A stretch of 64,000 bases of DNA, taken from contig NZ_JAJADR010000004.1 of the NCBI RefSeq assembly GCF_020447265.1, forward strand, positions 186,001 through 250,000. The letters are read 5' to 3'. The DNA is from Hymenobacter lucidus (lineage in GTDB: Bacteria; Bacteroidota; Bacteroidia; Cytophagales; Hymenobacteraceae). Position 1 is the first letter of the stretch. The number at the start of each line of letters is the position of its first letter. Position numbers and translations under genes: made by a program. The notes beneath the pieces were generated by a model that was not told where the DNA came from, did no database searches, and worked only from the letters and a program-made list of their open reading frames with translations. Positions 1 through 64,000 of this stretch are shown one piece after another.

Positions 1-336
1 ACCGAAGCCCTGGCCAACATTCGCGGGGCCCAGTCGCGCATCCAGGATACCCAGGAGCAGATCCGGGCCGACGTGCGGCAAGCCGCCAATAATATGCAAA
101 GCAGCACGGCCCGCTACGAAAACGCCCAGCTGCAGATAGCCCAGGCCACCGACGCGCTTACCCGCGCCAAAGCCCGCTACCGCTACGACGTAGGCACCAA
201 CCTCGACGTACTGGACGCCGAAACCTCCCTGGCCCAGGCTCGTCTGGCCCGCCTGCAGTCCATCTACAACTACACTCTCGGCCAGTACCAACTCAAGCGC
301 GCCACCGGCGAGCAGATCTGGGACACAGTGAAATAG
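1..336 (+). CDS. TolC family outer membrane efflux protein (C-terminal part)
   Basis: This is the last 111 codons of a gene that begins before the window. The frame is open from base 1 to the TAG at 334-336. The product is helical and rich in Ala, Gln and Arg. It contains a segment reading RYRYDVGTNLDVLDAETSL, typical of the second coiled-coil repeat of TolC/OEP proteins, whose usual pattern is a tyrosine followed by Gly-x-x-x-x-Leu-Asp-Val-Leu. TolC proteins form the trimeric outer-membrane exit duct of tripartite pumps. A membrane fusion protein and a DHA2 transporter follow on the same strand, so this is probably the duct of that pump. The N-terminal barrel part lies outside the window. 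Confidence 0.85.
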   Translation, partial: TEALANIRGAQSRIQDTQEQIRADVRQAANNMQSSTARYENAQLQIAQATDALTRAKARYRYDVGTNLDVLDAETSLAQARLARLQSIYNYTLGQYQLKRATGEQIWDTVK

Positions 337-445
337 TGACTTAATGACTTAGTGAGTTTTCTGTTCAATGCCGCGCAATACGTGCAAGTAGAACAGAAAA
401 CTCACTAAGTCACCAATTCACTAATTCACTAATTCACTAACTCAC
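328..445. repeat. Inverted repeat with octamer tails after the TolC gene
   Basis: Perfect 22-bp arms at 345-366 and 391-412 surround a 24-bp loop. Both flanks continue as degenerate 8-bp units of the type TTAGTGAn on the left and its complement on the right. On the right, AATTCACT occurs three times in tandem at 415-438. The left tail overlaps the TolC stop codon. The structure could act as a terminator or mRNA-stabilising hairpin, but it lacks a clean U-tract and looks more like a REP-type interspersed element. The same octamer family appears again at 4198-4227 and 4651-4682. Confidence 0.7.
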
Positions 446-447
446 CC

Positions 448-879
448 ATGACTCTTTCGCTCATATTTTGCCCGATTGACTTCTCCGTGGCTACGGCGTC
501 GTTGGTGGCGTATGCGGCTACGCTGGCGGCGGGGGCGAAGGCCGAACTGCGGCTGCTGCACGTGCTGCTGCCCCAGCCGGCGCTGGCCGATGGCAAAGCC
601 GACCTGGCCTTGGCCGCCCAGATGGCCCAGCACCGGGCGGCGGCCGAGCAGGTGGGCGCCCGGGTAACAACCAGCGTATTGCGCGGCGACGCAGCCCAGG
701 AAATCGTGGCCGCCGCCCGCCGTCACGCTGCCGATTTAATCGTAATAGGAGCACACGGCCAAACCGGGCTGACCCGCTTTCTGATGGGTAGTACCGCCGA
801 GGCCGTGGTGCGCACCGCGCCGTGTGCCACGCTGCTCGTCAACTCGCAGAGCCCCGGCGAATACCGGAAATCTGCCTAA
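448..879 (+). CDS. Universal stress protein (UspA family)
   Basis: A 143-residue single-domain USP. It opens with the hydrophobic strand of the fold (LSLIFCPIDFS), which carries the conserved Asp near the N terminus. It ends with the ATP-binding signature G-x2-G-x9-G-S, seen as GAHGQTGLTRFLMGS near residues 97-111, followed by a short strand ending in LLV. USPs are cytoplasmic nucleotide-binding stress proteins. The gene lies 111 bases after the TolC gene and 73 bases before the fusion-protein gene on the same strand, so it may be co-expressed with the pump. That link is inferred from position only. The ATG follows the octamer-repeat element directly. Confidence 0.88.
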   Translation: MTLSLIFCPIDFSVATASLVAYAATLAAGAKAELRLLHVLLPQPALADGKADLALAAQMAQHRAAAEQVGARVTTSVLRGDAAQEIVAAARRHAADLIVIGAHGQTGLTRFLMGSTAEAVVRTAPCATLLVNSQSPGEYRKSA

Positions 880-952
880 GGAAATTGCTGCCGCCTGGCT
901 GGCTTTCCATCCGAAACACAACTTCACGAACAACTACTTACCGATAATTCTC

Positions 953-2062
953 ATGGCAACTCCCGTTCAACCCGATCAGGTCGCTGCACCCCATTCCGTT
1001 TCCGCGCCGGCCTACGAGCCCGAGGTGGAAGAGCAGGAAGGCCGCTCGAAGCGCCCATTTGTGTTCATTATTCTGGCCCTCGTACTACTAGTGGGCGGCT
1101 ACTTCGGCTACCAGCGCTACCTGTTTGGCCAGAGCCACGAAGAAACCGACAACGCCCAGGTAGAAGGCGACGTGTACCCGATTCTGCCCCGCGTGGGTGG
1201 CCCCGTGCTGGAAGTGAAAGTGCAGGACAACCAGGTCGTGAAAAAAGGCGACGTACTGGCAATTCTGGATGCGGCCGACTACCAGCAGCGCGTGAATGCC
1301 GCCGAAGCGGCCCTGGCTGCCGCCCAGGCCAACGTAGTAGCGGCTCGCGCCGGCGTGGGCACTGCTTCGGCCAACGTTAGCACGGCCCAGGCTACTATTG
1401 GGGTGAGTGACGCCAACCGCTCCCGTCTCGAAAAGGATTTGAAGCGCAGCGCCTTTTTGCGCAAGGAAGACATCATCCCGCAGAGCGAGTACGACGCGGT
1501 GCAGGCCAACCTGAAGTCGACCAGCGCCCAGCGCGCCACGGCCCAGCAGCAGGTGCAGGTAGCCCGCCAGCAGGTAGCCGCCGCCCAGCAGCAGGTAGCC
1601 GTAGCCCAGGCCGTAGTGAAGCAGCGCCAGGCCGACCTCGACAACGCCAAGCTGCAGCTCAGCTACACGACTATTGTAGCGCCCGGCAACGGCATCGTAA
1701 GCCGCAAGAACGTGCAGCCCGGCCAGGTAGTGTCGCCCGGCCAGCAGCTGATGGGCCTTGTGGCCTCCGAGAAAACCTGGGTGGTGGCCAATTTCAAGGA
1801 AACCCAGCTCGAAAAGATGAAAGTAGGCCAGCCCGTAACGGTGGAGGTCGATGCCTATCCTAACCAGGAATTCGAGGGCCACATCGAGTCGTTGTCGGCC
1901 GCTACCGGGGCCCGCTTCGCCCTGCTGCCCCCCGACAATGCCAGTGGCAACTTCGTGAAGGTAACCCAGCGCGTACCAGTTAAAATTGCCCTCGACAAAG
2001 TAGACCCCGAACACCCCCTGCGCGCCGGCATGAGCGTGACGGCCACGGTGAAGGTGAAGTAG
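953..2062 (+). CDS. emrA: HlyD/EmrA-type membrane fusion protein
   Basis: A 369-residue periplasmic adaptor. I chose the ATG at 953 because the product then starts with a short cytoplasmic tail and a single membrane helix at about residues 36-52. The open frame upstream (from 824) overlaps the usp gene and does not look coding. After the helix come EETDNAQVEGDVYPILPRV, typical of EmrA, a lipoyl-like half motif, a long Ala/Gln-rich coiled coil, the second lipoyl half (YTTIVAPGNGIVS) and a beta-barrel domain. It would link an inner-membrane DHA2 transporter to TolC. The gene encoding that transporter follows, but an opposite-strand insertion separates the two. Confidence 0.92.
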   Translation: MATPVQPDQVAAPHSVSAPAYEPEVEEQEGRSKRPFVFIILALVLLVGGYFGYQRYLFGQSHEETDNAQVEGDVYPILPRVGGPVLEVKVQDNQVVKKGDVLAILDAADYQQRVNAAEAALAAAQANVVAARAGVGTASANVSTAQATIGVSDANRSRLEKDLKRSAFLRKEDIIPQSEYDAVQANLKSTSAQRATAQQQVQVARQQVAAAQQQVAVAQAVVKQRQADLDNAKLQLSYTTIVAPGNGIVSRKNVQPGQVVSPGQQLMGLVASEKTWVVANFKETQLEKMKVGQPVTVEVDAYPNQEFEGHIESLSAATGARFALLPPDNASGNFVKVTQRVPVKIALDKVDPEHPLRAGMSVTATVKVK

Positions 2063-2067
2063 ATTTC

Positions 2068-2609
2068 AGGGTAGGTGGGTATGGGGGTAAGAGGATAGGA
2101 GGGATGAGGTCTTGGGTTTTCTTACTTATATATCCTTCCTCACTTTCTCCCGGGCGGTCTTTTCGGCTTTGCCTAGTATTGCCATTAGCGCTTTTGCTTC
2201 AGCGAGCAGGTCGTCTAGGCGACCTGCAGGTAAAACGCCGTTTTCGTTCAGTAGCTCCAGCCACAGCACCGATTCGTCGGCTTCCTCCAGAGCAATGTGC
2301 AGCTTGGCCGCAAATTCCCGGTTGGAACGAGCCCGGCAGGCTGCCCGATAGTTGGCCGCCACCGAGGTGCCCGACCGGACCAGTTGGGCTGCGGCTGCCC
2401 GGCTAGAAGTCGTAGTCGGCAAGTTGTCAACCAGCTTCATTATCCGCAGGGCAAAAGCTTTGGTTCGTTGCCGAAACTCCTCCGCAAAGTTAAAATTGGA
2501 CTGGCTGTTGGTCATGATATTTACTGGGTGAGGCCAAAGGAAAGCAGTAAATCACAACAACAACTATTCCCCCAACCCCCTCCCACCTACCCCCATACCC
2601 TCCTACCCT
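2068..2609. repeat. 22-bp inverted repeat bracketing the four-helix-bundle gene
   Basis: The left arm (2068-2089) and right arm (2588-2609, read as complement) match at 21 of 22 positions; both are G-rich on one strand. They lie just after the emrA stop and just before the emrB start and enclose the opposite-strand gene at 2126-2515. The layout, complementary ends around an S23-type gene, recalls intervening sequences of 23S rRNA genes, here placed between two protein genes. Confidence 0.75.
2126..2515 (-). CDS. Four-helix-bundle protein (S23 / 23S rRNA IVS family)
   Basis: A 129-residue, fully helical protein. Recognisable family features are F-x-x-R-x-K-x-F-A-L-x-I near the N terminus, then AAQLVRSGTSVAANYRAACRA and EFAAKLHIALEEADESVLWL. 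The SGTSVAANYRA segment is diagnostic of the S23 group, which is also related to the Avd accessory protein of diversity-generating retroelements. Some members are encoded inside 23S rRNA intervening sequences, while others stand alone. The function is unknown; these proteins are basic pentamers thought to bind nucleic acid. The gene is head-on to emrA and emrB and enclosed by inverted repeats, so it looks like a cargo gene that arrived secondarily. No reverse transcriptase or template repeat is visible nearby. Confidence 0.9.
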   Translation of the reverse strand: MTNSQSNFNFAEEFRQRTKAFALRIMKLVDNLPTTTSSRAAAAQLVRSGTSVAANYRAACRARSNREFAAKLHIALEEADESVLWLELLNENGVLPAGRLDDLLAEAKALMAILGKAEKTAREKVRKDI

Positions 2610-2615
2610 CAAAAT

Positions 2616-4187
2616 ATGGAAACCGGATTTACCAAGTGGATCATCGTCATTACGGTGGTGATGTGCTGCTTGCTGGAGCTTATTGATACCAGCATCGTGA
2701 ACGTGGCCCTGACCCAGATGATGGGCAACCTCTCGGCCACGCAGCAGGAAGTAAGCTGGGTGGTGGCCTCCTACGGCATTGCCAACGTCATCGTGATTCC
2801 GATGACGGGCTTTCTGGCCGAGCAGTTTGGCCGCCGCAACTACTACCTCGTGTCGGTGATTCTCTTCACGCTGGCCTCCATTGCCTGCGGCCAGAGCACC
2901 AATATCTGGGAGTTGGTAGCCTTCCGCTTTGTGCAGGGCATCGGCGGCGGCGCCCTCATGGCTACCTCGCAGGCTATCCTGATTGATACGTTTCCGCCCA
3001 AGCAGCTGCCCCTGGGGCAGGCCTTGTTCGGCATGGGCGTCATCATCGGGCCTACCATTGGCCCCACGCTCGGCGGCTTTATCGTGGATAACTACGACTG
3101 GCCCTGGATTTTCTACGTGAACGTGCCCGTGGGCATCATGGCCTCCATCTTCACCATTGCCTTCATCCGCGACCCGGAGCGCATCAAGAATGCCATTCCG
3201 CGGCCCCTGCGCGAAATCGACTGGGCCGGTATCTTCCTGCTGATTCTGGGTGTGGGCTCGTTGCAGTACGTGCTGGAGCAGGGCGAAAGCAACGACTGGT
3301 TTGAAGACAACCTGATTCTGTTCTTTACCGCCCTGGCCGTCATCGGGATGGTGGGCTTCGTGTGGCGTGAGCTCACGGCCGAGCAGCCCATCGTGGATCT
3401 GCGGGTGCTGGGCAAGAGCCGCAACCTGGCCGTGGGCGCGGTACTCTCGTTTGTGCTGGGCTTCGGCATGTTTGCCTCGGTGTTCATCTTTCCCATCTTT
3501 ACCCAGCGCATTCTGGGCTTCAGCGCGGCCCAAACCGGCCTCATTCTGCTGCCCGGCGCCCTGGCTTCGGGGTTTATGATGCCCGTTATCGGCAAGATGC
3601 TGCAAGCCGGCGTGCCCCAGAAGTACATGATTCCGGTGGGCTTCTTCATCTTCTTCGTCTTCACGTTCTGGATGGCCAAAATCATTTCGCCTACGGCCGG
3701 CGAGGATAATTTCTTCTGGCCCCTGATGGTGCGCGGCCTGGGCATGGGCCTGATTTTCCTGCCTATTACTACGATGAGCCTGGCTGGCCTGCAGGGCAAG
3801 GAAGCCGGGCAGGCGGCGGGCCTCACCGGCATGATCCGGCAGCTTGGCGGCTCCTTTGGCGTGGCCATTGTGGGTACCGTGCTGGAACGCAGCATCTACC
3901 AGAACCGCGTAGGCATGCTGCCCAATATCTCGCTCTATAATTCCGAAACGGTGCAGCGCGTCCAGGCTTTCACCGCCAACTTCATGTCGAAGGGCTTCTC
4001 AGCCGAGCAGGCCCAGCAGCAGGCCTACGCTGCCCTGGAAGGCATTCTGATGAAGCAGGTATCCATCATCACCTACGGTCAGATCTTCTCCATGCTGGGC
4101 TTCTTCTTTCTGGCCTGCCTGCCGCTGGTAATGCTCATCAAGCGCGCCCGGCGCGGCGAGGCTATTGACCTGAACGCGGCGCACTAG
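2616..4187 (+). CDS. emrB: DHA2 family MFS drug transporter (EmrB/QacA type)
   Basis: A 523-residue, strongly hydrophobic protein with the 14-helix length of DHA2 antiporters. Helix 1 carries LLELIDTSIVNVALTQM, the motif D1 of this family. The loop after helix 2 has a GFLAEQFGRR version of MFS motif A. A motif C-like stretch reads GMGVIIGPTIGPTLGGFIV. It should export hydrophobic drugs or toxic metabolites using the proton gradient, together with the fusion protein and TolC homologue upstream. The ATG follows the right arm of the inverted repeat by only a few bases, so the insertion lies in the presumed emrA-emrB translation-coupling region. Confidence 0.93.
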   Translation: METGFTKWIIVITVVMCCLLELIDTSIVNVALTQMMGNLSATQQEVSWVVASYGIANVIVIPMTGFLAEQFGRRNYYLVSVILFTLASIACGQSTNIWELVAFRFVQGIGGGALMATSQAILIDTFPPKQLPLGQALFGMGVIIGPTIGPTLGGFIVDNYDWPWIFYVNVPVGIMASIFTIAFIRDPERIKNAIPRPLREIDWAGIFLLILGVGSLQYVLEQGESNDWFEDNLILFFTALAVIGMVGFVWRELTAEQPIVDLRVLGKSRNLAVGAVLSFVLGFGMFASVFIFPIFTQRILGFSAAQTGLILLPGALASGFMMPVIGKMLQAGVPQKYMIPVGFFIFFVFTFWMAKIISPTAGEDNFFWPLMVRGLGMGLIFLPITTMSLAGLQGKEAGQAAGLTGMIRQLGGSFGVAIVGTVLERSIYQNRVGMLPNISLYNSETVQRVQAFTANFMSKGFSAEQAQQQAYAALEGILMKQVSIITYGQIFSMLGFFFLACLPLVMLIKRARRGEAIDLNAAH

Positions 4188-4248
4188 CGGTGAGGTTGTG
4201 AAATAGTGATTCAGTGAGTTGTCGTTCCGGCGGCGCTTATGCAGCAGC

Positions 4249-4286
4249 AAAGGCGGTTGGGCTTGGCCCGGCCGCCTTTGTTTTTT
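4249..4286 (+). terminator. Rho-independent terminator of the efflux operon
   Basis: The stem AAAGGCGG (4249-4256) pairs with CCGCCTTT (4272-4279), with additional G-C pairing inside, and is followed by GTTTTTT. It lies about 60 bases after the emrB stop. A second, weaker hairpin follows at 4292-4321 (12-base arms with one G-U pair). Confidence 0.75.
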
Positions 4287-4327
4287 GCCTGAAGGTCCTG
4301 TCGCCAACTCGACAGGGCCTTTAGGCC

Positions 4328-4579
4328 CTCCGAAAGTGCCTCTGGCCTAGACCACATGCCCCACACAAAGGCAGGAAGTGCCTCCCGAGTTGGCCGGGGG
4401 CACTATCGGCGTTACAACAACGCTCCGGGACAAGTCAGAGTGTCCTATATGAGGTCCGGAAGTGCCCCGAGACTTGTACCGGGACACTACAAGAGGTCCA
4501 GAATAGCAGTGGGACAAGTCCCGGGCCACCGCATGCAGTCCGGAACTACTCTGGGACAAGTATTGTCCTATACCACACC
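4328..4579. repeat. Six diverged 42-bp tandem repeats
   Basis: Units begin at 4328, 4370, 4412, 4454, 4496 and 4538, exactly 42 bp apart. Shared features are a GTCCGGAA-like start, GGGACAAGT in the middle (exact in units 3, 5 and 6) and a C-(C/A)-CTA-type tail. Unit 1 is the most diverged. Because 42 is a multiple of three, the array reads as an open frame on + (4356-4646) with a 14-residue period of consensus RSGSAPGQVPGHYM, and it is also open on the minus strand (4347-4604). Whether either frame is translated cannot be decided here. Unspaced, degenerate units argue against a CRISPR array. Confidence 0.75.
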
Positions 4580-4632
4580 ACCAAAAAGCCCCATCGTGCG
4601 ACACGACGGGGCTTTTTGGTGGTGTGGTATAG
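4568..4632. terminator. Long perfect hairpin, bidirectional terminator
   Basis: Perfect 25-base arms at 4568-4592 and 4608-4632 contain AAAAAGCCCC and GGGGCTTTTT. A further 5-bp inner stem (4594-4598 with 4602-4606) lies in the loop. It can terminate transcription from both directions, including the lipoprotein gene that ends at 4684 on the minus strand. The arms extend well beyond the terminator core, which is unusual. Confidence 0.8.
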
Positions 4633-4683
4633 AGAAGAAAGAGTAAGCCTAGAACGACAACTCACTAACTCACTAACTCACTG

Positions 4684-5721
4684 CTACTGATACTGAATGT
4701 AGAGTGGCTTGGGGGTGAGCTGGGTCAGGACCTCGGTGGGGGTCATGATGTGGTGGGGCTTGGGCCGGGCGTCGTACTCGTAGAACAGCTTGAAGCCGGT
4801 GTACTGCACGGGCTCGGTCTGGATGTAGTCGTGGTACGAGTCCTTTTTGAGCGTAGGCTCGCCGTGGCCGTCCATGTGCATCACCACCTGCACGCGGGGG
4901 TCGAGCTTGATGTTTTTGTAGTTGGTCAGCATTTTCCGGGTGAAGCGGTGGACCGTCAGCACCTTGGGCGGAAGCTTGTTTTCGCTCACGATACGGGCCA
5001 GGAAGTTGATGGTGAAGTTCACGTCCTTGGCGTCGAGGGTGCCGATTTTCTGGTTGGGCCGCACGCCGGGCATCGTCGAAAGCGAAAACTCAGGGTCGAT
5101 GCCGAGGTGTACGATGGGGTCTTTCAAGTACTGCTCCAGCTTGGGCAACTCGGCCTGCAGGGTGCTGTGGCCGGGCTGCACATCCAGAAACAGGATGCAG
5201 TTGTGCTCCTTGGCCCAGCTCAGTACTTCCTCGATGGTGGCTTTGGAGTTCATCAGGCGCCATTTGCCGTCTTTACCAGCCGTGCCCTGGGCCGTGATGG
5301 TCACGTTGTGCAATGCGGCCTGCACCGGAATGCTGGGGTCAGCGGCCTGCCACTCCTTGAGCACGCCTTCAAACTTGCGGAACATCTGCTCCTTGGGCTC
5401 CCGGCCCAGAATACCCATGCCCTTCGAGCGGATATTACCATAGAAGGCAATGATGCGCTTGCCCGGTAGAATAGCGCCCGGCAGCTGGCCGCTTTTCTTC
5501 ACGATGGAGTCGGCCTTGAGCGAGTCGCGCAGCATTACCTGCTTTTTGAGGGCCGCGCTGTCGACTACGACGGGCTGGGCGGGAACCTCAGCGGTGGCTT
5601 TGGTGTCGGCGGTTTCTCCTTCGGTGCGAGTGCCGCAGCCGGACAGGGTCAGGGAGAAAATCAGGCCCAAAGCTGGCAGCAGCGGGCGGGAAAAACGGGA
5701 GAAGCGGGTAAAGGAAGACAC
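4684..5721 (-). CDS. Conserved lipoprotein of unknown function
   Basis: No ATG is available near the N terminus. I chose the GTG at 5721, which gives 345 residues and a compact lipoprotein signal (Arg/Ser-rich start, hydrophobic core, lipobox LSGC). A TTG at 5745 is an alternative. The mature part starts with an acidic/Thr-rich linker. A globular domain follows with IIAFYGNIRSKGMGILG, CILFLDVQPGHST, HLGIDPEFSL and VQVVMHMDGHGEP. Alternating strands ending in acidic residues suggest a TIM-barrel-like or hydrolase fold, but I do not recognise a named family. It is transcribed alone, toward the long hairpin at 4568-4632, and probably anchored in the envelope. Confidence 0.75.
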   Translation of the reverse strand: MSSFTRFSRFSRPLLPALGLIFSLTLSGCGTRTEGETADTKATAEVPAQPVVVDSAALKKQVMLRDSLKADSIVKKSGQLPGAILPGKRIIAFYGNIRSKGMGILGREPKEQMFRKFEGVLKEWQAADPSIPVQAALHNVTITAQGTAGKDGKWRLMNSKATIEEVLSWAKEHNCILFLDVQPGHSTLQAELPKLEQYLKDPIVHLGIDPEFSLSTMPGVRPNQKIGTLDAKDVNFTINFLARIVSENKLPPKVLTVHRFTRKMLTNYKNIKLDPRVQVVMHMDGHGEPTLKKDSYHDYIQTEPVQYTGFKLFYEYDARPKPHHIMTPTEVLTQLTPKPLYIQYQ

Positions 5722-5997
5722 TGAAGAACGTAACGTTGAAAGCAAGACTGGTCAGCAAGTTACGCCTTTTTGCCGCGAACCGAACCGTAAAAAATCCGAA
5801 TTCAAGCCCCGCTACTGCTGTCGTTGTTTTCAATATTGGTTAGCAATGAGCTCATTAGCTGCTTTTAAGCGGCGCGACGACGAAAATCTTATTCGACTAT
5901 CGACTCATTCCAGACCACCGGATTTTCAGGCGGCGGCAATGAAATCTTTTGGGGACCATGGTGTTATGGAAAGGTAACTCAACGTATTTCCTTCCGC

Positions 5998-7218
5998 GTG
6001 ACACATCCGAAATTCAACTTCCGCCTCGCCCGCCTGGTGTTTCTGCTGTGGGCCGGCGTCAGTACCGCCTCGGGCCTTAGCTGCACCAAAGATGCCGCTG
6101 CGCCGCAGACTACTGCCGAAACCCCAGCTGCTCCGGAAACCCATTTAGTCAGCAGCACGCTCATTGGCGAGTACTCGGCCGCCACACTGGCCGGGCGCGT
6201 CTCCGAAATTCCCATTGCCGGGGCCCTGGTCAAGTACCCGATTCGGGTGTACCGCCTCAACTACACCACGCTCAACACCGACGGCAAGGCCATTACGGCT
6301 TCCGGGGCGTTGCTGGTGCCCGTGACGACTCAGGCGCTGCCGCTGCTCAGCTACCAGCACGGCACCATCCGTCCCGATGATGAAGGCCGCGCGCCCTCGT
6401 ACTACAGCCAGAGCAGTGAGGTATGGTCGGCCGTGTCGGTGCTGGCTTCTACTGGCTACGTCGTTTCGGCCCCCGACTACATCGGCTACGGCGCTTCCAA
6501 GGCCCAGCCCCACCCGTATGAGCACGGCGCTTCCCTGGCGTCGGCGTCGTTGGATATGCTGCGGGCCGCCCGCGAGTTTGCGGCCAAGGAAAAGCTGACG
6601 CTCAATCAGAAAAACTTTTTGCTCGGCTACTCCGAAGGCGGCTACGCCACGCTGGCTTTGCATAAGCTAATGGAGGAAAAAGCAGCCGGCGAGTTTACCG
6701 TTACGGCCAGCGCGCCGGGGGCCGGGGCCTACCACAAGTCGGCCTTTGCCGACTATATTCTGAAGTCGGATGAGCCGCTGAGCTTCCTGAGTACCTACGT
6801 GTGGGTGCTCGATACCTATAACCGCGTCTACGACATCAACCGGCCTATTCCGTTCTATGTGAACCAGCCCTGGGCCGCGCAGCTGCAAGCCAACCTGTAC
6901 GGCGAGGTGCCCAGCCACGCCAAGGAGCTGTTTACGGCCCCCTTCCGCCAGGGCATTCTGGACAAAACCGACCAACAAATGCTGACCGCCTTCCGCGCCA
7001 ACGACATCTACGACTGGCAGCCCAAAGCCCCGCTGGCTCTTTTCCACGGCACGGCCGATGATTATGTGCCCTTCTTCAACTCCCAGGACGCCTACAACGC
7101 CATGAAGGCCCGAGGCGCGACGCAGGTGCAGTTGCGGCCCATTCCCGGTGGCAACCACTTTTCCTCAGCGGCCACTTATACCCTGCAGGCCTTTGCGTTC
7201 ATCTCGCAGTATTATTAA
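5998..7218 (+). CDS. Secreted alpha/beta hydrolase (secretory lipase-like)
   Basis: A 406-residue protein starting at GTG 5998; nearby ATGs (5958, 5966) are out of frame. A lipoprotein signal ends at Cys29 in ASGLSC. The nucleophile elbow GYSEGG places the catalytic Ser at about 212. An Asp in HGTADDYVPF and a His in GGNHFSS near the C terminus complete a likely triad. An early LSYQHGTI segment supplies the oxyanion region. The arrangement resembles the secretory lipase/esterase group acting on esters outside the cytoplasm; the substrate is unknown. It stands alone, with a terminator at 7315-7352. Confidence 0.82.
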   Translation: MTHPKFNFRLARLVFLLWAGVSTASGLSCTKDAAAPQTTAETPAAPETHLVSSTLIGEYSAATLAGRVSEIPIAGALVKYPIRVYRLNYTTLNTDGKAITASGALLVPVTTQALPLLSYQHGTIRPDDEGRAPSYYSQSSEVWSAVSVLASTGYVVSAPDYIGYGASKAQPHPYEHGASLASASLDMLRAAREFAAKEKLTLNQKNFLLGYSEGGYATLALHKLMEEKAAGEFTVTASAPGAGAYHKSAFADYILKSDEPLSFLSTYVWVLDTYNRVYDINRPIPFYVNQPWAAQLQANLYGEVPSHAKELFTAPFRQGILDKTDQQMLTAFRANDIYDWQPKAPLALFHGTADDYVPFFNSQDAYNAMKARGATQVQLRPIPGGNHFSSAATYTLQAFAFISQYY

Positions 7219-7254
7219 TGATTAGACGATCTAACGGAACGCCATTTTTCCGGG

Positions 7255-7415
7255 TCTGTCATCCTGAGCTTGCGAAGAACCTGCCTCATTTGAGCGACAA
7301 GCTTGATTAAACGTAAAAAGCCCTTTGCCACCGATGTGGTAAAGGGCTTTTTTACATTGTTATAAACCTGAGTGGACTAGGCGAGGAAGGGCCTTCGCAA
7401 GCTCAGGATGACAGA
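7255..7415. repeat. Interspersed inverted repeat carrying a terminator
   Basis: Perfect 23-bp arms at 7255-7277 and 7393-7415 begin with TCTGTCATCCTGAG, related to the GTCATnCTGA-type ends at 56640-56751 and 58851-58945. The element lies between convergent genes and encloses the terminator at 7315-7352. It looks like a REP-type or MITE-like unit. Confidence 0.75.
7315..7352. terminator. Bidirectional terminator between convergent genes
   Basis: AAAAAGCCCTTT (7315-7326) pairs with AAAGGGCTTTTT (7341-7352); an inner CCAC/GTGG stem closes the loop. It serves the hydrolase gene on + and the small membrane protein gene on the minus strand. Confidence 0.8.
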
Positions 7416-7427
7416 CCAAACAACGTG

Positions 7428-7820
7428 TCAGCGGTGCAGCGCGGTTTCAGCTACGACGCTTTCGTCCACTGCTACCCCGGCCGGAGCTACGGCCTGCCGT
7501 ACCCAGGCACCGGCCAGGGCTGCCAGTCCGCCTACCAATCCGCCCAGCACTGCCGCCACGACTACCAGCGCCCAGCTATTACCGCCCAGCGGTAGCAATT
7601 GGGCCACGCGGTGGGCCAGCAGGCCCTCATTTTCAATGTTCCACCAGGCCGCCAGCCCAAACCAGCCGATACCCACCCCGTTGAAGCCGGCCAGAAAGGC
7701 CCGGCCGCCGTGGCGCTGCAAAACGAAAGCTGCCGCGAAGCAGAGCGGCGTAATAACCCACCACGGCAGGAAAAACTGCACCGCGGCGCTTAGAACGAGG
7801 ATTGCCAGGAAAAGACGCAT
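7428..7820 (-). CDS. Small integral membrane protein, unknown function
   Basis: A 130-residue protein with about four hydrophobic segments: residues 1-17, 20-35, 40-60 and 78-105, the last rich in Gly/Ala/Val/Leu. A Trp-rich stretch (GWFGLAAWWNIEN) lies in the middle. No family is recognised. The gene begins 33 bases after the penicillin acylase family gene on the same strand and is probably its operon partner. The C-terminal 20 residues are hydrophilic. A role in the inner membrane is the only safe statement. Confidence 0.7.
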   Translation of the reverse strand: MRLFLAILVLSAAVQFFLPWWVITPLCFAAAFVLQRHGGRAFLAGFNGVGIGWFGLAAWWNIENEGLLAHRVAQLLPLGGNSWALVVVAAVLGGLVGGLAALAGAWVRQAVAPAGVAVDESVVAETALHR

Positions 7821-7853
7821 CGGATATCGAAGGGAAATGAGGAAATCGAACGG

Positions 7854-10289
7854 TTACTGCTGCAGCGTCCAGGCGGCCTGCAGGCGTGGGTGTTTTTCGT
7901 CGGCGGAGTGCAGAAATACCAGCTCGTCGAGTTTGCCGGCGCTCCAGGTATCAATCATGTTTTCGTAGAAAGCCGAGCCCGGATTGCCCGACTGCCCGCC
8001 CGGATACACGCCGTAGGCCTGCACCCGCGGCCCCAGGGCCACCACCATGCGCCACGAGGGTCCGTTGCGCTCCGACGTAGCATTCACGATACCCGCGCCG
8101 CCGCCCACGTTCAGATCCATCCGGCCGAAGCCGACCAGCTGGGCCAGGTGCAGAATGTCGGTGCTTTTCTGGTGGGCCCAGCGCCACTCGGGTCCCAGCG
8201 GCCCAAACTTGCGCGTAAGCGAGTCGGTGGCGAACTGCAAGGACTGCAACGCCAGGGTTTCGAGGGTTTCCTTGGCGGGCGTGCGCCGGTCGTCGATCCA
8301 GCGGGAGTTGGGCTCCTGCAGCAGCAGCGTGTTGGTCCGGTCGCGGCCGGGGCTGCGCATTTCCAGGCCGGTAGCTTTCAGCCCGAAATCATCTTCCCAG
8401 AGGCGCTTTACCAGGTTGTTGTACCAGAGCTCGAAGATGCTGGGCCCGATGGCGTCGGCCTCGTAGAAGTAATTCCAGTGGCTGAGCTCGTCATAGGCCC
8501 GGCGCGCACCCTCCGGCAGCCCGGCGGCCTGCACCAGGCTTAGCATCCGGGGCAGCATCAGCTGAGCGTTCAGGTTGAGGTTGTCGGTTTGGAGCAGGCG
8601 CAGGCTGTCGGGCGTCACGCGCGTCATGCTCGCCAGCCGCTCGTTGATGCGGTGGCCCCGCTCGTAGCTGGCGTAGTTCCAGTGCAGGTAATAGGGGTAG
8701 TCGGGCCCGGCCGAAAACTGGTTGGCCGAGCTCACAAAGCCCCGCGCCGGGTTCTTCACGTGCGGGTTCTGAGTCTGCGGAATCCAGCCCTGCCAGTCGT
8801 AGGCTGGGTCGGTGCCGTCGAGGATGAACTTGCCCTGGTCACGCCATTTCAGCGGGAAGCGGCCGTTGGGCCAGATGGCAATATCGTTTTGCTGGCTGGC
8901 GAAGATGAAGTTCTGGGCCGGCGAGCCGTAGGAAGCCAGGGCCGTGGTGTAGTCCTGGTAGTTCTGGGCGCGGTTGAGCTTATAGAAGGCCAGCACTTCA
9001 TTGTCGGCGTCGTGGGCCGTCCAGCGCATGGCGTGCCGGATGGGCGTCTGGGTCAGGAAGGGCTTCTCGTCCTTGTCGTACACGATGGGGCCGTGGTGGG
9101 TGTAGAGCACAGTGTCGTAGCGGTCGGGCTGGCCGCGTACCACGATGTGCTCCACCACGCGGCGCACTGGTTTCCAGCGGCCGTCGTGCCAGTACTCGCG
9201 CTGCGAGGCGTCTTTGAACTTCAGTTGGTAGAAGTCCATCACGTCGGCCGCCACGTTGGTCACGCCCCAGGCCACCTGGTCGTTGAAGCCAATAATAACC
9301 GTGGGCGCGCCCGGAATCGTGACGCCGTACACATTCACGCCCGGGGCCGAGAGCTGCACCTGGTACCAGATGCTGGGCAGGTTGAGCTGCAGATGTGGGT
9401 CGTTGGCCAGAATCGGGAAGCCCGAAGCCGATTTCTTCCCATCCACGGCAAAGTTATTGGAGCCCAGCTCCGGGTCGGGCTCCCGCTGCGGCACCTTTTC
9501 CGACATGGCCGCCGTGAAGGCCGGTGGTGTAGGCGGCGCGGGCAGTGGCTTAAAATCGAGGGGCGTACCTACCGGCACAATCGGGTCTTCGCGCTGCGGA
9601 TAGTCGGGAAACAGGTCTTTCACTACCGCCGAGCCGTATTTGCCCAAGGCATTCGACAGGCGCAAATCGTCGGAGCGGCCGCTCAAATCGAAGGCCATGT
9701 ATTTGAGCAGCAACGAGCATTTGATGGGCTCCCAGGGCTCGGGCGCGTAGTCGAGTAACTTGTACTCAAAGGGGTAATCCTTCGGGCTGAGGCTGGCAAT
9801 GTAAGCATTCACCCCATCAGAATACGACGTGAGTACCGTGCGGGTCGTGGGGTCGGCCATCATGGTCTGCAGCGTTTTCTCGGCCCCGAACTTCAAACCC
9901 ATGCGGCGAAAAAACCGGTCGGTTTCGAGCCGCGCCGGCCCCACAATTTCCGACAGCCGCCCGGCCGCTACGTGGGTCACGAAATCCATCTGCCAGAGCC
10001 GGTCGCGGGCCGTGAGGTAGCCCTGGGCAAAGTACAGGTCGTGGTCGTTGCGGGCAAAAATGTGCGGCACGCGCTTGTCGTCGAAGCGCACCTGCACCGG
10101 TTCTTGCAGCCCGGGAATCGTCAGCGTCTGAGTGGCGGCAAAGTTGTTGGCGGCTTCAGCATTGCGCCAGAACCCGCCAAACGGGCTCAGAAACTTGCCG
10201 AACGGCGGAATGTCGCCCTGTTTGGTGTTGAGCACCCAGGTAAGTGTCAGGGCGAGGGCAGTAGCCAGTAGGGCCTTAATCCACTTCAT
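7854..10289 (-). CDS. Penicillin acylase family protein (Ntn hydrolase)
   Basis: An 811-residue precursor. I chose the ATG at 10289, which yields a signal anchor (MKWIKALLATALALTLTW); an in-frame start at 10325 would add 12 residues. The alpha-chain region contains FAQGYLTARDRLWQMDF, typical of the family. Autocatalytic cleavage is expected before Ser277 in GSNNFAVDG, exposing the N-terminal nucleophile of the beta chain. The oxyanion region NDPHLQLNLPSIWY and the later NQF/WNY segments fit. Family members hydrolyse amide bonds of beta-lactams, acyl-homoserine lactones or other N-acyl compounds in the periplasm; the substrate cannot be told from the sequence. Confidence 0.9.
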   Translation of the reverse strand: MKWIKALLATALALTLTWVLNTKQGDIPPFGKFLSPFGGFWRNAEAANNFAATQTLTIPGLQEPVQVRFDDKRVPHIFARNDHDLYFAQGYLTARDRLWQMDFVTHVAAGRLSEIVGPARLETDRFFRRMGLKFGAEKTLQTMMADPTTRTVLTSYSDGVNAYIASLSPKDYPFEYKLLDYAPEPWEPIKCSLLLKYMAFDLSGRSDDLRLSNALGKYGSAVVKDLFPDYPQREDPIVPVGTPLDFKPLPAPPTPPAFTAAMSEKVPQREPDPELGSNNFAVDGKKSASGFPILANDPHLQLNLPSIWYQVQLSAPGVNVYGVTIPGAPTVIIGFNDQVAWGVTNVAADVMDFYQLKFKDASQREYWHDGRWKPVRRVVEHIVVRGQPDRYDTVLYTHHGPIVYDKDEKPFLTQTPIRHAMRWTAHDADNEVLAFYKLNRAQNYQDYTTALASYGSPAQNFIFASQQNDIAIWPNGRFPLKWRDQGKFILDGTDPAYDWQGWIPQTQNPHVKNPARGFVSSANQFSAGPDYPYYLHWNYASYERGHRINERLASMTRVTPDSLRLLQTDNLNLNAQLMLPRMLSLVQAAGLPEGARRAYDELSHWNYFYEADAIGPSIFELWYNNLVKRLWEDDFGLKATGLEMRSPGRDRTNTLLLQEPNSRWIDDRRTPAKETLETLALQSLQFATDSLTRKFGPLGPEWRWAHQKSTDILHLAQLVGFGRMDLNVGGGAGIVNATSERNGPSWRMVVALGPRVQAYGVYPGGQSGNPGSAFYENMIDTWSAGKLDELVFLHSADEKHPRLQAAWTLQQ

Positions 10290-10329
10290 GAACCAAGTAA
10301 TAGAGGTGGGTTTTCGATAAAACAATACG

Positions 10330-10354
10330 GGCCGCCCGGGAAGTCCGGACGGCC
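10330..10354 (-). terminator. GC-rich hairpin after the outer-membrane barrel gene
   Basis: GGCCG and CCGG pair with CCGG and CGGCC across a mismatch and a short loop. It lies between the barrel gene (ending 10380) and the penicillin acylase gene (starting 10289), both on the minus strand. There is no U-tract, so it could attenuate or stabilise mRNA rather than terminate. Confidence 0.35.
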
Positions 10355-10379
10355 AGCATAAGTACCGGATTAAAAACGA

Positions 10380-10985
10380 TTATTGCGCAGCAGCGGCCGT
10401 TTTGGGGAAGAAAATCTGGAAGCCCACCGACACGCCCCAGCGGTTTTTGCGAATGTCGTCTTCCAGATCGGTAGACGTGCGGCGGTAGTAGGGCTGCACC
10501 TCCAGGGCCACCATTGGCGAAATGAAGTAGTTGTATCCCACACCCACGCTGCCGCTCCAGTAAGAGCCCTTGTTGGTCTGGCTGTAGCCGCCATCATACG
10601 ATTCCGACTTGCCGGAGTAGCCGGCAATGCCGTAAGAGGCCTGCCCGAAAAACTTGTGCTTGGGGGCATCCAGCACGTAATAGCGGGCAAAAGGCGCCAG
10701 GCCATATTCAAGCCCTTTGCCCTTGAAGCCGCCGTTGCCGTAGCTGGCATTGGTGGAAACGTAGGCCAGATTGATTTCCGCTCCCACGGCCAGCCGGTTT
10801 GCCACGAAGAAACCCACGGTAGGCGTAACACCCAGGGTAAAATCCTTGCGGCCCCCGTCGGCGGAAGTGGCATACGTCAGCTGGGAAATACTGGAGCCAA
10901 CCAGAAGGCTGCCTTGTTCGGTTTGGGCAAAGGCCCCGGCAATAGATGTAAAAACCAGCGCAGAGGTGGTAAATAGCTTTTTCAT
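10380..10985 (-). CDS. Outer membrane beta-barrel protein
   Basis: A 201-residue secreted barrel. The ATG at 10985 gives a clean signal peptide (MKKLFTTSALVFTSIAGAFAQ). The open frame reaches back to 11042 but overlaps the hairpin there. The mature part alternates aromatic and glycine-rich strands (TPTVGFFVANRLAVGAEINL, FARYYVLDAPKHKFFGQASY, SGSVGVGYNYFISPMVALEV) and ends in VGFQIFFPK, consistent with an eight-stranded OmpX/OmpW-like or PorT-like barrel. No specific function can be assigned. It lies between RlpA and the acylase gene on the same strand, isolated from RlpA by a strong terminator. Confidence 0.8.
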   Translation of the reverse strand: MKKLFTTSALVFTSIAGAFAQTEQGSLLVGSSISQLTYATSADGGRKDFTLGVTPTVGFFVANRLAVGAEINLAYVSTNASYGNGGFKGKGLEYGLAPFARYYVLDAPKHKFFGQASYGIAGYSGKSESYDGGYSQTNKGSYWSGSVGVGYNYFISPMVALEVQPYYRRTSTDLEDDIRKNRWGVSVGFQIFFPKTAAAAQ

Positions 10986-11023
10986 GAGAAATGTAGAGTG
11001 GGATAAATAGATCCAAAAGCAAA

Positions 11024-11066
11024 CAACATCAAAAAAGGCCACTTATTGTGGCCTTTTTTGATGTTG
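11024..11066. terminator. Terminator downstream of the RlpA gene
   Basis: Perfect 19-base arms (11024-11042 and 11048-11066) with a 5-base loop contain AAAAAAGGCCAC and its complement. The structure terminates the minus-strand rlpA transcript and would work in both directions. Confidence 0.85.
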
Positions 11067-11106
11067 CGAAGCATATAACAGGCCCTTTACGAGCCCGGAA
11101 GCTGCT

Positions 11107-11931
11107 TTATAAGTTTTCGGCCTGTCGTACCAGGCCGCTAATGCCCAGCTGCTTGAGGCGCAGCTGCACGGCTTCGGCTTCGGCCTTATCGGCGAAATTG
11201 CCCACGATTACACGTTTGAATGGCTTACCGCTCTGGCTGCTTTCGGCAATAGTTACCGTCAGCTTTTCGTCCAGGGCCTGAATCTTGGCCTGCACGCTCT
11301 CGGCATTGCGCGGGTCGCCGAAAGTACCGGCCTGCACCACGAAGCTCGGGGCCGGGGCCGGAATAACGACTACGTCGGCGGCTTCGGTTTCGCCGGCAAT
11401 GATGTCGGTCAGGGCCGTGCCGGCCAGTACGGTGGCGGCCGAGTCGGTGGCCAGGGCGGCCAGGTTATCGGGAGCGTCGGTGGGGCCGAGGGGCGTGGTG
11501 CTGGGTACTACTTCAGCCACTACCGATACGGCGCCGCGGCGCACGATATCAAGCGGGCGGGCCGCTACTTCCGACAAATCCAGAATGCGCTGGTGGCGGA
11601 ACGGGCCCCGGTCGGATACGCGCACTACTACCGATTTGCCATTGCTGGGGTTGGTGACGCGCAGCTTGGTGCCGAAGGGCAGGGTTTTGTGGGCGCAGGT
11701 ATACTTGAAGCGGTCAAACCGTTCGCCGTTGCTGGTCCGGTGCCCCTGATGCTCGCGGCCGTACCACGAAGCACGACCCCGCAGCACTACTGCGCGGGAA
11801 GCCGTGGCCGAGGCCGGTTTTTCTTCTTCGAAGCGCGTAGCGCGGGCTGCTTGCGGGAAAGACGTGAACAGTGCGAAAAGCAAGGTCAGAAGCAAGCCGG
11901 GAACAGGCAGTCGGGTCGGTATCAACTTCAT
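11107..11931 (-). CDS. rlpA: RlpA-like lytic transglycosylase with SPOR domain
   Basis: A 274-residue protein from the ATG at 11931 (an upstream in-frame start at 11982 would add 17 residues before the signal peptide). After a signal peptide comes a double-psi beta-barrel domain with GRASWYGREHQGHRTSNGE, the conserved Cys-Ala-His-Lys-Thr-Leu-Pro-Phe-Gly-Thr stretch and VVVRVSDRGPF, in which the Asp is catalytic in RlpA enzymes. A linker leads to a C-terminal SPOR domain (FVVQAGTFGDPRNAES to about the end) that binds denuded glycan at septa. It should cut naked glycan strands during cell separation. Length and domain order are normal for the family. Confidence 0.9.
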   Translation of the reverse strand: MKLIPTRLPVPGLLLTLLFALFTSFPQAARATRFEEEKPASATASRAVVLRGRASWYGREHQGHRTSNGERFDRFKYTCAHKTLPFGTKLRVTNPSNGKSVVVRVSDRGPFRHQRILDLSEVAARPLDIVRRGAVSVVAEVVPSTTPLGPTDAPDNLAALATDSAATVLAGTALTDIIAGETEAADVVVIPAPAPSFVVQAGTFGDPRNAESVQAKIQALDEKLTVTIAESSQSGKPFKRVIVGNFADKAEAEAVQLRLKQLGISGLVRQAENL

Positions 11932-12278
11932 GCGTTTGCTGGTTGGTAAGCAGAACAAATCTAGACGAGGATTCCAAACCACCTACCCGTTGCCAACTAC
12001 GTTAGTCAGCAGCAAGACTGAGAAATTGTCTTATTTATATAAAATTTGCATTTAATTAATCGATAGAGGAAAGCCGAAATAGCTGATTGTGTTTGTTTAA
12101 GACAGATTTTGTACTCTATATAGAGCTTGTGCGAACCATATTGGAAATAAGACTATGCGCCGGTTAAAAAATTTTGTCATTCGACGCCGGGCTATGTCTG
12201 GAGCTATGTTGCAAAAGTCCCGGAATTTTGCTAAGGCAGTAAGCCGTCCGGAGCGGTGGTTTTGCCGTACTTTGCCCT
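11932..12278. other. AT-rich divergent intergenic region
   Basis: About 350 bases between rlpA (minus) and the DUF72 gene (plus), clearly more AT-rich than its surroundings around 12020-12180. A minus-strand TAGATTTG (complement of 11956-11963) matches the -7 box TAnnTTTG and lies 25 bases upstream of rlpA, but no -33 TTG sits at the right distance. GTACTTTG just before the DUF72 start is another partial box. No ORF or RNA gene was recognised. Confidence 0.4.
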
Positions 12279-13193
12279 ATGGATTTTGGCCGACTCTCTG
12301 ACCTGCGCTACGTTGACTTTCGCCTGCCGCCCGACCACCCCGAAACGGCGGCGGTACTGGCCCGGGCCCAGGCTATTGGTACGCCCGCACCAGCTATATA
12401 TATAGGGTGCCCAATCTGGACCAACAAGGCCTGGTTGGGCTCATACTTTCCGGCCGGTATCAAGGATACCGATTACCTGCACCACTACGCCCGGCAGTTC
12501 AACAGCATTGAGCTGAACACGACCCACTACCGCATCCCCGACGCGCCCACCGTGCGCAAATGGCGCGACGCGGTGCCCGTCTCGTTCCGGTTTTGCCCCA
12601 AAATGCCCCAGATCATCAGCCACGACCGGCAGCTCTACAACGCCGATGAGCTGACTACCACCTTCTGCCGGTCTATCAGCGAGCTGGATGAGCGGTTGGG
12701 CATGGCTTTTTTGCAACTACCGCCCACGTTTGGCCCCGAGCATCTACCGCGTCTGGAGCGTTACCTGCTCGATTTTCCTGACTATGTACCGCTGGCCGTG
12801 GAGCTGCGCCACCCGGCCTGGTTTGCCGATAAAGGCCAGCGCGACGCAGTGTTTGCCATGCTCGAAGCCCTGGGCAAAACCCTGGTGCTGACCGACGTGG
12901 CCGGCCGCCGCGACGTGCTGCACCAGCGCCTGACCACGCCGGTGGCTTTTATCCGCTTCAACGGCCACGGCCTCGTGGGCAGTGACTACGCCCGCGCCAC
13001 AGCCTGGGCCGAGCGTATTGCAGGCTGGCTGCAGGCCGGCCTGCACACGGCCTACATCTTCATTCACCAGAAGGATATCATGCATTCCCCGGTCTGGACG
13101 CAGTTTTTCCTGGAAAAGCTGCGGGAGCTGACGGGCTTGGCCGTACCGCCGCCGCGCATTATTCCGCAGCCGGTGCAAGGCAGCCTGTTTTAA
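12279..13193 (+). CDS. DUF72 domain protein (YecE family)
   Basis: A 304-residue protein with the hallmarks of DUF72: IYIGCPIWTNKAWLGSYFP near the N terminus, the HYARQFNSIELNTTHYRIP strand-helix, FRFCPKMPQIISHDR, LGMAFLQLPPTFGPE, VPLAVELRHPAWF and the late IRFNGHG. The fold is a TIM barrel; the biochemical role of YecE-type proteins is not established. The ATG is immediately preceded by a promoter-like GTACTTTG. It is transcribed alone, with the metzincin gene starting 108 bases later on the same strand. Confidence 0.88.
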   Translation: MDFGRLSDLRYVDFRLPPDHPETAAVLARAQAIGTPAPAIYIGCPIWTNKAWLGSYFPAGIKDTDYLHHYARQFNSIELNTTHYRIPDAPTVRKWRDAVPVSFRFCPKMPQIISHDRQLYNADELTTTFCRSISELDERLGMAFLQLPPTFGPEHLPRLERYLLDFPDYVPLAVELRHPAWFADKGQRDAVFAMLEALGKTLVLTDVAGRRDVLHQRLTTPVAFIRFNGHGLVGSDYARATAWAERIAGWLQAGLHTAYIFIHQKDIMHSPVWTQFFLEKLRELTGLAVPPPRIIPQPVQGSLF

Positions 13194-13301
13194 GCATAGT
13201 GCGGCGAAAAATGGCTGCAATTACCCATCTGCCCCGCAAGCCAGACTACCTGAATTAACGTACCTTGGGCTTACGTCCATTCTGCCGCTTTTCTGCTGAC
13301 T

Positions 13302-15401
13302 ATGAAGCCTTGGGGTACTCTTTGCCGGTTAGGAACCGGCCTTTTTCTGCTTGCCGGCCTGTTGCCTACTTCCGGAATGGCCCAGAATGCGGAGCTGGTT
13401 GGGCACTGCCTGCTGGTGCCTTTGCCGGCCGCCGAGCGGGCCCGCCAAGCCGCACTGGTGGTAGAAGCAGAGGTGCTCGATGCCCGCGGCTTCTGGGATG
13501 CCAGCCACCGCCGCATCTACACGTCCCATCGCCTCCGGGTATATAGCGTGCTGAAAGGCCAGTTGCCTGCCGAGCTTACGATAATTACGGAAGGTGGACA
13601 GGTGGAGCTTGATGAGCAACGGCTAACCAACACGCTACGGCTGCAACCCGGCGACCAGGGTGTGTTTTTCCTGCGCCCTGCCGCTTTTGCTGGTACTCCC
13701 GCCGGGCCCGCCTGGACACCCTACGCCAGTGAGCAGGGCTTTATCCGCTACCAACTGGCCGATGCCTCGGCTGCCGAGCCTTTTCGGGCTTATCCTTTAG
13801 TTGGCCCCGACTTTTACGCTGAGCTGAGCGCCACGCTGGGCCAGGCGCGCCGCGAAGTGCAGCCCAACCCGGCGTTGCGGCAGGCCCAGCTGCGGCGTAC
13901 CCCCGTAGAAGCTGCCAAGGGTCAGGCGCCGGTTATCAGCTCCCTGGGGCCCACCACGCTGCCCGCCGGCATCGGCGCCGTTCTGACGCTCAGCGGCTCG
14001 GGCTTCGGCAGCACGCGGGGTACGGGCACCGTTGATTTTCGCAGCGCCGACGACGGCGGCGTGACCTTCACCCAAGCGCAAGCCACCGATTACGTAAGCT
14101 GGACAGATACGCAGATTCGGGTGCGAGTTCCTTCGTATGGCTCTACCGGCAACCCGGCGGGCACCGGCACGGTGCGGGTAACTACGGCCGCCGGCCTGCA
14201 AACTACCAGCAGTACGGCAGTGGTTATTCCCTACGCGGCTACCAACGTGCAGGCTCAGAATTCGTCGGCCATCGTGCGCCCCAATCATATCAACCAGAAT
14301 GGGGAAGGGGGCTACACCTTTCGGTTCGAAACAGCCTTTGCCACCAACCAGCCCGCCGCTGCCGCTTTCCAGCGCGCATTGCTCACCGGCTGGCGTTGCC
14401 AAACGGGTGTCAACTGGATTGTCGGGCCCAACCGGACCGCAGCGGGGGCTGGTTCCGATGGTGAAAACTCTGTGGGCTTCGACGTAGGGGCTCAGTTGCC
14501 GACGAATGTGCTAGGCCGCACTACCAGCTACTATCAGGGCTGTTTCAATCCCGATGGCACCATCAGCTTCCGCGTCGGTGAAATCGATATGCAGTTTGAC
14601 GACGGCGTGAACTGGCAGTATGGCCCGAGCCTACCCAGCGGGCAGCAGTACGATTTTGAGACGGTGGTGTTGCACGAGCTGGGCCACGCCCAGCAGCTGG
14701 GCCACGTCAATGCCAGTACGGCCGTGATGTACTACGGGGTGGCACGGGGCCGCTCCAACCGCACCCTAACCGTGAATGACCGTAGCGGCGGGCGACGGAT
14801 AGTGCGTACCCAAAGCTTTCCGGCCGCTGGCTGTGGTCCGGCCCCCATGCTGCCGGCCCCACTTACCAAGCTGGCTGCTTCCGGAAGTAGCGCCGGAACT
14901 GAAATTGCCTGGACCACGCGGGACGAATGCTTCCTCAGTAGCTTCGTGGTGGAGCGGGGTGCCGATACCACCGCCTGGCAACCAGTGGGCAGCGTGGCAG
15001 CCGGTGCGGCCGGTAATACCTACCGCTTAGTTGACCCCAGTCCGTTGGCGGGCCTGAGCTACTACCGCCTACGCCTGGTGCGCCCCGACGGCTCTGTTGA
15101 TAGCGCCGCTCCTCTGCTGGTGCAAGCGGCGGGAGGCAGCAGCGCAGTCCTGCAGATTTATCCAAACCCCGTGGACGGCAATCTGCTGCGGTTCCTGTTT
15201 TCCGGCACCACTGATGGTACCCTTTCGGTCTACGTCTACGATGCTGTGGGGCGGGTGTGCCAGCTGCACGGTATCGATTCTCGGGCGGGGCTCAACACGC
15301 GCAGCCTCGATATCAGCGACCTGCACCCTGGCTGGTACGTGCTGCGCTGGCGCGACCAGGCCGGCAAAACCGGCACGGCCCCCTTTATAAAAGTGAACTA
15401 G
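13302..15401 (+). CDS. Secreted metzincin-like metalloprotease with IPT and T9SS sorting domains
   Basis: A 699-residue secreted protein. The order is: signal peptide (to about residue 27), an N-terminal domain of unknown type, an IPT/TIG domain around 205-310 (ISSLGPTTLPAGIGAVLTLS), a protease domain, a fibronectin-like module and a type A T9SS C-terminal sorting domain (QIYPNPVDGN to the end). The zinc site is HELGHAQQLGH at residues 458-468, followed by a Met-turn-like STAVMYYG. The usual metzincin Gly at the eighth position of the motif is Gln, while the three His and the Glu are present. It should be exported by T9SS and attached to the surface or released. Confidence 0.85.
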   Translation: MKPWGTLCRLGTGLFLLAGLLPTSGMAQNAELVGHCLLVPLPAAERARQAALVVEAEVLDARGFWDASHRRIYTSHRLRVYSVLKGQLPAELTIITEGGQVELDEQRLTNTLRLQPGDQGVFFLRPAAFAGTPAGPAWTPYASEQGFIRYQLADASAAEPFRAYPLVGPDFYAELSATLGQARREVQPNPALRQAQLRRTPVEAAKGQAPVISSLGPTTLPAGIGAVLTLSGSGFGSTRGTGTVDFRSADDGGVTFTQAQATDYVSWTDTQIRVRVPSYGSTGNPAGTGTVRVTTAAGLQTTSSTAVVIPYAATNVQAQNSSAIVRPNHINQNGEGGYTFRFETAFATNQPAAAAFQRALLTGWRCQTGVNWIVGPNRTAAGAGSDGENSVGFDVGAQLPTNVLGRTTSYYQGCFNPDGTISFRVGEIDMQFDDGVNWQYGPSLPSGQQYDFETVVLHELGHAQQLGHVNASTAVMYYGVARGRSNRTLTVNDRSGGRRIVRTQSFPAAGCGPAPMLPAPLTKLAASGSSAGTEIAWTTRDECFLSSFVVERGADTTAWQPVGSVAAGAAGNTYRLVDPSPLAGLSYYRLRLVRPDGSVDSAAPLLVQAAGGSSAVLQIYPNPVDGNLLRFLFSGTTDGTLSVYVYDAVGRVCQLHGIDSRAGLNTRSLDISDLHPGWYVLRWRDQAGKTGTAPFIKVN

Positions 15402-15407
15402 CCCGGC

Positions 15408-16355
15408 TTACCGCTCCAGTAGCATTGCGCCGTAGGAATAGCCCCCGCCGAACACGGTAATGACGACCCGCTCACCCGACTGAATCTGGTCGAGCTGGTC
15501 GCAGAGGGCAATGGCGGCGCCGGCGCAGCCCGTGTTGCCCAGCTGCTCGATGTTGGACACGGCGCGCTCCTCGGGCAGTTCCAGGGCTTGCAGCACGTTG
15601 CGGGTAATGCGCAGGTTGGCCTGGTGTGGAATCAGCCAGTTCAGGTCAGTTACGGCCAAATTGTTGCGCTCCAGCACCTTCCGGGTTACGCTGGCCATGT
15701 ACTGGCAGGCATGAATGAACACGTCTTTGCCGTGGGGCATCACAATGCCTTTTTCGACGGGCTTAAGCGTCACGGCCGTATCGGCTTTGCCAATGCCGCC
15801 GGCCCCGGCCGTAATCAGATCCACCATGCGCAGGTCGGTGGGGGCCAGGCGCTCTTTGCTGATGAGCAGGGCCGCCGCCCCGTCGCCCCAGAGGTGGCCG
15901 GCCACGGTATCTTCCTCGTTGTTGTAGGCCGTGTTGTGCTCCGAAACCACCACCAGAGCCCGACTGGCCTTGCCCATGGCGAAGTAGCCTTCCACAATTT
16001 CAATGGCATTCAGCAGCGACGAGCAGGCCGATGAAATGCTGACCACCGGAATATCGGTAACGCCAATGGCGCGCTGCACGGCGTGGGCCACGGTATAAAT
16101 CGTGTCGTGGGGCGTGTAGGTGGCACCCACAATCAGGTCGACGGCGGCGGCCGGAAACAGGGCCGATTGGGCTACTACCCGCTGCGTGGCCTCGATGGCC
16201 ATGGTATTGGTGTTTTCTCCGGGGGCCGCTTTGCGCCGTTCCCGGATACCGGTACGTTCAATTATCCACTCGTGCGACAGTCCATTCAGACGGGTGAAAT
16301 GTTCGTTGGTAATGACTTGGGCGGGCAAATAAGCCGCCACCTGATGAATGTACAC
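15408..16355 (-). CDS. fabH: 3-oxoacyl-ACP synthase III (KAS III)
   Basis: A 315-residue thiolase-fold enzyme from a GTG at 16355. The longer frame would need a TTG at 16400 and a Leu/Pro-rich, non-conserved leader, so GTG fits better (VYIHQVAAYLPAQVITNEHF). The catalytic triad is visible: Cys111 in SISSACSSLLNAIE, His244 in WLIPHQANLRI and Asn274 in QLGNTGCAGAAIA. FabH condenses acyl-CoA with malonyl-ACP to start fatty acid synthesis. A standalone copy away from other fab genes may instead serve a specialised acyl chain pathway. The gene converges on the metalloprotease gene with a 6-base gap. Confidence 0.86.
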   Translation of the reverse strand: MYIHQVAAYLPAQVITNEHFTRLNGLSHEWIIERTGIRERRKAAPGENTNTMAIEATQRVVAQSALFPAAAVDLIVGATYTPHDTIYTVAHAVQRAIGVTDIPVVSISSACSSLLNAIEIVEGYFAMGKASRALVVVSEHNTAYNNEEDTVAGHLWGDGAAALLISKERLAPTDLRMVDLITAGAGGIGKADTAVTLKPVEKGIVMPHGKDVFIHACQYMASVTRKVLERNNLAVTDLNWLIPHQANLRITRNVLQALELPEERAVSNIEQLGNTGCAGAAIALCDQLDQIQSGERVVITVFGGGYSYGAMLLER

Positions 16356-16517
16356 GGGGTGGAAACGTAAGCGGGGGAGGAGGGGTAAAAGTGGGAGCAA
16401 GGTACGCCAATGCCGGGCAAAATGGGTGTTTTGCTCAGTCGGCCCGTACTTTGCAGGGCACTTGCGCGTTCAAACGCTGATTACCGGGCGAAGTTCGCAG
16501 TACCTCTAAGAAAGATT

Positions 16518-17093
16518 ATGGCTTTTTCCTGTTCCTGCTCCCGCCTCGTGGGCTGGGCGTTCCTGACTACCACCTTACAACTGCTGGCCCCCAATGCACA
16601 GGCCCAGAAATACCGCACGGCGGTGGGCGCTCGGCTGGGCGCGGGCAACTACGGCCTCACCGTGCAGCAGAAGATTCTGGACAAGGTAACCCTGGAAGGC
16701 CTGGGCCTGGTGGGCACCCGCGAGGTGAGCGGCACCGTGCTGGCCGAGCGGCACTTTCCCATTCTGGGCCCCAGCCTGAACTACTACCTGGGCGCGGGCG
16801 GCCACCTCGGCAACCACAAGGACAATGGCGCTTTCGGCGGCTTCGACGGTATCATCGGGGCCGAGTACAAAATTGCCTTCGTGCCCGTGGTCATCTCCTT
16901 CGACTTCAAGCCCAGCGTCGAGTTCAGCTCGGCCGACTGGGCCCGGTTTCCTACCGCTTTTTCGGTGCGCTACGTGCTGGTGAAGGAGAAAAAGACGGGC
17001 TTCCTGAACGGCATTCTGGGCGACGGAAAAGACAAGCCGGCCAAGAAGAAAAAGGAAAAAGCTACTGAGCGGCGCGGCCTCTTCGACTTCTAA
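16518..17093 (+). CDS. Outer membrane beta-barrel-like protein with basic tail
   Basis: A 191-residue protein from the ATG at 16518; the upstream open frame to 16410 lacks a signal. A signal peptide ends near NAQAQ. The mature part is a series of amphipathic strands (RTAVGARLGAGNYGLTVQQ, KVTLEGLGLVGTREVSGT, LNYYLGAGGHLG, FVPVVISFDFKPSVEFS), suggesting a small barrel. The C terminus is a Lys/Glu-rich stretch (KPAKKKKEKATERR) unlike a normal barrel end, ending in GLFDF. Function is unknown. It is convergent with the DUF3667 gene (13-base gap). Confidence 0.7.
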   Translation: MAFSCSCSRLVGWAFLTTTLQLLAPNAQAQKYRTAVGARLGAGNYGLTVQQKILDKVTLEGLGLVGTREVSGTVLAERHFPILGPSLNYYLGAGGHLGNHKDNGAFGGFDGIIGAEYKIAFVPVVISFDFKPSVEFSSADWARFPTAFSVRYVLVKEKKTGFLNGILGDGKDKPAKKKKEKATERRGLFDF

Positions 17094-17106
17094 GTCGGCA
17101 GCGCAG

Positions 17107-18114
17107 CTACAGCGTCAGCAGGCTCAGCAGCATCGACACGACGATGGTCCCGGCCAGTACCATGCCGTAGGTCGTCATCATCAGCAGCACCTTGCTCAGC
17201 GTTTTCAGAAACGACTGCCCGTAATTGTTGCGCAGGGCGAGAAAGAAATAGACAGCCGGCAGAAACACCAGTGCCGTCTGAAACCAGTCGGTGCTGCCCA
17301 CTCGGCTCAGCAGCAGATTTAGGATGAAGAGCACGAACACGAAGCAGTGGAAGTGGATGGAGAAGATGAGATGGGCCAGGTAATACTGGTGCTGGCGCCG
17401 GTATAAGCCTTTGAGCAACAGGGCAAACAAAGGCATCAGCACAAACATCAGGATGGGCAGGTTTTTCATCCACTTATGCACCAGCTCATCCGGAGAGGAA
17501 TTCAGCGAGCGGATGGTTTGGCGCAGCGCCGTGCGCCGCAGCAGCGTGGGCTCCTGCTTTTGGGCCCGAATAATGGAGTCGATACGCTCGTGGGTGAGCT
17601 CCTGCTCGCTGAGGGCTTCCAGCTCGGCCTGGTTGAATTTCATGCCGAAAACCTGCGTGGAAATACTGTCCTGCCCGTCGAGGATCATCAACCCCGACGA
17701 TTGGGACACCGCCTTACGGATGGAATCGTTCTTTTGCTCCAAGTACCGGCTTGGTCTGAGCAGCTCTTTGGTGGGCCGGTCGGAACTGGGCTTTACGCTG
17801 AGGGAAAGCAGGAAGAAAAAGACAAAGCTGATGAAGACGTAGAGCCGGATGGGCGGCACATACGGCATGCGGTGGCCCGCCAGGAAGCGCTTAGTTAGCT
17901 CACCCGGGCGCAGCAGCAGCAGCTTGGCCGTGCGGAATACTTTGCTGTCGAAGTGAAAGATGCCTTCGAGGAACTCCTCCATCACGTGCCCCAGCGACAG
18001 GCTTACTTCCTGATTTTGCTGACCGCAGTTGGGGCAGAACTCATCGGGTGGGCCCTCGGGAAAAGTGTAGCCGCAGTTTGCGCAAGCCGACAGCTTGTTG
18101 TGAGAATGAGCCAT
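17107..18114 (-). CDS. DUF3667 domain membrane protein with zinc ribbon
   Basis: A 335-residue protein. The N terminus is a zinc ribbon with Cys11, Cys14, Cys28 and Cys31 (CANCGYTF and CPNCGQQN). HFDSKVFRTAKLLLLRPGELTKRFLAGHR follows, the diagnostic segment of DUF3667. About five hydrophobic helices come next: one near 90-105, and four from about 215 to the end. An approximately 110-residue hydrophilic region, rich in Glu and Gln, lies between the first and second helix. The family is common in Bacteroidota and has no known function. Confidence 0.88.
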   Translation of the reverse strand: MAHSHNKLSACANCGYTFPEGPPDEFCPNCGQQNQEVSLSLGHVMEEFLEGIFHFDSKVFRTAKLLLLRPGELTKRFLAGHRMPYVPPIRLYVFISFVFFFLLSLSVKPSSDRPTKELLRPSRYLEQKNDSIRKAVSQSSGLMILDGQDSISTQVFGMKFNQAELEALSEQELTHERIDSIIRAQKQEPTLLRRTALRQTIRSLNSSPDELVHKWMKNLPILMFVLMPLFALLLKGLYRRQHQYYLAHLIFSIHFHCFVFVLFILNLLLSRVGSTDWFQTALVFLPAVYFFLALRNNYGQSFLKTLSKVLLMMTTYGMVLAGTIVVSMLLSLLTL

Positions 18115-18506
18115 GGTGAATAGCAGGTGTAGAGGAAAGGCTCTTAAGTGACTAGCGCAAATAAAAGACGCAATATGGTAAGGCCCTAACCCTACCGGCT
18201 AAGAAGGTAGACTTCGGCTTAAGAGATACTCCAGGCAGTTGGACTAGTCAAAGTAGCTAATCAGCAAACTGACAAGACTTTATATAGCGGCAAATTCATA
18301 TATGCAATTCGGAATATTACGAATATAAACTGTGAGTGGAGGTCGACCAACCTGAGAGTTCAGTGGCTGAAACAGGCTATACCGGAAGGCGTTGCGAAAT
18401 AGATATGAAGCAATTAATCCAAATAAAAATTAAAAACTTGCAAATAATTGAAAAACTGCTAGCTTTGGTAAGGCAACTGTTTTGTTGGACTATATAAAGC
18501 TTAAGT
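18115..18506. other. AT-rich divergent intergenic region
   Basis: About 390 bases between DUF3667 (minus) and the PA14 gene (plus). It holds the strong promoter at 18438-18467. The remaining AT-rich sequence shows no ORF, no clear hairpin and no RNA gene. Confidence 0.5.
18438..18467 (+). promoter_or_regulatory. Bacteroidota primary-sigma promoter of the PA14 gene
   Basis: TTG at 18438-18440 and TAGCTTTG at 18460-18467 are separated by exactly 19 bases, matching the Bacteroidota consensus TTG-N19-TAnnTTTG. The ATG lies 39 bases downstream in an AT-rich leader. Confidence 0.7.
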
Positions 18507-21374
18507 ATGAACTTGTTGTTTACTCTCGTTTCTGCTTCTCGCTGGGTTGGATGTGCCATGACCTTGCTGCTAAGCTGTTTGATAAGCTCCGCCGTAGTAG
18601 CGCAGCCCAGTGGCTGCTCGGGCAATGACCCGGGTGGGCAGCCTGCTGCCAATGGTCTGTATGCGGAGTACTACCCGGGCTATTTCGACCCCAACCAGAC
18701 TTTCTTTACGACCAACACCGCGCCGCCGCTGCTACACCGCATCGAGCCGCAGGTGAACTTCGCTACCAACACCGATTTTGGCGACCTGACCGGTATTGCC
18801 ACTGGCCCGGTAGCTGACCCGGACAACTTCAGCGTGCGACTGCGCGGTAGCATCAATATTCCGACCACGGGCGAGTACACGTTCTACCTCACTTCCGACG
18901 ACGCGGCTTACCTCTGGCTCGATGGGGCGGCCGTGACTCTGCCGGCCGTTACTATTGAAAGCACAATAAACAACGGCGGCTACCACGCCCCGCTGGAAGT
19001 GGCCCAGACGCTGATGCTGCCCGCCGGCCTGCACAGCCTGTTGATTCACTACGCCGAAGCTACCGGCGACAATATTCTGGTGCTGGAGTATTCGGGGCCG
19101 GGTATTCCGCGGCAGGTTGTGCCTTCCGGCATGTTTTGCACAGCTTCGCAGGCACCCCGTCCGCCCCAGGGCATCACCTATTCGCCGGCGGTTATCAACG
19201 CTTTTGTAGGCAACGTCACACAGTCGGCGGCCCCGGTAGTGGCCGATGGCGGCTCGGCCGTGACGCACTATGCCTTTGCCACTCCCGTGCCCTTAGGCCT
19301 CTCCATCCACCCCAATACCGGCATTCTGACGGTTGGTATCAACGTGCCCCTCGGGACGTATGACCTGGATATTGCCGTAACGAATGCCAACGGCGTAAGC
19401 ACTTTTCACAACGCGGCTTCGGTAGTGGTAGTGGCGGGGCCGCCACCGGGCTGCACCGGCACCGACCCCGCCGGCAACGGTGCTACCTCGGGCCTGTATG
19501 CGCAGTACTATGCCGGCTACTTCAACGATGTGCTAACGTTCTTTTCCGGGGCCGCGGGCATTACCCGCATCGACCCGGTGGTGAACTTTGATGCCCCCGA
19601 CAGCTTCGGCGACCTTACCGCCGTGGCAGGTGGCACGCTGGAAAACCCGAACAACTTCAGCGCGCAGTACCGGGGCAGCCTACGCATTGCCACGTCGGGC
19701 ACCTACACGTTCTTTCTAACCTCAGACGATGCTTCCTTTTTGTGGCTGGATAATCCGGCCTTAAATTCCCCACTGAATATCAGCGACGCGGCCATCAACA
19801 ACGGCGGGCTGCACGCGCCCCAGACCCGGCAGGTGACGCTGTACATGGCAGCCGGCCTGCACAACGTGCGGCTGCTGTATGGCGAGCAAGATGGCGGCCG
19901 GACGATGGTATTCGAATATCAGGGGCCCGGTATTACCCGGCAGGTGGTGCCTACGGGCTTGCTGTGCTCCGGTATTCAGCCCGCGCAGGCGGTGGTGTCC
20001 AGTCTGGAGTATTCGCCCCAGATGGTGGCCCGGGTAGTGGGCACTACGGGTAGCTCGCCGCTGCCCGTGGTGGCCAGCCCTACGGCGGTAGCGCAATATG
20101 TTATTGCCAACACTACCCCGTTGCCCGCCGGCATCACCATTCACCCCACGCAGGGCCAGATTTCGGCGGATGCCACTGTGCCGCTGGGCACCTACATAGT
20201 GGATGTAGCCGTGACTAACGCCGACGGTACCGCTATTTTTCTGGATGCCTTCACGTTTGAGGTAGCGCCGCCGCCGCCGACGGGCTGCAACCTGAGCGCG
20301 CCCAACGGCAGCCCCTCCACGGCCGGCCTCTACGGGGAGTACTACACGGGCTACTTCAACGATGTGCCTTCGTTTTTCGACACCAATACGCCTTTCATCA
20401 CCCGATTGGAGCCCGGCCTGAACTACGACTCCGAAGACGGCTGGGGCAATATTCTGCCCCCCGCCGACAATACCCTGATGGATCCTGACCACTACAGCGC
20501 CCGGTATCGGGGCAGCTTGCAGGTAGCTACCGCCGGTGACTATACCTTCTACCTGACATCGGATGATGCTTCTTACCTCTGGATTGACAACGCGGCCCGG
20601 GTGTCGCCGCCGCGCCTCAATCAAGCTCTCGTCGATAATGGTGGGCTGCACGGCGCCATTACCAAATCGGCAACTATTACCCTCACGGCTGGTCTGCACG
20701 ACATGCTGATTCACTTCGGGGAGGATACCGGTAATAATCGACTGGTATTTGAGTACGAAGGCCCCGGCGTACCCCGCCAGATTGTGCCCGGATCTACCAC
20801 CTGTAGCGCTGCTACCGGGGCACCCCTGCCCGTGAAGCTGGTGCGCTTCGAGGCCAAGCCTACGGGTACTTATGTAAACGTGGAGTGGGCTACGGCTCAG
20901 GAGCGCAACAGCGACTATTTTGAGGTGGAACGTTCCACCAATGGTGTGCTTTATGAGGTAGTAGAGCGCCGCGAGGCTGCCGGCAACACCGATAAACTCC
21001 AACGCTACCAGCTTACCGACCGGGCCCCACTGCCGGGCGTGAGCTACTACCGGCTGCACCAGGTAGATGAAGACGGTCGGGATGCATACTCGCCGGTAGT
21101 GGTAGTGCGGGTGGCCCAACCTAGCACGCTGAGCGCCGCCGTTTTCCCGAATCCGAACAAGGGCTCCTTCTCGGTAAGGGTGCAGCAAACAGCCGCCCAG
21201 CCGGCCCAGCTGGAACTGCTGAACATGCAGGGCCAGACGGTGTATCGGCGGGCCCTGCCGGCCGCGGCCATCGGCGAATATGACCTGCGGCTACCCCAAC
21301 TGGCGGTAGGCCTCTACCAACTGCGCCTGACCTCGGTAGCGGGTATCGTCACGCAGAAAGTAGTGGTGGAATAA
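18507..21374 (+). CDS. Triple PA14-domain secreted protein with T9SS sorting domain
   Basis: A 955-residue secreted protein. After a signal peptide come three homologous units starting near residues 37, 316 and 594. Each begins with Cys-x-x-x-x-P-x-G, then GLYAEYYPGYF or similar, and contains the PA14 core (GEYTFYLTSDDAAYLWLDG and GLHSLLIHYAE). Putative Ig-like linkers rich in Pro and Val separate them. A fibronectin-like module (VKLVRFEAKPTG to VVVVRV) precedes a type A T9SS sorting domain (FPNPNKGSFSV to the end). PA14 domains usually bind carbohydrates, so a surface adhesin or glycan-binding protein is likely. No catalytic domain is visible. Confidence 0.9.
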   Translation: MNLLFTLVSASRWVGCAMTLLLSCLISSAVVAQPSGCSGNDPGGQPAANGLYAEYYPGYFDPNQTFFTTNTAPPLLHRIEPQVNFATNTDFGDLTGIATGPVADPDNFSVRLRGSINIPTTGEYTFYLTSDDAAYLWLDGAAVTLPAVTIESTINNGGYHAPLEVAQTLMLPAGLHSLLIHYAEATGDNILVLEYSGPGIPRQVVPSGMFCTASQAPRPPQGITYSPAVINAFVGNVTQSAAPVVADGGSAVTHYAFATPVPLGLSIHPNTGILTVGINVPLGTYDLDIAVTNANGVSTFHNAASVVVVAGPPPGCTGTDPAGNGATSGLYAQYYAGYFNDVLTFFSGAAGITRIDPVVNFDAPDSFGDLTAVAGGTLENPNNFSAQYRGSLRIATSGTYTFFLTSDDASFLWLDNPALNSPLNISDAAINNGGLHAPQTRQVTLYMAAGLHNVRLLYGEQDGGRTMVFEYQGPGITRQVVPTGLLCSGIQPAQAVVSSLEYSPQMVARVVGTTGSSPLPVVASPTAVAQYVIANTTPLPAGITIHPTQGQISADATVPLGTYIVDVAVTNADGTAIFLDAFTFEVAPPPPTGCNLSAPNGSPSTAGLYGEYYTGYFNDVPSFFDTNTPFITRLEPGLNYDSEDGWGNILPPADNTLMDPDHYSARYRGSLQVATAGDYTFYLTSDDASYLWIDNAARVSPPRLNQALVDNGGLHGAITKSATITLTAGLHDMLIHFGEDTGNNRLVFEYEGPGVPRQIVPGSTTCSAATGAPLPVKLVRFEAKPTGTYVNVEWATAQERNSDYFEVERSTNGVLYEVVERREAAGNTDKLQRYQLTDRAPLPGVSYYRLHQVDEDGRDAYSPVVVVRVAQPSTLSAAVFPNPNKGSFSVRVQQTAAQPAQLELLNMQGQTVYRRALPAAAIGEYDLRLPQLAVGLYQLRLTSVAGIVTQKVVVE

Positions 21375-21389
21375 CGGCCTTGAATTGGT

Positions 21390-21425
21390 AAAAGCTGGCT
21401 CCTGGGTGCGGGAGCCAGCTTTTTT
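21390..21425 (+). terminator. Terminator of the PA14 gene
   Basis: AAAAGCTGGCTCC (21390-21402) pairs with the complement ending at 21420 and is followed by a T-tract (to 21425). It lies 15 bases after the stop codon. Confidence 0.85.
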
Positions 21426-21537
21426 GTGCCTTTGCAGGAAAGTCGCCGGGGGCCCGCCACCGAAACTACAGCGGCCCGGTAGGGCGTAGCTGCAGGAAAT
21501 TCTTCACCTTTAGGCTCAACCATGACTACCCCGAAGT

Positions 21538-22008
21538 ATGCACCCCCACGAAGAGTTACTGCATCGTTTCTACCAAGGCTTTCAGCGCCGCGACCATGCC
21601 GCAATGGCCGCCTGCTACCACCCGGAAGCTACTTTCGACGATGCTGCCTTTTCGCTGCGGGGTGCCGACATCGGGGCTATGTGGCGCATGCTCTGCGAGC
21701 GGGGCAAAGATCTGACCTTGACCTACAACCATATCCGGGCCGACGACGCACAGGGCCAAGCCGTGTGGGATGCCCGCTACACATTTTCGCAAACCAAGCG
21801 GCGCGTTCATAATCATATCAATGCCCGCTTCACCTTCAAAGACGGCAAAATCCTGACCCACCACGACCAGTTTAATTTCTGGCGCTGGAGCCGGCAGGCG
21901 CTGGGGCCGGTGGGCTGGCTGCTGGGCTGGACGCCGTTTCTGCAGCAGAAAGTGCGGAAGTCGGCGGCCGAGGGCCTGCAGCACTTTAAAGCCTCACGCG
22001 GCGTTTGA
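21538..22008 (+). CDS. NTF2-like / SnoaL-like protein
   Basis: A 156-residue protein with the NTF2-like pattern: HEELLHRFYQGFQRRDHAAMAACYHPEATFDD at the start, then GADIGAMWRMLCERGKDL, YTFSQTKRRVHNHINARFTFKDGKI and HHDQFNFWRWSRQALGPVGWLLGWTP. It lacks a signal peptide and should be cytoplasmic. Such proteins bind small hydrophobic ligands or act as isomerases or dehydratases; the exact role is unknown. The ATG at 21538 starts the conserved region. The gene ends in the repeat-rich gap before the M13 peptidase gene. Confidence 0.82.
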   Translation: MHPHEELLHRFYQGFQRRDHAAMAACYHPEATFDDAAFSLRGADIGAMWRMLCERGKDLTLTYNHIRADDAQGQAVWDARYTFSQTKRRVHNHINARFTFKDGKILTHHDQFNFWRWSRQALGPVGWLLGWTPFLQQKVRKSAAEGLQHFKASRGV

Positions 22009-22015
22009 GAATTGC

Positions 22016-22272
22016 CATTGCGAGGACGCAGGGCGAAGCAATCCGTCCGCTGAAATGTGCTGCACTTCCTTGCCTGACAAGCTCTAACTCCTGACTGCGC
22101 AGTTGCACTTGGCGAGGTGTGCGCCGCTTCAACAACTATCGTTCAACGCGTCGCGAAGTGCAACTGTGCGGTATAAGCAAAAGCCCTTTCCCGTCGCAAC
22201 GAGAAAGGGCTTGGTGGGTAAAGAATGTGTCATACTTCGCAGAGGACGGATTGCTTCACGCTGCTCGCAATG
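22016..22272. repeat. Nested interspersed inverted repeats between convergent genes
   Basis: The outer arms share CATTGCGAG at the ends and GAAGCAATCCGTCC (22035-22048), which is the exact complement of 22244-22257. A second pair inside, CGCAGTTGCACTT (about 22098-22110) with AAGTGCAACTGTGCG (about 22156-22170), matches closely. A terminator hairpin is nested at 22181-22212. The stacking suggests one repeat element inserted into another. Confidence 0.65.
22181..22212 (-). terminator. Terminator of the M13 peptidase gene
   Basis: AAGCCCTTTC (22181-22190) pairs with GAAAGGGCTT (22203-22212). Read on the minus strand, the stem is followed by TTTTGCTT, so it terminates the peptidase transcript. 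Confidence 0.7.
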
Positions 22273-22304
22273 ACAAACGTGTCGCCCCGTAATGACTGAG
22301 AAGT

Positions 22305-24359
22305 CTACCAGATTTTCACCCGGGCGGAGTCGGGGCGCCAGAGTTTCTGGCCTTCTTTTACCTGGAAGGCTTCGTAGAACTCAGGTACGTCGGCAAAGGG
22401 GCCGTTGACGCGGTACATGGCCGGAGAATGCACATCGGTGAGGATGCGCTGGGCCAGCACCTCGTTGCGCTGGTGGTTTTGCCAGCCCAAGGCATAACCC
22501 AGGAAGTAGCGCTGGGTAGGGGTGAGGCCTCCGATTTTCTCTCCTTTCTTATACTGCTCCGTTTTCTTGAAGGCGTCGAAGGCAATGACGATGCCGCCCA
22601 GATCGGCAATATTCTCGCCGGCCGTGGCTTTGCCGTTGATGTGAAGCGAATCAAGCACGGTGTAGCCGTTGAACTGGCGCACGATGCCATTGACGCGCTG
22701 CTGGAAGGCGGCGCGGTCTTTCTTGCTCCACCAGTTGCGCAGGTTGCCCTTCTCGTCGAACTGGCTGCCCTCGTCGTCGAAGCCGTGGGTGAGCTCGTGG
22801 CCGATGGTGCTGGCTCCGGCGTAGCCGTAGATGACAGCGTCGTCGGCGTTTTTGTCTTCCAGGCCGGGAATGGCGAAGATGGCGGCCGGCAGCACAATTT
22901 CGTTGTTGGAAGGGTTGTAGTAAGCGTTATAGGTCTGGGGCGTCATGTCCCACTCGGTACGGTCTACGGGCTTGCCCAGCTTGTTGATGTTGTAGCGGTA
23001 CTGCCACTCGTTGGCGCGCATCACGTTGGCCGCGTACGAGTCGCGCTTAATGGCGAGGCTAGAATAGTCGCGCCACTTGTCGGGGTAGCCTACTTTCGGG
23101 GTGATTTTGGCCAGCTTCACCAAGGCTTTCTGCTTGGTCGAGTCGCTCATCCAGTCGAGGGCCTGAATATGCTCCCGGAAGGCGGCTACCACGTTTTCCG
23201 TGATTTTGGCGTAGCGCGCCTTGGTTTCGGGCGCGAAATATTCCTTCACAAACAGCTGGCCCAGGATTTCGCCCATGCCGGCTTCTTCCTCGTCCAGCAC
23301 CCGCTTCCAGCGGGCCCGCTGCTGCTTGCTGCCCTGCAACACGGTACCGTAGAAGCGGAAATGCTCATTATCAATGGGGCGACTGAGCTGGCCGGCAAAG
23401 GCATTTACGAGGTGCCAGCGCAGGTAGGCCTGCCACTGGTCGAGAGGTACCGTTTTGAGCAGCTGACCGGCTTTCTGGTAAAACTCGGGTTGCCCCACAA
23501 TAACGGTATCGGCTTTTAGCTCCATCTGGGTTAGCCAGGGCGTCCAGTCGAGGCCGGGGGTGAGCTTGCTCAGGTCGGCTACGCTGCGTTTATTGTAGTT
23601 GGCGTACGGGTCGCGCAGGGCTTCGAGCTTGCGCGAGGAAGAGGCCAGCTGCGTTTCGAGCTGCATGATCTGGCCGGCGTGGCGCTGGGCCGCCACCGAG
23701 TCTTGGCCGAGCAGCTGCAGCATGCGGGCCACGTGGCGCACGTACTCTTTACGAATGTTACTGGTGCGCGAGTCTTTGTTGAAGTAATAGTCGCGGTTGG
23801 GCAGCCCCAGGCCGGCCTGGTATAGGTGCAGGGCCATTTTGTCGCTGTTCTTGGCATCCTGCCCCACGTAGAGCCCGATCAGCGAATTGACGCCCAGTAC
23901 CTTGTGGCGGGCAATGACGCGTTGCACATCGGCCACAGTTTTGATGGCGGCAATACGGTCCAGCTCCGGCTGCAGCGGCGCGGTGCCCTGCTTGTCAATA
24001 GCCACCGAATCGAGGCCGGAAGCCCAGAAGTCGCCGATTTTCTGCTGGCTCGTACCGGCTGCGGCGTTGGCTTTGGCGGCTTCCTCGTTGAGGGCGCGCA
24101 GGCGGGCATACACCTCGTTCTGTACTTCCTTGCCGATGCCCCAGGAGCTTTCGGAGGCCGGAATGGGGTGGCGCTTCAGCCAGCCGCCATTGGCGTAGGC
24201 GAAGAAGTCGTCGCCGGGTCGCACGGTGGTGTCGAGGTTGGCCTGCAATAGGTCGGGCTGAGCGGTGCCGGCTTTGTTGCCAGAGTTGCAGCTGGAAAGG
24301 CCCGCCGTGGCTACGGCGCAGACCAGCAGCCATTTGCTGAGCGCAGAGGCGTTATTCAT
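22305..24359 (-). CDS. M13 family metallopeptidase (neprilysin/PepO-like) lipoprotein
   Basis: A 684-residue protein from the ATG at 24359, giving a lipoprotein signal with lipobox LSSC. An open extension to 24416 includes a further Met at 24371. The N-terminal domain begins with LDTTVRPGDDFFAYANGGWLKRHPIP, a hallmark of M13. The zinc site is HELTH near residue 521, with GENIADLGG carrying the third ligand. VNAYYNP-type (NAYYNPSNNEIVLPAAI) and the C-terminal CxxW-like end (KLWRPDSARVKIW) also match, though the Cys is absent here. It should degrade small peptides in the periplasm or at the surface. It is transcribed alone. Confidence 0.92.
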   Translation of the reverse strand: MNNASALSKWLLVCAVATAGLSSCNSGNKAGTAQPDLLQANLDTTVRPGDDFFAYANGGWLKRHPIPASESSWGIGKEVQNEVYARLRALNEEAAKANAAAGTSQQKIGDFWASGLDSVAIDKQGTAPLQPELDRIAAIKTVADVQRVIARHKVLGVNSLIGLYVGQDAKNSDKMALHLYQAGLGLPNRDYYFNKDSRTSNIRKEYVRHVARMLQLLGQDSVAAQRHAGQIMQLETQLASSSRKLEALRDPYANYNKRSVADLSKLTPGLDWTPWLTQMELKADTVIVGQPEFYQKAGQLLKTVPLDQWQAYLRWHLVNAFAGQLSRPIDNEHFRFYGTVLQGSKQQRARWKRVLDEEEAGMGEILGQLFVKEYFAPETKARYAKITENVVAAFREHIQALDWMSDSTKQKALVKLAKITPKVGYPDKWRDYSSLAIKRDSYAANVMRANEWQYRYNINKLGKPVDRTEWDMTPQTYNAYYNPSNNEIVLPAAIFAIPGLEDKNADDAVIYGYAGASTIGHELTHGFDDEGSQFDEKGNLRNWWSKKDRAAFQQRVNGIVRQFNGYTVLDSLHINGKATAGENIADLGGIVIAFDAFKKTEQYKKGEKIGGLTPTQRYFLGYALGWQNHQRNEVLAQRILTDVHSPAMYRVNGPFADVPEFYEAFQVKEGQKLWRPDSARVKIW

Positions 24360-24467
24360 AGAAAGAAACATGAAAGAATAGGGAAGGGAGGTCGAAGGTA
24401 AAGATTCTGCCAGCACATAGGACTAACTCTATACTACAGAGTTGCAGCGCACAGTATGTTTGCCTGC

Positions 24468-24562
24468 TGTAGAGACGCGTAATTGCGTCTCAATCGTTGT
24501 TTCGCTTGGTTGATTTCAACCCGTTGCCGTTCAACGCCAAGACGCAACGAAGCGTCTCTACA
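24468..24562. repeat. Interspersed inverted repeat upstream of the membrane protein gene
   Basis: TGTAGAGACGC (24468-24478) is the exact complement of 24552-24562. Inside each arm, a second GACGC/GCGTC step pairs imperfectly. It lies between the divergent M13 and small membrane protein genes, 20 bases before the latter's start. Confidence 0.6.
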
Positions 24563-24582
24563 ACACACAATCCGGCCTAGTT

Positions 24583-25014
24583 ATGCTGCTCAAACTGCTC
24601 CTGCTCAACTTTGCCCTGGCGGCCTACCTCACCGGCGTTATCTGGTTGGTGCAGCTCGTGCATTATCCCGGCTTCGTGCAGGCTTCCGGCGCGGGGTTTG
24701 CGGCTTTCCATCAGGCCCACCTGCGACGCATGGGCTGGGTGGTGATGGGCCCGATGGTGGCCGAGCTGCTGCTGGCTGGGTGGCTGGCCTGGGCTGCTAA
24801 AGGGCTGGGCGCGGCCGGGTGGTGGAGCCTAGCGCTGGTAGTTGGTATCTGGCTGACGACATTCTTTATTTCAGTGCCATTTCACAACCGCCTGACCCGG
24901 GACGGCTACAACTATATTACCATCGACGGGCTGGTGCGCACCAACTGGCTGCGTACTCTTGCCTGGACGGCCCGGATGCTACTGCTGGGCGCTTGGCTCT
25001 GGCAGCAGCTGTAG
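24583..25014 (+). CDS. Conserved four-helix membrane protein
   Basis: A 143-residue integral membrane protein with hydrophobic helices at about 1-25, 50-72, 77-98 and 122-140. Polar motifs sit between them: LVQLVHYPGFVQA, FHQAHLRRMGWVV and ISVPFHNRLTRDGYNYITIDGLVRTNWLRT. His and Arg residues near the membrane recur in families related to DUF1772, but I cannot assign one with confidence. The downstream ArfB gene starts 48 bases later on the same strand. Confidence 0.72.
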   Translation: MLLKLLLLNFALAAYLTGVIWLVQLVHYPGFVQASGAGFAAFHQAHLRRMGWVVMGPMVAELLLAGWLAWAAKGLGAAGWWSLALVVGIWLTTFFISVPFHNRLTRDGYNYITIDGLVRTNWLRTLAWTARMLLLGAWLWQQL

Positions 25015-25030
25015 CAGCGCGGTTTAGGCG

Positions 25031-25038
25031 TAACTTTG
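25031..25038 (+). promoter_or_regulatory. Possible -7 promoter box before arfB
   Basis: TAACTTTG matches TAnnTTTG exactly and lies 24 bases before the ATG at 25063. No convincing TTG is found 19 bases upstream, so this is weak. Confidence 0.3.
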
Positions 25039-25062
25039 CCGCCTTCCTGCCGTTCCTTGCCC

Positions 25063-25470
25063 ATGCTGCCACCCATCGAATCCTTTTTGCCCGAACTCCA
25101 GTTTCAAACCAGCCGCAGCAGTGGCCCAGGCGGCCAGAACGTGAACAAGGTAGAGTCGCGGGTAGAGCTACGCTTCCGCATAGCCGACTCCCAGCTGCTG
25201 ACCGAGGAGCAAAAGCAGATGCTGCTGACCAAGCTGGCTTCTAAGCTGACTACCGAGGGCGAATTGTTGCTTACGGCCCAGGAAGACCGGAGCCAGCTGC
25301 GCAATAAGGAAATCGTGGTGCAGAAGTTCTACGACACGCTGCGCAAAGCCCTGCACAAGCCCAAGGCCCGCAAAGCCACCAAGCCCAGCAAAGGCGCCGT
25401 GCGCAAGCGCCTCGAATCGAAGAAAAAGCATGGGGAAAAAAAGGCGAATCGGGGCAAAGCGGATTTTTAA
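25063..25470 (+). CDS. arfB: Alternative ribosome-rescue factor ArfB (peptidyl-tRNA hydrolase)
   Basis: A 135-residue release-factor-like protein. The ATG at 25063 is preferred over the TTG at 25036, which overlaps a promoter-like box. It has the catalytic GGQ at residues 23-25 (SSGPGGQNVNKVESRVELRF) and ends with a Lys/Arg-rich tail (KPKARKATKPSKG through KKHGEKKANRGK). That tail enters the empty mRNA channel of stalled ribosomes. Lacking the codon-recognition domain of RF1/RF2, it should hydrolyse peptidyl-tRNA on non-stop ribosomes. Length is typical. The gene converges with the next one at an 8-base distance. Confidence 0.93.
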   Translation: MLPPIESFLPELQFQTSRSSGPGGQNVNKVESRVELRFRIADSQLLTEEQKQMLLTKLASKLTTEGELLLTAQEDRSQLRNKEIVVQKFYDTLRKALHKPKARKATKPSKGAVRKRLESKKKHGEKKANRGKADF

Positions 25471-25478
25471 CTAAACTT

Positions 25479-26195
25479 CTAGTTCAAATCGAGCCCAAAC
25501 AGCACCCCGAACCAGGGCTTGCGCTGGTAAAGCCAATGGCGGCCATCGGGCCCCAGCAGCTGGTCGGCCCCGATGGCCAGGCCCAGATTGAAGATGCGGG
25601 CATCGTAGATGGCGGCGGCCCCGGCATGCACTACGAAGCCTTCGTACTCGATGCCGGTGCCGGGCTGGCGCAGTACATCGGCACTGATGGCGGTAGAGCC
25701 CAGTCCCGTAAATAAGCCGTAGCCCAGCCCCACGGTACGAATCTGGGGCTCCTGCCGCCCGCCCAGCAACTGCCGGCCGCTCACGTGGTAAAAATCGAGG
25801 CGGCGGCCCAGATACAGCGCCGCGTTGAAGTTGGTATTGAGCTGCACTGGCACCGGCCCGCGCGCAGGCCGGGCCTTGAAGGGAATCGTGAAAACGTCGA
25901 GGTCGAACTTGCGGTCCAGCAGAATGGCGTGGTGGCCGCGGCGCAAGGCGTAGCTGAAGCGGTGGTCGGGTGTGCTGGCATCGGCCTGTCCAAAAAACCG
26001 TAGCGAATCCTGGGCCTGTTCCACGTAGAAGGCCCGCTCCTTACCCACGGCCGCCGCCAGTATCGGGTCGTTGGTGCGGAAAAACTGGTAGTCGCCGGGT
26101 TCCAGCGTGGGCAAGTGGCCCACGGCGGCACAGCCCGCCAGCAAGCCCTGCAAGCCAAACAGCGCGGCAACGGAACGAAAGCGTGGAATCGGCAT
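25479..26195 (-). CDS. Lipoprotein of unknown function
   Basis: A 238-residue protein from the ATG at 26195, chosen because it gives a lipobox (LLAGC) after a short signal; the open extension to 26279 runs back toward corA and has no signal. The mature part has many beta strands with aromatic residues (HRFSYALRRGHHAILLDRKF, VQLNTNFNAALYLGRRLDFYHV, TVGLGYGLFTGLGST, AGAAAIYDARIFNLGLAIGAD), ending in WFGVLFGLDLN. This suggests a barrel-like or transthyretin-like envelope protein. No family is recognised. It follows corA on the same strand after 56 bases. Confidence 0.65.
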   Translation of the reverse strand: MPIPRFRSVAALFGLQGLLAGCAAVGHLPTLEPGDYQFFRTNDPILAAAVGKERAFYVEQAQDSLRFFGQADASTPDHRFSYALRRGHHAILLDRKFDLDVFTIPFKARPARGPVPVQLNTNFNAALYLGRRLDFYHVSGRQLLGGRQEPQIRTVGLGYGLFTGLGSTAISADVLRQPGTGIEYEGFVVHAGAAAIYDARIFNLGLAIGADQLLGPDGRHWLYQRKPWFGVLFGLDLN

Positions 26196-26251
26196 GGAAG
26201 GCTGAAAGCGGGCTTGGGCTGCGGAAATTTCCTGCAATGATACAGGACGTT

Positions 26252-27172
26252 TTAGATCCAGCCCTTGCGCCGGAACCACGCGAAGATACCCACCGAAATA
26301 ACCAGCATAGCCACCATGGCACCGGGGTAGCCCAGCTTCCAGCCGAGCTCGGGCATGTACTGGAAGTTCATGCCGTAAATGCCCGCAATAAAGGTCAGGG
26401 GCAGAAAGAAGGCCGAAAATACGGTCAGTACGCGCATCGCCTCGTTGGTGCGCTGCGACGACAACGACAGGTACAGATTCATCAGGTTGGTGGCCGCGCC
26501 GTCGAGCTGCTGGTAGAGAGTTTCGACCTTCACCTGCAAGTCCTGGGTGTCCTGCAGCAGGGTCGAGTCGGTAGTAGCTGACGTCAGCGTTTGGCGGCGC
26601 AGCATCGTCATAATGTCGCGGGTAAGCAGCAGCAGCTGCTTGGCGGCCGAGGCTTTGCGCTTCAGAAAGTACAGGCCCTGCAACGCGTTGGGCACTTCGC
26701 GCTTCAGAAATATTTCGGCCTCGTAGTCATCCAGCTCCTTGGTTAGCACCAGAGCGGGCTGCACAAAGCTGTTAAGGGCGTAGCGCACCAGATGCACCGC
26801 TACCTCGGCGGGCGAAATGCACTCCTGCCCCGGCGACTGAGCCACCCGTTTCAGCTGGCTCAGCACTGGGTGGGCCCGGCGGTGAACCGTAATGAGGTAG
26901 TCGGCGGCGTAGAATATGGCAATCTTGGTGCTCAGCTCCTGAATGGTATCGGCCTCGTTGTTTTCCGGCGTCACAAATACGCGCAGAATCACGAAGTTGA
27001 GTCCATTGGTCGTCTCAAACTTGGGCAGGTGCGTAGGTTCCAGACAGTCGCGCACCAGAGAGTCGGGCAGGTCGTATTGCTCGGCTACAGCCTGCAGTTC
27101 ACCGGCCGAAGGGTTAGTAATGTCAAGCCAGGCGAAATGGCACTCTTGCTTGGTAAGAAGGTCTTCGGTCAT
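26252..27172 (-). CDS. corA: CorA family magnesium/cobalt transporter
   Basis: A 306-residue protein of normal CorA length. The N-terminal cytoplasmic domain (FAWLDITNPSAGELQAVAEQY) leads through a long helix to two C-terminal membrane helices. The first ends with the selectivity motif GMN in FIAGIYGMNF, and the second ends near the basic C terminus RRKGWI. CorA pentamers conduct Mg2+ and gate by intracellular Mg2+. A second Mg transporter, MgtE, is encoded just upstream on the same strand, separated by a terminator. Confidence 0.93.
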   Translation of the reverse strand: MTEDLLTKQECHFAWLDITNPSAGELQAVAEQYDLPDSLVRDCLEPTHLPKFETTNGLNFVILRVFVTPENNEADTIQELSTKIAIFYAADYLITVHRRAHPVLSQLKRVAQSPGQECISPAEVAVHLVRYALNSFVQPALVLTKELDDYEAEIFLKREVPNALQGLYFLKRKASAAKQLLLLTRDIMTMLRRQTLTSATTDSTLLQDTQDLQVKVETLYQQLDGAATNLMNLYLSLSSQRTNEAMRVLTVFSAFFLPLTFIAGIYGMNFQYMPELGWKLGYPGAMVAMLVISVGIFAWFRRKGWI

Positions 27173-27244
27173 AACAAGTTAAAAGCAGCAGCCCAGGACG
27201 AGCAGCCGGCACCGGTAGCCAGTGGGACAATACCGGGCATACGC

Positions 27245-27274
27245 AAGAAAGGCGCAATGATTTGCGCCTTTCTT
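27245..27274. terminator. Terminator between mgtE and corA
   Basis: Perfect 13-base arms (27245-27257 and 27262-27274) with a 4-base loop contain AAGAAAGGCGC and its complement. It lies 27 bases after the mgtE stop and separates mgtE from corA transcription. Confidence 0.8.
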
Positions 27275-27301
27275 TATTAGAGCTGTACTAAGGCGGCTGG
27301 T

Positions 27302-28687
<1,386 letters not shown>

Positions 28688-28747
28688 GGAAAAAGTCAGG
28701 AGGGAGGTGCTTCGCTAGGCAGCAGATTGAGTGAGTAATTTGGCGCG

Positions 28748-28755
28748 CAAAAGTA
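28748..28755 (-). promoter_or_regulatory. Possible -7 box for mgtE
   Basis: On the minus strand this reads TACTTTTG, an exact TAnnTTTG match about 60 bases before the mgtE ATG. A poly-T stretch lies upstream, but no TTG sits 19 bases away. Confidence 0.3.
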
Positions 28756-29109
28756 GGCCAAAAAAATGGGCCGGCCGCGCCGGTTCGCGTCATTTTCCGT
28801 AACGCCAAACCACCGCCCGCAATTCCCGGCCGCGTCCGTAATTCTTGGATTAATCCGCGTTAGCCACCTCCGGCAACTGTTGGGCTTCCCGTTTACGGAG
28901 TTTAGCCCGGGAATTCCAGAATGGTCGACATGGCGTTCTGTTACACTAAGGCCGCTGCTCCGGCATATTGCCCGCAAGGAGTTTTTGCTCAAAAAAAGTC
29001 GTCTGCAGGCTCATGTATAAGACGCAACAAACCAAACTGCTAGCTGCCAGACCGCCCAATCGGGCAAATCCGACAGCTCAACGCTGGCAACCTCGCCTCT
29101 GGCCAGCCG

Positions 29110-29138
29110 TTGGGAATTCAATATCCCGTGTACATTTG
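29110..29138 (+). promoter_or_regulatory. Promoter of the cyanophycinase-like gene
   Basis: TTG at 29110-29112 and TACATTTG at 29131-29138 are 18 bases apart, close to the TTG-N19-TAnnTTTG consensus. The ATG lies 23 bases downstream. Confidence 0.55.
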
Positions 29139-29161
29139 ATCCTAGCTTACCCCTGTTTCCT

Positions 29162-29974
29162 ATGCTCCAGTCGTCCGCGTTACCGCTCGGAACGCTCGTT
29201 GCCCTCGGCGGCGGCGACGATGATGCCCTGCTGGCCCTGCTCTGCGACATGCTGCCCGGCCCCGATTCGAGCGTCGTCATTCTGGCCATGGCTGCCAGCG
29301 ACGCCACCGTGACGGGCACCCGCTACGCCCGGGCTATGCACGAGCTGGGCTGTACCAACGTGCACCCTATCAAAATCGACGAGCGGCACTCGGCCGACAA
29401 GCCAGCTTCCCTGCGCCGCCTGCGCGAAGCCGAACTGGTGTTTTTTACCGGCGGCGACCAGGAAATGATTACCCAGTTTCTGCACGGCACCGAGTTTTTG
29501 CAGCAGCTGCAGCACCGCTACCACACCGAGGCAGGTTTTGTGGTGGCCGGTACCAGTGCCGGCGCTTCGGTGCTGCCCGAGCACATGCTGGTATCGGGCT
29601 ACGGCTGGCGGGCCCTGCGCAAGGGCGGCATCCGCACCGATCATGGGCTGAGTCTGGTAGCTAATCTGCTTATCGACCAGCACTTTGTAGAGCGGGGGCG
29701 CTTTGGCCGCCTAGCCCACGCGCTGCTGGCCCACCCTATGTGCCTGGGCCTGGGCTTGGCCGAGGAAACCGGCGTCATCATCCGTAATGGCCACGAAGTA
29801 GAAGTCTTCGGCGACGGCGTGGTGATGGTGGTAGATGGCAGCCACATGCACGGCAACAACCTGGGCCGTATCGGCCGCGGGGAGCCCGTGGCCGCCCGGG
29901 ATTTCCGGGTGCACCTTCTCGTGAGCGGGCAGCGCCTGAATCTGCAAACCCGGCAGGTGATAAATGCGGAATAA
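29162..29974 (+). CDS. Cyanophycinase-like peptidase (S51 family)
   Basis: A 270-residue protein with the S51 pattern: GTLVALGGGDDDALL at the N terminus, VVILAMAASD, LVFFTGGDQEMITQFLHGTEF (residues near 98-118) and the nucleophile elbow VVAGTSAGASVLPEHML, with the catalytic Ser in GTSAGA. GLSLVANLLIDQHFVERGRFGRL follows, as in cyanophycinases. Such enzymes cleave beta-Asp-Arg dipeptides from cyanophycin or related isopeptides. There is no cyanophycin synthetase in view, so the substrate may be imported or different. No signal peptide is seen; it should be cytoplasmic. Confidence 0.88.
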   Translation: MLQSSALPLGTLVALGGGDDDALLALLCDMLPGPDSSVVILAMAASDATVTGTRYARAMHELGCTNVHPIKIDERHSADKPASLRRLREAELVFFTGGDQEMITQFLHGTEFLQQLQHRYHTEAGFVVAGTSAGASVLPEHMLVSGYGWRALRKGGIRTDHGLSLVANLLIDQHFVERGRFGRLAHALLAHPMCLGLGLAEETGVIIRNGHEVEVFGDGVVMVVDGSHMHGNNLGRIGRGEPVAARDFRVHLLVSGQRLNLQTRQVINAE

Positions 29975-30107
29975 TTGCTACATTTTTAAGGGGCCCGGCA
30001 GCCACCGCCGCCGGGGTATTATATAGTCGGCACGCCTACTACTTAATTCGTTTTTCTCCCTACATTTAGTCCCAACAACCCTACTTCTCACCCTTTTCTC
30101 TTTTTTT

Positions 30108-31358
30108 ATGAATCTAAAAACTCTACTCCTCGCGAGTGGCGCGCTGCTTTCGGGTACGGCGGCTGTTGCGGGCGGCTACCAAGTGTCGCTGGCCGGGATA
30201 AAGAACAACGGCATGGGCGGCGTAGGCGTAGGTCTTTCTCTCGACCAGGCAGCCATGTTCTACAACCCTGGTGCCCTGGCAATGGTCCGGGAGCGGGGAG
30301 TGCAGCTGGGCGGTAACCTGACGTTCGCCCGCAACTCATTCGTGGCGGAAGGCGGCAATACGCAGCGCGAGCTGCGCAACACCGTGGTTACGCCTTTTAG
30401 CTTGTTTGCCAGCTACGGCCCGACCGAGGCCAAGTTCCGCGCCGGTATTGCCGTTTACACGCCTTTCGGCAGCAAGCTTCAGTACGCCGAAGGCTGGGAA
30501 GGCCGCACCTCGCTGACGGATATCGACCTGAAGTCGGTGTTTGTACAGCCTACTTTCAGCTACGCTCTTACCGACCAGCTGAGCGTGGGCGCGGGCTTGG
30601 TAGTATTGGCTTACGGTGCCGTAAACCTGCAGCGCGATATTCCCCTGCCCGATTCCTATGGCCACATTGAGCTCGACGGCAAGGCTAAAACCAAGCTGGG
30701 CTACAACGCGGGTATCTTCTTCAAGCCCTCGCCGATGCTGTCATTGGGTATCAGCTACCGTTCCAAGATCGATGCCCAGGTGGAAGATGGCGACGTGAAA
30801 TTCACCAACATCTCGCCCACATTTGCTTCGCGCTTTCAGGCTACCAAGTTCGGCGCCACGTTGCCGCTGCCCGCTACTACCAGCATCGGCCTGGGTATTA
30901 TGCCCAGCGACAAGCTGACGCTGGCTTTCGATATCAACTACGTGAACTGGAGTGCTTACCGCAATCTGGAGTTCAGATTCGACCAGCAGATTAACGGCTC
31001 GACGTTCTCGACCTCGAAGCGTTACTATCAGGATGCCTTCACCTTCCGGGTGGGTGGCCAATATAAAATCACGGATGCCTTTACGGCTCGTGTGGGTGGT
31101 GCCTACGACAACTCGCCGGTGAAAAACGGCTACGTAACGCCCGAAACCCCCGATGCTGACCGCATCAGCGGTACGGCCGGTATTTCCTATGCCGTAACCG
31201 AGCACTTCGGTATCGACCTGTCTACGCAGTTTGTGACCCTCAAGAAGCGCACCCAGACCGCCCTGGACCTGCAGAACAACCAGACCACGGACCGGGTAGC
31301 CGGCACCTACAAGACCAACATCGTGATTCCGGGCCTGGGCCTGAATTACACTTTCTAA
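30108..31358 (+). CDS. OmpP1/FadL-type outer membrane transport protein
   Basis: A 416-residue barrel protein. After a signal peptide ending near AVAGG, the mature protein starts YQVSLAGIKNNGMGGVGVGLSLDQAAMFYNPGAL, the FadL hallmark where the N terminus plugs the barrel and Asn-Pro-Ala/Gly follows. Strands recur through the protein and it ends in LGLNYTF with a terminal Phe, the standard signal for barrel assembly. It should carry hydrophobic molecules across the outer membrane. The SGNH lipoprotein gene starts 20 bases downstream, forming an operon in which an esterase could release fatty acids for this channel; that link is inferred. Confidence 0.92.
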   Translation: MNLKTLLLASGALLSGTAAVAGGYQVSLAGIKNNGMGGVGVGLSLDQAAMFYNPGALAMVRERGVQLGGNLTFARNSFVAEGGNTQRELRNTVVTPFSLFASYGPTEAKFRAGIAVYTPFGSKLQYAEGWEGRTSLTDIDLKSVFVQPTFSYALTDQLSVGAGLVVLAYGAVNLQRDIPLPDSYGHIELDGKAKTKLGYNAGIFFKPSPMLSLGISYRSKIDAQVEDGDVKFTNISPTFASRFQATKFGATLPLPATTSIGLGIMPSDKLTLAFDINYVNWSAYRNLEFRFDQQINGSTFSTSKRYYQDAFTFRVGGQYKITDAFTARVGGAYDNSPVKNGYVTPETPDADRISGTAGISYAVTEHFGIDLSTQFVTLKKRTQTALDLQNNQTTDRVAGTYKTNIVIPGLGLNYTF

Positions 31359-31378
31359 TTCCCTTCCCCTCTCGTCTC

Positions 31379-32719
31379 ATGACTACTACAATGTTTCGCA
31401 AGTTTGTGCCCTTCGTGGCACTGCTGGGGCTGGGCATCACTGCGTGCCAACCCGACCTAGAAAGTGACTTCAAATCCAGCGCCGGTTCTGCCGACTTTAC
31501 GCGCTACATCGCCGTGGGCAATTCCCTGACGGCGGGCTTCTCGGATAACGGGTTATATCTGGAAGGCCAACTCAATTCGTATCCTAATCTGCTGGCCACG
31601 CAGTTTAAGGCAGCCGGCGGGGGCGAGTTTGAGCAGCCTTTGTTCAACTCAGCCCAAAGCAACGGCAGCGGCTACCTGCGTATCACCGGTTTCGACGCGA
31701 CGGGCAACCCCATTATCGGCAACGTGGCAGCAAATGCTGCCGTGGGTATCGGAGCCGATAGCAAGACGCCGCTGCTGGCCAAGTACACCGGCACCGGCAA
31801 CCAGAACCTGGGTGTGCCCGGCATCCGCATCGCCGATATCACCACGGCCGGGTATGGCCTGAACAACCCAGTTGGCTTCAACCCTTACTTTGAGCGTATG
31901 TTGGGTACTTCGCCCGCCAGCTACTTGCAGTATGTGCAGGAGCGGGTAAACACCATCAAGCCAACCTTCTTCACGAACTGGTTGGGCAACAACGACGTGC
32001 TCGGGTTTGCTACCGCCGGTGGCGTAGGTGCTACACTCACGCCGGTGGCCGAATTCACCACCAAGTACAACCAGATGTTGGACGTGCTGACGACTGGTGG
32101 CACCAAAGGCCTGGTAGCTACCATTCCGAACGTGACCAACGTACCGTTGTTCACGACGGTGCCCGTAGCAGCAGTTATTGCCAGCATCAAAGCCAACCCA
32201 CAGATTCCGAATGCCAGTGCTGCCAGCCTCTACATCCGGACTGGTACCAACACGATACGGGAGGCTACGGCCAACGACTTGCTGCTATTGCCTGCGCGGG
32301 CCGTTATCGGCACCGGTGCTACCCAAACTACGCTGCCTATTGGCGTAGGCTACAGCGCTACGATGGCCAACCCGCTGCCCAGCCAGTTTGTGCTGGATGC
32401 TGCTGAAATTACCAGCGTAACGAACCGTACCAACGAACTGAATGCCGTCATCACGGCAGAAGCCCAGAAGCGCAATCTGGCCCTGTTTGATGCCAATGCT
32501 TACTTCACTACGGTTGCCCGTAACGGTGTAATCACCAACGGTATTACCAACACAGCTAGCTTTGTGACCGGCAACCTGTTCTCACTGGATGGCGTGCATC
32601 CAACGCCGCGCGGCTATGCCATTGTAGCCAATGAGATGATTAAGGCCATCAATGCAACCTACGGCTCGAGCGTGCCCCAACTGAACCCCGGCGCTTACCG
32701 CGGCGTGCGTTTCCCATAA
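31379..32719 (+). CDS. SGNH/GDSL-type hydrolase lipoprotein
   Basis: A 446-residue lipoprotein (lipobox ITAC near residue 21). Block I is YIAVGNSLTAGF, where the usual Asp of GDSL is Asn but the nucleophile Ser is kept. Block III is NWLGNND, and block V is SLDGVHPTPRGYAIV with the catalytic Asp and His. Length exceeds simple GDSL esterases because of an inserted alpha/beta region (about 60-140). It should hydrolyse lipid or acyl esters at the outer membrane. It is the second gene of an operon with the FadL homologue and is followed by a strong terminator. Confidence 0.9.
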   Translation: MTTTMFRKFVPFVALLGLGITACQPDLESDFKSSAGSADFTRYIAVGNSLTAGFSDNGLYLEGQLNSYPNLLATQFKAAGGGEFEQPLFNSAQSNGSGYLRITGFDATGNPIIGNVAANAAVGIGADSKTPLLAKYTGTGNQNLGVPGIRIADITTAGYGLNNPVGFNPYFERMLGTSPASYLQYVQERVNTIKPTFFTNWLGNNDVLGFATAGGVGATLTPVAEFTTKYNQMLDVLTTGGTKGLVATIPNVTNVPLFTTVPVAAVIASIKANPQIPNASAASLYIRTGTNTIREATANDLLLLPARAVIGTGATQTTLPIGVGYSATMANPLPSQFVLDAAEITSVTNRTNELNAVITAEAQKRNLALFDANAYFTTVARNGVITNGITNTASFVTGNLFSLDGVHPTPRGYAIVANEMIKAINATYGSSVPQLNPGAYRGVRFP

Positions 32720-32746
32720 GCACAACCTTCTGTAGAATAGCTGTTG

Positions 32747-32783
32747 AAAAGCTCTCCCTCTGGTCAGAGGGGGAGCTTTTTTG
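32747..32783 (+). terminator. Terminator of the fadL-esterase operon
   Basis: AAAAGCTC-CCCTCTG pairs with CAGAGGG-GAGCTTTT around a 2-base loop with one G-U pair, followed by a T-tract, 28 bases after the stop codon. Confidence 0.85.
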
Positions 32784-32924
32784 TTCCGGTCGAGGGTAAT
32801 GTTGCTTTTTCATCTACTGGGAAATGCAGATAAGCTACATGTAAATGTGATGCAAAAAAATAATGGAAAATGTATAGATGCTGCAACGAGTATTGGGAAT
32901 AGCCGGATCATGTGATGCGGGCTT

Positions 32925-32957
32925 TTTGCAAGGCGTGGGAGGGAGGCTATACCTTTG
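32925..32957 (+). promoter_or_regulatory. Promoter of the first lipocalin-like gene
   Basis: TTTG at 32925-32928 and TACCTTTG at 32950-32957 are 21 bases apart, near the Bacteroidota consensus. The ATG at 33033 lies 75 bases downstream. Confidence 0.45.
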
Positions 32958-33032
32958 TTTCACACTGACAGACAGAAGTTTGGAAGTGTTGAAAAGGCTT
33001 TTTTCTCCAACCTCATACCCTTTGTCCGCGCT

Positions 33033-33524
33033 ATGAAAACGCAATTCAACTTACCCCTGCTTGCCTTGTTGGCCGCCACTGCCATGGGAGCGTCATCCTG
33101 CAAAAAAGACAAGGAAAGCAACCCTGCACCTGCCAAGACCAAAACCGAGCTGCTGGCCGGCAAAGACTGGAAACTGGCGGCCCAGACGGTGACGCCCGGC
33201 CTGACGGCCGACGATGGCACCGTGGTAACAGATCTGTTTCCTTACCTGGACGAGTGCGACAAGGACGACCTGATGCGTTACGACGCCAATGGCACCTGCC
33301 TGCTGAGCGAAGGCCCCACGCGCTGCGACCCATCGAACCCGCAGCAGTACACCGGCACCTGGTCGTTCGACAGCAACGAGACGATTCTGAAAACCAACGT
33401 GCAGGGCCTGGGCAGCAGCAGCTTCAATATTATTGAGCTAAGCGACAACACGTTGAAAGTAAGCGGCATCCGGACGTTGACCGATGGCGACCATAAGTTT
33501 ACCTACACCTATTCCAAAAAGTAG
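33033..33524 (+). CDS. Small lipocalin-like lipoprotein, paralogue 1
   Basis: A 163-residue lipoprotein from the ATG at 33033 (signal ending MGASSC, followed by KKDKE). The mature part reads KTELLAGKDWKLAAQTVTP, then DECDKDDLMRYDANGTCLLSEGPTRCDPSNPQQYTGTWSF and a set of short strands (FNIIELSDNTLKVS). This LLxGKxW plus CxKDDxxxF/Y pattern marks the small lipocalin-like lipoproteins common in Bacteroidota. Two cysteine pairs could form disulfides. Ligand and role are unknown. Two related genes follow within 2.4 kb. Confidence 0.78.
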   Translation: MKTQFNLPLLALLAATAMGASSCKKDKESNPAPAKTKTELLAGKDWKLAAQTVTPGLTADDGTVVTDLFPYLDECDKDDLMRYDANGTCLLSEGPTRCDPSNPQQYTGTWSFDSNETILKTNVQGLGSSSFNIIELSDNTLKVSGIRTLTDGDHKFTYTYSKK

Positions 33525-33543
33525 CCTGCCGCGGTAATTTTCT

Positions 33544-33593
33544 AAAAGCAAAGCAGCTGTCTTCTCACCCGAGAAGGCAGCTGCTTTGCTTTT
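33544..33593. terminator. Long terminator hairpin after paralogue 1
   Basis: AAAAGCAAAGCAGCTG (33544-33559) pairs with its exact complement (33578-33593), with an inner CTTCTC/GAGAAG stem. It can act in both directions. Confidence 0.8.
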
Positions 33594-33619
33594 AGGCGCT
33601 GGAAACTCATTGCTTCTAT

Positions 33620-33627
33620 TAGCTTTG
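33620..33627 (+). promoter_or_regulatory. Possible -7 box of the second lipocalin-like gene
   Basis: TAGCTTTG matches TAnnTTTG exactly, but the distance to the nearest upstream TTTG (33585-33588) is 31 bases, longer than consensus. Confidence 0.3.
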
Positions 33628-33734
33628 TACGCTGCTATTTGTGTGCCTGTCCCATTAGCCGTTTGTCAAGGCTTTAAGGCTTGCTTATGCGTCGCCAGTA
33701 CCCGCTTGTATTTTCACCTTTTTTTATCCTCTCT

Positions 33735-34229
33735 ATGAAACGTTTACCCATTGCCATCCTCGCTCTTGCCTGCGCCTTCACCAGCTGCAAAAAAGATAAT
33801 GAGGATGTGAAGCCGCAGTCTAAATCTGACCTGCTGACGGCCAAAAGCTGGCGCGCTTCTGCTGCCGTATATACCATAACATCGGGCACTGCCACCAACA
33901 GCATCGACTTGTATAATGGCGTAGATCCGAACAAAAACCCTTATACGCCCGCTTGCACCAAAGACGATTTCCTCAAGTTCAATACCGATAAGTCGGCCGT
34001 GTTCGATGAGGGTGCCACCCGGTGCTCACCATCTGACCCCCAATCATCCAAAGGAGCTTGGGACTTCACCTCGAATGAGTCCAAATTGCTGTTGTCAGAA
34101 ACCTCAACCAGCTCTTCCGGTGAGCTGTATGACATCGTTGAGCTGAGTGCCACAACGCTCAAAATCAAGCAGACGGAAACGGATAACAATGTGACGGAAA
34201 CCTATCTGGTTACTTACACTGCTTTCTAG
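33735..34229 (+). CDS. Small lipocalin-like lipoprotein, paralogue 2
   Basis: A 164-residue lipoprotein. The ATG at 33735 gives MKRLPIAILALACAFTSC as signal; an ATG at 33687 would add 16 residues ahead of it. The mature part shares the pattern of its neighbours: KSDLLTAKSWRASAAVYTIT, ACTKDDFLKFNTDKSAVFDEGATRC, GAWDFTSNESKLLL and YDIVELSATTLKIKQT. It should be an envelope protein with a small beta-barrel. A convergent terminator separates it from ypdA. Confidence 0.78.
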   Translation: MKRLPIAILALACAFTSCKKDNEDVKPQSKSDLLTAKSWRASAAVYTITSGTATNSIDLYNGVDPNKNPYTPACTKDDFLKFNTDKSAVFDEGATRCSPSDPQSSKGAWDFTSNESKLLLSETSTSSSGELYDIVELSATTLKIKQTETDNNVTETYLVTYTAF

Positions 34230-34249
34230 TTTTTAGCTAGCTGAGTATT

Positions 34250-34294
34250 ACACGGGCCCACTGCTTTCTCAAAGGCAGTGGGCCCGTGTTTTTT
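34250..34294. terminator. Bidirectional terminator between paralogue 2 and ypdA
   Basis: 15-base perfect arms at 34250-34264 and 34275-34289 (ACACGGGCCCACTGC and complement) are followed by a T-tract to 34294. The genes on each side converge here. Confidence 0.85.
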
Positions 34295-34301
34295 ACCGCT
34301 T

Positions 34302-35297
34302 CTATAAGCTTGTTGCAGCCAAATGAGCAGCAATAACGGCAGCGTGGTGGCGGCCGTTTTCAATAAACCAGCGGCTGGTATTGAGGCCGCCGCACACGGT
34401 ACCGGCCACGTACACGCCGGGGCGGTTGGTTTCGAAGGTGTCCGGGCTGTGGGAGGGAGTGCGGGCAACATCGTCCTGGCAACTAATGCCTAGGGCGGCG
34501 AGCAGGCTATAGTCGGGGTGGTAGCCGGTGAGGGCATACACAAAGTCGGCGGGCAAGGTGGCGGGGCCTTCCGGGGTAAGCACGGCCACGCCGGCCGCCG
34601 AAATACGCTGAACGGTGGTATGGAAGTAAGCCCGGATACGGCCCTCGGCAATACGGTTTACTAGGTCGGGGCGAATCCAGTACTTTACCGACTCGGAAAT
34701 GGCCGCGCCACGCACGACGAGTGAAACCTGCGCCCCGGCCCGCACCAGCTGCAAGGCGGCCTTGGCAGCCGAGTTTTTGGCCCCGATAACCACCACCTGC
34801 TGTCCAACGTGTGCATACGGCTCCTTGTAGTAGTAGCTCACGTGGGACGCATCTTCGCCGGGCACGCTCAGGCGGTTGGGAATATCGAAAAAGCCGGTAG
34901 CAACGATGACGTAGCGGGTAGCCAGACGGCCTTTTTCGGTGACGACTTCGTAGGCGCCGGGCTGACCTTCGAGGCTCAGTACCCGCTCGTAGAGGCGCAG
35001 GGGCAGCTGCTCGGCCACGGCCACGCGGCGGTAATAGTCGAGGGCATCTTCGCGCAGGGGCTTGTAGTGGGCGGTGGGAAACGGATAGCCCCCGATTTCG
35101 AGCAGCTCGGGCGTCGAAAAGAATTCCATATTGGTAGGGTAGCCCACCAGCGAATTGACCAGCGCACCCTTATCGACCACGCATACGCTGAGGCCCCGGC
35201 GCCGCACTTCCAGCGCGCAGGCCAGCCCCACGGGCCCGGCCCCGATAACGACGGCATCGAAAGTAGCCGGTGCGGCGGAAATTGTATTCTCGTTCAT
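34302..35297 (-). CDS. ypdA: YpdA family bacillithiol disulfide reductase
   Basis: A 331-residue FAD/NAD(P)H flavoprotein from the ATG at 35297 (an open extension to 35381 has no function). Recognition features: FDAVVIGAGPVGLACALE, LVNSLVGYPTNMEFFSTPELLEIGG, VVVIGAKNSAAKAALQLVRAG, SVKYWIRPDLVNRIAEGRI, YALTGYHPDYSLL and the late VYVAGTVCGG. This set is specific for YpdA/Bdr rather than thioredoxin reductase; there is no CxxC pair. It should use NADPH to reduce bacillithiol disulfide in the cytoplasm, keeping the thiol pool reduced. It lies alone between two lipocalin-like lipoprotein genes on the other strand. Confidence 0.92.
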   Translation of the reverse strand: MNENTISAAPATFDAVVIGAGPVGLACALEVRRRGLSVCVVDKGALVNSLVGYPTNMEFFSTPELLEIGGYPFPTAHYKPLREDALDYYRRVAVAEQLPLRLYERVLSLEGQPGAYEVVTEKGRLATRYVIVATGFFDIPNRLSVPGEDASHVSYYYKEPYAHVGQQVVVIGAKNSAAKAALQLVRAGAQVSLVVRGAAISESVKYWIRPDLVNRIAEGRIRAYFHTTVQRISAAGVAVLTPEGPATLPADFVYALTGYHPDYSLLAALGISCQDDVARTPSHSPDTFETNRPGVYVAGTVCGGLNTSRWFIENGRHHAAVIAAHLAATSL

Positions 35298-35425
35298 ATC
35301 GGGTACTATACCAGCGGCAGCGGGCCAGTGTTTAAGATAAAATGCCTGATGAGGAGTGAAATGCTTGGTAGCTAGCTGCAAATGAGCTTAACTTGGTCCA
35401 CACTTTTCTTAATTCAATTACTTTC

Positions 35426-35887
35426 ATGCAACGCTCTTCCCTTATTGTACTATCTCTACTGCTGGTAGGCTCGCTCGGGTCCTGCAAAAAAGATGAGGTT
35501 GAATCGAAAGCCGGTACGCTGACCGGCAAAAAATGGCAGGTAACGGCCGCCACCGTCACGTACACCGGCTCCCAGACGGGTACCGAGGATGCGTATAAAA
35601 CGCTGGAGGCCTGCGAGAAGGATAACTACATTGTCTTCAACTCCAACAAGTCGCTGGAAGTAAACGAAGGCAAAAATGTGTGTGCCGATAGCGAGCAGAT
35701 GGCTATGGGTACCTGGGATATCAACTCGGACCAAACCAAAATCTACATCAACTCACCGGAGCTGGGTGGCAGTGCCGCCGTACAGATGGACATTGCCGAG
35801 CTGTCGTCGTCGAAGCTGGTGCTGAAAAACACCATCGTGCAGCCCGACTTGACGGCCGTGACCACCACTACGTTTACGGCCCAGTAA
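35426..35887 (+). CDS. Small lipocalin-like lipoprotein, paralogue 3
   Basis: A 153-residue lipoprotein from the ATG at 35426 (the earlier start at 35393 is TTG). Signal MQRSSLIVLSLLLVGSLGSC is followed by KKDEVESK. It shows the same pattern as the two upstream paralogues: TLTGKKWQVTAATVTYTG, ACEKDNYIVFNSNKSLEVNEGKNVC and GTWDINSDQTKIYI. It belongs to the same expanded family; the ypdA gene splits the cluster. Confidence 0.77.
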   Translation: MQRSSLIVLSLLLVGSLGSCKKDEVESKAGTLTGKKWQVTAATVTYTGSQTGTEDAYKTLEACEKDNYIVFNSNKSLEVNEGKNVCADSEQMAMGTWDINSDQTKIYINSPELGGSAAVQMDIAELSSSKLVLKNTIVQPDLTAVTTTTFTAQ

Positions 35888-35917
35888 ACCCACGAAGTCA
35901 GCTGTTGTAAGCATACG

Positions 35918-35952
35918 AAAAGGCCGGAACCCGCGCAGGATTCCGGCCTTTT
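35918..35952. terminator. Bidirectional terminator after paralogue 3
   Basis: AAAAGGCCGGAA (35918-35929) pairs with TTCCGGCCTTTT (35941-35952). It lies between the convergent lipoprotein and DoxX-like genes. Confidence 0.85.
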
Positions 35953-35973
35953 GTATTTTCCGGGTGCTGGCAA

Positions 35974-36393
35974 CTATTTTCTGCGTTGCAGGTTCGTGAG
36001 GGCGCCCGTCGACCACAGCGCCGTGGCAATGAGCACGGGCTGGAAAAACAGCCGGCCGAGCCGCTTGCCATCGGTATCGAGGCCAAAAGCGGAAATGTGG
36101 TGAGTGTACTGGTGCACGTTGCCGGGAAACACGGCCGCGTAGAAAGCCCCCAGCCCCAGGCCCATTTCGGTGCGACGCCGCTTCCAGAGTAGCAGCGCCA
36201 GCCCCAGCCCGATTTCGACCACGCCCGACTGCAGCACTACCGTATCCTTGTCGAGCGGCACAAAATCCGGCACCTGGGCCTGAAACTCGCGACGGGCAAA
36301 GGTGAGGTGGCCAATGCCGGCCACAACCATAAAGCTGCCCAACAGCACGCGGGCTACATCTTGTAGGGGAGTAGTGGGAGTCTGGTCGGGCAT
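35974..36393 (-). CDS. DoxX-like membrane protein
   Basis: A 139-residue protein with four hydrophobic helices (about 12-30, 52-70, 75-92 and 112-128). The start RVLLGSFMVVAGIGHLTFARREFQAQVPDFVP and GVVEIGLGLALLLWKRRR match DoxX/DUF4267-type membrane proteins. The NVHQYTHHISAFG loop has several His residues. DoxX-like proteins are linked to redox or terminal oxidase functions in other organisms; no specific role is shown here. It follows polA on the same strand beyond the polA terminator. Confidence 0.75.
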   Translation of the reverse strand: MPDQTPTTPLQDVARVLLGSFMVVAGIGHLTFARREFQAQVPDFVPLDKDTVVLQSGVVEIGLGLALLLWKRRRTEMGLGLGAFYAAVFPGNVHQYTHHISAFGLDTDGKRLGRLFFQPVLIATALWSTGALTNLQRRK

Positions 36394-36458
36394 GGGTTTT
36401 CCTGGTGAAGGTGAATCCGGCTATACGGCTCACCGCCCGGTCGGATACTAGTCGGGCG

Positions 36459-36502
36459 CAAAAAAGCCCGTCGTGCGGCGGCAGGCGCAGCACGACGGGC
36501 TA
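36459..36502 (-). terminator. Terminator of polA
   Basis: On the minus strand AGCCCGTCGTG pairs with its complement (36465-36475 with 36491-36501) and is followed by six or more U. It lies 28 bases after the polA stop. Confidence 0.85.
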
Positions 36503-36529
36503 AGTAAATAAGGCTGCAAATTCCCTCGC

Positions 36530-39397
36530 CTAGTGCGCCTGCAGCCAGTTTTGGCCGGTGCCGGCTTCCACTTCCATGGGCACGCTCAGGGGCAGGGCGT
36601 TTATCATCAGCTCCTTGATGTGGGGAATGACGTAGTCGACCTCCGTTTTGGGCACGTCGAACACGAGTTCATCGTGGACCTGCAGAATCATCTTGGTGCC
36701 CAGGTTTTCCTTTTCCAGCCAGTCGTGGATGCGAATCATGGCAATCTTGATGATGTCGGCGGCCGTGCCCTGGATGGGGGCGTTGATGGCGTTGCGCTCG
36801 GTGAAGCCCCGCAGCGTGGCGTTGCGCGAGTTGATGTCGCGCAGGTAGCGGCGGCGACCCAGTAGGGTTTCGGCGTATTCCTGCTCCCGGGCTTTGTTGA
36901 TGCTGGCGTCCATGAATTGCTTTACGGCCGGGAATTCCTCGAAATAAGCGTCGATGATATCCACGGCTTCCTTGCGGCCGATGCCCAGGCGCTGGGCCAG
37001 TCCGAAGGCCGAAATGCCGTAGATGATGCCGAAGTTGACGGTTTTGGCCTTGCGGCGCATTTCCGAGTCCACCTCGCTCAGGGGCACCTTAAACACCTTG
37101 CTGGCCGTGCTGCTATGAATGTCGATGCCCTGGCGGAAGGCCTCAATCATGGTGGCGTCCTGCGAGAAGTCGGCCATGATGCGCAGCTCAATCTGGGAGT
37201 AGTCGGCCGCTACCAGCACGTGGTCGGCATCACGAGGCACGAAGGCCTTGCGGATTTCGCGGCCCTTCTCCGTCCGGATCGGAATATTCTGCAGGTTGGG
37301 GTTGGTGCTGGAAAGGCGTCCGGTAGCCGTTACGGCCTGGTTGAAGCTGGTATGTACGCGGCCGTCCAGCTCGCACACCAGCTGAGGCAGGGCCTCCACG
37401 TAGGTGCTGCGCAGCTTGGTGAGCTGGCGATGCTCCAGCACCAGCGCCGCCACCGGGTTTTCGACGGCCAGTACGCTCAGAATCTCCTCACCAGTAGCGT
37501 ACTGGCCGGTTTTAGTTTTCTTGATTTTTCCGCCGCCGAGCTGGAGCTTGTCGAACAGGATTTCACCCAGCTGCTTGGGCGAGCCAATGTTGAACTCCTG
37601 GCCGGCCGCCGCGAAAATCTGCTTCTCGATGTCGGTGATATAGCCCTGCAGCTCGGCCGAGTATTCGCCCATGGCCGAGGAATCAATCCGGACACCTTCG
37701 TACTCCACGTCGGCCAGCACCGGTACCAGCGGATTTTCTACCTCGTTCAGCAGCTTCAGCAAGCCCAGCTCAGCCAGCTTGGGCTCGAAAACGTGCTTGA
37801 GCTGCAGCGTCACGTCGGCATCCTCGCAGGCGTAGTCTGATACTTCGGCCGGGGGCAGGTCGGCCATGGTCTTCTGCTTTTTGCCCTTGGGCCCAATCAG
37901 CTCGATAATAGACACCGGCGTGTAGTGCAGGTAGGTTTCGGCCAGCACGTCCATATTGTGGCGCATGTCGGGCTCCAGCAGGTAGTGGGCCAGCATGGTG
38001 TCGAACAGCGGTCCGCCGATGCGGATGCCATAGTGCTTGAGAATGGTCAGGTCATACTTGATATTCTGCCCGATTTTTAGAATGCCCTCGTGCTCCAGAA
38101 ACGGCCGGAACTCGTCTATCAACGCCTGCGCGGCCGCCTGGTCGTCGTGGGGCACGGGCACGTAGTAGGCCTCGCCGGGCAACCAGCAAAAACTCAAACC
38201 CACCAGGCGCGACGTCATGGTATCGAGGCCAGTGGTTTCGGTGTCGAAGCTGACTTCCTTCTGGAGCAGCAGGAACTTAAGGAGTTCTTTGCGCAGCGCG
38301 GGCGTGTCGATGAGGTGGTACTGGTGGGGGACTTCGGCCAGGGTGCGGCGGGTGGTGGGCAGCGCGTCGGCCGGGTCGGTTTCGATAAACTCGGTGATGC
38401 CCACAGGGGCTGCGAACAGCGAGGCCTGGTGGCCGGCCCCGGTGGGCACCAGGCTTTTCTTGCCTTTGGCAGGACTAATAGGTGTAGCCGAAGTACGGAC
38501 CGGACCGGTTTTGAGGATGCGGGCGGCCAACTGCCGGAACTCCAGCTCGTCGAACAGGGCGGTGAGCTTTTCCTCGTCGGGGGCCGAGCAGCAGAGCTGT
38601 TCGGGCTCGAAGGGCAGGGGCACGTTTACGTGAATGGTGGCCAGCTCCTTGCTCAACAGACCCTGCTCGGCGAAGTTGATGACGTTTTCCTGCTGCTTGC
38701 CTTTCAGCTCGTGGGAGTGGGCAATCAGATTTTCGACCGAGCCGTACTTCTGGATCAGGGTTTTGGCCGTCTTCTCGCCGATGCCGGGAATGCCGGGAAT
38801 ATTGTCGGAAGCGTCGCCCTGCAAACCCAGAATGTCGGTGACCTGCTCCACCCGCTCTATTTCGAAGCGCTGCAGCACGTGGGCCAGGTCCAGCACTTCG
38901 GCCGAGTTGCCCATAAAGGCGGGCCGGTAAATCTTGATTTTCTCGGTGACGAGCTGGCAGTAGTCCTTATCGGGCGTCATCATGTACACCTCCTCGAAGC
39001 CGTGCTCCTCGGCGCGTCGGGCCAGCGTGCCGATAACGTCGTCGGCTTCAAATCCTTCCAGAATCAGAATCGGAATATCAAAGGCCTCGATAATCTTCTT
39101 AATGTAAGGAATGGCCGTGCCGATATCCTCGGGCATGGCCTGGCGCTGAGCTTTGTAGGCAGCAAACTGCTCGTGGCGAAAGGTCTTCTTGGGGCCGTCG
39201 AAGGCCACGCCGATGTGGGTGGGCTTTTCCTTTTGCAGCACTTCTACCAGCGTGTTGGTGAAGCCCAGGATGGCCCCGGTATTCATGCCCTTGGAATTGA
39301 TGCGCGGGTTTTTGCTGAAGGCAAAATGGGAGCGGTAAATCAGGGCGAAGGCGTCGAGCAGGAAAAGCTTGCGGGGAGTCTGGGTGATGTCGGTCAT
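36530..39397 (-). CDS. polA: DNA polymerase I
   Basis: A 955-residue full-length Pol I. The N-terminal 5' nuclease domain (about 1-310) begins with KLFLLDAFALIYRSHFAF and contains the helix-hairpin GLQGDASDNIPGIPGIGEKTA. The 3'-5' exonuclease domain is intact: the DTETTG motif starts at Asp385, so proofreading is expected, unlike in many thermophile homologues. The polymerase domain has DYSQIELR (Asp732), KTVNFGIIYG and QVHDELVFD (Asp909). It acts in Okazaki fragment maturation and repair. It is a single gene with its own terminator, divergent from the decayed T9SS gene. Confidence 0.97.
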   Translation of the reverse strand: MTDITQTPRKLFLLDAFALIYRSHFAFSKNPRINSKGMNTGAILGFTNTLVEVLQKEKPTHIGVAFDGPKKTFRHEQFAAYKAQRQAMPEDIGTAIPYIKKIIEAFDIPILILEGFEADDVIGTLARRAEEHGFEEVYMMTPDKDYCQLVTEKIKIYRPAFMGNSAEVLDLAHVLQRFEIERVEQVTDILGLQGDASDNIPGIPGIGEKTAKTLIQKYGSVENLIAHSHELKGKQQENVINFAEQGLLSKELATIHVNVPLPFEPEQLCCSAPDEEKLTALFDELEFRQLAARILKTGPVRTSATPISPAKGKKSLVPTGAGHQASLFAAPVGITEFIETDPADALPTTRRTLAEVPHQYHLIDTPALRKELLKFLLLQKEVSFDTETTGLDTMTSRLVGLSFCWLPGEAYYVPVPHDDQAAAQALIDEFRPFLEHEGILKIGQNIKYDLTILKHYGIRIGGPLFDTMLAHYLLEPDMRHNMDVLAETYLHYTPVSIIELIGPKGKKQKTMADLPPAEVSDYACEDADVTLQLKHVFEPKLAELGLLKLLNEVENPLVPVLADVEYEGVRIDSSAMGEYSAELQGYITDIEKQIFAAAGQEFNIGSPKQLGEILFDKLQLGGGKIKKTKTGQYATGEEILSVLAVENPVAALVLEHRQLTKLRSTYVEALPQLVCELDGRVHTSFNQAVTATGRLSSTNPNLQNIPIRTEKGREIRKAFVPRDADHVLVAADYSQIELRIMADFSQDATMIEAFRQGIDIHSSTASKVFKVPLSEVDSEMRRKAKTVNFGIIYGISAFGLAQRLGIGRKEAVDIIDAYFEEFPAVKQFMDASINKAREQEYAETLLGRRRYLRDINSRNATLRGFTERNAINAPIQGTAADIIKIAMIRIHDWLEKENLGTKMILQVHDELVFDVPKTEVDYVIPHIKELMINALPLSVPMEVEAGTGQNWLQAH

Positions 39398-39480
39398 AGC
39401 AGGGCGAAGGTAAGCAACGGGCAGGGCGTTGCAGCAGCGGAATGAGGGTTAGCTTAGTTGGTTATTCTAAGCAACGGAGA

Positions 39481-39986
39481 ATGAAGATACTACTACGCAT
39501 TACGGCTTTGTTGGTAGCTGTCCTGGCCACTTATCTGCCCGTACGTGCCCAGACTGTGGACCCCGGGTTTGCATCCATCAGCATGTACTCCCCGGCAACT
39601 GTTGCACCAGCCGCCGCCGTGTACGCGACGGCGCAGCAGCCGATGGCAAACTGCTGATCGGGGGCTTCACCCAAAGTATACGGGCAGGCGCGGCTGGGAA
39701 TCGTCCGTCTCACGGCCCCGGCAGTGCTGCACGTAACCAATGCCTGGCTGCAGGCCCGCACCCAGGCTTGGCCCATGCCCGCCCACAAAGCCCTCAACCT
39801 CTCGCTCGATGCGGAGGCCCAGCCCCGGAGCGTGGAACTACCTGATGCCGTAGGGCGCGTGGTGCTCACGCAGCCCCAGCCTGCAGCAGGTACACGCTGC
39901 CCCTGCGCGGTTTTCGGGCCGGCGTGTACCTGTTGCGCGTCGACTACGCCGATGGCCCCGTCACGCGCCGCATCGTGGTAGAATAG
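39481..39986 (+). pseudogene. Decayed delta-60-repeat T9SS protein
   Basis: The ends match the intact gene at 41578-44085. Frame 1 starts with a signal peptide ending VRAQ followed by TVDPGF, like the TLDPSF of the intact copy. At about 39640, CAGCAGCCGATGG lacks one base relative to the repeated Gln-Pro-Asp-Gly-Lys codons, which shifts the frame; ADGKLLIGGFTQ continues in frame 3 while frame 1 stops at 39657. The middle is missing, and frame 1 resumes with RLTAPAVLHVTNAWLQARTQAWP. A second shift near 39890 moves the end (RAGVYLLRVDYADGPVTRR) to frame 3, stopping at 39984-39986. So it has lost most delta-60 repeats and carries at least two frameshifts. Confidence 0.85.
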
Positions 39987-40065
39987 GCGGAGTATGGGCC
40001 GGGCTTTGTATGTTTGTTGCCGTTCCACCCCGGTGAGGCGGCCTGCTTTTTAGTGTCAAATAGAT

Positions 40066-40710
40066 ATGAATAGGACCAGCTGGCGAGGCATCGTCCTGAC
40101 TTTGGCAATGGTAGTGGGCCTGGTAAGCTACGGCCGCGCCCAGAGCGGCTCACGGCTCACAAAGGCCGCGCATGCCGACAGCATCCGGGCATTTCAGCAG
40201 GAGCTGGATGCCGAATACCGAGACCCGGCCCAAACGCCGCTGCCCGCCGAGGCGCGGCCGGCTTTCCAGGGCCTGCCCTTCTTCCCGGCCGACTACCGCT
40301 ACTACGTGGAAGCCACGTTTGTGCGCGACTCGCTGTCGGCGCCGTTCAAAATGAAAACCACCGGCCTGCGGGAGCCCGAATACCGCAAGTACGGCGAGCT
40401 GCACTTCGTGGTGGATGGTAAAAAGCTGAAGCTGAGCGTGTACCAGGGCCTGGAGTTGATGCGCAAGCCCGGCTACGAGGATTACCTGTTTGTGCCCTTC
40501 ACCGACCCCACCAACGGCCACGAAACCTACGGCGGCGGCCGGTATATCGACTTCCGGATTCCGAAAGCCAGCGTGGTGCCCCTCGACTTCAACCGGGCCT
40601 ACAACCCCTACTGCGCCTACAACACCAGTGGCAAGTACTCGTGCCCGGTACCGCCCGCCGAAAACCGCCTGCCGGTACCCATCCGGGCCGGGGTGCGCGC
40701 CGACCATTAA
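40066..40710 (+). CDS. DUF1684 domain protein
   Basis: A 214-residue secreted protein with a signal peptide ending near GRAQS. The mature part has FQQELDAEYRDPAQTPL, FQGLPFFPADYRYYVEATFVR, YRKYGELHFVVDGKKLKLSVYQ, YLFVPFTDPTNGHETYGGGRYIDF and the final FNRAYNPYCAYNTSGKYSCPVPPAENRLPVPIRAG, the diagnostic end of DUF1684. The family is conserved in Bacteroidota and Actinobacteria without known function; conserved Cys and Asp/Asn residues in the end motif may bind a ligand. The exonuclease gene follows after 44 bases. Confidence 0.9.
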   Translation: MNRTSWRGIVLTLAMVVGLVSYGRAQSGSRLTKAAHADSIRAFQQELDAEYRDPAQTPLPAEARPAFQGLPFFPADYRYYVEATFVRDSLSAPFKMKTTGLREPEYRKYGELHFVVDGKKLKLSVYQGLELMRKPGYEDYLFVPFTDPTNGHETYGGGRYIDFRIPKASVVPLDFNRAYNPYCAYNTSGKYSCPVPPAENRLPVPIRAGVRADH

Positions 40711-40754
40711 GCCTGGGCGGCACAAACCTCGCCCGGGCCGTATAGCCGGGGCAT

Positions 40755-41357
40755 ATGCGCTACGTTTCCCTAGACCTCGAAACCACCGGCGGCAATGCTG
40801 ACCGGCACCAGATTATTGAACTCGCGGCCGTGGTGGAAGACACGCGCCACCTGCTGCCCCTGACTGCGCTGCCCTCTTTCCGGCGCGTGGTGCGCCACCC
40901 CGAGTACGTGGGCACGGCCGGCGCCCTGGCCCTGAATGCCCGCCTGCTGGAAGAGCTGGCCCGCAAAGACGATAACCCCGAGCTCTGCACCCCGCCCGAG
41001 CTGGTGCCGCAGCTACGTGGGTTTCTGCTGCAGCACGGCTTCAAAGTGGACAAGCACGACTGCGTGGTCGTGACGCTGGCAGGCAAGAACATCGGGCCGT
41101 TCGACGTGCCGTTTCTGCGGCATTTGCCGGGCTGGGGCACGCTGGTGCGCCACGAGCCCGCCCTGCTCGACCCGGCCGTCTTCTACCTGAACTGGCGCAA
41201 AGACACGCGGCTGCCCACGATGAGCATCTGCAAGGCCCGCGCCCATTTCGCCGACGACACCGTGGCCCACCAGGCCCTGGCCGATGCCCTTGACGTGGTG
41301 CAGCTGCTGCGTCCGTTCTACGAGCTGCCGCTGTACAAGCAGATCAACCAGGAGTAA
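40755..41357 (+). CDS. DEDDh 3'-5' exonuclease (RNase T/DnaQ-like)
   Basis: A 200-residue exonuclease-fold protein. Motif Exo I is YVSLDLETTGG (Asp and Glu ligands) at the N terminus, with HQIIELAAVVED next. Exo II lies in TLAGKNIGPFDVPFLRHLP, and Exo III is HQALADALDVVQLL, giving the His and last Asp of DEDDh enzymes. Only the exonuclease domain is present, so it may process RNA or short DNA ends; the substrate is not predictable. It is co-oriented with the DUF1684 gene. Confidence 0.85.
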   Translation: MRYVSLDLETTGGNADRHQIIELAAVVEDTRHLLPLTALPSFRRVVRHPEYVGTAGALALNARLLEELARKDDNPELCTPPELVPQLRGFLLQHGFKVDKHDCVVVTLAGKNIGPFDVPFLRHLPGWGTLVRHEPALLDPAVFYLNWRKDTRLPTMSICKARAHFADDTVAHQALADALDVVQLLRPFYELPLYKQINQE

Positions 41358-41577
41358 ACTGAAAACGACTTAGTCTGAATTCCGGCCAAGCCTGGTGCGG
41401 GGAAGTAGCTTCGTTGGAGCTACCTTCGGCCTGGCCTCAGCCCGCATAAGCTGCCACAAGAGTGTTCTGCTATATATCAGGCCTTTTTCTGCCTGATTGG
41501 TAGGGTGCTTGCAACGCCCGGCCGCTTGTCTGAATCACCTGCTTACCGATTTCTTATTTTCTCCTTATCTCCCTTTC

Positions 41578-44085
41578 ATGAAGCTATTCCGACTCCTGCT
41601 GTGCAGCCTGCTGCTGTTGCCACTGCTGGCGCCCGCCGTTAGTGCCCAAACGCTGGACCCCTCTTTCACCCGCGCCACTTCCTACGCCCCCGCCTCGGTG
41701 TATTCCGTGCTGGTGGATGCCGCTGGTCGGCGCGTGGTCAGTGGTACTTTCTCCCGCGCCAGTGGGGTGGCCACCAGCCGCCTGGTGCGCTACGATGCCG
41801 CTGGCACGCTCGACCAGAGCTTCCTGCAGAATGTGGGCGTGGTGAATGAAATCCTAAAGGTGAAAAATGCCCCGGGCAATAAGTACCTGCTCGTAGGGCT
41901 GAGCAACGAGATAACCGCGGGCGGAGCCATCCAGAAAGGCTTGTCACGACTCAATAGTGACGGCAGCATTGATGCCACCTGGACTTCGACTACCGGCGCC
42001 GAGCTTGGCGGCACCGATGGCTTCGTGGACGACTGTGCCCTGCAACCCGATGGCAAAGTCGTGGTAGCCGGCTATTTTGATACCTACAACACTAGCCCAG
42101 CCAACAACCTGGTGCGCCTGAATGCGGATGGCACCGTGGATGCCAGCTTCAATATTGGCTTTGGGGCCAGTGATGAGGTGTATACCGTACTGGTGCAGCC
42201 CGACGGCAAGATTCTGCTGGGCGGGTACTTTTCGACTTTCAATGGGCAGGCCTGCAGCGGTATTGCGCGGCTCAATGCCAACGGCAGCTACGACGATACC
42301 TTCGTGCCAACCCTGGAGGCCGGCAGCGTCGTGACGGATATTACAGTGCAGCCCGATGGTAAAATCCTGCTGGCCGGCAACCTGAACCCCAGCAGCACCA
42401 ACATAGGCCTGCTACGGCTCACCGCCACTGGCACCGTCGACAGCGGCTTTACGCCCCCGGCTTTTGCCTCCGGCAGCATCGGCAATCTGTATTTCGATAA
42501 CAACATTGTGCTGCAGCCCGATGGTAAAATTCTGGTGAGCGGCTTCTTCTCGCTTAGCGCGGGCGGCCCGGCCAACGGCGTGGCCCGCCTGAATGCCAAC
42601 GGTACGCTCGATGCCTCTTTTCAGGTGGGAGCCGGGCCCAATGGCTCCATCACCGGGCTGGCGCTGCAGGCCAACGGCACCGTGTTGGTCAGCGGCTATT
42701 TTTCGGCTTTCAACGGCCGGCAGTCTGCGCTGGTGCAGCTAAGCAGCACCGGGGCGCTGGATGCGGCTTTTGTGCCCACGTTTCAGCTGCCCGGGGTCAT
42801 TTACGCCGTGGCGCGACAGGCCGATGGCAAGCTGCTGGTAGGCGGCACATTTACGGAGCTCAACGGGCAGGTGGCATACCGGCTGGCTCGCCTCAACGCG
42901 GATGGTACTTTGGATGCCGCATTTTCGGGCAACACCGGCGCCCTACCCGGCCCCGTCAACGCCATCCAGATTCAGCCCGATGGCAAAATCCTGCTGAATT
43001 CCTCGGCCTTGGTGCTGCGCCTGAACGCCAACGGCAGCTACGACAACACGTTTACTGCGGCTTTCTTTCAGGGCCTTATCAATGCCCTGGCGTTGCAGGC
43101 CGACGGTAGCCTACTGGTGGGCGGCCGGCTGACTTCACTCAATGGCACGGCCGTCTATGGCCTGGTCCGGCTGAGAAGCACCGGCGCTGTGGATGCGGGT
43201 TTTCTGCCCGGCGTGCCCACCGGCCTGGGCCAGATAAGCGTTGTAGAGGATGTGCTGGTGCAGCCCGATGGCAAAATTGTGGTAGCCGGCACGTATCAGC
43301 AGGGGAATAGTACCACCGCCCGCGTAGTACGCTACGAGGCCACCGGCACTGTCGACAATTCCTTCGTCAATACCGGTTCCTATACCAACACCACCCCGGC
43401 CAGCGCGCGGGTGTATGCGCTGGCCCGGCAGGCCGACGGCAAAATTCTGGTGGGCGGCTTCTTTGGTCTGTATGATGGCAATGCCCGCTCCAGCCTGGCC
43501 CGTCTGAATGCCGATGGCACGCTGGACGCCGTTTTTGCAACGGGCACCACCATAACGGGCGCAGTGTATACGCTGGCCGTGCAGCCCAACCGGCGTATTC
43601 TGCTTGGCGGCTCCTTTACTTCCTCGGGCTTGCCTTCTAACCTAGCGCGGGTGCTGGAAGATGGGCAGCCCGATGCTACCTACGCCCGGACCGCCGTGCC
43701 CAACAGCGCAGTGCAGGCCGTGCTGGTACAGCCCGATGGTGGCATTGTGTTGGGCGGCAACTTCGCCGCTATTAGCGGCCAGCCCGCAATGAGCATTGCC
43801 CGCCTAACGGCCCCGAATGTGCTGCACGTAGCGGCCTCCGCCGCCGTAGCTGCACGCACCCAGGCCTGGCCCGTGCCGGCCCACACCACGCTGAGTCTCT
43901 CGCTCGACGCCGTTGCCCGGCCGCAGTCGGTGCAGCTGCTCGACAACCTGGGCCGCACCGTGCTGAACCAGCCCGTAACGCAGCCTACACTCACGCTGCC
44001 AGTTGAGCAGTTACGCGCCGGGGTGTATCTGCTGCGCGTGAACTATGCCGAAGGCCCGGTGACGCGCCGCGTGGTAGTGGAGTAA
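41578..44085 (+). CDS. Delta-60-repeat beta-propeller T9SS protein
   Basis: An 835-residue secreted protein from the ATG at 41578 (an earlier in-frame start at 41497 precedes the signal peptide). After a signal ending near AVSAQ come about a dozen repeats of roughly 50-60 residues, each with a core like QPDGKILLGG (also QADGKLLVGG, QPNRRILLGG) followed by LARLNADGTLDAAF. These delta-60 repeats form a beta-propeller-like surface. A type A T9SS sorting domain ends the protein (ARTQAWPVPAHTTLSLSLD to RVVVE). It is probably surface displayed. A deleted copy lies at 39481-39986. Confidence 0.92.
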   Translation: MKLFRLLLCSLLLLPLLAPAVSAQTLDPSFTRATSYAPASVYSVLVDAAGRRVVSGTFSRASGVATSRLVRYDAAGTLDQSFLQNVGVVNEILKVKNAPGNKYLLVGLSNEITAGGAIQKGLSRLNSDGSIDATWTSTTGAELGGTDGFVDDCALQPDGKVVVAGYFDTYNTSPANNLVRLNADGTVDASFNIGFGASDEVYTVLVQPDGKILLGGYFSTFNGQACSGIARLNANGSYDDTFVPTLEAGSVVTDITVQPDGKILLAGNLNPSSTNIGLLRLTATGTVDSGFTPPAFASGSIGNLYFDNNIVLQPDGKILVSGFFSLSAGGPANGVARLNANGTLDASFQVGAGPNGSITGLALQANGTVLVSGYFSAFNGRQSALVQLSSTGALDAAFVPTFQLPGVIYAVARQADGKLLVGGTFTELNGQVAYRLARLNADGTLDAAFSGNTGALPGPVNAIQIQPDGKILLNSSALVLRLNANGSYDNTFTAAFFQGLINALALQADGSLLVGGRLTSLNGTAVYGLVRLRSTGAVDAGFLPGVPTGLGQISVVEDVLVQPDGKIVVAGTYQQGNSTTARVVRYEATGTVDNSFVNTGSYTNTTPASARVYALARQADGKILVGGFFGLYDGNARSSLARLNADGTLDAVFATGTTITGAVYTLAVQPNRRILLGGSFTSSGLPSNLARVLEDGQPDATYARTAVPNSAVQAVLVQPDGGIVLGGNFAAISGQPAMSIARLTAPNVLHVAASAAVAARTQAWPVPAHTTLSLSLDAVARPQSVQLLDNLGRTVLNQPVTQPTLTLPVEQLRAGVYLLRVNYAEGPVTRRVVVE

Positions 44086-44106
44086 GGCAGAAATTCTACC
44101 CTAAGC

Positions 44107-44141
44107 AAAAAGGCCTGAACCACATCGGTTCAGGCCTTTTT
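44107..44141. terminator. Bidirectional terminator after the delta-60 gene
   Basis: Perfect 15-base arms (44107-44121 and 44127-44141) around a 5-base loop contain AAAAAGGCCTGAACC and complement. It separates the T9SS gene from the convergent TPM gene. Confidence 0.85.
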
Positions 44142-44167
44142 GTTGGAAACTGATTCGGAAACAATTC

Positions 44168-44989
44168 TTACCAGCTGCCGCTGGCGCCGCCGCCGCCGGA
44201 GGAGCCGCCGCCGAAGCCGCCGAAACCACCTCCGCCGCCACCGAAGTCGCCACCACCGCCAAATACGCCGCGGCCGCCACTGAAGTCGCCGAAGATGAGG
44301 GGCGGAATCATGCCGCCGCGGAACCCGCCGCCCCGGCCACCGCCGCCACCGCGGCTGCGCATCAGGATGAAGAGCACGATGATGCCGATAACCAGCCAGA
44401 ACATCCAGCCCGAGCCGCTCGAATCCCGGCGGCCGCGCTGGGCGGGCGGGGCTTGGTCGGCCTGGTACTCTCCCTTGGCCAGCGCAATGAGCTGACTGGT
44501 AGCCCGGTCGAGGCCCTCGTAGTAGCGCTGCTCGCGGAAGGCGGGCACAATGGTGTTGGAAATAATGCGCTTGGCCAGGGCATCCGGAATGGCGCCTTCG
44601 AGGCCGTAGCCGGTCTGGATACGGGCCAGGTGCTCGTTTTCAGCCACCAGCACCAGCACGCCGTTGTTTTTGCCTTTCTGCCCGATACCCCAAGTTTCGT
44701 AGAGCTTCTGAGCGTAGTCGGCAATTTCATCGTCGCCGAGCGTGGGCACGGTTACCACCGAAATCTGGGACGAAGTCGAGTCGTTGTAGGCCACCAGCTT
44801 CTGCTCCAGCGCCTGCTCTTCGTCGGGCTGCAGCATATTGGCCAGGTCGTTGACCAGCCTCGGCGGATTGGGGCGGGGCGGCACCTGCTGGGCCCAGCTC
44901 AGGCCGGTGCTCAGCACCAGCCCGATGAGGAGCAGGATCAGGAGGAATCTGCGGCGCAGGTGCTGCAGAACAGGGGAGAGGTTGCTCAT
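44168..44989 (-). CDS. TPM domain membrane protein with glycine-rich tail
   Basis: A 273-residue protein. A signal peptide is followed by the TPM domain: PRLVNDLANMLQPDEEQALEQKL, SQISVVTVPTLGDDEIADYAQKLYETWGIGQKGKNNGVLVLVA and TGYGLEGAIPDALAKRI. A membrane helix (WMFWLVIGIIVLFILM, about 195-210) leads to a C-terminal tail of over 50 residues rich in Gly, with few charges and ending in GSW. TPM (YgcG-type) proteins occur with LemA and are thought to act in the envelope. It overlaps the second TPM gene by 4 bases, so the two are translated together. Confidence 0.92.
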   Translation of the reverse strand: MSNLSPVLQHLRRRFLLILLLIGLVLSTGLSWAQQVPPRPNPPRLVNDLANMLQPDEEQALEQKLVAYNDSTSSQISVVTVPTLGDDEIADYAQKLYETWGIGQKGKNNGVLVLVAENEHLARIQTGYGLEGAIPDALAKRIISNTIVPAFREQRYYEGLDRATSQLIALAKGEYQADQAPPAQRGRRDSSGSGWMFWLVIGIIVLFILMRSRGGGGGRGGGFRGGMIPPLIFGDFSGGRGVFGGGGDFGGGGGGFGGFGGGSSGGGGASGSW

Positions 44990-45441
44990 ACGCGAGGCGG
45001 CGCAGGGTCGCCATATGAAATAGAGTCGTCGAGCTCGTTTTTGTCGGTTTTCGCGTCGTAGGGGAAGTAGCGCTTGAGCTGCTCGCCTACCATGCGTACC
45101 CCGCGCTCCAGGCCCACCACGTACTTGCCGGCCCGGAAATTTTCGAGCACGGTTTCCTTCGTGGTTTCCCAGAAGTCGTCGGATACGGCCGCGTTGATGC
45201 CTGAGTCGCCGATGACGGCGAACTGCCGGGTTTCCCAGGCTAGGTAAAACAGCACGCCGTTGCGCTGGGCCGTTTTGTGCATACCCAACTCGGCAAACAC
45301 CTGGGCGGCGCGGTCCAGGGGCTCGGGCGTGGGGCAGGTATCTTCCAGATGAACCCGAATTTCACCGGAAGTCGTGATTTCGGCTTGCCGGATGGCGGCC
45401 ACCAACGCGGCTTCCTGCTCCGGGGTAATAGGATTGGTCAT
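44986..45441 (-). CDS. TPM domain protein (YgcG-like), soluble
   Basis: A 151-residue protein consisting of one TPM domain without signal or membrane helix. It begins PEQEAALVAAIRQAEITTSGEIRVHLE and continues ELGMHKTAQRNGVLFYLAWETRQFAVIGDSGINAAV. It shares the Gly-Asp-x-Gly/Ala signature with its partner at 44168-44989 and overlaps it by 4 bases. In many bacteria a LemA gene is followed by two TPM genes, one short and one long with a Gly-rich tail; this arrangement is complete here. Confidence 0.9.
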   Translation of the reverse strand: MTNPITPEQEAALVAAIRQAEITTSGEIRVHLEDTCPTPEPLDRAAQVFAELGMHKTAQRNGVLFYLAWETRQFAVIGDSGINAAVSDDFWETTKETVLENFRAGKYVVGLERGVRMVGEQLKRYFPYDAKTDKNELDDSISYGDPAPPRV

Positions 45442-45459
45442 GTTGCGTGTTTTTGGCTA

Positions 45460-45526
45460 TTCGTTTTTGGTTTTTGGTTTTTGGCAGGGTGGTGCCAAAA
45501 ACCAAAAACCAGAAACCAAAAACGAA
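45460..45526. repeat. Heptamer-based hairpin in the lemA-TPM gap
   Basis: The left arm has three TTTTTGG heptamers (45460-45486) and the right arm four complementary units, one with a base change (45493-45526). They share TTCG and CA ends. The hairpin lies directly after the lemA stop. It may reduce read-through from lemA into the TPM genes or protect the lemA mRNA. Confidence 0.7.
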
Positions 45527-45527
45527 C

Positions 45528-46106
45528 CTAGAACTGAACGGTAGGCGCTTTTTGCGAAGCCGCATCGGCCTCAAAGTACGGTTTCTCCTTAAAGCCGAAG
45601 ATGCCGGCAAAAATGTTGTTGGGGAACGACTTAACCGTGCCGTTATAATCGTTGGTAACGGTGTTGAACTTGTTGCGCTCCACGTTGATGCGGTTTTCGG
45701 TGCCCTCAATCTGAGCCTGCAACTCCTGGAAGTTGGCATTGGCTTTCAGCTCGGGGTAGTTTTCCGATACGGCCAGCAGGCGGCCCAGGCCGGAGCTAAC
45801 CTGGCTTTGGGCTTCCTGAAACTGCTTGATGTTTTCGGGCGTCAGGTTGTCGCCCGAGAGCTGCACGCTGGTAGCCTTGGCGCGGGCGTTGATGACGTCG
45901 GTCAGCGTCGACTTTTCGAAGTTAGCGGCTCCTTTCACGGTATTCACCAGGTTCGGAATCAGGTCGGAGCGGCGCTGGTAGGCGCTCTGCACGTTGGCCC
46001 ACTGGCTTTTTACGGCCTGGTCCTTCGACACCATCGTGTTGTAGCCGCACGACGACTGGGAGAGAAGTACGACCAGCCCGAGCAGGTAGAGAAGAAGACG
46101 TTTCAT
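45528..46106 (-). CDS. lemA: LemA family protein
   Basis: A 192-residue lipoprotein-like protein from the ATG at 46106 (the open extension to 46214 lacks a signal). The N-terminal helix MKRLLLYLLGLVVLLSQSSC ends in a lipobox. The LemA signature YNTMVSKDQAVKSQWANVQSAYQRRSDLIPNLVNTVKGAA follows, then a helical bundle with ENRINVERNKFNTVTNDYN and FPNNIFAGIFGFKEKPYF. LemA proteins are periplasm-facing helical proteins with unclear biochemistry, usually linked to TPM proteins as here. It is the first gene of a three-gene minus-strand operon. Confidence 0.93.
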   Translation of the reverse strand: MKRLLLYLLGLVVLLSQSSCGYNTMVSKDQAVKSQWANVQSAYQRRSDLIPNLVNTVKGAANFEKSTLTDVINARAKATSVQLSGDNLTPENIKQFQEAQSQVSSGLGRLLAVSENYPELKANANFQELQAQIEGTENRINVERNKFNTVTNDYNGTVKSFPNNIFAGIFGFKEKPYFEADAASQKAPTVQF

Positions 46107-46288
46107 GTGAAAAAAGAATAGGGAGTTGAAAGGAAAAAGGGGAAGAAGCGGGTTAAGGTAGCAGTTCGGTACTACAAACCGGGTGCTACGGCTGGGTTTG
46201 CAGTACGAATTCAACTCATTGCGGTTGTACTATGGTCCGCTCCCGCAATGATTCACTATTTTGCGGACTTACGCCTGTTTCATAACGC

Positions 46289-47287
46289 ATGAAAGCTGTT
46301 ATCCCCGTCGCTGGTATCGGTTCCCGGTTGCGCCCCCACACCCACACCCAGCCTAAGTCGCTGGTGCCGGTGGCCGGCAATACCATTTTGGGCCACATCA
46401 TCGACCGTTTGCAAGGTGCCGGTATTGAGGAGTTTGTCTTTATCATCGGCTACCTGGGTGAGAAAATCGAGAGCTACGTCCGGCGCCAGTATCCGCACCT
46501 GCGCTCCACGTTTGTGGTGCAGGAGCCGCGCGAAGGTATTGGTCACGCCCTGTGGCTGGCCCGCGACACGTTTCGCCACGACCAGGACGGCGTGCTCATC
46601 ATGCTCGGCGACACGATAGTAGACGTGGACCTGCCCGAGCTGCTGCGCACTAGCGGCAACGTGCTGGCCGTGAAGGAGGTGAAAACACCTTCCATCTTCG
46701 GCGTGGTCGAAACCAGCAATAATGGGAAGGTGACGAAAGTAATTGAGAAGCCGCGCATCCCAAAGTCGAACTACGCGCTGGTAGGCCTCTACAAAATTGC
46801 TGATCCGGCCTGGCTGGCCTCGGCCCTGGAGCGCATGATTGAGCAGGATTTGCGCACGCACAACGAGTTTCAACTCACCGATGCGCTCATGCTTATGATT
46901 CAGGACGGCGCCCAGATGACTACCGCGCCCGTGGACCACTGGTTTGACTGCGGCCGGAAAGACTCCTTGCTCGAAGCCAATGCCAAGCTGCTGAACCGCC
47001 CCGAGTTTCTGAGCAACAAGTACCCCGAGTTTCCTGATACCATCATCATTCCGCCTGTCAGCATCGGCAAGGACTGCACAATTTCGCATTCCATTATCGG
47101 GCCCAACGTGGCTATCGGCGACCGGACCATCGTCAAAAACACGATTCTGAGCGACTCCATCATCGGCTCCTACTCCGAGTTGCGCTCGGCCGTGATGCAC
47201 GACTGCATCGTGGGCTCCGACGCGTCGTTTCGGGGCCTGAACCATAGCCTGAACATCGGCGACAACACTGAAATCGACTACAGCTAA
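46289..47287 (+). CDS. Sugar-phosphate nucleotidyltransferase
   Basis: A 332-residue protein. The N terminus is MKAVIPVAGIGSRLRPHTHTQPKSLVPVAGN, with the G-x-G-x-R-x-x-x-x-T-x-x-x-P-K nucleotide loop of the nucleotidyltransferase fold. VLIMLGDTIVDVD carries the metal-binding Asp, and IEKPRIPKSNYALVGLYKI the sugar-binding EKP motif. The last ~90 residues (from about 235, PDTIIIPPVSIGKDCTISHSIIGPNVAIGD) are left-handed beta-helix repeats. This matches long RmlA-like glucose-1-phosphate thymidylyltransferases, which make NDP-sugars for surface polysaccharides. The exact sugar and nucleotide are not certain. Confidence 0.88.
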   Translation: MKAVIPVAGIGSRLRPHTHTQPKSLVPVAGNTILGHIIDRLQGAGIEEFVFIIGYLGEKIESYVRRQYPHLRSTFVVQEPREGIGHALWLARDTFRHDQDGVLIMLGDTIVDVDLPELLRTSGNVLAVKEVKTPSIFGVVETSNNGKVTKVIEKPRIPKSNYALVGLYKIADPAWLASALERMIEQDLRTHNEFQLTDALMLMIQDGAQMTTAPVDHWFDCGRKDSLLEANAKLLNRPEFLSNKYPEFPDTIIIPPVSIGKDCTISHSIIGPNVAIGDRTIVKNTILSDSIIGSYSELRSAVMHDCIVGSDASFRGLNHSLNIGDNTEIDYS

Positions 47288-47323
47288 GCCATTTTTCTCC
47301 TGCAACCTCCATCTGGCCTGGCC

Positions 47324-47965
47324 ATGAGCGAAGAATTCAAGTTTCAAACCAAAGCGGAATCGGAAGGCAAGGTGCTGGCCCTGGGCGGTCGGATCTGCGA
47401 CTGGTTGCCGGTGCTGGATACGCCGGCCATTCGCGCGGCAGTAGAAGTACAGGGCCGCATGAGCGTGCTGAATGCATTAATCAACATTTCCTTCCAAGCC
47501 CCGGTCGACGTTATTCGTAACTGGCTGACCCAGCATGATTTGCTAGTGTTTCTCTCGCCCGAGGAAGAATCCCTATTGGCCAAAGACAACGACGAACTGA
47601 CCGAGCAGCAATTGATTAATCTGCGCTGGAGCCTGGAAAGCCTGTGGGCCCTGATGTGGGCTACCGGCATGACCGACGAGCTGGCGCCCACCGAGTGGTG
47701 CGGCGACGATATGGCGTCGTTGCTGCCCAATCTGGAAGCTAACGAAGACAACACCAAGCTGACGCAGCCCCGCACGCTCCGGCCCGAGGCAGAGCTGTAC
47801 CAGATGCTCGACTATTATTACCGCCTACACTGGTACTGCGTGGATGAGCGCCTGAACGGTCGGGAAGCACTGGTGTCGGAGAGTCTGGTGTATGAGCGGC
47901 GCAAGGCCCTGGAGTGGGTGTTCAGCCGGGCCCAGGACTGGGATGACGTAGAAATGAGCACGTAA
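47324..47965 (+). CDS. DUF4272 domain protein
   Basis: A 213-residue cytoplasmic protein. DUF4272 features are VEVQGRMSVLNALINISFQAP, DVIRNWLTQHDLLVFLSPEE, the helical NLRWSLESLWALMWATGMTDEL and, near the C terminus, LYQMLDYYYRLHWYCVDERLNG plus VYERRKALEWVFSRAQDWDDV. The family has no known function. It starts 36 bases after the nucleotidyltransferase gene and may share its transcript, although a functional link is not evident. It converges on the next gene at a 7-base distance. Confidence 0.88.
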   Translation: MSEEFKFQTKAESEGKVLALGGRICDWLPVLDTPAIRAAVEVQGRMSVLNALINISFQAPVDVIRNWLTQHDLLVFLSPEEESLLAKDNDELTEQQLINLRWSLESLWALMWATGMTDELAPTEWCGDDMASLLPNLEANEDNTKLTQPRTLRPEAELYQMLDYYYRLHWYCVDERLNGREALVSESLVYERRKALEWVFSRAQDWDDVEMST

Positions 47966-47972
47966 GCGGCTG

Positions 47973-49178
47973 CTACTCGTAGGTAGGCGCAACGAGCGAG
48001 TAGCGTACCGCACTGCTGCTCAGCGTATCGACGTAGAGGGTGAGCTTGCTGCCTAAGCCAGAGGCAAGGTGAAACCGGACTTCGGTAGGGCGCTGCGGCG
48101 CCGCAAACTTGCGCAGCCGACTCAGACTAATGGGGCGGTGTGCCTTCGGGTTGTCGCGGGAGAGTACGAGTAAAATATTATTGCCCGCGTCGAACAAATA
48201 GTGGGAGCGGGTCTGGGCCAAATATTGGTGAATGAAGCCGTAGCCCATTTCTGCCTGAGTTCCGTGAAAGTTGAGGATGCCTGTTTCGCGTCCGTTCAGG
48301 TCGAGCAGGCGGGCGTTGGGGCCTTTTATCTCCCGGTTGGTCATTCCGCCATCCGCATCAATGTAGGTTTCGCCCTCAGCCACCGCTAGTACCGTATTGT
48401 CGTCTACGAGTAAGGCACCGGCCACTTCTTCATTTTTGCGGGCCAACTTTACGTGCCGACCATCGGCATGCACGATTTCGTAGGAGGTGAGCAGGGTGCG
48501 GCCGTCGGGGGTCAGGGTTATATCGTCTTTGGCTCCAAAGGCCCAGCCCTGCATACCAATGTGACGCACCTTGCCGGTAGCTGCGTCCAGCAGTAGTAGC
48601 GCCTCACCACCGTCGTCCGTGTCGTGCAGGTAAAAAGGCACGACAAAGGCCAGGGCATTGAATTTGGGCAGATAGCCATAGAAGTCGGGGGGCGCGGCAA
48701 ATGACATGTTGACGTGGTCGGGGCCCATAGTGGCGGCAAAATCGGCTTTGTGCAGTGTCGTGGTAAATTTCGGCTTGCCCTTGGCATCCATCAGGCGCAC
48801 GGTGTACTCCACCTCGTAGCCGTAGCTGCCCTCCAGCGCCATGGCTTCCGATTTGGCCGTTACTACCTCGGCCGAATCGGTTGGGTCTTTGGGTACAGGC
48901 AGGCGGTGGTGGGAGTCAGTGGCGGCGCTGGTTAGCACCCGGTACTGCTGGCTTCCGATGCTGACAAGTGGCGGCCGGTGTGTCGAATCGGTCAGGGAAT
49001 GGAGCGTAACGAAGGCCGCAGCCGTATCGGCTATGGCGGGCCCCGGGTGGCGCACCACAGCGGCGGGAGTGGCAGCCTCCGCGGGGGTGGCAGGAGCCGA
49101 GGTAGCCGTGGGCTGGCGCGATTCGCAGCTCATCAGCGCGGCACAAAGCAGCAAGGCCGCTAAAAAGGATTTGACCAT
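47973..49178 (-). CDS. Lipoprotein with propeller-like C-terminal region
   Basis: A 401-residue lipoprotein from the ATG at 49178 (lipobox LMSC after a hydrophobic signal); an extension to 49232 lacks a signal. A Thr/Ala/Pro-rich linker precedes a domain with repeated strands resembling WD or propeller blades: HVNMSFAAPPDFYGYLPKFNALAFVVPFY, EALLLLDAATGKVRHIGMQGW, ITLTPDGRTLLTSYEIV and ARLLDLNGRETGIL. No family is assigned. It is alone on the minus strand, divergent from the cluster that starts at 49489. Confidence 0.65.
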   Translation of the reverse strand: MVKSFLAALLLCAALMSCESRQPTATSAPATPAEAATPAAVVRHPGPAIADTAAAFVTLHSLTDSTHRPPLVSIGSQQYRVLTSAATDSHHRLPVPKDPTDSAEVVTAKSEAMALEGSYGYEVEYTVRLMDAKGKPKFTTTLHKADFAATMGPDHVNMSFAAPPDFYGYLPKFNALAFVVPFYLHDTDDGGEALLLLDAATGKVRHIGMQGWAFGAKDDITLTPDGRTLLTSYEIVHADGRHVKLARKNEEVAGALLVDDNTVLAVAEGETYIDADGGMTNREIKGPNARLLDLNGRETGILNFHGTQAEMGYGFIHQYLAQTRSHYLFDAGNNILLVLSRDNPKAHRPISLSRLRKFAAPQRPTEVRFHLASGLGSKLTLYVDTLSSSAVRYSLVAPTYE

Positions 49179-49488
49179 AAGTATAACACAACCAGCCAAG
49201 CCCACCGACGAGCCCCAAGTTGGGCGATACAAGATGAGTAACTACCCGCAAATAATCCAGTCTGCCCAAAGCGGCCAGTAACTGATAAGTTACCTCATTT
49301 GATCCGGTAGCGGCCCTTTGGAATAGTTTTAACCAACTGATGAGCACCGGCTTGCTCACTGCACCGGGCCGGCGTGCGGTTTTTGCCGTAAAATTTTATA
49401 GCCTTACGTACGTTCCACCCACAACCTGCCGGCCGTGCTGGCAGTACGCAGAGGGCGGCGCTCCGTCGACGGCTCTTAATTTGTTCGA

Positions 49489-50865
49489 ATGCATTTGACT
49501 AGTTCTTTCCGTCTGCTTCCGGCTGTGGCCCTTGGGCTGCTGCTCACCGGCTGCTACTCCCGTGATGATATCAAGGGCCAGGCCGGCACCGAAACCCCGG
49601 CGGAGGTGCCACCCACCGAAGTGCCCGGCGCGGTAGCGCCCAAGGAAACTGCGGCCCCGGCAGTTGCGGCCGATGCGGGGGCGGCTGGCCCGCTGCAGGC
49701 CATCAATGTATTTCTGGAAGTATCGGGTTCGATGGAAGGCTTCATGCCCAAAACCGGAGGCAGCGGCTCCAATACCCGCTTTCAGCAGCACGTAGCGCAA
49801 TTTTTGTCGGAAGTAAACCGCAGCAGCGCGGCCCGCAAAACCTTCTTCCGCATCAAGGAGAAACCCTACCGCGACTCCTACCAGCAACTCTCCCAAACCG
49901 TGCGCGGCGGGATTCAGCAGCCGGCCAGCAGCACCGACATCCCCACGGTGCTCGATACGCTGGTGAGCGGCTACTACGCGCCCAACACGGTAAACGTGTT
50001 GATTTCGGACTTCATCTACTCGCCGAAAAACGCCGGGGCCATTCCCTACATCAGCACCGACATTACCGATGCCCTCAACCGCGCCCAGCGCCCGGATCTG
50101 GCCGTGTCGGTGTACGGCTACGCCTCAGATTTTCGCGGGGCCTACTATCCGGCGCTGAAAACGGCTGTCAGGAAAATCAACAGCTGCTGCGACACCGATA
50201 TTCCCTACTACTTCTGGGTTATTGGGCCGGCCGATGCCGTGCGGCGCTTTGACGCCGCGCTGCTGGAAAAGCAGCCCGCCCAGCAAGTCCACTTCGGAGT
50301 GAAATATCCGGTGCCGGCTTCGTCGCTGCTGAGCCGCTTCCAGAATGTGGGCTCCTGGTACTACGGTGAAAAAGACGCGAGCAAGCGGGCCGCCGGCGCT
50401 TCCTACCACACCGTGGCCGTGAGCAGCGTATCGGCCAAAGGGCCGGTGGAGTTTGTGGTGGGCCTGGATCTGAAAACCCTGCCCGGCCTGTACCGGGATG
50501 TTAAGTATCTAAAGCCCAACTTGCAGCTGCAGGCTCAGGACACCGACGCGAAGATTATCGACGTGTTTGCCGCCAACGACCAGACAAAAAACAGCAGCGG
50601 GGCCGAAAATCAGTACACGCATTTCGTGAAAGTGCGCGTTACCAAGCTCGGCAAGGCAGCCCGGCCGCTCCAACTGGTGCTGAAAAACCAGCGCCCGGCC
50701 TGGATCAGCCAATGGACCACCAAAAACGACAGCAACATCAATCAGGCCGGGGCCAAGACGTTTGCCCTGAGCAGCCTGCTCGACGGGGTAGAGGCCGTAA
50801 CGGCTACGGATCAGGAGAAAGCGCCGGTTTTCACCATTCCGCTCACCCTGCAGCCCGCCGACTAA
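49489..50865 (+). CDS. VWA-like lipoprotein, first gene of the cytoskeletal/motor cluster
   Basis: A 458-residue lipoprotein (lipobox LLTGC, Cys22) with a Pro/Ala/Glu-rich linker to about residue 68. The next strand, INVFLEVSGSMEGF, resembles the DxSxS metal-binding motif of von Willebrand A domains, but the first acidic residue is Glu (Glu77-Val-Ser-Gly-Ser81). A later strand, VNVLISDFIYS (Asp174), would carry the third metal ligand. The rest (to 458) is a second, strand-rich region ending in VFTIPLTLQP. It should face the periplasm or surface and bind a protein partner. A 106-base gap with a duplicated 28-base sequence separates it from the small membrane protein gene. Confidence 0.78.
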   Translation: MHLTSSFRLLPAVALGLLLTGCYSRDDIKGQAGTETPAEVPPTEVPGAVAPKETAAPAVAADAGAAGPLQAINVFLEVSGSMEGFMPKTGGSGSNTRFQQHVAQFLSEVNRSSAARKTFFRIKEKPYRDSYQQLSQTVRGGIQQPASSTDIPTVLDTLVSGYYAPNTVNVLISDFIYSPKNAGAIPYISTDITDALNRAQRPDLAVSVYGYASDFRGAYYPALKTAVRKINSCCDTDIPYYFWVIGPADAVRRFDAALLEKQPAQQVHFGVKYPVPASSLLSRFQNVGSWYYGEKDASKRAAGASYHTVAVSSVSAKGPVEFVVGLDLKTLPGLYRDVKYLKPNLQLQAQDTDAKIIDVFAANDQTKNSSGAENQYTHFVKVRVTKLGKAARPLQLVLKNQRPAWISQWTTKNDSNINQAGAKTFALSSLLDGVEAVTATDQEKAPVFTIPLTLQPAD

Positions 50866-50878
50866 GCCCGGTAACGTG

Positions 50879-50971
50879 AACCACCGTTTCCCGTATCATC
50901 CGCACTTGCTTTAATTCCTCCCAACCTCGTTCCACGCCCTGCAAACCACCGTTTGCGCTACATTCCGCACT
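50879..50971 (+). repeat. Direct repeat in the leader of the small membrane protein gene
   Basis: The 28-base stretch at 50879-50906 (AACCACCGTTT...CCGCACT) recurs imperfectly at 50944-50971, ending exactly before the ATG at 50972. The copies match at about 22 of 28 positions. It may be a duplicated translation leader or a regulatory site. Confidence 0.5.
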
Positions 50972-51364
50972 ATGAAAGGTTTCTTCCGCTTTCTGTACGA
51001 ACTCATCGGCACGCCCCAGCCACCTTCCGAAACGCCCGTGTACCGGGAGGTAATTTTCCCCAACGTGGGTTTGCTCACCATCGGCCTGTCGTTGGCAATG
51101 GTCCTGATTTTCTACTACCTCATCAACAAGGCCATGGGCGTGGCCACCTTTAATAAGGTGCGCCACTGGGTTATTTTTCTGATAATCAACGCCCTGTTGG
51201 CTTTCATTATCGGCATCTGGCAAACCAGCTCCCAGGAAGTAGCCTCGCACTCCTACGTGTACTGGATGTCGACCTGGAACGCTATTCTGGGCCTGTTCTG
51301 GTTTTTCCTGTTCTCTGTGCTGCTCAAGCGTGGCTCGACCAACGCCAGCACGACTCCTTTTTAG
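50972..51364 (+). CDS. Small three-helix membrane protein of the cluster
   Basis: A 130-residue protein with membrane helices at about 32-52, 65-85 and 99-118. A short amphipathic N terminus (GFFRFLYELIGTP) precedes them and the C terminus is polar (KRGSTNASTTPF). The first loop has PVYREVIFPNVG. No family is known to me. Its place between the VWA-like lipoprotein and the tubulin-like gene suggests it is a membrane anchor for the system, but that is inference. Confidence 0.7.
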   Translation: MKGFFRFLYELIGTPQPPSETPVYREVIFPNVGLLTIGLSLAMVLIFYYLINKAMGVATFNKVRHWVIFLIINALLAFIIGIWQTSSQEVASHSYVYWMSTWNAILGLFWFFLFSVLLKRGSTNASTTPF

Positions 51365-51383
51365 AGCCAGAAAACTAGTTTCC

Positions 51384-51536
51384 CTCCTCAAATGAGAAGG
51401 GGTTAGGGGCGGTTGAAGTGGCAGAACGATTATTAGAGCTATAGCTGAGAGTCGTTCCCGCTAAACAACATCAACAACGAGCCAACCACCCCAGCGCCGC
51501 CTTCGGCAGCGCGTCCCCTCCTCAGCTGAGGAGGGG
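51384..51536. repeat. Inverted-repeat element before the tubulin-like gene
   Basis: The gap holds CTCCTCAAATGAGAAGGGG on the left and, on the right, a perfect 22-base palindrome (CCCCTCCTCAGCTGAGGAGGGG, 51515-51536) with an adjacent hairpin GCGCCGCC-TTC-GGCAGCGC (51494-51512). It is one of four such elements that sit between genes of the cluster. Confidence 0.6.
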
Positions 51537-51561
51537 AGTTTCGTCAAACTTCAAAAAAGAC

Positions 51562-53010
51562 ATGGCTAAACTGTTCATTTTCGGCATTGGCGGCACCGGC
51601 TCCCGCGTGATTCGGTCCTTGACCATGCTGCTGGCCTCGGGCGTGAAGCTCGCCAACTGCGACCGGGTGGTGCCCATCATCATCGACCCCGACGCCCACA
51701 ACGGCGACATGAACCGCACGGTGGACATGCTCAAAAGCTACCAGCAGATCTACCAGCACCTCGGCCCCCGCGAAGACGGTTTCTTCCAGACGGATATGAG
51801 TACGCTCAGCAGCATCTCGGCCGATACCAACGGTGGCGTCAAAGACACCTTCGTGTTCGACTTCGGCGGCATCAATCAAAGCTTCCGCCAGTATCTGAGC
51901 TACGACCAGCTGTCGGTGGATTCCAAAGGCCTCGTCGAGCTGCTTTTCACCCAGGACAACCTGGAAAGCCCGCTCACCATCGGTTTCCGGGGCTCGCCCA
52001 ACGTGGGAAGCATCGTGTTGAACAAAGTAGTGGAGTCGCCGGAAATCCGGTTTTTCGCCGACAACTTCCAGGCTGGCGACCGGGTATTCTTTATCTCCAG
52101 CATCTTCGGCGGCACCGGCGCGGCCGGCTTCCCGCTGCTGCTCAAAAACTTGAAGGACCCCAACACCCGTCTCAGCAACGCCGGCTACCTGCGCAACGCC
52201 CTGACCGGCGCCGTGACGGTAATGCCCTACTTCGCGCTGCAATCGGAGGATAATTCGGTTATCGACTCCAACTCGTTTCTGACCAAAACCAAGGCCGCCC
52301 TCAGCTACTACGAGCACAACCTGCAGGGCCTCGACGCGCTGTATTACCTGGCCGACACGCCTGACACGCCCTACGAAAACCAGCCTGGCGGCACGGCCCA
52401 GCGCAACAAAGCCCACCTTATCGAGCTGCTGGCGGCCCTGAGCGTGGTCGACTTCATGCAGTACTCCGACGCCGAGCTGCGCAACGGCGCGCCCCACTTC
52501 CACGAGTACGGCCTCGGCACCGACACCCAGGATCTGAACTTCAGCCACCTGCCCGACGAAAGCCGGGAGCTGATTGCCAAGCACCTGACCCAGCTGCTCT
52601 ACTTCTCGCGCTACCACAAGCAGCACCTGCCCACCGACAAGGCGCCTTACCACGACAATCTGAACCTGACCCACGCCCTGCGCAACGAGCCCATCTTCAA
52701 GGAGCTCAACAACTTCCTGCACAGCCCCGAGTACGGCGTTGACGAGTGGCTCAAGGAGCTCAGCCAGAACCGCCGCTCCTTCCGCCCCTTCGATCTGACC
52801 ACCGACGACTTCAACGCCATGATTGCGGGCAAGCCGGTGGAAAAGAAGTGGAACGACTTCTTCAACAAGGGCCTCAGTCAGAACTACTTCCTCAACCAGC
52901 TCAACGACGCCGCCAAGTCCATCCACGAGCCCGACAGCTTCCGCAAGCTCGTCGCCCTCTTCGACCAGGTGACCGACAAGGCCTTCGAGGAAAAGGTGAA
53001 AGTGGTGTAA
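51562..53010 (+). CDS. Tubulin/FtsZ-like GTPase of the cluster
   Basis: A 482-residue protein. The N terminus MAKLFIFGIGGTGSRVIRSL has the glycine-rich first loop of the tubulin fold, and VVPIIIDPDAHN (about 37-47) follows as the next strand. The tubulin signature appears as FISSIFGGTGAAGFP (FGGTGAAG at 182-189), a variant of GGGTG(S/T)G. Later strands (AVTVMPYFALQ) fit the core. The C-terminal 200 residues are mostly helical. This places it with the bacterial tubulin-like proteins that are not FtsZ; it lacks the long FtsZ C-terminal tail. It should bind GTP and may polymerise. The actin/Hsp70-like gene follows. Confidence 0.82.
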   Translation: MAKLFIFGIGGTGSRVIRSLTMLLASGVKLANCDRVVPIIIDPDAHNGDMNRTVDMLKSYQQIYQHLGPREDGFFQTDMSTLSSISADTNGGVKDTFVFDFGGINQSFRQYLSYDQLSVDSKGLVELLFTQDNLESPLTIGFRGSPNVGSIVLNKVVESPEIRFFADNFQAGDRVFFISSIFGGTGAAGFPLLLKNLKDPNTRLSNAGYLRNALTGAVTVMPYFALQSEDNSVIDSNSFLTKTKAALSYYEHNLQGLDALYYLADTPDTPYENQPGGTAQRNKAHLIELLAALSVVDFMQYSDAELRNGAPHFHEYGLGTDTQDLNFSHLPDESRELIAKHLTQLLYFSRYHKQHLPTDKAPYHDNLNLTHALRNEPIFKELNNFLHSPEYGVDEWLKELSQNRRSFRPFDLTTDDFNAMIAGKPVEKKWNDFFNKGLSQNYFLNQLNDAAKSIHEPDSFRKLVALFDQVTDKAFEEKVKVV

Positions 53011-53140
53011 CCCCACCCCAACCCCTCCCCTCTGGGAGAGGGGCTTTAGCAGTAGTTTCTAGTTTTTAGTTTAAAAACAAACTCCCCGACAGCCTTCGTC
53101 TGGCTCCCCTCTCCCGGAGGGGAGGGGCCGGGGGTGGGGT
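53010..53140. repeat. G/C-rich inverted repeat between the tubulin- and actin-like genes
   Basis: The left arm begins at the tubulin-like stop codon (53010-53043) and the right arm ends 8 bases before the next ATG (about 53104-53140). Both share ACCCCACCCC and CCCCTCCCCTC...GGGAGAGGGG with one indel and one mismatch. Each arm can also fold on itself. It belongs to a family of C-rich elements, related in style to 51384-51536. Confidence 0.7.
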
Positions 53141-53147
53141 CCACGCA

Positions 53148-56100
53148 ATGCCCAAAGTTCTTCGTCTTCATAACAACGGTTCCCAGCAGGTGCAGGGCTG
53201 GCAGAAAACTGCTCCCATCACCAGCACCGAAATCAATACCGTAACCGACCCCACGGGCGGGCGGGCTAAGAACGTGGCGGTCAGCATCCCGACGCCCTTT
53301 GCGCGGATGCACCTCTTTGAAACGGCCTTCGACTTCCTGGCTCGGGAAGGACAGCGCAACCCCGGCTCGGTGTACCATGAGCTGGTGTCGCACTTCTGGG
53401 ATTTGTTTGAAATCCTCTACAACTATAACCTCTACACCCAGGCCGGCCGCAAAATCACGCTGCGCCGCTGGAACGTGGAGTCGGAGCTGCGCAAGATGCA
53501 GTCGGACGAAGGCACCCGCCTGCTGGGCGAAACCCTACGTTTGTTTTTGCAGGACGACCGGTTTCGCGACTTCTCGGACATGTACCTCGTCTTCTACGAG
53601 TCGCCAAACCTGCCCGGCGGGCCCCAGCTGCTCGGCGGCACCTCGCCCTTGACGATGCTGTTCACGGCCCCCGCGGTGCGTCAGCTCGACTTGGAGCGCG
53701 CCCAGGCCCGCGGCCACTACTTCGACAACCAGGTCGTGCTGCTCGAAGACCGTTCGCCGGCCTTCCGGGAGTTTGTCTACGAGCTGTTCCTGGCCTACCC
53801 GCAGCTGCAGCGCCGCGACTTTGCCGGCAGCGTGTTTGCCGGTCTGGACCGCAACCTCATCAACCAGATGCAGATGCGGGGCGACCACACGGCCCAGCAG
53901 TTTGCCACCAAGTACCCCGCCATTGCCGACTTCCAGGGCAACTTGGCCAGCGTAAAGCACGTGCCCCTGCCCAGCCGCGCCGACCAGTCGGCCGTGACCA
54001 GCTCGGACCTGTTTATTGCGCCGACGCGGCAGACCAACCAGAGTCGGCCTACGCCGCTGGTGCTGCGCCCCAACCTGACCATGCAGGGCGCCAACTACCT
54101 CAACGGCCAGCCCTGGGACGACCGTACGCCGGTGCCCTACGCCGACGAGTTGACTTTGGAAAACCGCGTGCTGCCCGGCAAAGGCTTCAAGTATCCGTAC
54201 CTGACCGTCGGCGACTTCCTGGAAGATGCCCTGGTGGAGCTGCCCTACGAGCTGAACGCCCAGCGCTTTCACACCGGCAAGGTCACGTTCCAGTACGGGG
54301 CTGATACGCAAGGCCGGGCGCGGTTTCCGTACCTGCTGCCCTTGCGCCAGACCTTCTTCGAGTACTTCTCCGACCACGACTTGGCCGAGCTGCTCACCTT
54401 CACCATCGATTTGAACCACGTGCGCATCGCGCTGCGGATTCCGGTGCAGGGCGGCCGCTTTATCACCTTCGAGCGGAGCTACTACCAGAACCCCCAGAAC
54501 CCCAAGGATGCGCAGGGCCGGGAGATTCCCGAGAAGGGCCGCATTGTGAAGGCCAATATCGGAATGGGCGTGTTCCCATTCTACAAGATGCGCGCCCAGC
54601 CCGAGTACAACGACTTCTACAAGGTCATGCTCGTGGATGCCGACAACTCGCCCACTATGCTGCAGCGCCGCTACGACCTCACCTTCTTCGTGAACGGGGA
54701 GCGGCTCACCGACCAGGGCGCGGCCAAAAAAGCCACTAAGTTTGAGCGCACCCAGAAAAGCGTGTCGACGGCCGGCAGCACCTACTACGAAATCACCGGC
54801 ACCCACTTCGACCTCGCCGAGCTGACCTGCCCGCCCGCTTTCCACGGCGCACCCCCGGCCCGGGGCCTCATCGTGCCGCGCTGGCGGGAGCTGGACCGCG
54901 GCACTCGCCGCTTCACCTTCGCCGTCGACTTCGGTACCAGCAACACCCACGTGGCCTACGCCGACGGCCCTTCCGCTCACCCGCGCCCGTTCACCATCGG
55001 CGAAAACGACCTGCAGATGGAGCTGCTTAATGCCCCGCTGCCCGACACCGGCTACTCGGCCTACCAGCGCTACATGCGCGGCCCCGGCCAGCTGTTCGAC
55101 ATTCCGCTGATTCAGAACCGCGAATTCGTGCCCAGCATCATCGGCGAAGCCGGCTCGGTGTATGAATTCCCGATTCGGACGGCCGTGTGCGAAACGAACT
55201 CCTACGCCAACGAGCCGAGCAAAGTGCTCAGCAACATCAACATCGGCTTCAGCATCAACACCGAAACCGGGCAGCCGCCCCAGAACCGCTTCGTGACCAA
55301 CCTGAAGTGGAGCGCTGAGCTGGACCCCCAGGGCGTAAACCGCATTGCGGCCTTCTTCAAGGAAATTCTGCTGCTGATGAAGCACAAGGCGGCCATGCAG
55401 GGTGGCATTCTGGAAGACACCCGCGTGGTGTGGTTTGCCCCGCTGAGCTTCGATATGTTCCTGCGCAACCAGTTCCAGCAGGTCTGGGACGAGGCCTTCC
55501 AGCAGATTTTCCGGGCCCGCCGCCCCACCCAGTGCATTTCGGAGTCGGTGGCGCCGTATTACTACCTCACGGCCACGAACCAGGTGGTGCCCAACCGCGA
55601 CGAAAACGTCATCAACATCGACATCGGCGGCGGTACCACCGACCTGCTGATTTTCGCCGAGCAGAAGCCCGCCTTCAGCTCGTCGTTCCGCTTTGCCGGC
55701 GACGACCTGTGGGGCGACGGCTACGCCCGGGTGCAGGGCGCGCCCAAGCAGAACGGCCTGCTTCGCCTCGGCGTGCAGTACGTGGAAAGCCTGCCTGATT
55801 CGGAGGAAAACCAGGAGTACAAGGGCTACCTGCGCGCCGCGCTGCAAAACCCCGACTTCGGCTCGGCCGACGTGACCAGCCTGCTGTTTACGTACAACGA
55901 CGCGCTGCGCTTCACCCAGAGCCTCGGCCTGGGCAAGGGGCGGCAGCTACGGGTGCTGTTCTACCTCCACTACACGGCCATCGTCTACCACGTGGCCCAG
56001 CTTGTGCAGCACCTCGGCCTCAAGCCCCCGCGCTACCTCTGCTTCTCGGGTAAGGGCAGCTTGTACCTACGCCTGCTCAGCGGCGGAGCCAGCATGGCGG

Positions 56101-56618
56101 CCATTGAAAAGATCAGCAAAGCCGTATTCAAGGCTGCTACGGGCCAGGAAGCGCCCCAGAACTTCCGCGTAATTCTGGCCGACAACCCCAAGGAAGCCAC
56201 CACCAACGGCGGCGTATTGTTCGAGGAAAGCGCCACCAGCGCCGCCGACTTCGACCAGATCCGGACCGTGAAGCTCAACGGCGCCACCGAAGGCCAGGAC
56301 ATCGACACAGCCCGCCTGAAAATGCCCCAGGTGGATGCCGACCTTAAGCAGAGCGTTATCGACAACACCCGGCGCTTCCTGGAAATCGTGCTCGACAACG
56401 ACGATGTGGCCCCGCTTATGCGCGAAGTCGGCGTGGACGTGGACCGCACCCGCATCAAGGAAATGCTGCTGCGCGAAATCGAGGACAGCCTCAACCTGGG
56501 TCTGCACCAGATTGGCCGCAACCTGGGTCAGGGCGAAACCCTACCCGAAACGCTGTTCTTTTACCCGCTCAAGCAGGCTCTCTACAACCTGAGCCGGGAG
56601 CTGATGACGAACGGGTAG
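53148..56618 (+). CDS. Large protein with C-terminal actin/Hsp70-like ATPase domain
   Basis: A 1156-residue protein, the largest of the cluster. Residues 1-585 form an N-terminal region with no family I recognise; it has several beta-rich stretches and aromatic residues. From about 588 an actin/Hsp70-like ATPase domain starts: phosphate-1 motif FAVDFGTSNTHVAYADG (residues 591-607), phosphate-2 motif INIDIGGGTTDLLIF (822-836) and an adenosine-type motif LCFSGKGSLYLRLL (about 964-977). A helical C-terminal tail ends near 1156. The architecture recalls SrfB-type virulence factors, but I cannot confirm that relationship. There is no signal peptide, so it should act in the cytoplasm near the membrane. 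Confidence 0.8.
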   Translation: MPKVLRLHNNGSQQVQGWQKTAPITSTEINTVTDPTGGRAKNVAVSIPTPFARMHLFETAFDFLAREGQRNPGSVYHELVSHFWDLFEILYNYNLYTQAGRKITLRRWNVESELRKMQSDEGTRLLGETLRLFLQDDRFRDFSDMYLVFYESPNLPGGPQLLGGTSPLTMLFTAPAVRQLDLERAQARGHYFDNQVVLLEDRSPAFREFVYELFLAYPQLQRRDFAGSVFAGLDRNLINQMQMRGDHTAQQFATKYPAIADFQGNLASVKHVPLPSRADQSAVTSSDLFIAPTRQTNQSRPTPLVLRPNLTMQGANYLNGQPWDDRTPVPYADELTLENRVLPGKGFKYPYLTVGDFLEDALVELPYELNAQRFHTGKVTFQYGADTQGRARFPYLLPLRQTFFEYFSDHDLAELLTFTIDLNHVRIALRIPVQGGRFITFERSYYQNPQNPKDAQGREIPEKGRIVKANIGMGVFPFYKMRAQPEYNDFYKVMLVDADNSPTMLQRRYDLTFFVNGERLTDQGAAKKATKFERTQKSVSTAGSTYYEITGTHFDLAELTCPPAFHGAPPARGLIVPRWRELDRGTRRFTFAVDFGTSNTHVAYADGPSAHPRPFTIGENDLQMELLNAPLPDTGYSAYQRYMRGPGQLFDIPLIQNREFVPSIIGEAGSVYEFPIRTAVCETNSYANEPSKVLSNINIGFSINTETGQPPQNRFVTNLKWSAELDPQGVNRIAAFFKEILLLMKHKAAMQGGILEDTRVVWFAPLSFDMFLRNQFQQVWDEAFQQIFRARRPTQCISESVAPYYYLTATNQVVPNRDENVINIDIGGGTTDLLIFAEQKPAFSSSFRFAGDDLWGDGYARVQGAPKQNGLLRLGVQYVESLPDSEENQEYKGYLRAALQNPDFGSADVTSLLFTYNDALRFTQSLGLGKGRQLRVLFYLHYTAIVYHVAQLVQHLGLKPPRYLCFSGKGSLYLRLLSGGASMAAIEKISKAVFKAATGQEAPQNFRVILADNPKEATTNGGVLFEESATSAADFDQIRTVKLNGATEGQDIDTARLKMPQVDADLKQSVIDNTRRFLEIVLDNDDVAPLMREVGVDVDRTRIKEMLLREIEDSLNLGLHQIGRNLGQGETLPETLFFYPLKQALYNLSRELMTNG

Positions 56619-56639
56619 TAGGTAATAGCAACCCAAAAC

Positions 56640-56751
56640 GTCATTCCGAGCGAAGCTGAGGAATCTGGCGGGCTGATGTATGATTAATAACTCAACGTCA
56701 GCACGCCAGATTCCTCGGACTATGCTTGAAGCGTAGAGTGCTCAGCATGAC
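56640..56751. repeat. Inverted repeat between the actin-like and small lipoprotein genes
   Basis: Inner arms GAGGAATCTGGCG (56658-56670) and CGCCAGATTCCTC (56704-56716) are exact complements. The outer ends GTCATTCCGAG (56640-56650) and CTCAGCATGAC (56741-56751) pair imperfectly. The GTCATnCnGAG ends resemble the elements at 58851-58945 and 7255-7415. Confidence 0.65.
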
Positions 56752-56799
56752 AGCCGCAGTAAACAACGGCAACCAGCGTCCTTGTCTCTTGCTCGCTTT

Positions 56800-57234
56800 A
56801 TGACTCTTTCCCGTTGCGGACTTATTGTGCTCACCAGCCTGCTGCCTTTAAATTCCTGCTTTTGGGGTGCAGACCGGAGCGAGAAAAATATAGCCGGTAA
56901 TTACTGGCTTCGGGCTGATGACGACGCCAATGACTATCACCTGTATTATGACAACCAGGGTGAGTTCGGGTCTTCTTTGATTCAAAGCAGAGTAGCGGCT
57001 GCTGGTTACAACGAGCGGGTTGTCATTATTAAGTCATGCGCTGGGTACTACATCATTCCGCTGAAAAGCATCCAACATGATGAAATGGAAACGGGCATAT
57101 ACAACAACGTCCAGGGAGATATCCGACGGAAAATGCTGGGCCCATTTACCAGAGCAACCTTCAATAAAAACCTGGCAGCAATAGAAGAAGATTCGCTTGT
57201 GACTTTCAATCAACTACTAGCTGACTGCCAATAG
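56800..57234 (+). CDS. Small lipoprotein in the cluster
   Basis: A 144-residue protein from the ATG at 56800 (an earlier TTG at 56782 is less likely). A lipobox-like NSC follows a hydrophobic start. The mature part has YWLRADDDANDYHLYYDNQGEFG, GYNERVVIIKSCAGYYIIPLKSIQ and NVQGDIRRKMLGPFT. It resembles DUF3997-like proteins in the pattern of a short strand-rich domain, but the match is uncertain. It appears less GC-rich than its neighbours and lies between two repeat-containing gaps, so it may be a later insertion rather than a core component. The next gene starts 13 bases downstream. Confidence 0.65.
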   Translation: MTLSRCGLIVLTSLLPLNSCFWGADRSEKNIAGNYWLRADDDANDYHLYYDNQGEFGSSLIQSRVAAAGYNERVVIIKSCAGYYIIPLKSIQHDEMETGIYNNVQGDIRRKMLGPFTRATFNKNLAAIEEDSLVTFNQLLADCQ

Positions 57235-57246
57235 CCGCGCCACTGC

Positions 57247-58830
57247 ATGCCGACATTCCTGCCCATGAATCGTTTCCTTCTTTCCTGCGCCTTGCTGCTT
57301 GCCGGGCTGTTGTCTTCGACGGCTACGCACGCCCAAACGCCCCTCGGCCAACCCACGCTCGATGAGCAGAAGGTGCAGATCTGGTGCGCTACGGTGCGCT
57401 ACGTGTACGACGACAACAACCGCCCCAATCTAAAAAGCGGCCTGAACTGCGACGGGACGTTGTCGGAGTTTGTGAGCAGCATCAAGGCCGACAGCCAGAA
57501 GGTGTATAGCATGCTGTATCAGCCGCTCGAAGGCAAAGGCACGATGTACAAGGGGCTGGGCTCTGATGCTTCGCGGTTGCAAAAGCTAACCACGGAAATC
57601 ATCAACAAGCTGCAGGCGTCGCCGGCGCGCAAGGCCGATGCCGCCCGCATGGCTAAGCTCAACACGCTGAAAAGCCAACTGGCTACCTACCTGAGTAATG
57701 GCACGCCACCCGCCGACCTGAACAACGACGTAACCGCCGGTCAAGAAGAAACAGAAGACACCTCAGTAGCTGATGAAGCTGCATTGGCCGCTACTGATGC
57801 GGGTGTGGGCCAAGGCGCAGCGGAAGCAACTACCACCGCACCCCGTGCTGCCAGCAGTGAAAGCCTGATGAGCAAGTTTTTCGCCCCGCTAGCCCTCATC
57901 CTGTCTCTGCTGAGCATCTTTCTCTACGTGATGCTGCGCAGCAGCCTAGGCAAGTTTCAGAAGGAACTCAGCAGCCGTATCGACAAGCGCCGGGAGGAAA
58001 TAGCCTCCTTGCAAAGCAGTCCGGCTACCGGCACAGCCTCCGGAGCCGCCTTGCGCCTGACGCCGGAGCTGCAGCGTGACATTGAGAAGCTGGTGCAGCA
58101 GCGCGTGGCCGAGGAGCTAAGCAAGCGGCAGGGTAGCGGGCAGCCGCAAAGTCAGAGCCAGGGTAAGCAGCCGCAACAGCAGCAGCGCAATCAGAGCAAT
58201 CAACAGCAAAGCAATCCACCGCGGCAGGCTCCGCCAGTAGCAGTTCCCACTCCGCAACCTCAGTCCCCGCCGGTAGCTCAGGCCCCGGCACCCGTGCCGC
58301 CAGTGGTGCGTCCCGTAGCCGCCCCGGTTTCGCTGCAGGAAGCCGCTCCACTGCCGCCAGTAGTACCAGCTGGCCCGCCTGCCAGCACACCCCGCGACGA
58401 ATTCGACAGCCTGATTCCGCCGGTGCAGCTGCCCGCCACCGATTGGTCGGCCGCTACGGCTGAGGTGCCGCCCGTGCCTCAGCCGGCAGTACCACAGCCT
58501 GCCGCGCCCCAGCCGATGCGTTATTATGTGAAAGTACCCGTCAACGGCGGGTTCAGCGACTACGACTTGCAGGACCAGCCCCAGCACGACAGCATCTACG
58601 AAATAACGCCTGACCCGCGCGTGCCCGAGCGGGCCACGTTCCGGGTGACTTCCAACGTGGGGGTGCACGCCTATGCCATCCAGAGCGCCCAGTATTCGTT
58701 GCGTGAAGCCTGCGCTTACCAGCAGCCTAGCGGCCCCGTTTCCCGCATCGTGACGGATAAGGACGGTACGCTGATTAAGAGCAACGGCGCCTGGCAGATC
58801 GAGCAGAAGGCGGCTATTCACTTTGAGTAG
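57247..58830 (+). CDS. Bitopic protein with coiled coil and Gln/Pro-rich linker
   Basis: A 527-residue protein; a second ATG at 57265 would skip six residues. After a signal peptide (to about residue 29) lies a periplasmic domain with two Cys (47, 68). A membrane helix follows at about 211-231, then a short coiled coil (232-292) and a Gln/Pro-rich linker (about 295-425). A small C-terminal domain (424-527, with RYYVKVPVNGGFSDYDL, RATFRVTSNVGVHAYAIQSAQYSLREAC and WQIEQKAAIHFE) ends the protein. No family is recognised. It is suited to link periplasmic and cytoplasmic parts of the complex, like TonB or a linker protein, with the C-terminal domain inside the cell. Confidence 0.72.
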   Translation: MPTFLPMNRFLLSCALLLAGLLSSTATHAQTPLGQPTLDEQKVQIWCATVRYVYDDNNRPNLKSGLNCDGTLSEFVSSIKADSQKVYSMLYQPLEGKGTMYKGLGSDASRLQKLTTEIINKLQASPARKADAARMAKLNTLKSQLATYLSNGTPPADLNNDVTAGQEETEDTSVADEAALAATDAGVGQGAAEATTTAPRAASSESLMSKFFAPLALILSLLSIFLYVMLRSSLGKFQKELSSRIDKRREEIASLQSSPATGTASGAALRLTPELQRDIEKLVQQRVAEELSKRQGSGQPQSQSQGKQPQQQQRNQSNQQQSNPPRQAPPVAVPTPQPQSPPVAQAPAPVPPVVRPVAAPVSLQEAAPLPPVVPAGPPASTPRDEFDSLIPPVQLPATDWSAATAEVPPVPQPAVPQPAAPQPMRYYVKVPVNGGFSDYDLQDQPQHDSIYEITPDPRVPERATFRVTSNVGVHAYAIQSAQYSLREACAYQQPSGPVSRIVTDKDGTLIKSNGAWQIEQKAAIHFE

Positions 58831-58850
58831 AATCAACCCCCATTATAGAG

Positions 58851-58945
58851 CGTCATGCTGAACTTGCCGAGGCATCTATCCCGCAATGCCAGTTGATGGT
58901 AATGCAATGAAGTAGTAGAGATACTTCGGCAAGCTCAGCATGACG
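58851..58945. repeat. Inverted repeat before the MotA/TolQ-like gene
   Basis: Arms at 58851-58877 and 58919-58945 match at about 24 of 27 positions (CGTCATGCTGAACTTGCCGA and complement). The ends resemble those at 7255-7415 and 56640-56751, so these are members of one dispersed family. Confidence 0.7.
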
Positions 58946-59019
58946 TGCTTTTTTGCATCTTCACTCCCAGGTCAGCGTATTTGCGCTGACCTTTGTGCTT
59001 CGTTCCCGTTTGAAGTTTC

Positions 59020-60477
59020 ATGCTCGAAATAATTCTCGAAGTCGTTGTCGTTGCCATTGTAGTCGGTCTGCAGATTCGTGCCTTTCTCCAGACCCGCGCC
59101 CAGGCTCTGCGGCTCAGCCAACTGTATCCGGCCCGCGACGCGCTGCGCGTGGAGCGCCGCCTCGTAACGCCCGCCGGCATCGACCTGCCCGACTATGCCG
59201 CCGACGCGCCGGAGGGCTCCTTTCTGGTCGATATCATCAAAGCCGATACCGTATCGGAGGGTTTCCGCGAAATCATCGACGACACCAACGGCTACCTGCG
59301 CTATAACAAGGGCGCGGCCGACTTCAGCATTCTGAAAGACATTTCGGAGCGGCAAAGCCAGGTGATGGAAAACGCGGTGCAGGCCAACGTGGCCACTCCG
59401 CTCTATCTGGGCTTGCTCGGTACGTTTCTGGGCGTTATTCTGGGCCTCGTGGGCATTGCCCGCAACGGCGTGTCGGACGATGAGGCCCTGACGCCCTTCC
59501 TGACTGGCGTACTCATTGCCATGACCGGCTCCTTCGTAGGCTTGCTGCTCACGCTGCTCGGCAACGGCCTCGTGCGCAACGCCCACCAGAAGCTCGACCA
59601 GGCCCAGAACAACTACTACACCTTTTTGCAGGCCCGCCTGCTGCCGATTCTGCACTCGGATATGGCCGGCAGCCTGTCGAACCTGAAAGCCGTGCTGGAT
59701 GCTTTCAACCAGGATTTCGTCAGCAAGGTCACCATCTTTGAGCCCGTCATCGGCACGCTCACCGAAAACGTGAAAGTGCAGCGTGACTTCCTGATGCGCC
59801 TCAACGAAATCGGGTTCGATAAGATGGCCAACGCCAACGTGGCCGTGTTTGAGAAGGTGAGTCAGTCGGCCGAGATGTTCCAGCAGTTTATCGGCTACCA
59901 GCAGCGGCTCAATGAGATGTTAGAGGATGGCACCGCCACCGCCCAGGCCGTGAGCAGCATCCTGGATCGGCTCGTGGGCTTCGAGCGGGGCATCAACAAC
60001 GTGGGCCAGTATATTGGCCAGCACGACAACCTGGTGCAGGCCCAGCTCGACTTTTTCCAGCGCCACCAGAAGGAAATGAGCAACGTGGCGGCCCGCACCG
60101 AGCAGTATTTCGACGAAGCCACCGGCCGCCTCACCGATTTGATGCAGCAGCGCCTGAGCTTCCACGAGCGGGATGCTCAGCAGGCCTACGAAAAGTGGAG
60201 CCAGCACTTCCAGGAGCTCAACAAGGATAACGTTTTCGACCGAATCCGCCAGTATCTGGAGCCCTTCAAGAACCTCAACGCCCAGCAGGACGTGCTCAGC
60301 CGCGACGTAACGGCCACCCAGCGCGAGCTGCTGCGCAAAATCGAGCTGGACTCCCAGATTCAGGCCAAGCTGCTTTCCGAACTAGCCAACCTGAACACGG
60401 TGCTGGTGAAGGCCACGTCCAAGAACCGGTTTCAGCGGTTTATGGACAGCTTGTTTGGCGGCGTGAAGCCGCAGTAA
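59020..60477 (+). CDS. MotA/TolQ/ExbB-like channel subunit with long helical tail
   Basis: A 485-residue protein. It has an N-terminal membrane helix (about 1-22), a cytoplasmic stretch, then two helices typical of the MotA/TolQ/ExbB family: VATPLYLGLLGTFLGVILGLVGI (about 124-146) and LTGVLIAMTGSFVGLLLTLL (161-180). The PLYLGLLGTFLG motif with its conserved Pro marks the ion-conducting pore. The remaining ~300 residues are almost purely helical and coiled-coil-like, far longer than TolQ or ExbB and similar in layout to ZorA of Zorya systems. With the MotB-like partner encoded downstream it should form a 5:2-type stator that converts ion flow into rotation or force. Confidence 0.88.
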   Translation: MLEIILEVVVVAIVVGLQIRAFLQTRAQALRLSQLYPARDALRVERRLVTPAGIDLPDYAADAPEGSFLVDIIKADTVSEGFREIIDDTNGYLRYNKGAADFSILKDISERQSQVMENAVQANVATPLYLGLLGTFLGVILGLVGIARNGVSDDEALTPFLTGVLIAMTGSFVGLLLTLLGNGLVRNAHQKLDQAQNNYYTFLQARLLPILHSDMAGSLSNLKAVLDAFNQDFVSKVTIFEPVIGTLTENVKVQRDFLMRLNEIGFDKMANANVAVFEKVSQSAEMFQQFIGYQQRLNEMLEDGTATAQAVSSILDRLVGFERGINNVGQYIGQHDNLVQAQLDFFQRHQKEMSNVAARTEQYFDEATGRLTDLMQQRLSFHERDAQQAYEKWSQHFQELNKDNVFDRIRQYLEPFKNLNAQQDVLSRDVTATQRELLRKIELDSQIQAKLLSELANLNTVLVKATSKNRFQRFMDSLFGGVKPQ

Positions 60478-60564
60478 AGTAGCGCGAACTTTGTAGTTCG
60501 CGCTCCAGAACTATCACCAGAACGATTATCGTTCATTTACGCGAACTACACAGTTCGCGCTACT
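60478..60564. repeat. Inverted repeat between the two motor genes
   Basis: 25-base arms (60478-60502 and 60540-60564) match at 24 of 25 positions and start immediately after the stop codon of the channel gene. Each arm also contains GCGAACT/AGTTCGC as an internal palindrome. The downstream ATG lies 6 bases after the right arm. Confidence 0.85.
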
Positions 60565-60570
60565 GACATC

Positions 60571-61257
60571 ATGAACGACCCGCAAAACCGCTCTTCCAAC
60601 GACTTTTTCTGGCCCAGCTACGTGGACCTGATGACGTCGCTCTTCGTGGTGATGCTGGTCTTGTTCGTCTACAGCTTCAAGCTGTTCAAAGACCGGGAGC
60701 ACGAGCTCAAGCAGGCCAACGGAGAGCTGAAGGCCAAGGCCGAGGAGCTGGAGCAGATTACCAAGATCCGCAACTCACTCAAGCGCCTCGAAGGCCGCTA
60801 CTTCAAGTACGACCCGGCGCTGGAGCGGCATGAGCTGCTGGTGCCGGTGCAGTTCAAGGCCGGCCGCGACGAAATTCAGGACGCCTACAAACCGGCCTTG
60901 CTACAGGCGGGCCGTACGCTGCGCTCGGTGCTCAAAACCATCAAAACCGAGCAGCCGGTGCGCTACCTCGTCATTGTGGAAGGCATGGCCGCCCGCTACG
61001 CCGGCAACGACGCCCGCAACCGCGCCGAGGAGCAGCTCACCTACCAGCTCAGCTACCGCCGGGCCCTAAACCTGCTCAACTTCTGGAAGCAGAACGGCCT
61101 CGACTTCAGCCAGGACAGCGGCGTAGAGCTCATTATCGGCGGCAGCGGCTTCTTCGGTACCGGCCGCTACCGGGGCGCCCAGGAAGGCCAGAACAAGCGC
61201 TTCCTGATTCAGGTGATTCCTAAGATCGGGCGGATAACCAGTAGCACGGGGCGGTAA
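60571..61257 (+). CDS. MotB/OmpA-like peptidoglycan-anchored partner subunit
   Basis: A 228-residue protein. The N-terminal segment FFWPSYVDLMTSLFVVMLVLFV (residues 12-33) is a single membrane helix with Asp19 near its start, the ion-coupling residue expected for MotB, ExbD and TolR. A coiled coil (about 40-75) leads to an OmpA-like domain (about 90-218) with VPVQFKAGRDEIQ, VIVEGMAAR, SYRRALNLLNFW and NKRFLIQVIP. The usual OmpA Asp-Gly-x-x-x-Asn pattern is altered. It should anchor the stator to the cell wall. Together with the MotA-like protein this is the clearest functional pair of the cluster. Confidence 0.88.
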   Translation: MNDPQNRSSNDFFWPSYVDLMTSLFVVMLVLFVYSFKLFKDREHELKQANGELKAKAEELEQITKIRNSLKRLEGRYFKYDPALERHELLVPVQFKAGRDEIQDAYKPALLQAGRTLRSVLKTIKTEQPVRYLVIVEGMAARYAGNDARNRAEEQLTYQLSYRRALNLLNFWKQNGLDFSQDSGVELIIGGSGFFGTGRYRGAQEGQNKRFLIQVIPKIGRITSSTGR

Positions 61258-61264
61258 ACTAGTC

Positions 61265-61831
61265 ATGCATTTCAGAACCCGCATATGCCAGGCAGTAGCT
61301 CACTTGGAGAGGATAGCTGCTATGCCAGCAGAGCAGGAATGGGCAATGCTGGTAGAATTACAGCACTGTGCAGCTACGGAAATACAGAGCCTGATTGACC
61401 ACCACAGCACGAATGCACTTCGAGACTACGTCGGGATTCACCTTTTTATTGAAGCGCAAGTGGATGAGCTGCCGGTTTCGGCCTACTCATTAGCCGAGTT
61501 CAGGCGTCGAATCAATTACTTGGCCTTGGTTTGGAATGCCAGCAAAGACCTGCCACCGTTTGCCGGACGGGATTTGCGCCCGTTTCTGGAAACCGTAAAC
61601 GATACCTTGTATCAATTGGTCGTTTACACCACGGGCTGGTCGGAGGAAATTCAGCTTCAACCCCGGGAGGCTTGGTATTCAGAGCCGGATGCCATGATTA
61701 TTATCTGTGGCGTAGGGCGGTGCTGGGACCTGAGCGGCGAGGAATATTCTGGCAATGCCAGCTTACGGCCCGCTACCAAGTCGGAGCTTGTTGCCCATAA
61801 TATCTACAACTATCATCAGGACCTGGAATAG
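61265..61831 (+). CDS. Protein of unknown function at the end of the cluster
   Basis: A 188-residue protein that starts 7 bases after the OmpA-like gene, which suggests a shared transcript. It has no signal peptide or membrane helix. Features include QVDELPVSAYSLAEFRRRINYLALVWNASKDLPPFAGRDLRPFL and a strand-rich end (DAMIIICGVGRCWDLSGEEYSG). It is not recognised and may be part of the system or a later addition. A terminator at 61883-61910 closes the cluster. Confidence 0.68.
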   Translation: MHFRTRICQAVAHLERIAAMPAEQEWAMLVELQHCAATEIQSLIDHHSTNALRDYVGIHLFIEAQVDELPVSAYSLAEFRRRINYLALVWNASKDLPPFAGRDLRPFLETVNDTLYQLVVYTTGWSEEIQLQPREAWYSEPDAMIIICGVGRCWDLSGEEYSGNASLRPATKSELVAHNIYNYHQDLE

Positions 61832-61882
61832 CGGCCAGCAGGTTTCGGAAAAGCATTTTGGGGCGCATTAAAACCAAACAAA

Positions 61883-61910
61883 AACCCGCAAACTGCGCGG
61901 TTTGCGGGTT
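61883..61910 (+). terminator. Hairpin at the end of the cytoskeletal/motor cluster
   Basis: AACCCGCAAAC (61883-61893) pairs with GTTTGCGGGTT (61900-61910). There is no strong T-tract, but poly-A upstream makes it usable on the minus strand. It lies 51 bases after the last gene of the cluster. Confidence 0.6.
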
Positions 61911-61956
61911 ATGGGTTTATATTCGGCCCCATCCTCCTTTCTTCGCTCTGTATCGT

Positions 61957-64000
<2,044 letters not shown>

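Follow-up and report, generated by a model that had tools for sequence, protein, structure and literature searches.

The window, a stretch of 64,000 nucleotides of Hymenobacter lucidus DNA, contains a row of nine genes on the forward strand in which a putative ion-driven motor pair stands beside cytoskeleton-like proteins. The row, referred to below as the cassette, opens with a vWA-like lipoprotein of 458 aa (49489-50865), predicted to be extracytoplasmic, followed by a small membrane protein of 130 aa with about three transmembrane (TM) helices (50972-51364), which has homologues in other cassettes. The third gene encodes a tubulin/FtsZ-like GTPase of 482 aa (51562-53010), identified by Pfam and by its motifs, and the fourth an actin/HSP70-fold ATPase of 1156 aa (53148-56618), characterized from an AF2 model, Foldseek, VIA-align and profile comparison. 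After a lipoprotein-like ORF of 150 aa (56782-57234) come a signal-peptide/TM protein of 527 aa (57247-58830), with a homologue in almost every cassette, and the two motor genes, whose ORFs were confirmed at 59020-60477 and 60571-61257: a ZorA-like channel subunit of 485 aa, recognized by its fold, pore residues and tail, and a ZorB-like subunit of 228 aa, recognized by PADLOC, PDB profile matches and Asp19. A 188-aa ORF (61265-61831) closes the row. The conserved order comprises the vWA-like lipoprotein, the small TM protein, the tubulin-like GTPase, the actin-fold protein, the signal-peptide/TM protein and the motor pair, which forms the 3' module. The 150-aa and 188-aa ORFs were rejected as core parts because both are sporadic among Hymenobacter loci, the former being present in few of them and a homologue of the latter lying between zorA and zorB in H. 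metallicola.

The genes are under purifying selection, with dN/dS values of 0.03-0.34 (0.07-0.34 for zorA/zorB, against three relatives). A search for a Bacteroidota -33/-7 promoter within the row found none. Two features lie in the spacer before the channel gene (58850-58992): a long inverted repeat (GTCATGCTGA...TCAGCATGAC), and a hairpin of 10 bp (58969-58992) that was considered as a conserved regulator and rejected, being present in close relatives only. A conserved prolyl oligopeptidase gene flanks the row, no defence genes are recognisable next to it, and none of the row's genes was annotated by family models as a nuclease, a helicase or another recognisable effector. At one locus, L013, motor and prolyl oligopeptidase are separated by genes for a PepSY-like protein and a TonB-dependent receptor (10693-14525), and a spacer of similar size stands between the two in about half of the Hymenobacter loci.

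The channel subunit is a 3-TM protein of the MotA/TolQ/ExbB fold with both pore threonines and a heptad-patterned helical tail. Its three hydrophobic segments (near residues 1-20, 130 and 164) and the helices of the AF2 model (2-33, 126-149 and 154-238) bear out the three membrane helices described in the initial annotation. The model, with pLDDT values of 65-87 over residues 1-210, places three short strands (42-49, 55-57 and 68-75) between TM1 and TM2 and the pore at TM2/TM3; an extra beta-sheet is a peculiarity of Zorya-type subunits in a structural survey (PMC12505986). Residues 1-220 correspond to the ExbB/TolQ/ZorA fold by Foldseek and VIA-align, and all 29 relatives compared share Thr135, Thr178 and the PLYLGL pore motif, while matches to family models are weak (Pfam MotA_ExbB, E=2.9e-4; PADLOC ZorA2, E=2.2e-5, 21 bits). 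The tail starts at about residue 190, spans about 290 residues and shows a heptad periodicity of 3.52 residues, with a power of 10.9 against 7.6 at the 95th percentile of shuffles. The helical tail of about 300 residues claimed initially is thus upheld as to helicity; a bundle is not confirmed by the low-confidence AF2 monomer, in which the tail is predicted helical at a pLDDT of 33-50.

The partner subunit carries in its TM helix Asp19, a residue that all 13 family and reference sequences share, and has an OmpA-like periplasmic domain that Pfam recognizes weakly (E=0.014). The HTD residues of the peptidoglycan pocket are replaced by MAA or MAS in the partner family (EGMAA...QLSYRRA in the window), and the LSxxRA motif with its arginine and a C-terminal arginine are retained, in agreement with the altered domain noted initially. 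In type I ZorB, peptidoglycan is bound by H186, D188, R203 and R254, and mutation of the histidine abolishes both peptidoglycan binding and defence (PMC11890865). The changed pocket need not mean that the partner has lost peptidoglycan binding, because type II ZorB already has a serine where type I has the pocket aspartate. The partner matches PADLOC ZorB1 at E=6.5e-13, and the two significant matches in a PDB profile search are both ZorB (8vvn, 1.4e-5; 8qyd, 4.5e-4).

Like ZorA-ZorB of Zorya types I and II, the pair combines a channel subunit of three TM segments, which has strands between the first two and a long helical tail, with a TM-aspartate partner bearing an OmpA-like domain; ZorA and ZorB are the best profile matches for the respective subunits. 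By pairwise profile comparison, the channel subunit appears nearer ZorA (98.3% over 296 columns, including the tail, a value that coiled coils may inflate) than ExbB/TolQ (89.2% over 49 columns), and the partner appears nearer ZorB (97.8% over 181 columns) than MotB (61%) or ExbD/TolR (0.6% probability by hhalign). The top VIA-align matches of the channel subunit, to ZorA, have 18-22% identity against 7-10% for ExbB/TolQ, although the Z scores of 12.1 and 11.3 give no separation. The Zorya-like layout proposed at the outset therefore agrees with both architecture and profile comparison.

Membership of Zorya itself was rejected on family scores, the pore tree and the absence of effector genes. 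The channel subunit scores 19.7 bits against a cut-off of 700 for NCBIfam ZorA2, and the partner 25.5 bits against 400 for ZorB1. True Bacteroidota Zorya loci used as PADLOC controls reach 113-125 bits for ZorA, five to six times the 21 bits of the channel subunit, contain ZorC and ZorD, and give 1085-1335 bits for ZorD. None of the nine genes matches ZorC, ZorD or ZorE, and matches to ZorD elsewhere in the genome are confined to the generic SNF2 helicase region, with no full-length copy, which agrees with the initial reading. In the pore tree (116-118 columns, with long branches), ZorA (100/100) and ExbB/TolQ (100/100) form separate blocks with the window family between them, and the window pore groups with stand-alone pairs (98/95), its closest relatives outside cassettes; the clustering with ordinary ExbB or TolQ proteins that was named initially as a refutation did not appear. 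The motor pair is thus ZorA/ZorB by architecture, not by descent: its pore represents a third lineage, separate from the ZorA clade. The earlier idea of a redeployed ZorA/ZorB was not borne out. The ExbB-ExbD and TolQ-TolR systems share with it the pore fold, three TM segments and pore threonines, but the window family has an OmpA-like partner, not of the ExbD/TolR fold, a long tail and a separate pore group; on the separate 100/100 grouping and the partner type, membership was rejected. From a MotAB flagellar stator the pair differs in that the channel subunit has three TM segments rather than the four of a MotA-type subunit. A single clade of cassette ZorA-like pores was rejected (AU p=0.005), because stand-alone pairs nest among them, whereas one group of cassette, stand-alone and defence-island pores was not rejected (p=0.35).

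Among the other cassette proteins, the vWA-like lipoprotein has a lipobox-type Cys22 and a MIDAS-like E77-x-S79-x-S81 with D174, invariant in a 10-sequence alignment. Its assignment rests on this motif and on gene position, because Pfam finds no vWA match in the 458-aa protein; the gene opens the row in Hymenobacter, Chitinophaga and other Bacteroidota. The tubulin-like GTPase contains the T1 loop GIGGTGSR and the signature loop IFGGTGAAGFP, and matches Pfam Tubulin at E=1.8e-4 and Tubulin_2 at E=0.006; the GGTGAAG loop and the N-terminal GIGGTG are invariant in most of 14 tubulin-like sequences from Bacteroidota and Cyanobacteria. FtsZ is its best-scoring PDB family, with a weak match (E=0.017), and a search for phage relatives found none. 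The actin fold of the 1156-aa protein is weak by sequence (profile match to MreB at E=0.0017) and firm by model: the AF2 structure, with a pLDDT of 77.7, matches MreB at E=1.6e-9 in Foldseek and at a VIA-align Z of 11.9 over residues 587-1036, and the motifs DFGTSNTH, DIGGGTTD and FSGxGS fall within 586-1036. Residues 1-585 (window 53148-54900) are mostly strand-rich and lie outside the fold matches. The 527-aa protein has a signal peptide, one TM segment near 207-230, a Pro/Gln-rich region and a conserved C-terminal domain of about 100 aa. It is the fastest-diverging member, with 48-66% identity within Hymenobacter, where identity declines from the tubulin-like and actin-fold proteins to this one.

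The same row is present in nearly all retrieved Hymenobacter loci whose contigs extend far enough upstream (L012, L026 and L034 lie at contig ends and are incomplete there), in two Chitinophaga with overlapping or nearly adjoining genes, and, by tubulin searches and family-model annotation, in at least five further genera, so that the tubulin-like and actin-like genes are standing neighbours of the motor. Of 61 Hymenobacter genomes, 59 have the motor, always as a single copy. Outside this genus the distribution is patchy, with the tubulin gene in 22 of 395 genomes of the class and a full-length motor subunit in 10 of 395; beyond Bacteroidota, the distribution is drawn from plasmid records only. 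In all 10 genomes with a full-length motor subunit, belonging to 6 genera, the locus also includes the tubulin gene (hypergeometric p about 3e-14 by genome and 1.7e-7 by genus), a count biased upward by a ZorA search profile built from cassette members, which nevertheless recovered stand-alone pairs. A degraded cassette apparently occurs at L064, with no recognisable actin gene and the tubulin in two frames, in an assembly with 13% contamination.

The 3' module is exchangeable: it is the motor in twelve cassettes and a WG-repeat or related TM protein in five, the two never occurring together, and the tubulin and actin trees each require at least two switches between them. The protein in the motor's place contains a WG repeat at L061 (12605-14017), L065 (12551-13849) and L154 (11975-13555), and is a related TM protein at L066 (11210-12511) and L160 (11160-12203, a weak match). 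WG-type cassettes are examples of the cassette without the motor, and the stand-alone pairs and a pair in a defence-like island are examples of the motor without the cassette. The motor genes might be mere neighbours, an independent envelope energiser placed beside the cassette by chance, in keeping with motor-free cassettes and with stand-alone pairs being the closest non-cassette relatives of the window pore. Such an accident is very improbable, however, given the same position in at least seven genera, the 10/10 co-occurrence, the mutually exclusive swap with another module at that position, and the divergent cassette L068, in which the A and B subunits sit at opposite ends and flank the whole row. 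The stand-alone pairs themselves (L189-L196) have an extra hydrophobic C-terminal (TM) segment at the tail end, and several genomes of one family contain two or more copies. The relative at L188 (9045-12224, G587) has two tandem ZorB-like genes and lies near a DpdF-like helicase, a DarT-like fusion and an apparent reverse transcriptase, a possible undescribed defence system.

Flagellar rotation, gliding, the Type 9, Ton and Tol systems and Zorya are all known to be powered by ion-driven 5:2 motors. The open-access literature searched yielded no earlier description of a tubulin-linked ZorAB-like motor, nor of a 5:2 motor linked with tubulin-like and actin-like proteins. The gene association described above suggests an undescribed machine that would link an ion-driven motor to cytoskeleton-like proteins. 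We tentatively favour, at a little under an even chance, a stator driven by ions, with a tail that either works on a tubulin/actin complex attached to the envelope or is gated by that complex, and probably with a constitutive envelope function.

The nearest published contexts, neither of which describes a stator in the parts consulted, are the FtsZl1 operons (PMC2875224) and the GTPase-tubulin-HSP70-vWA systems (PMC7159879). FtsZl1 operons, predicted to function in membrane remodelling, combine an FtsZ-like GTPase with membrane proteins, an OmpA-type protein and a vWA protein (Makarova and Koonin 2010, PMC2875224), a gene context parallel to that of the cassette with its vWA-like lipoprotein. 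The cassette might by analogy be a remodelling or cell-shape machine in which the stator energises envelope deformation, vesicle formation or division placement, as the constitutive distribution within Hymenobacter and the MreB-like fold of the actin-fold ATPase would allow. We consider this quite unlikely as a separate explanation: it overlaps the favoured reading and differs mainly by naming the output, and the window tubulin scores 16.3 bits against the Tubulin_2 (PF13809) cut-off of 27 and, at 482 aa, lacks the long coiled coil of FtsZl1, a true member of which has 1215 aa. The window row also differs from these operons by its actin-fold protein and stator and by the absence of a P-loop GTPase among the genes found.

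Tubulin, HSP70/actin-fold and vWA proteins recur together in the predicted conflict systems centred on GAP1-N2 GTPases (Kaur et al. 2020, PMC7159879), but their tubulin versions are from Firmicutes and Actinobacteria and no motor is described; among the nine window genes, Pfam detects no TRAFAC GTPase, and an FNIII protein was also not found. This recurrence, the resemblance of both subunits to ZorA/ZorB in architecture and profile, the defence-like island at L188, where a relative of the pair accompanies a DpdF-like helicase and a DarT-like protein, the patchiness outside Hymenobacter and a related tubulin/actin core on cyanobacterial plasmids would fit a Zorya-like anti-phage or conflict system, in which the motor senses the envelope disturbance at phage entry and the tubulin/actin/vWA complex responds. 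Defence of this kind is somewhat unlikely: in contrast to a typical defence system, the motor is a near-fixed, single-copy component of the genus core, the row lacks effectors, and its neighbours are housekeeping genes such as the prolyl oligopeptidase. Since the motor is near-universal in Hymenobacter, a constitutive envelope or cell-organisation function is more likely than facultative phage defence.

In the favoured stator model, the two motor genes would encode the membrane motor within an envelope system of several genes, a 5:2 stator with a pentameric channel around a dimeric axle, in which Asp19 of the axle would bind a proton or sodium as ions flow past it. The vWA-like lipoprotein outside the cytoplasm and the OmpA-like domain of the axle may report on the envelope or hold the motor to it. 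From the channel subunit, a long coiled-coil tail would extend into the cytoplasm and either act on the tubulin-like GTPase and the actin-fold ATPase, joined in a complex, or be gated by them. The 527-aa signal-peptide/TM protein would be a likely adaptor; the motor could drive filaments, or filaments could gate the motor. The more specific proposal that the tail of an ion-driven rotary stator works mechanically on paired bacterial tubulin and actin, as an exchangeable module, which would be the first known direct link between an ion gradient and the prokaryotic cytoskeleton, is unlikely. Because Hymenobacter is culturable and the row is genus-wide and single-copy, the link between motor and cytoskeleton is testable by gene deletion and imaging, and the exchangeable 3' module, together with the stand-alone relatives, offers a third lineage for studying the origin of ZorA-type tails.

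Tubulin/actin cassettes also extend beyond those with motor or WG-type modules. Related cassettes at L073, L074 and L076, on cyanobacterial plasmids, lack the motor, and most of their genes are annotated as hypothetical or unknown. In divergent cassettes the motor is replaced by TerD proteins at L163 (by Pfam), a protein kinase at L164 and a TPR/GYF protein at L165, and TerD-like N-termini are discernible by eye in the divergent cassette at L069.
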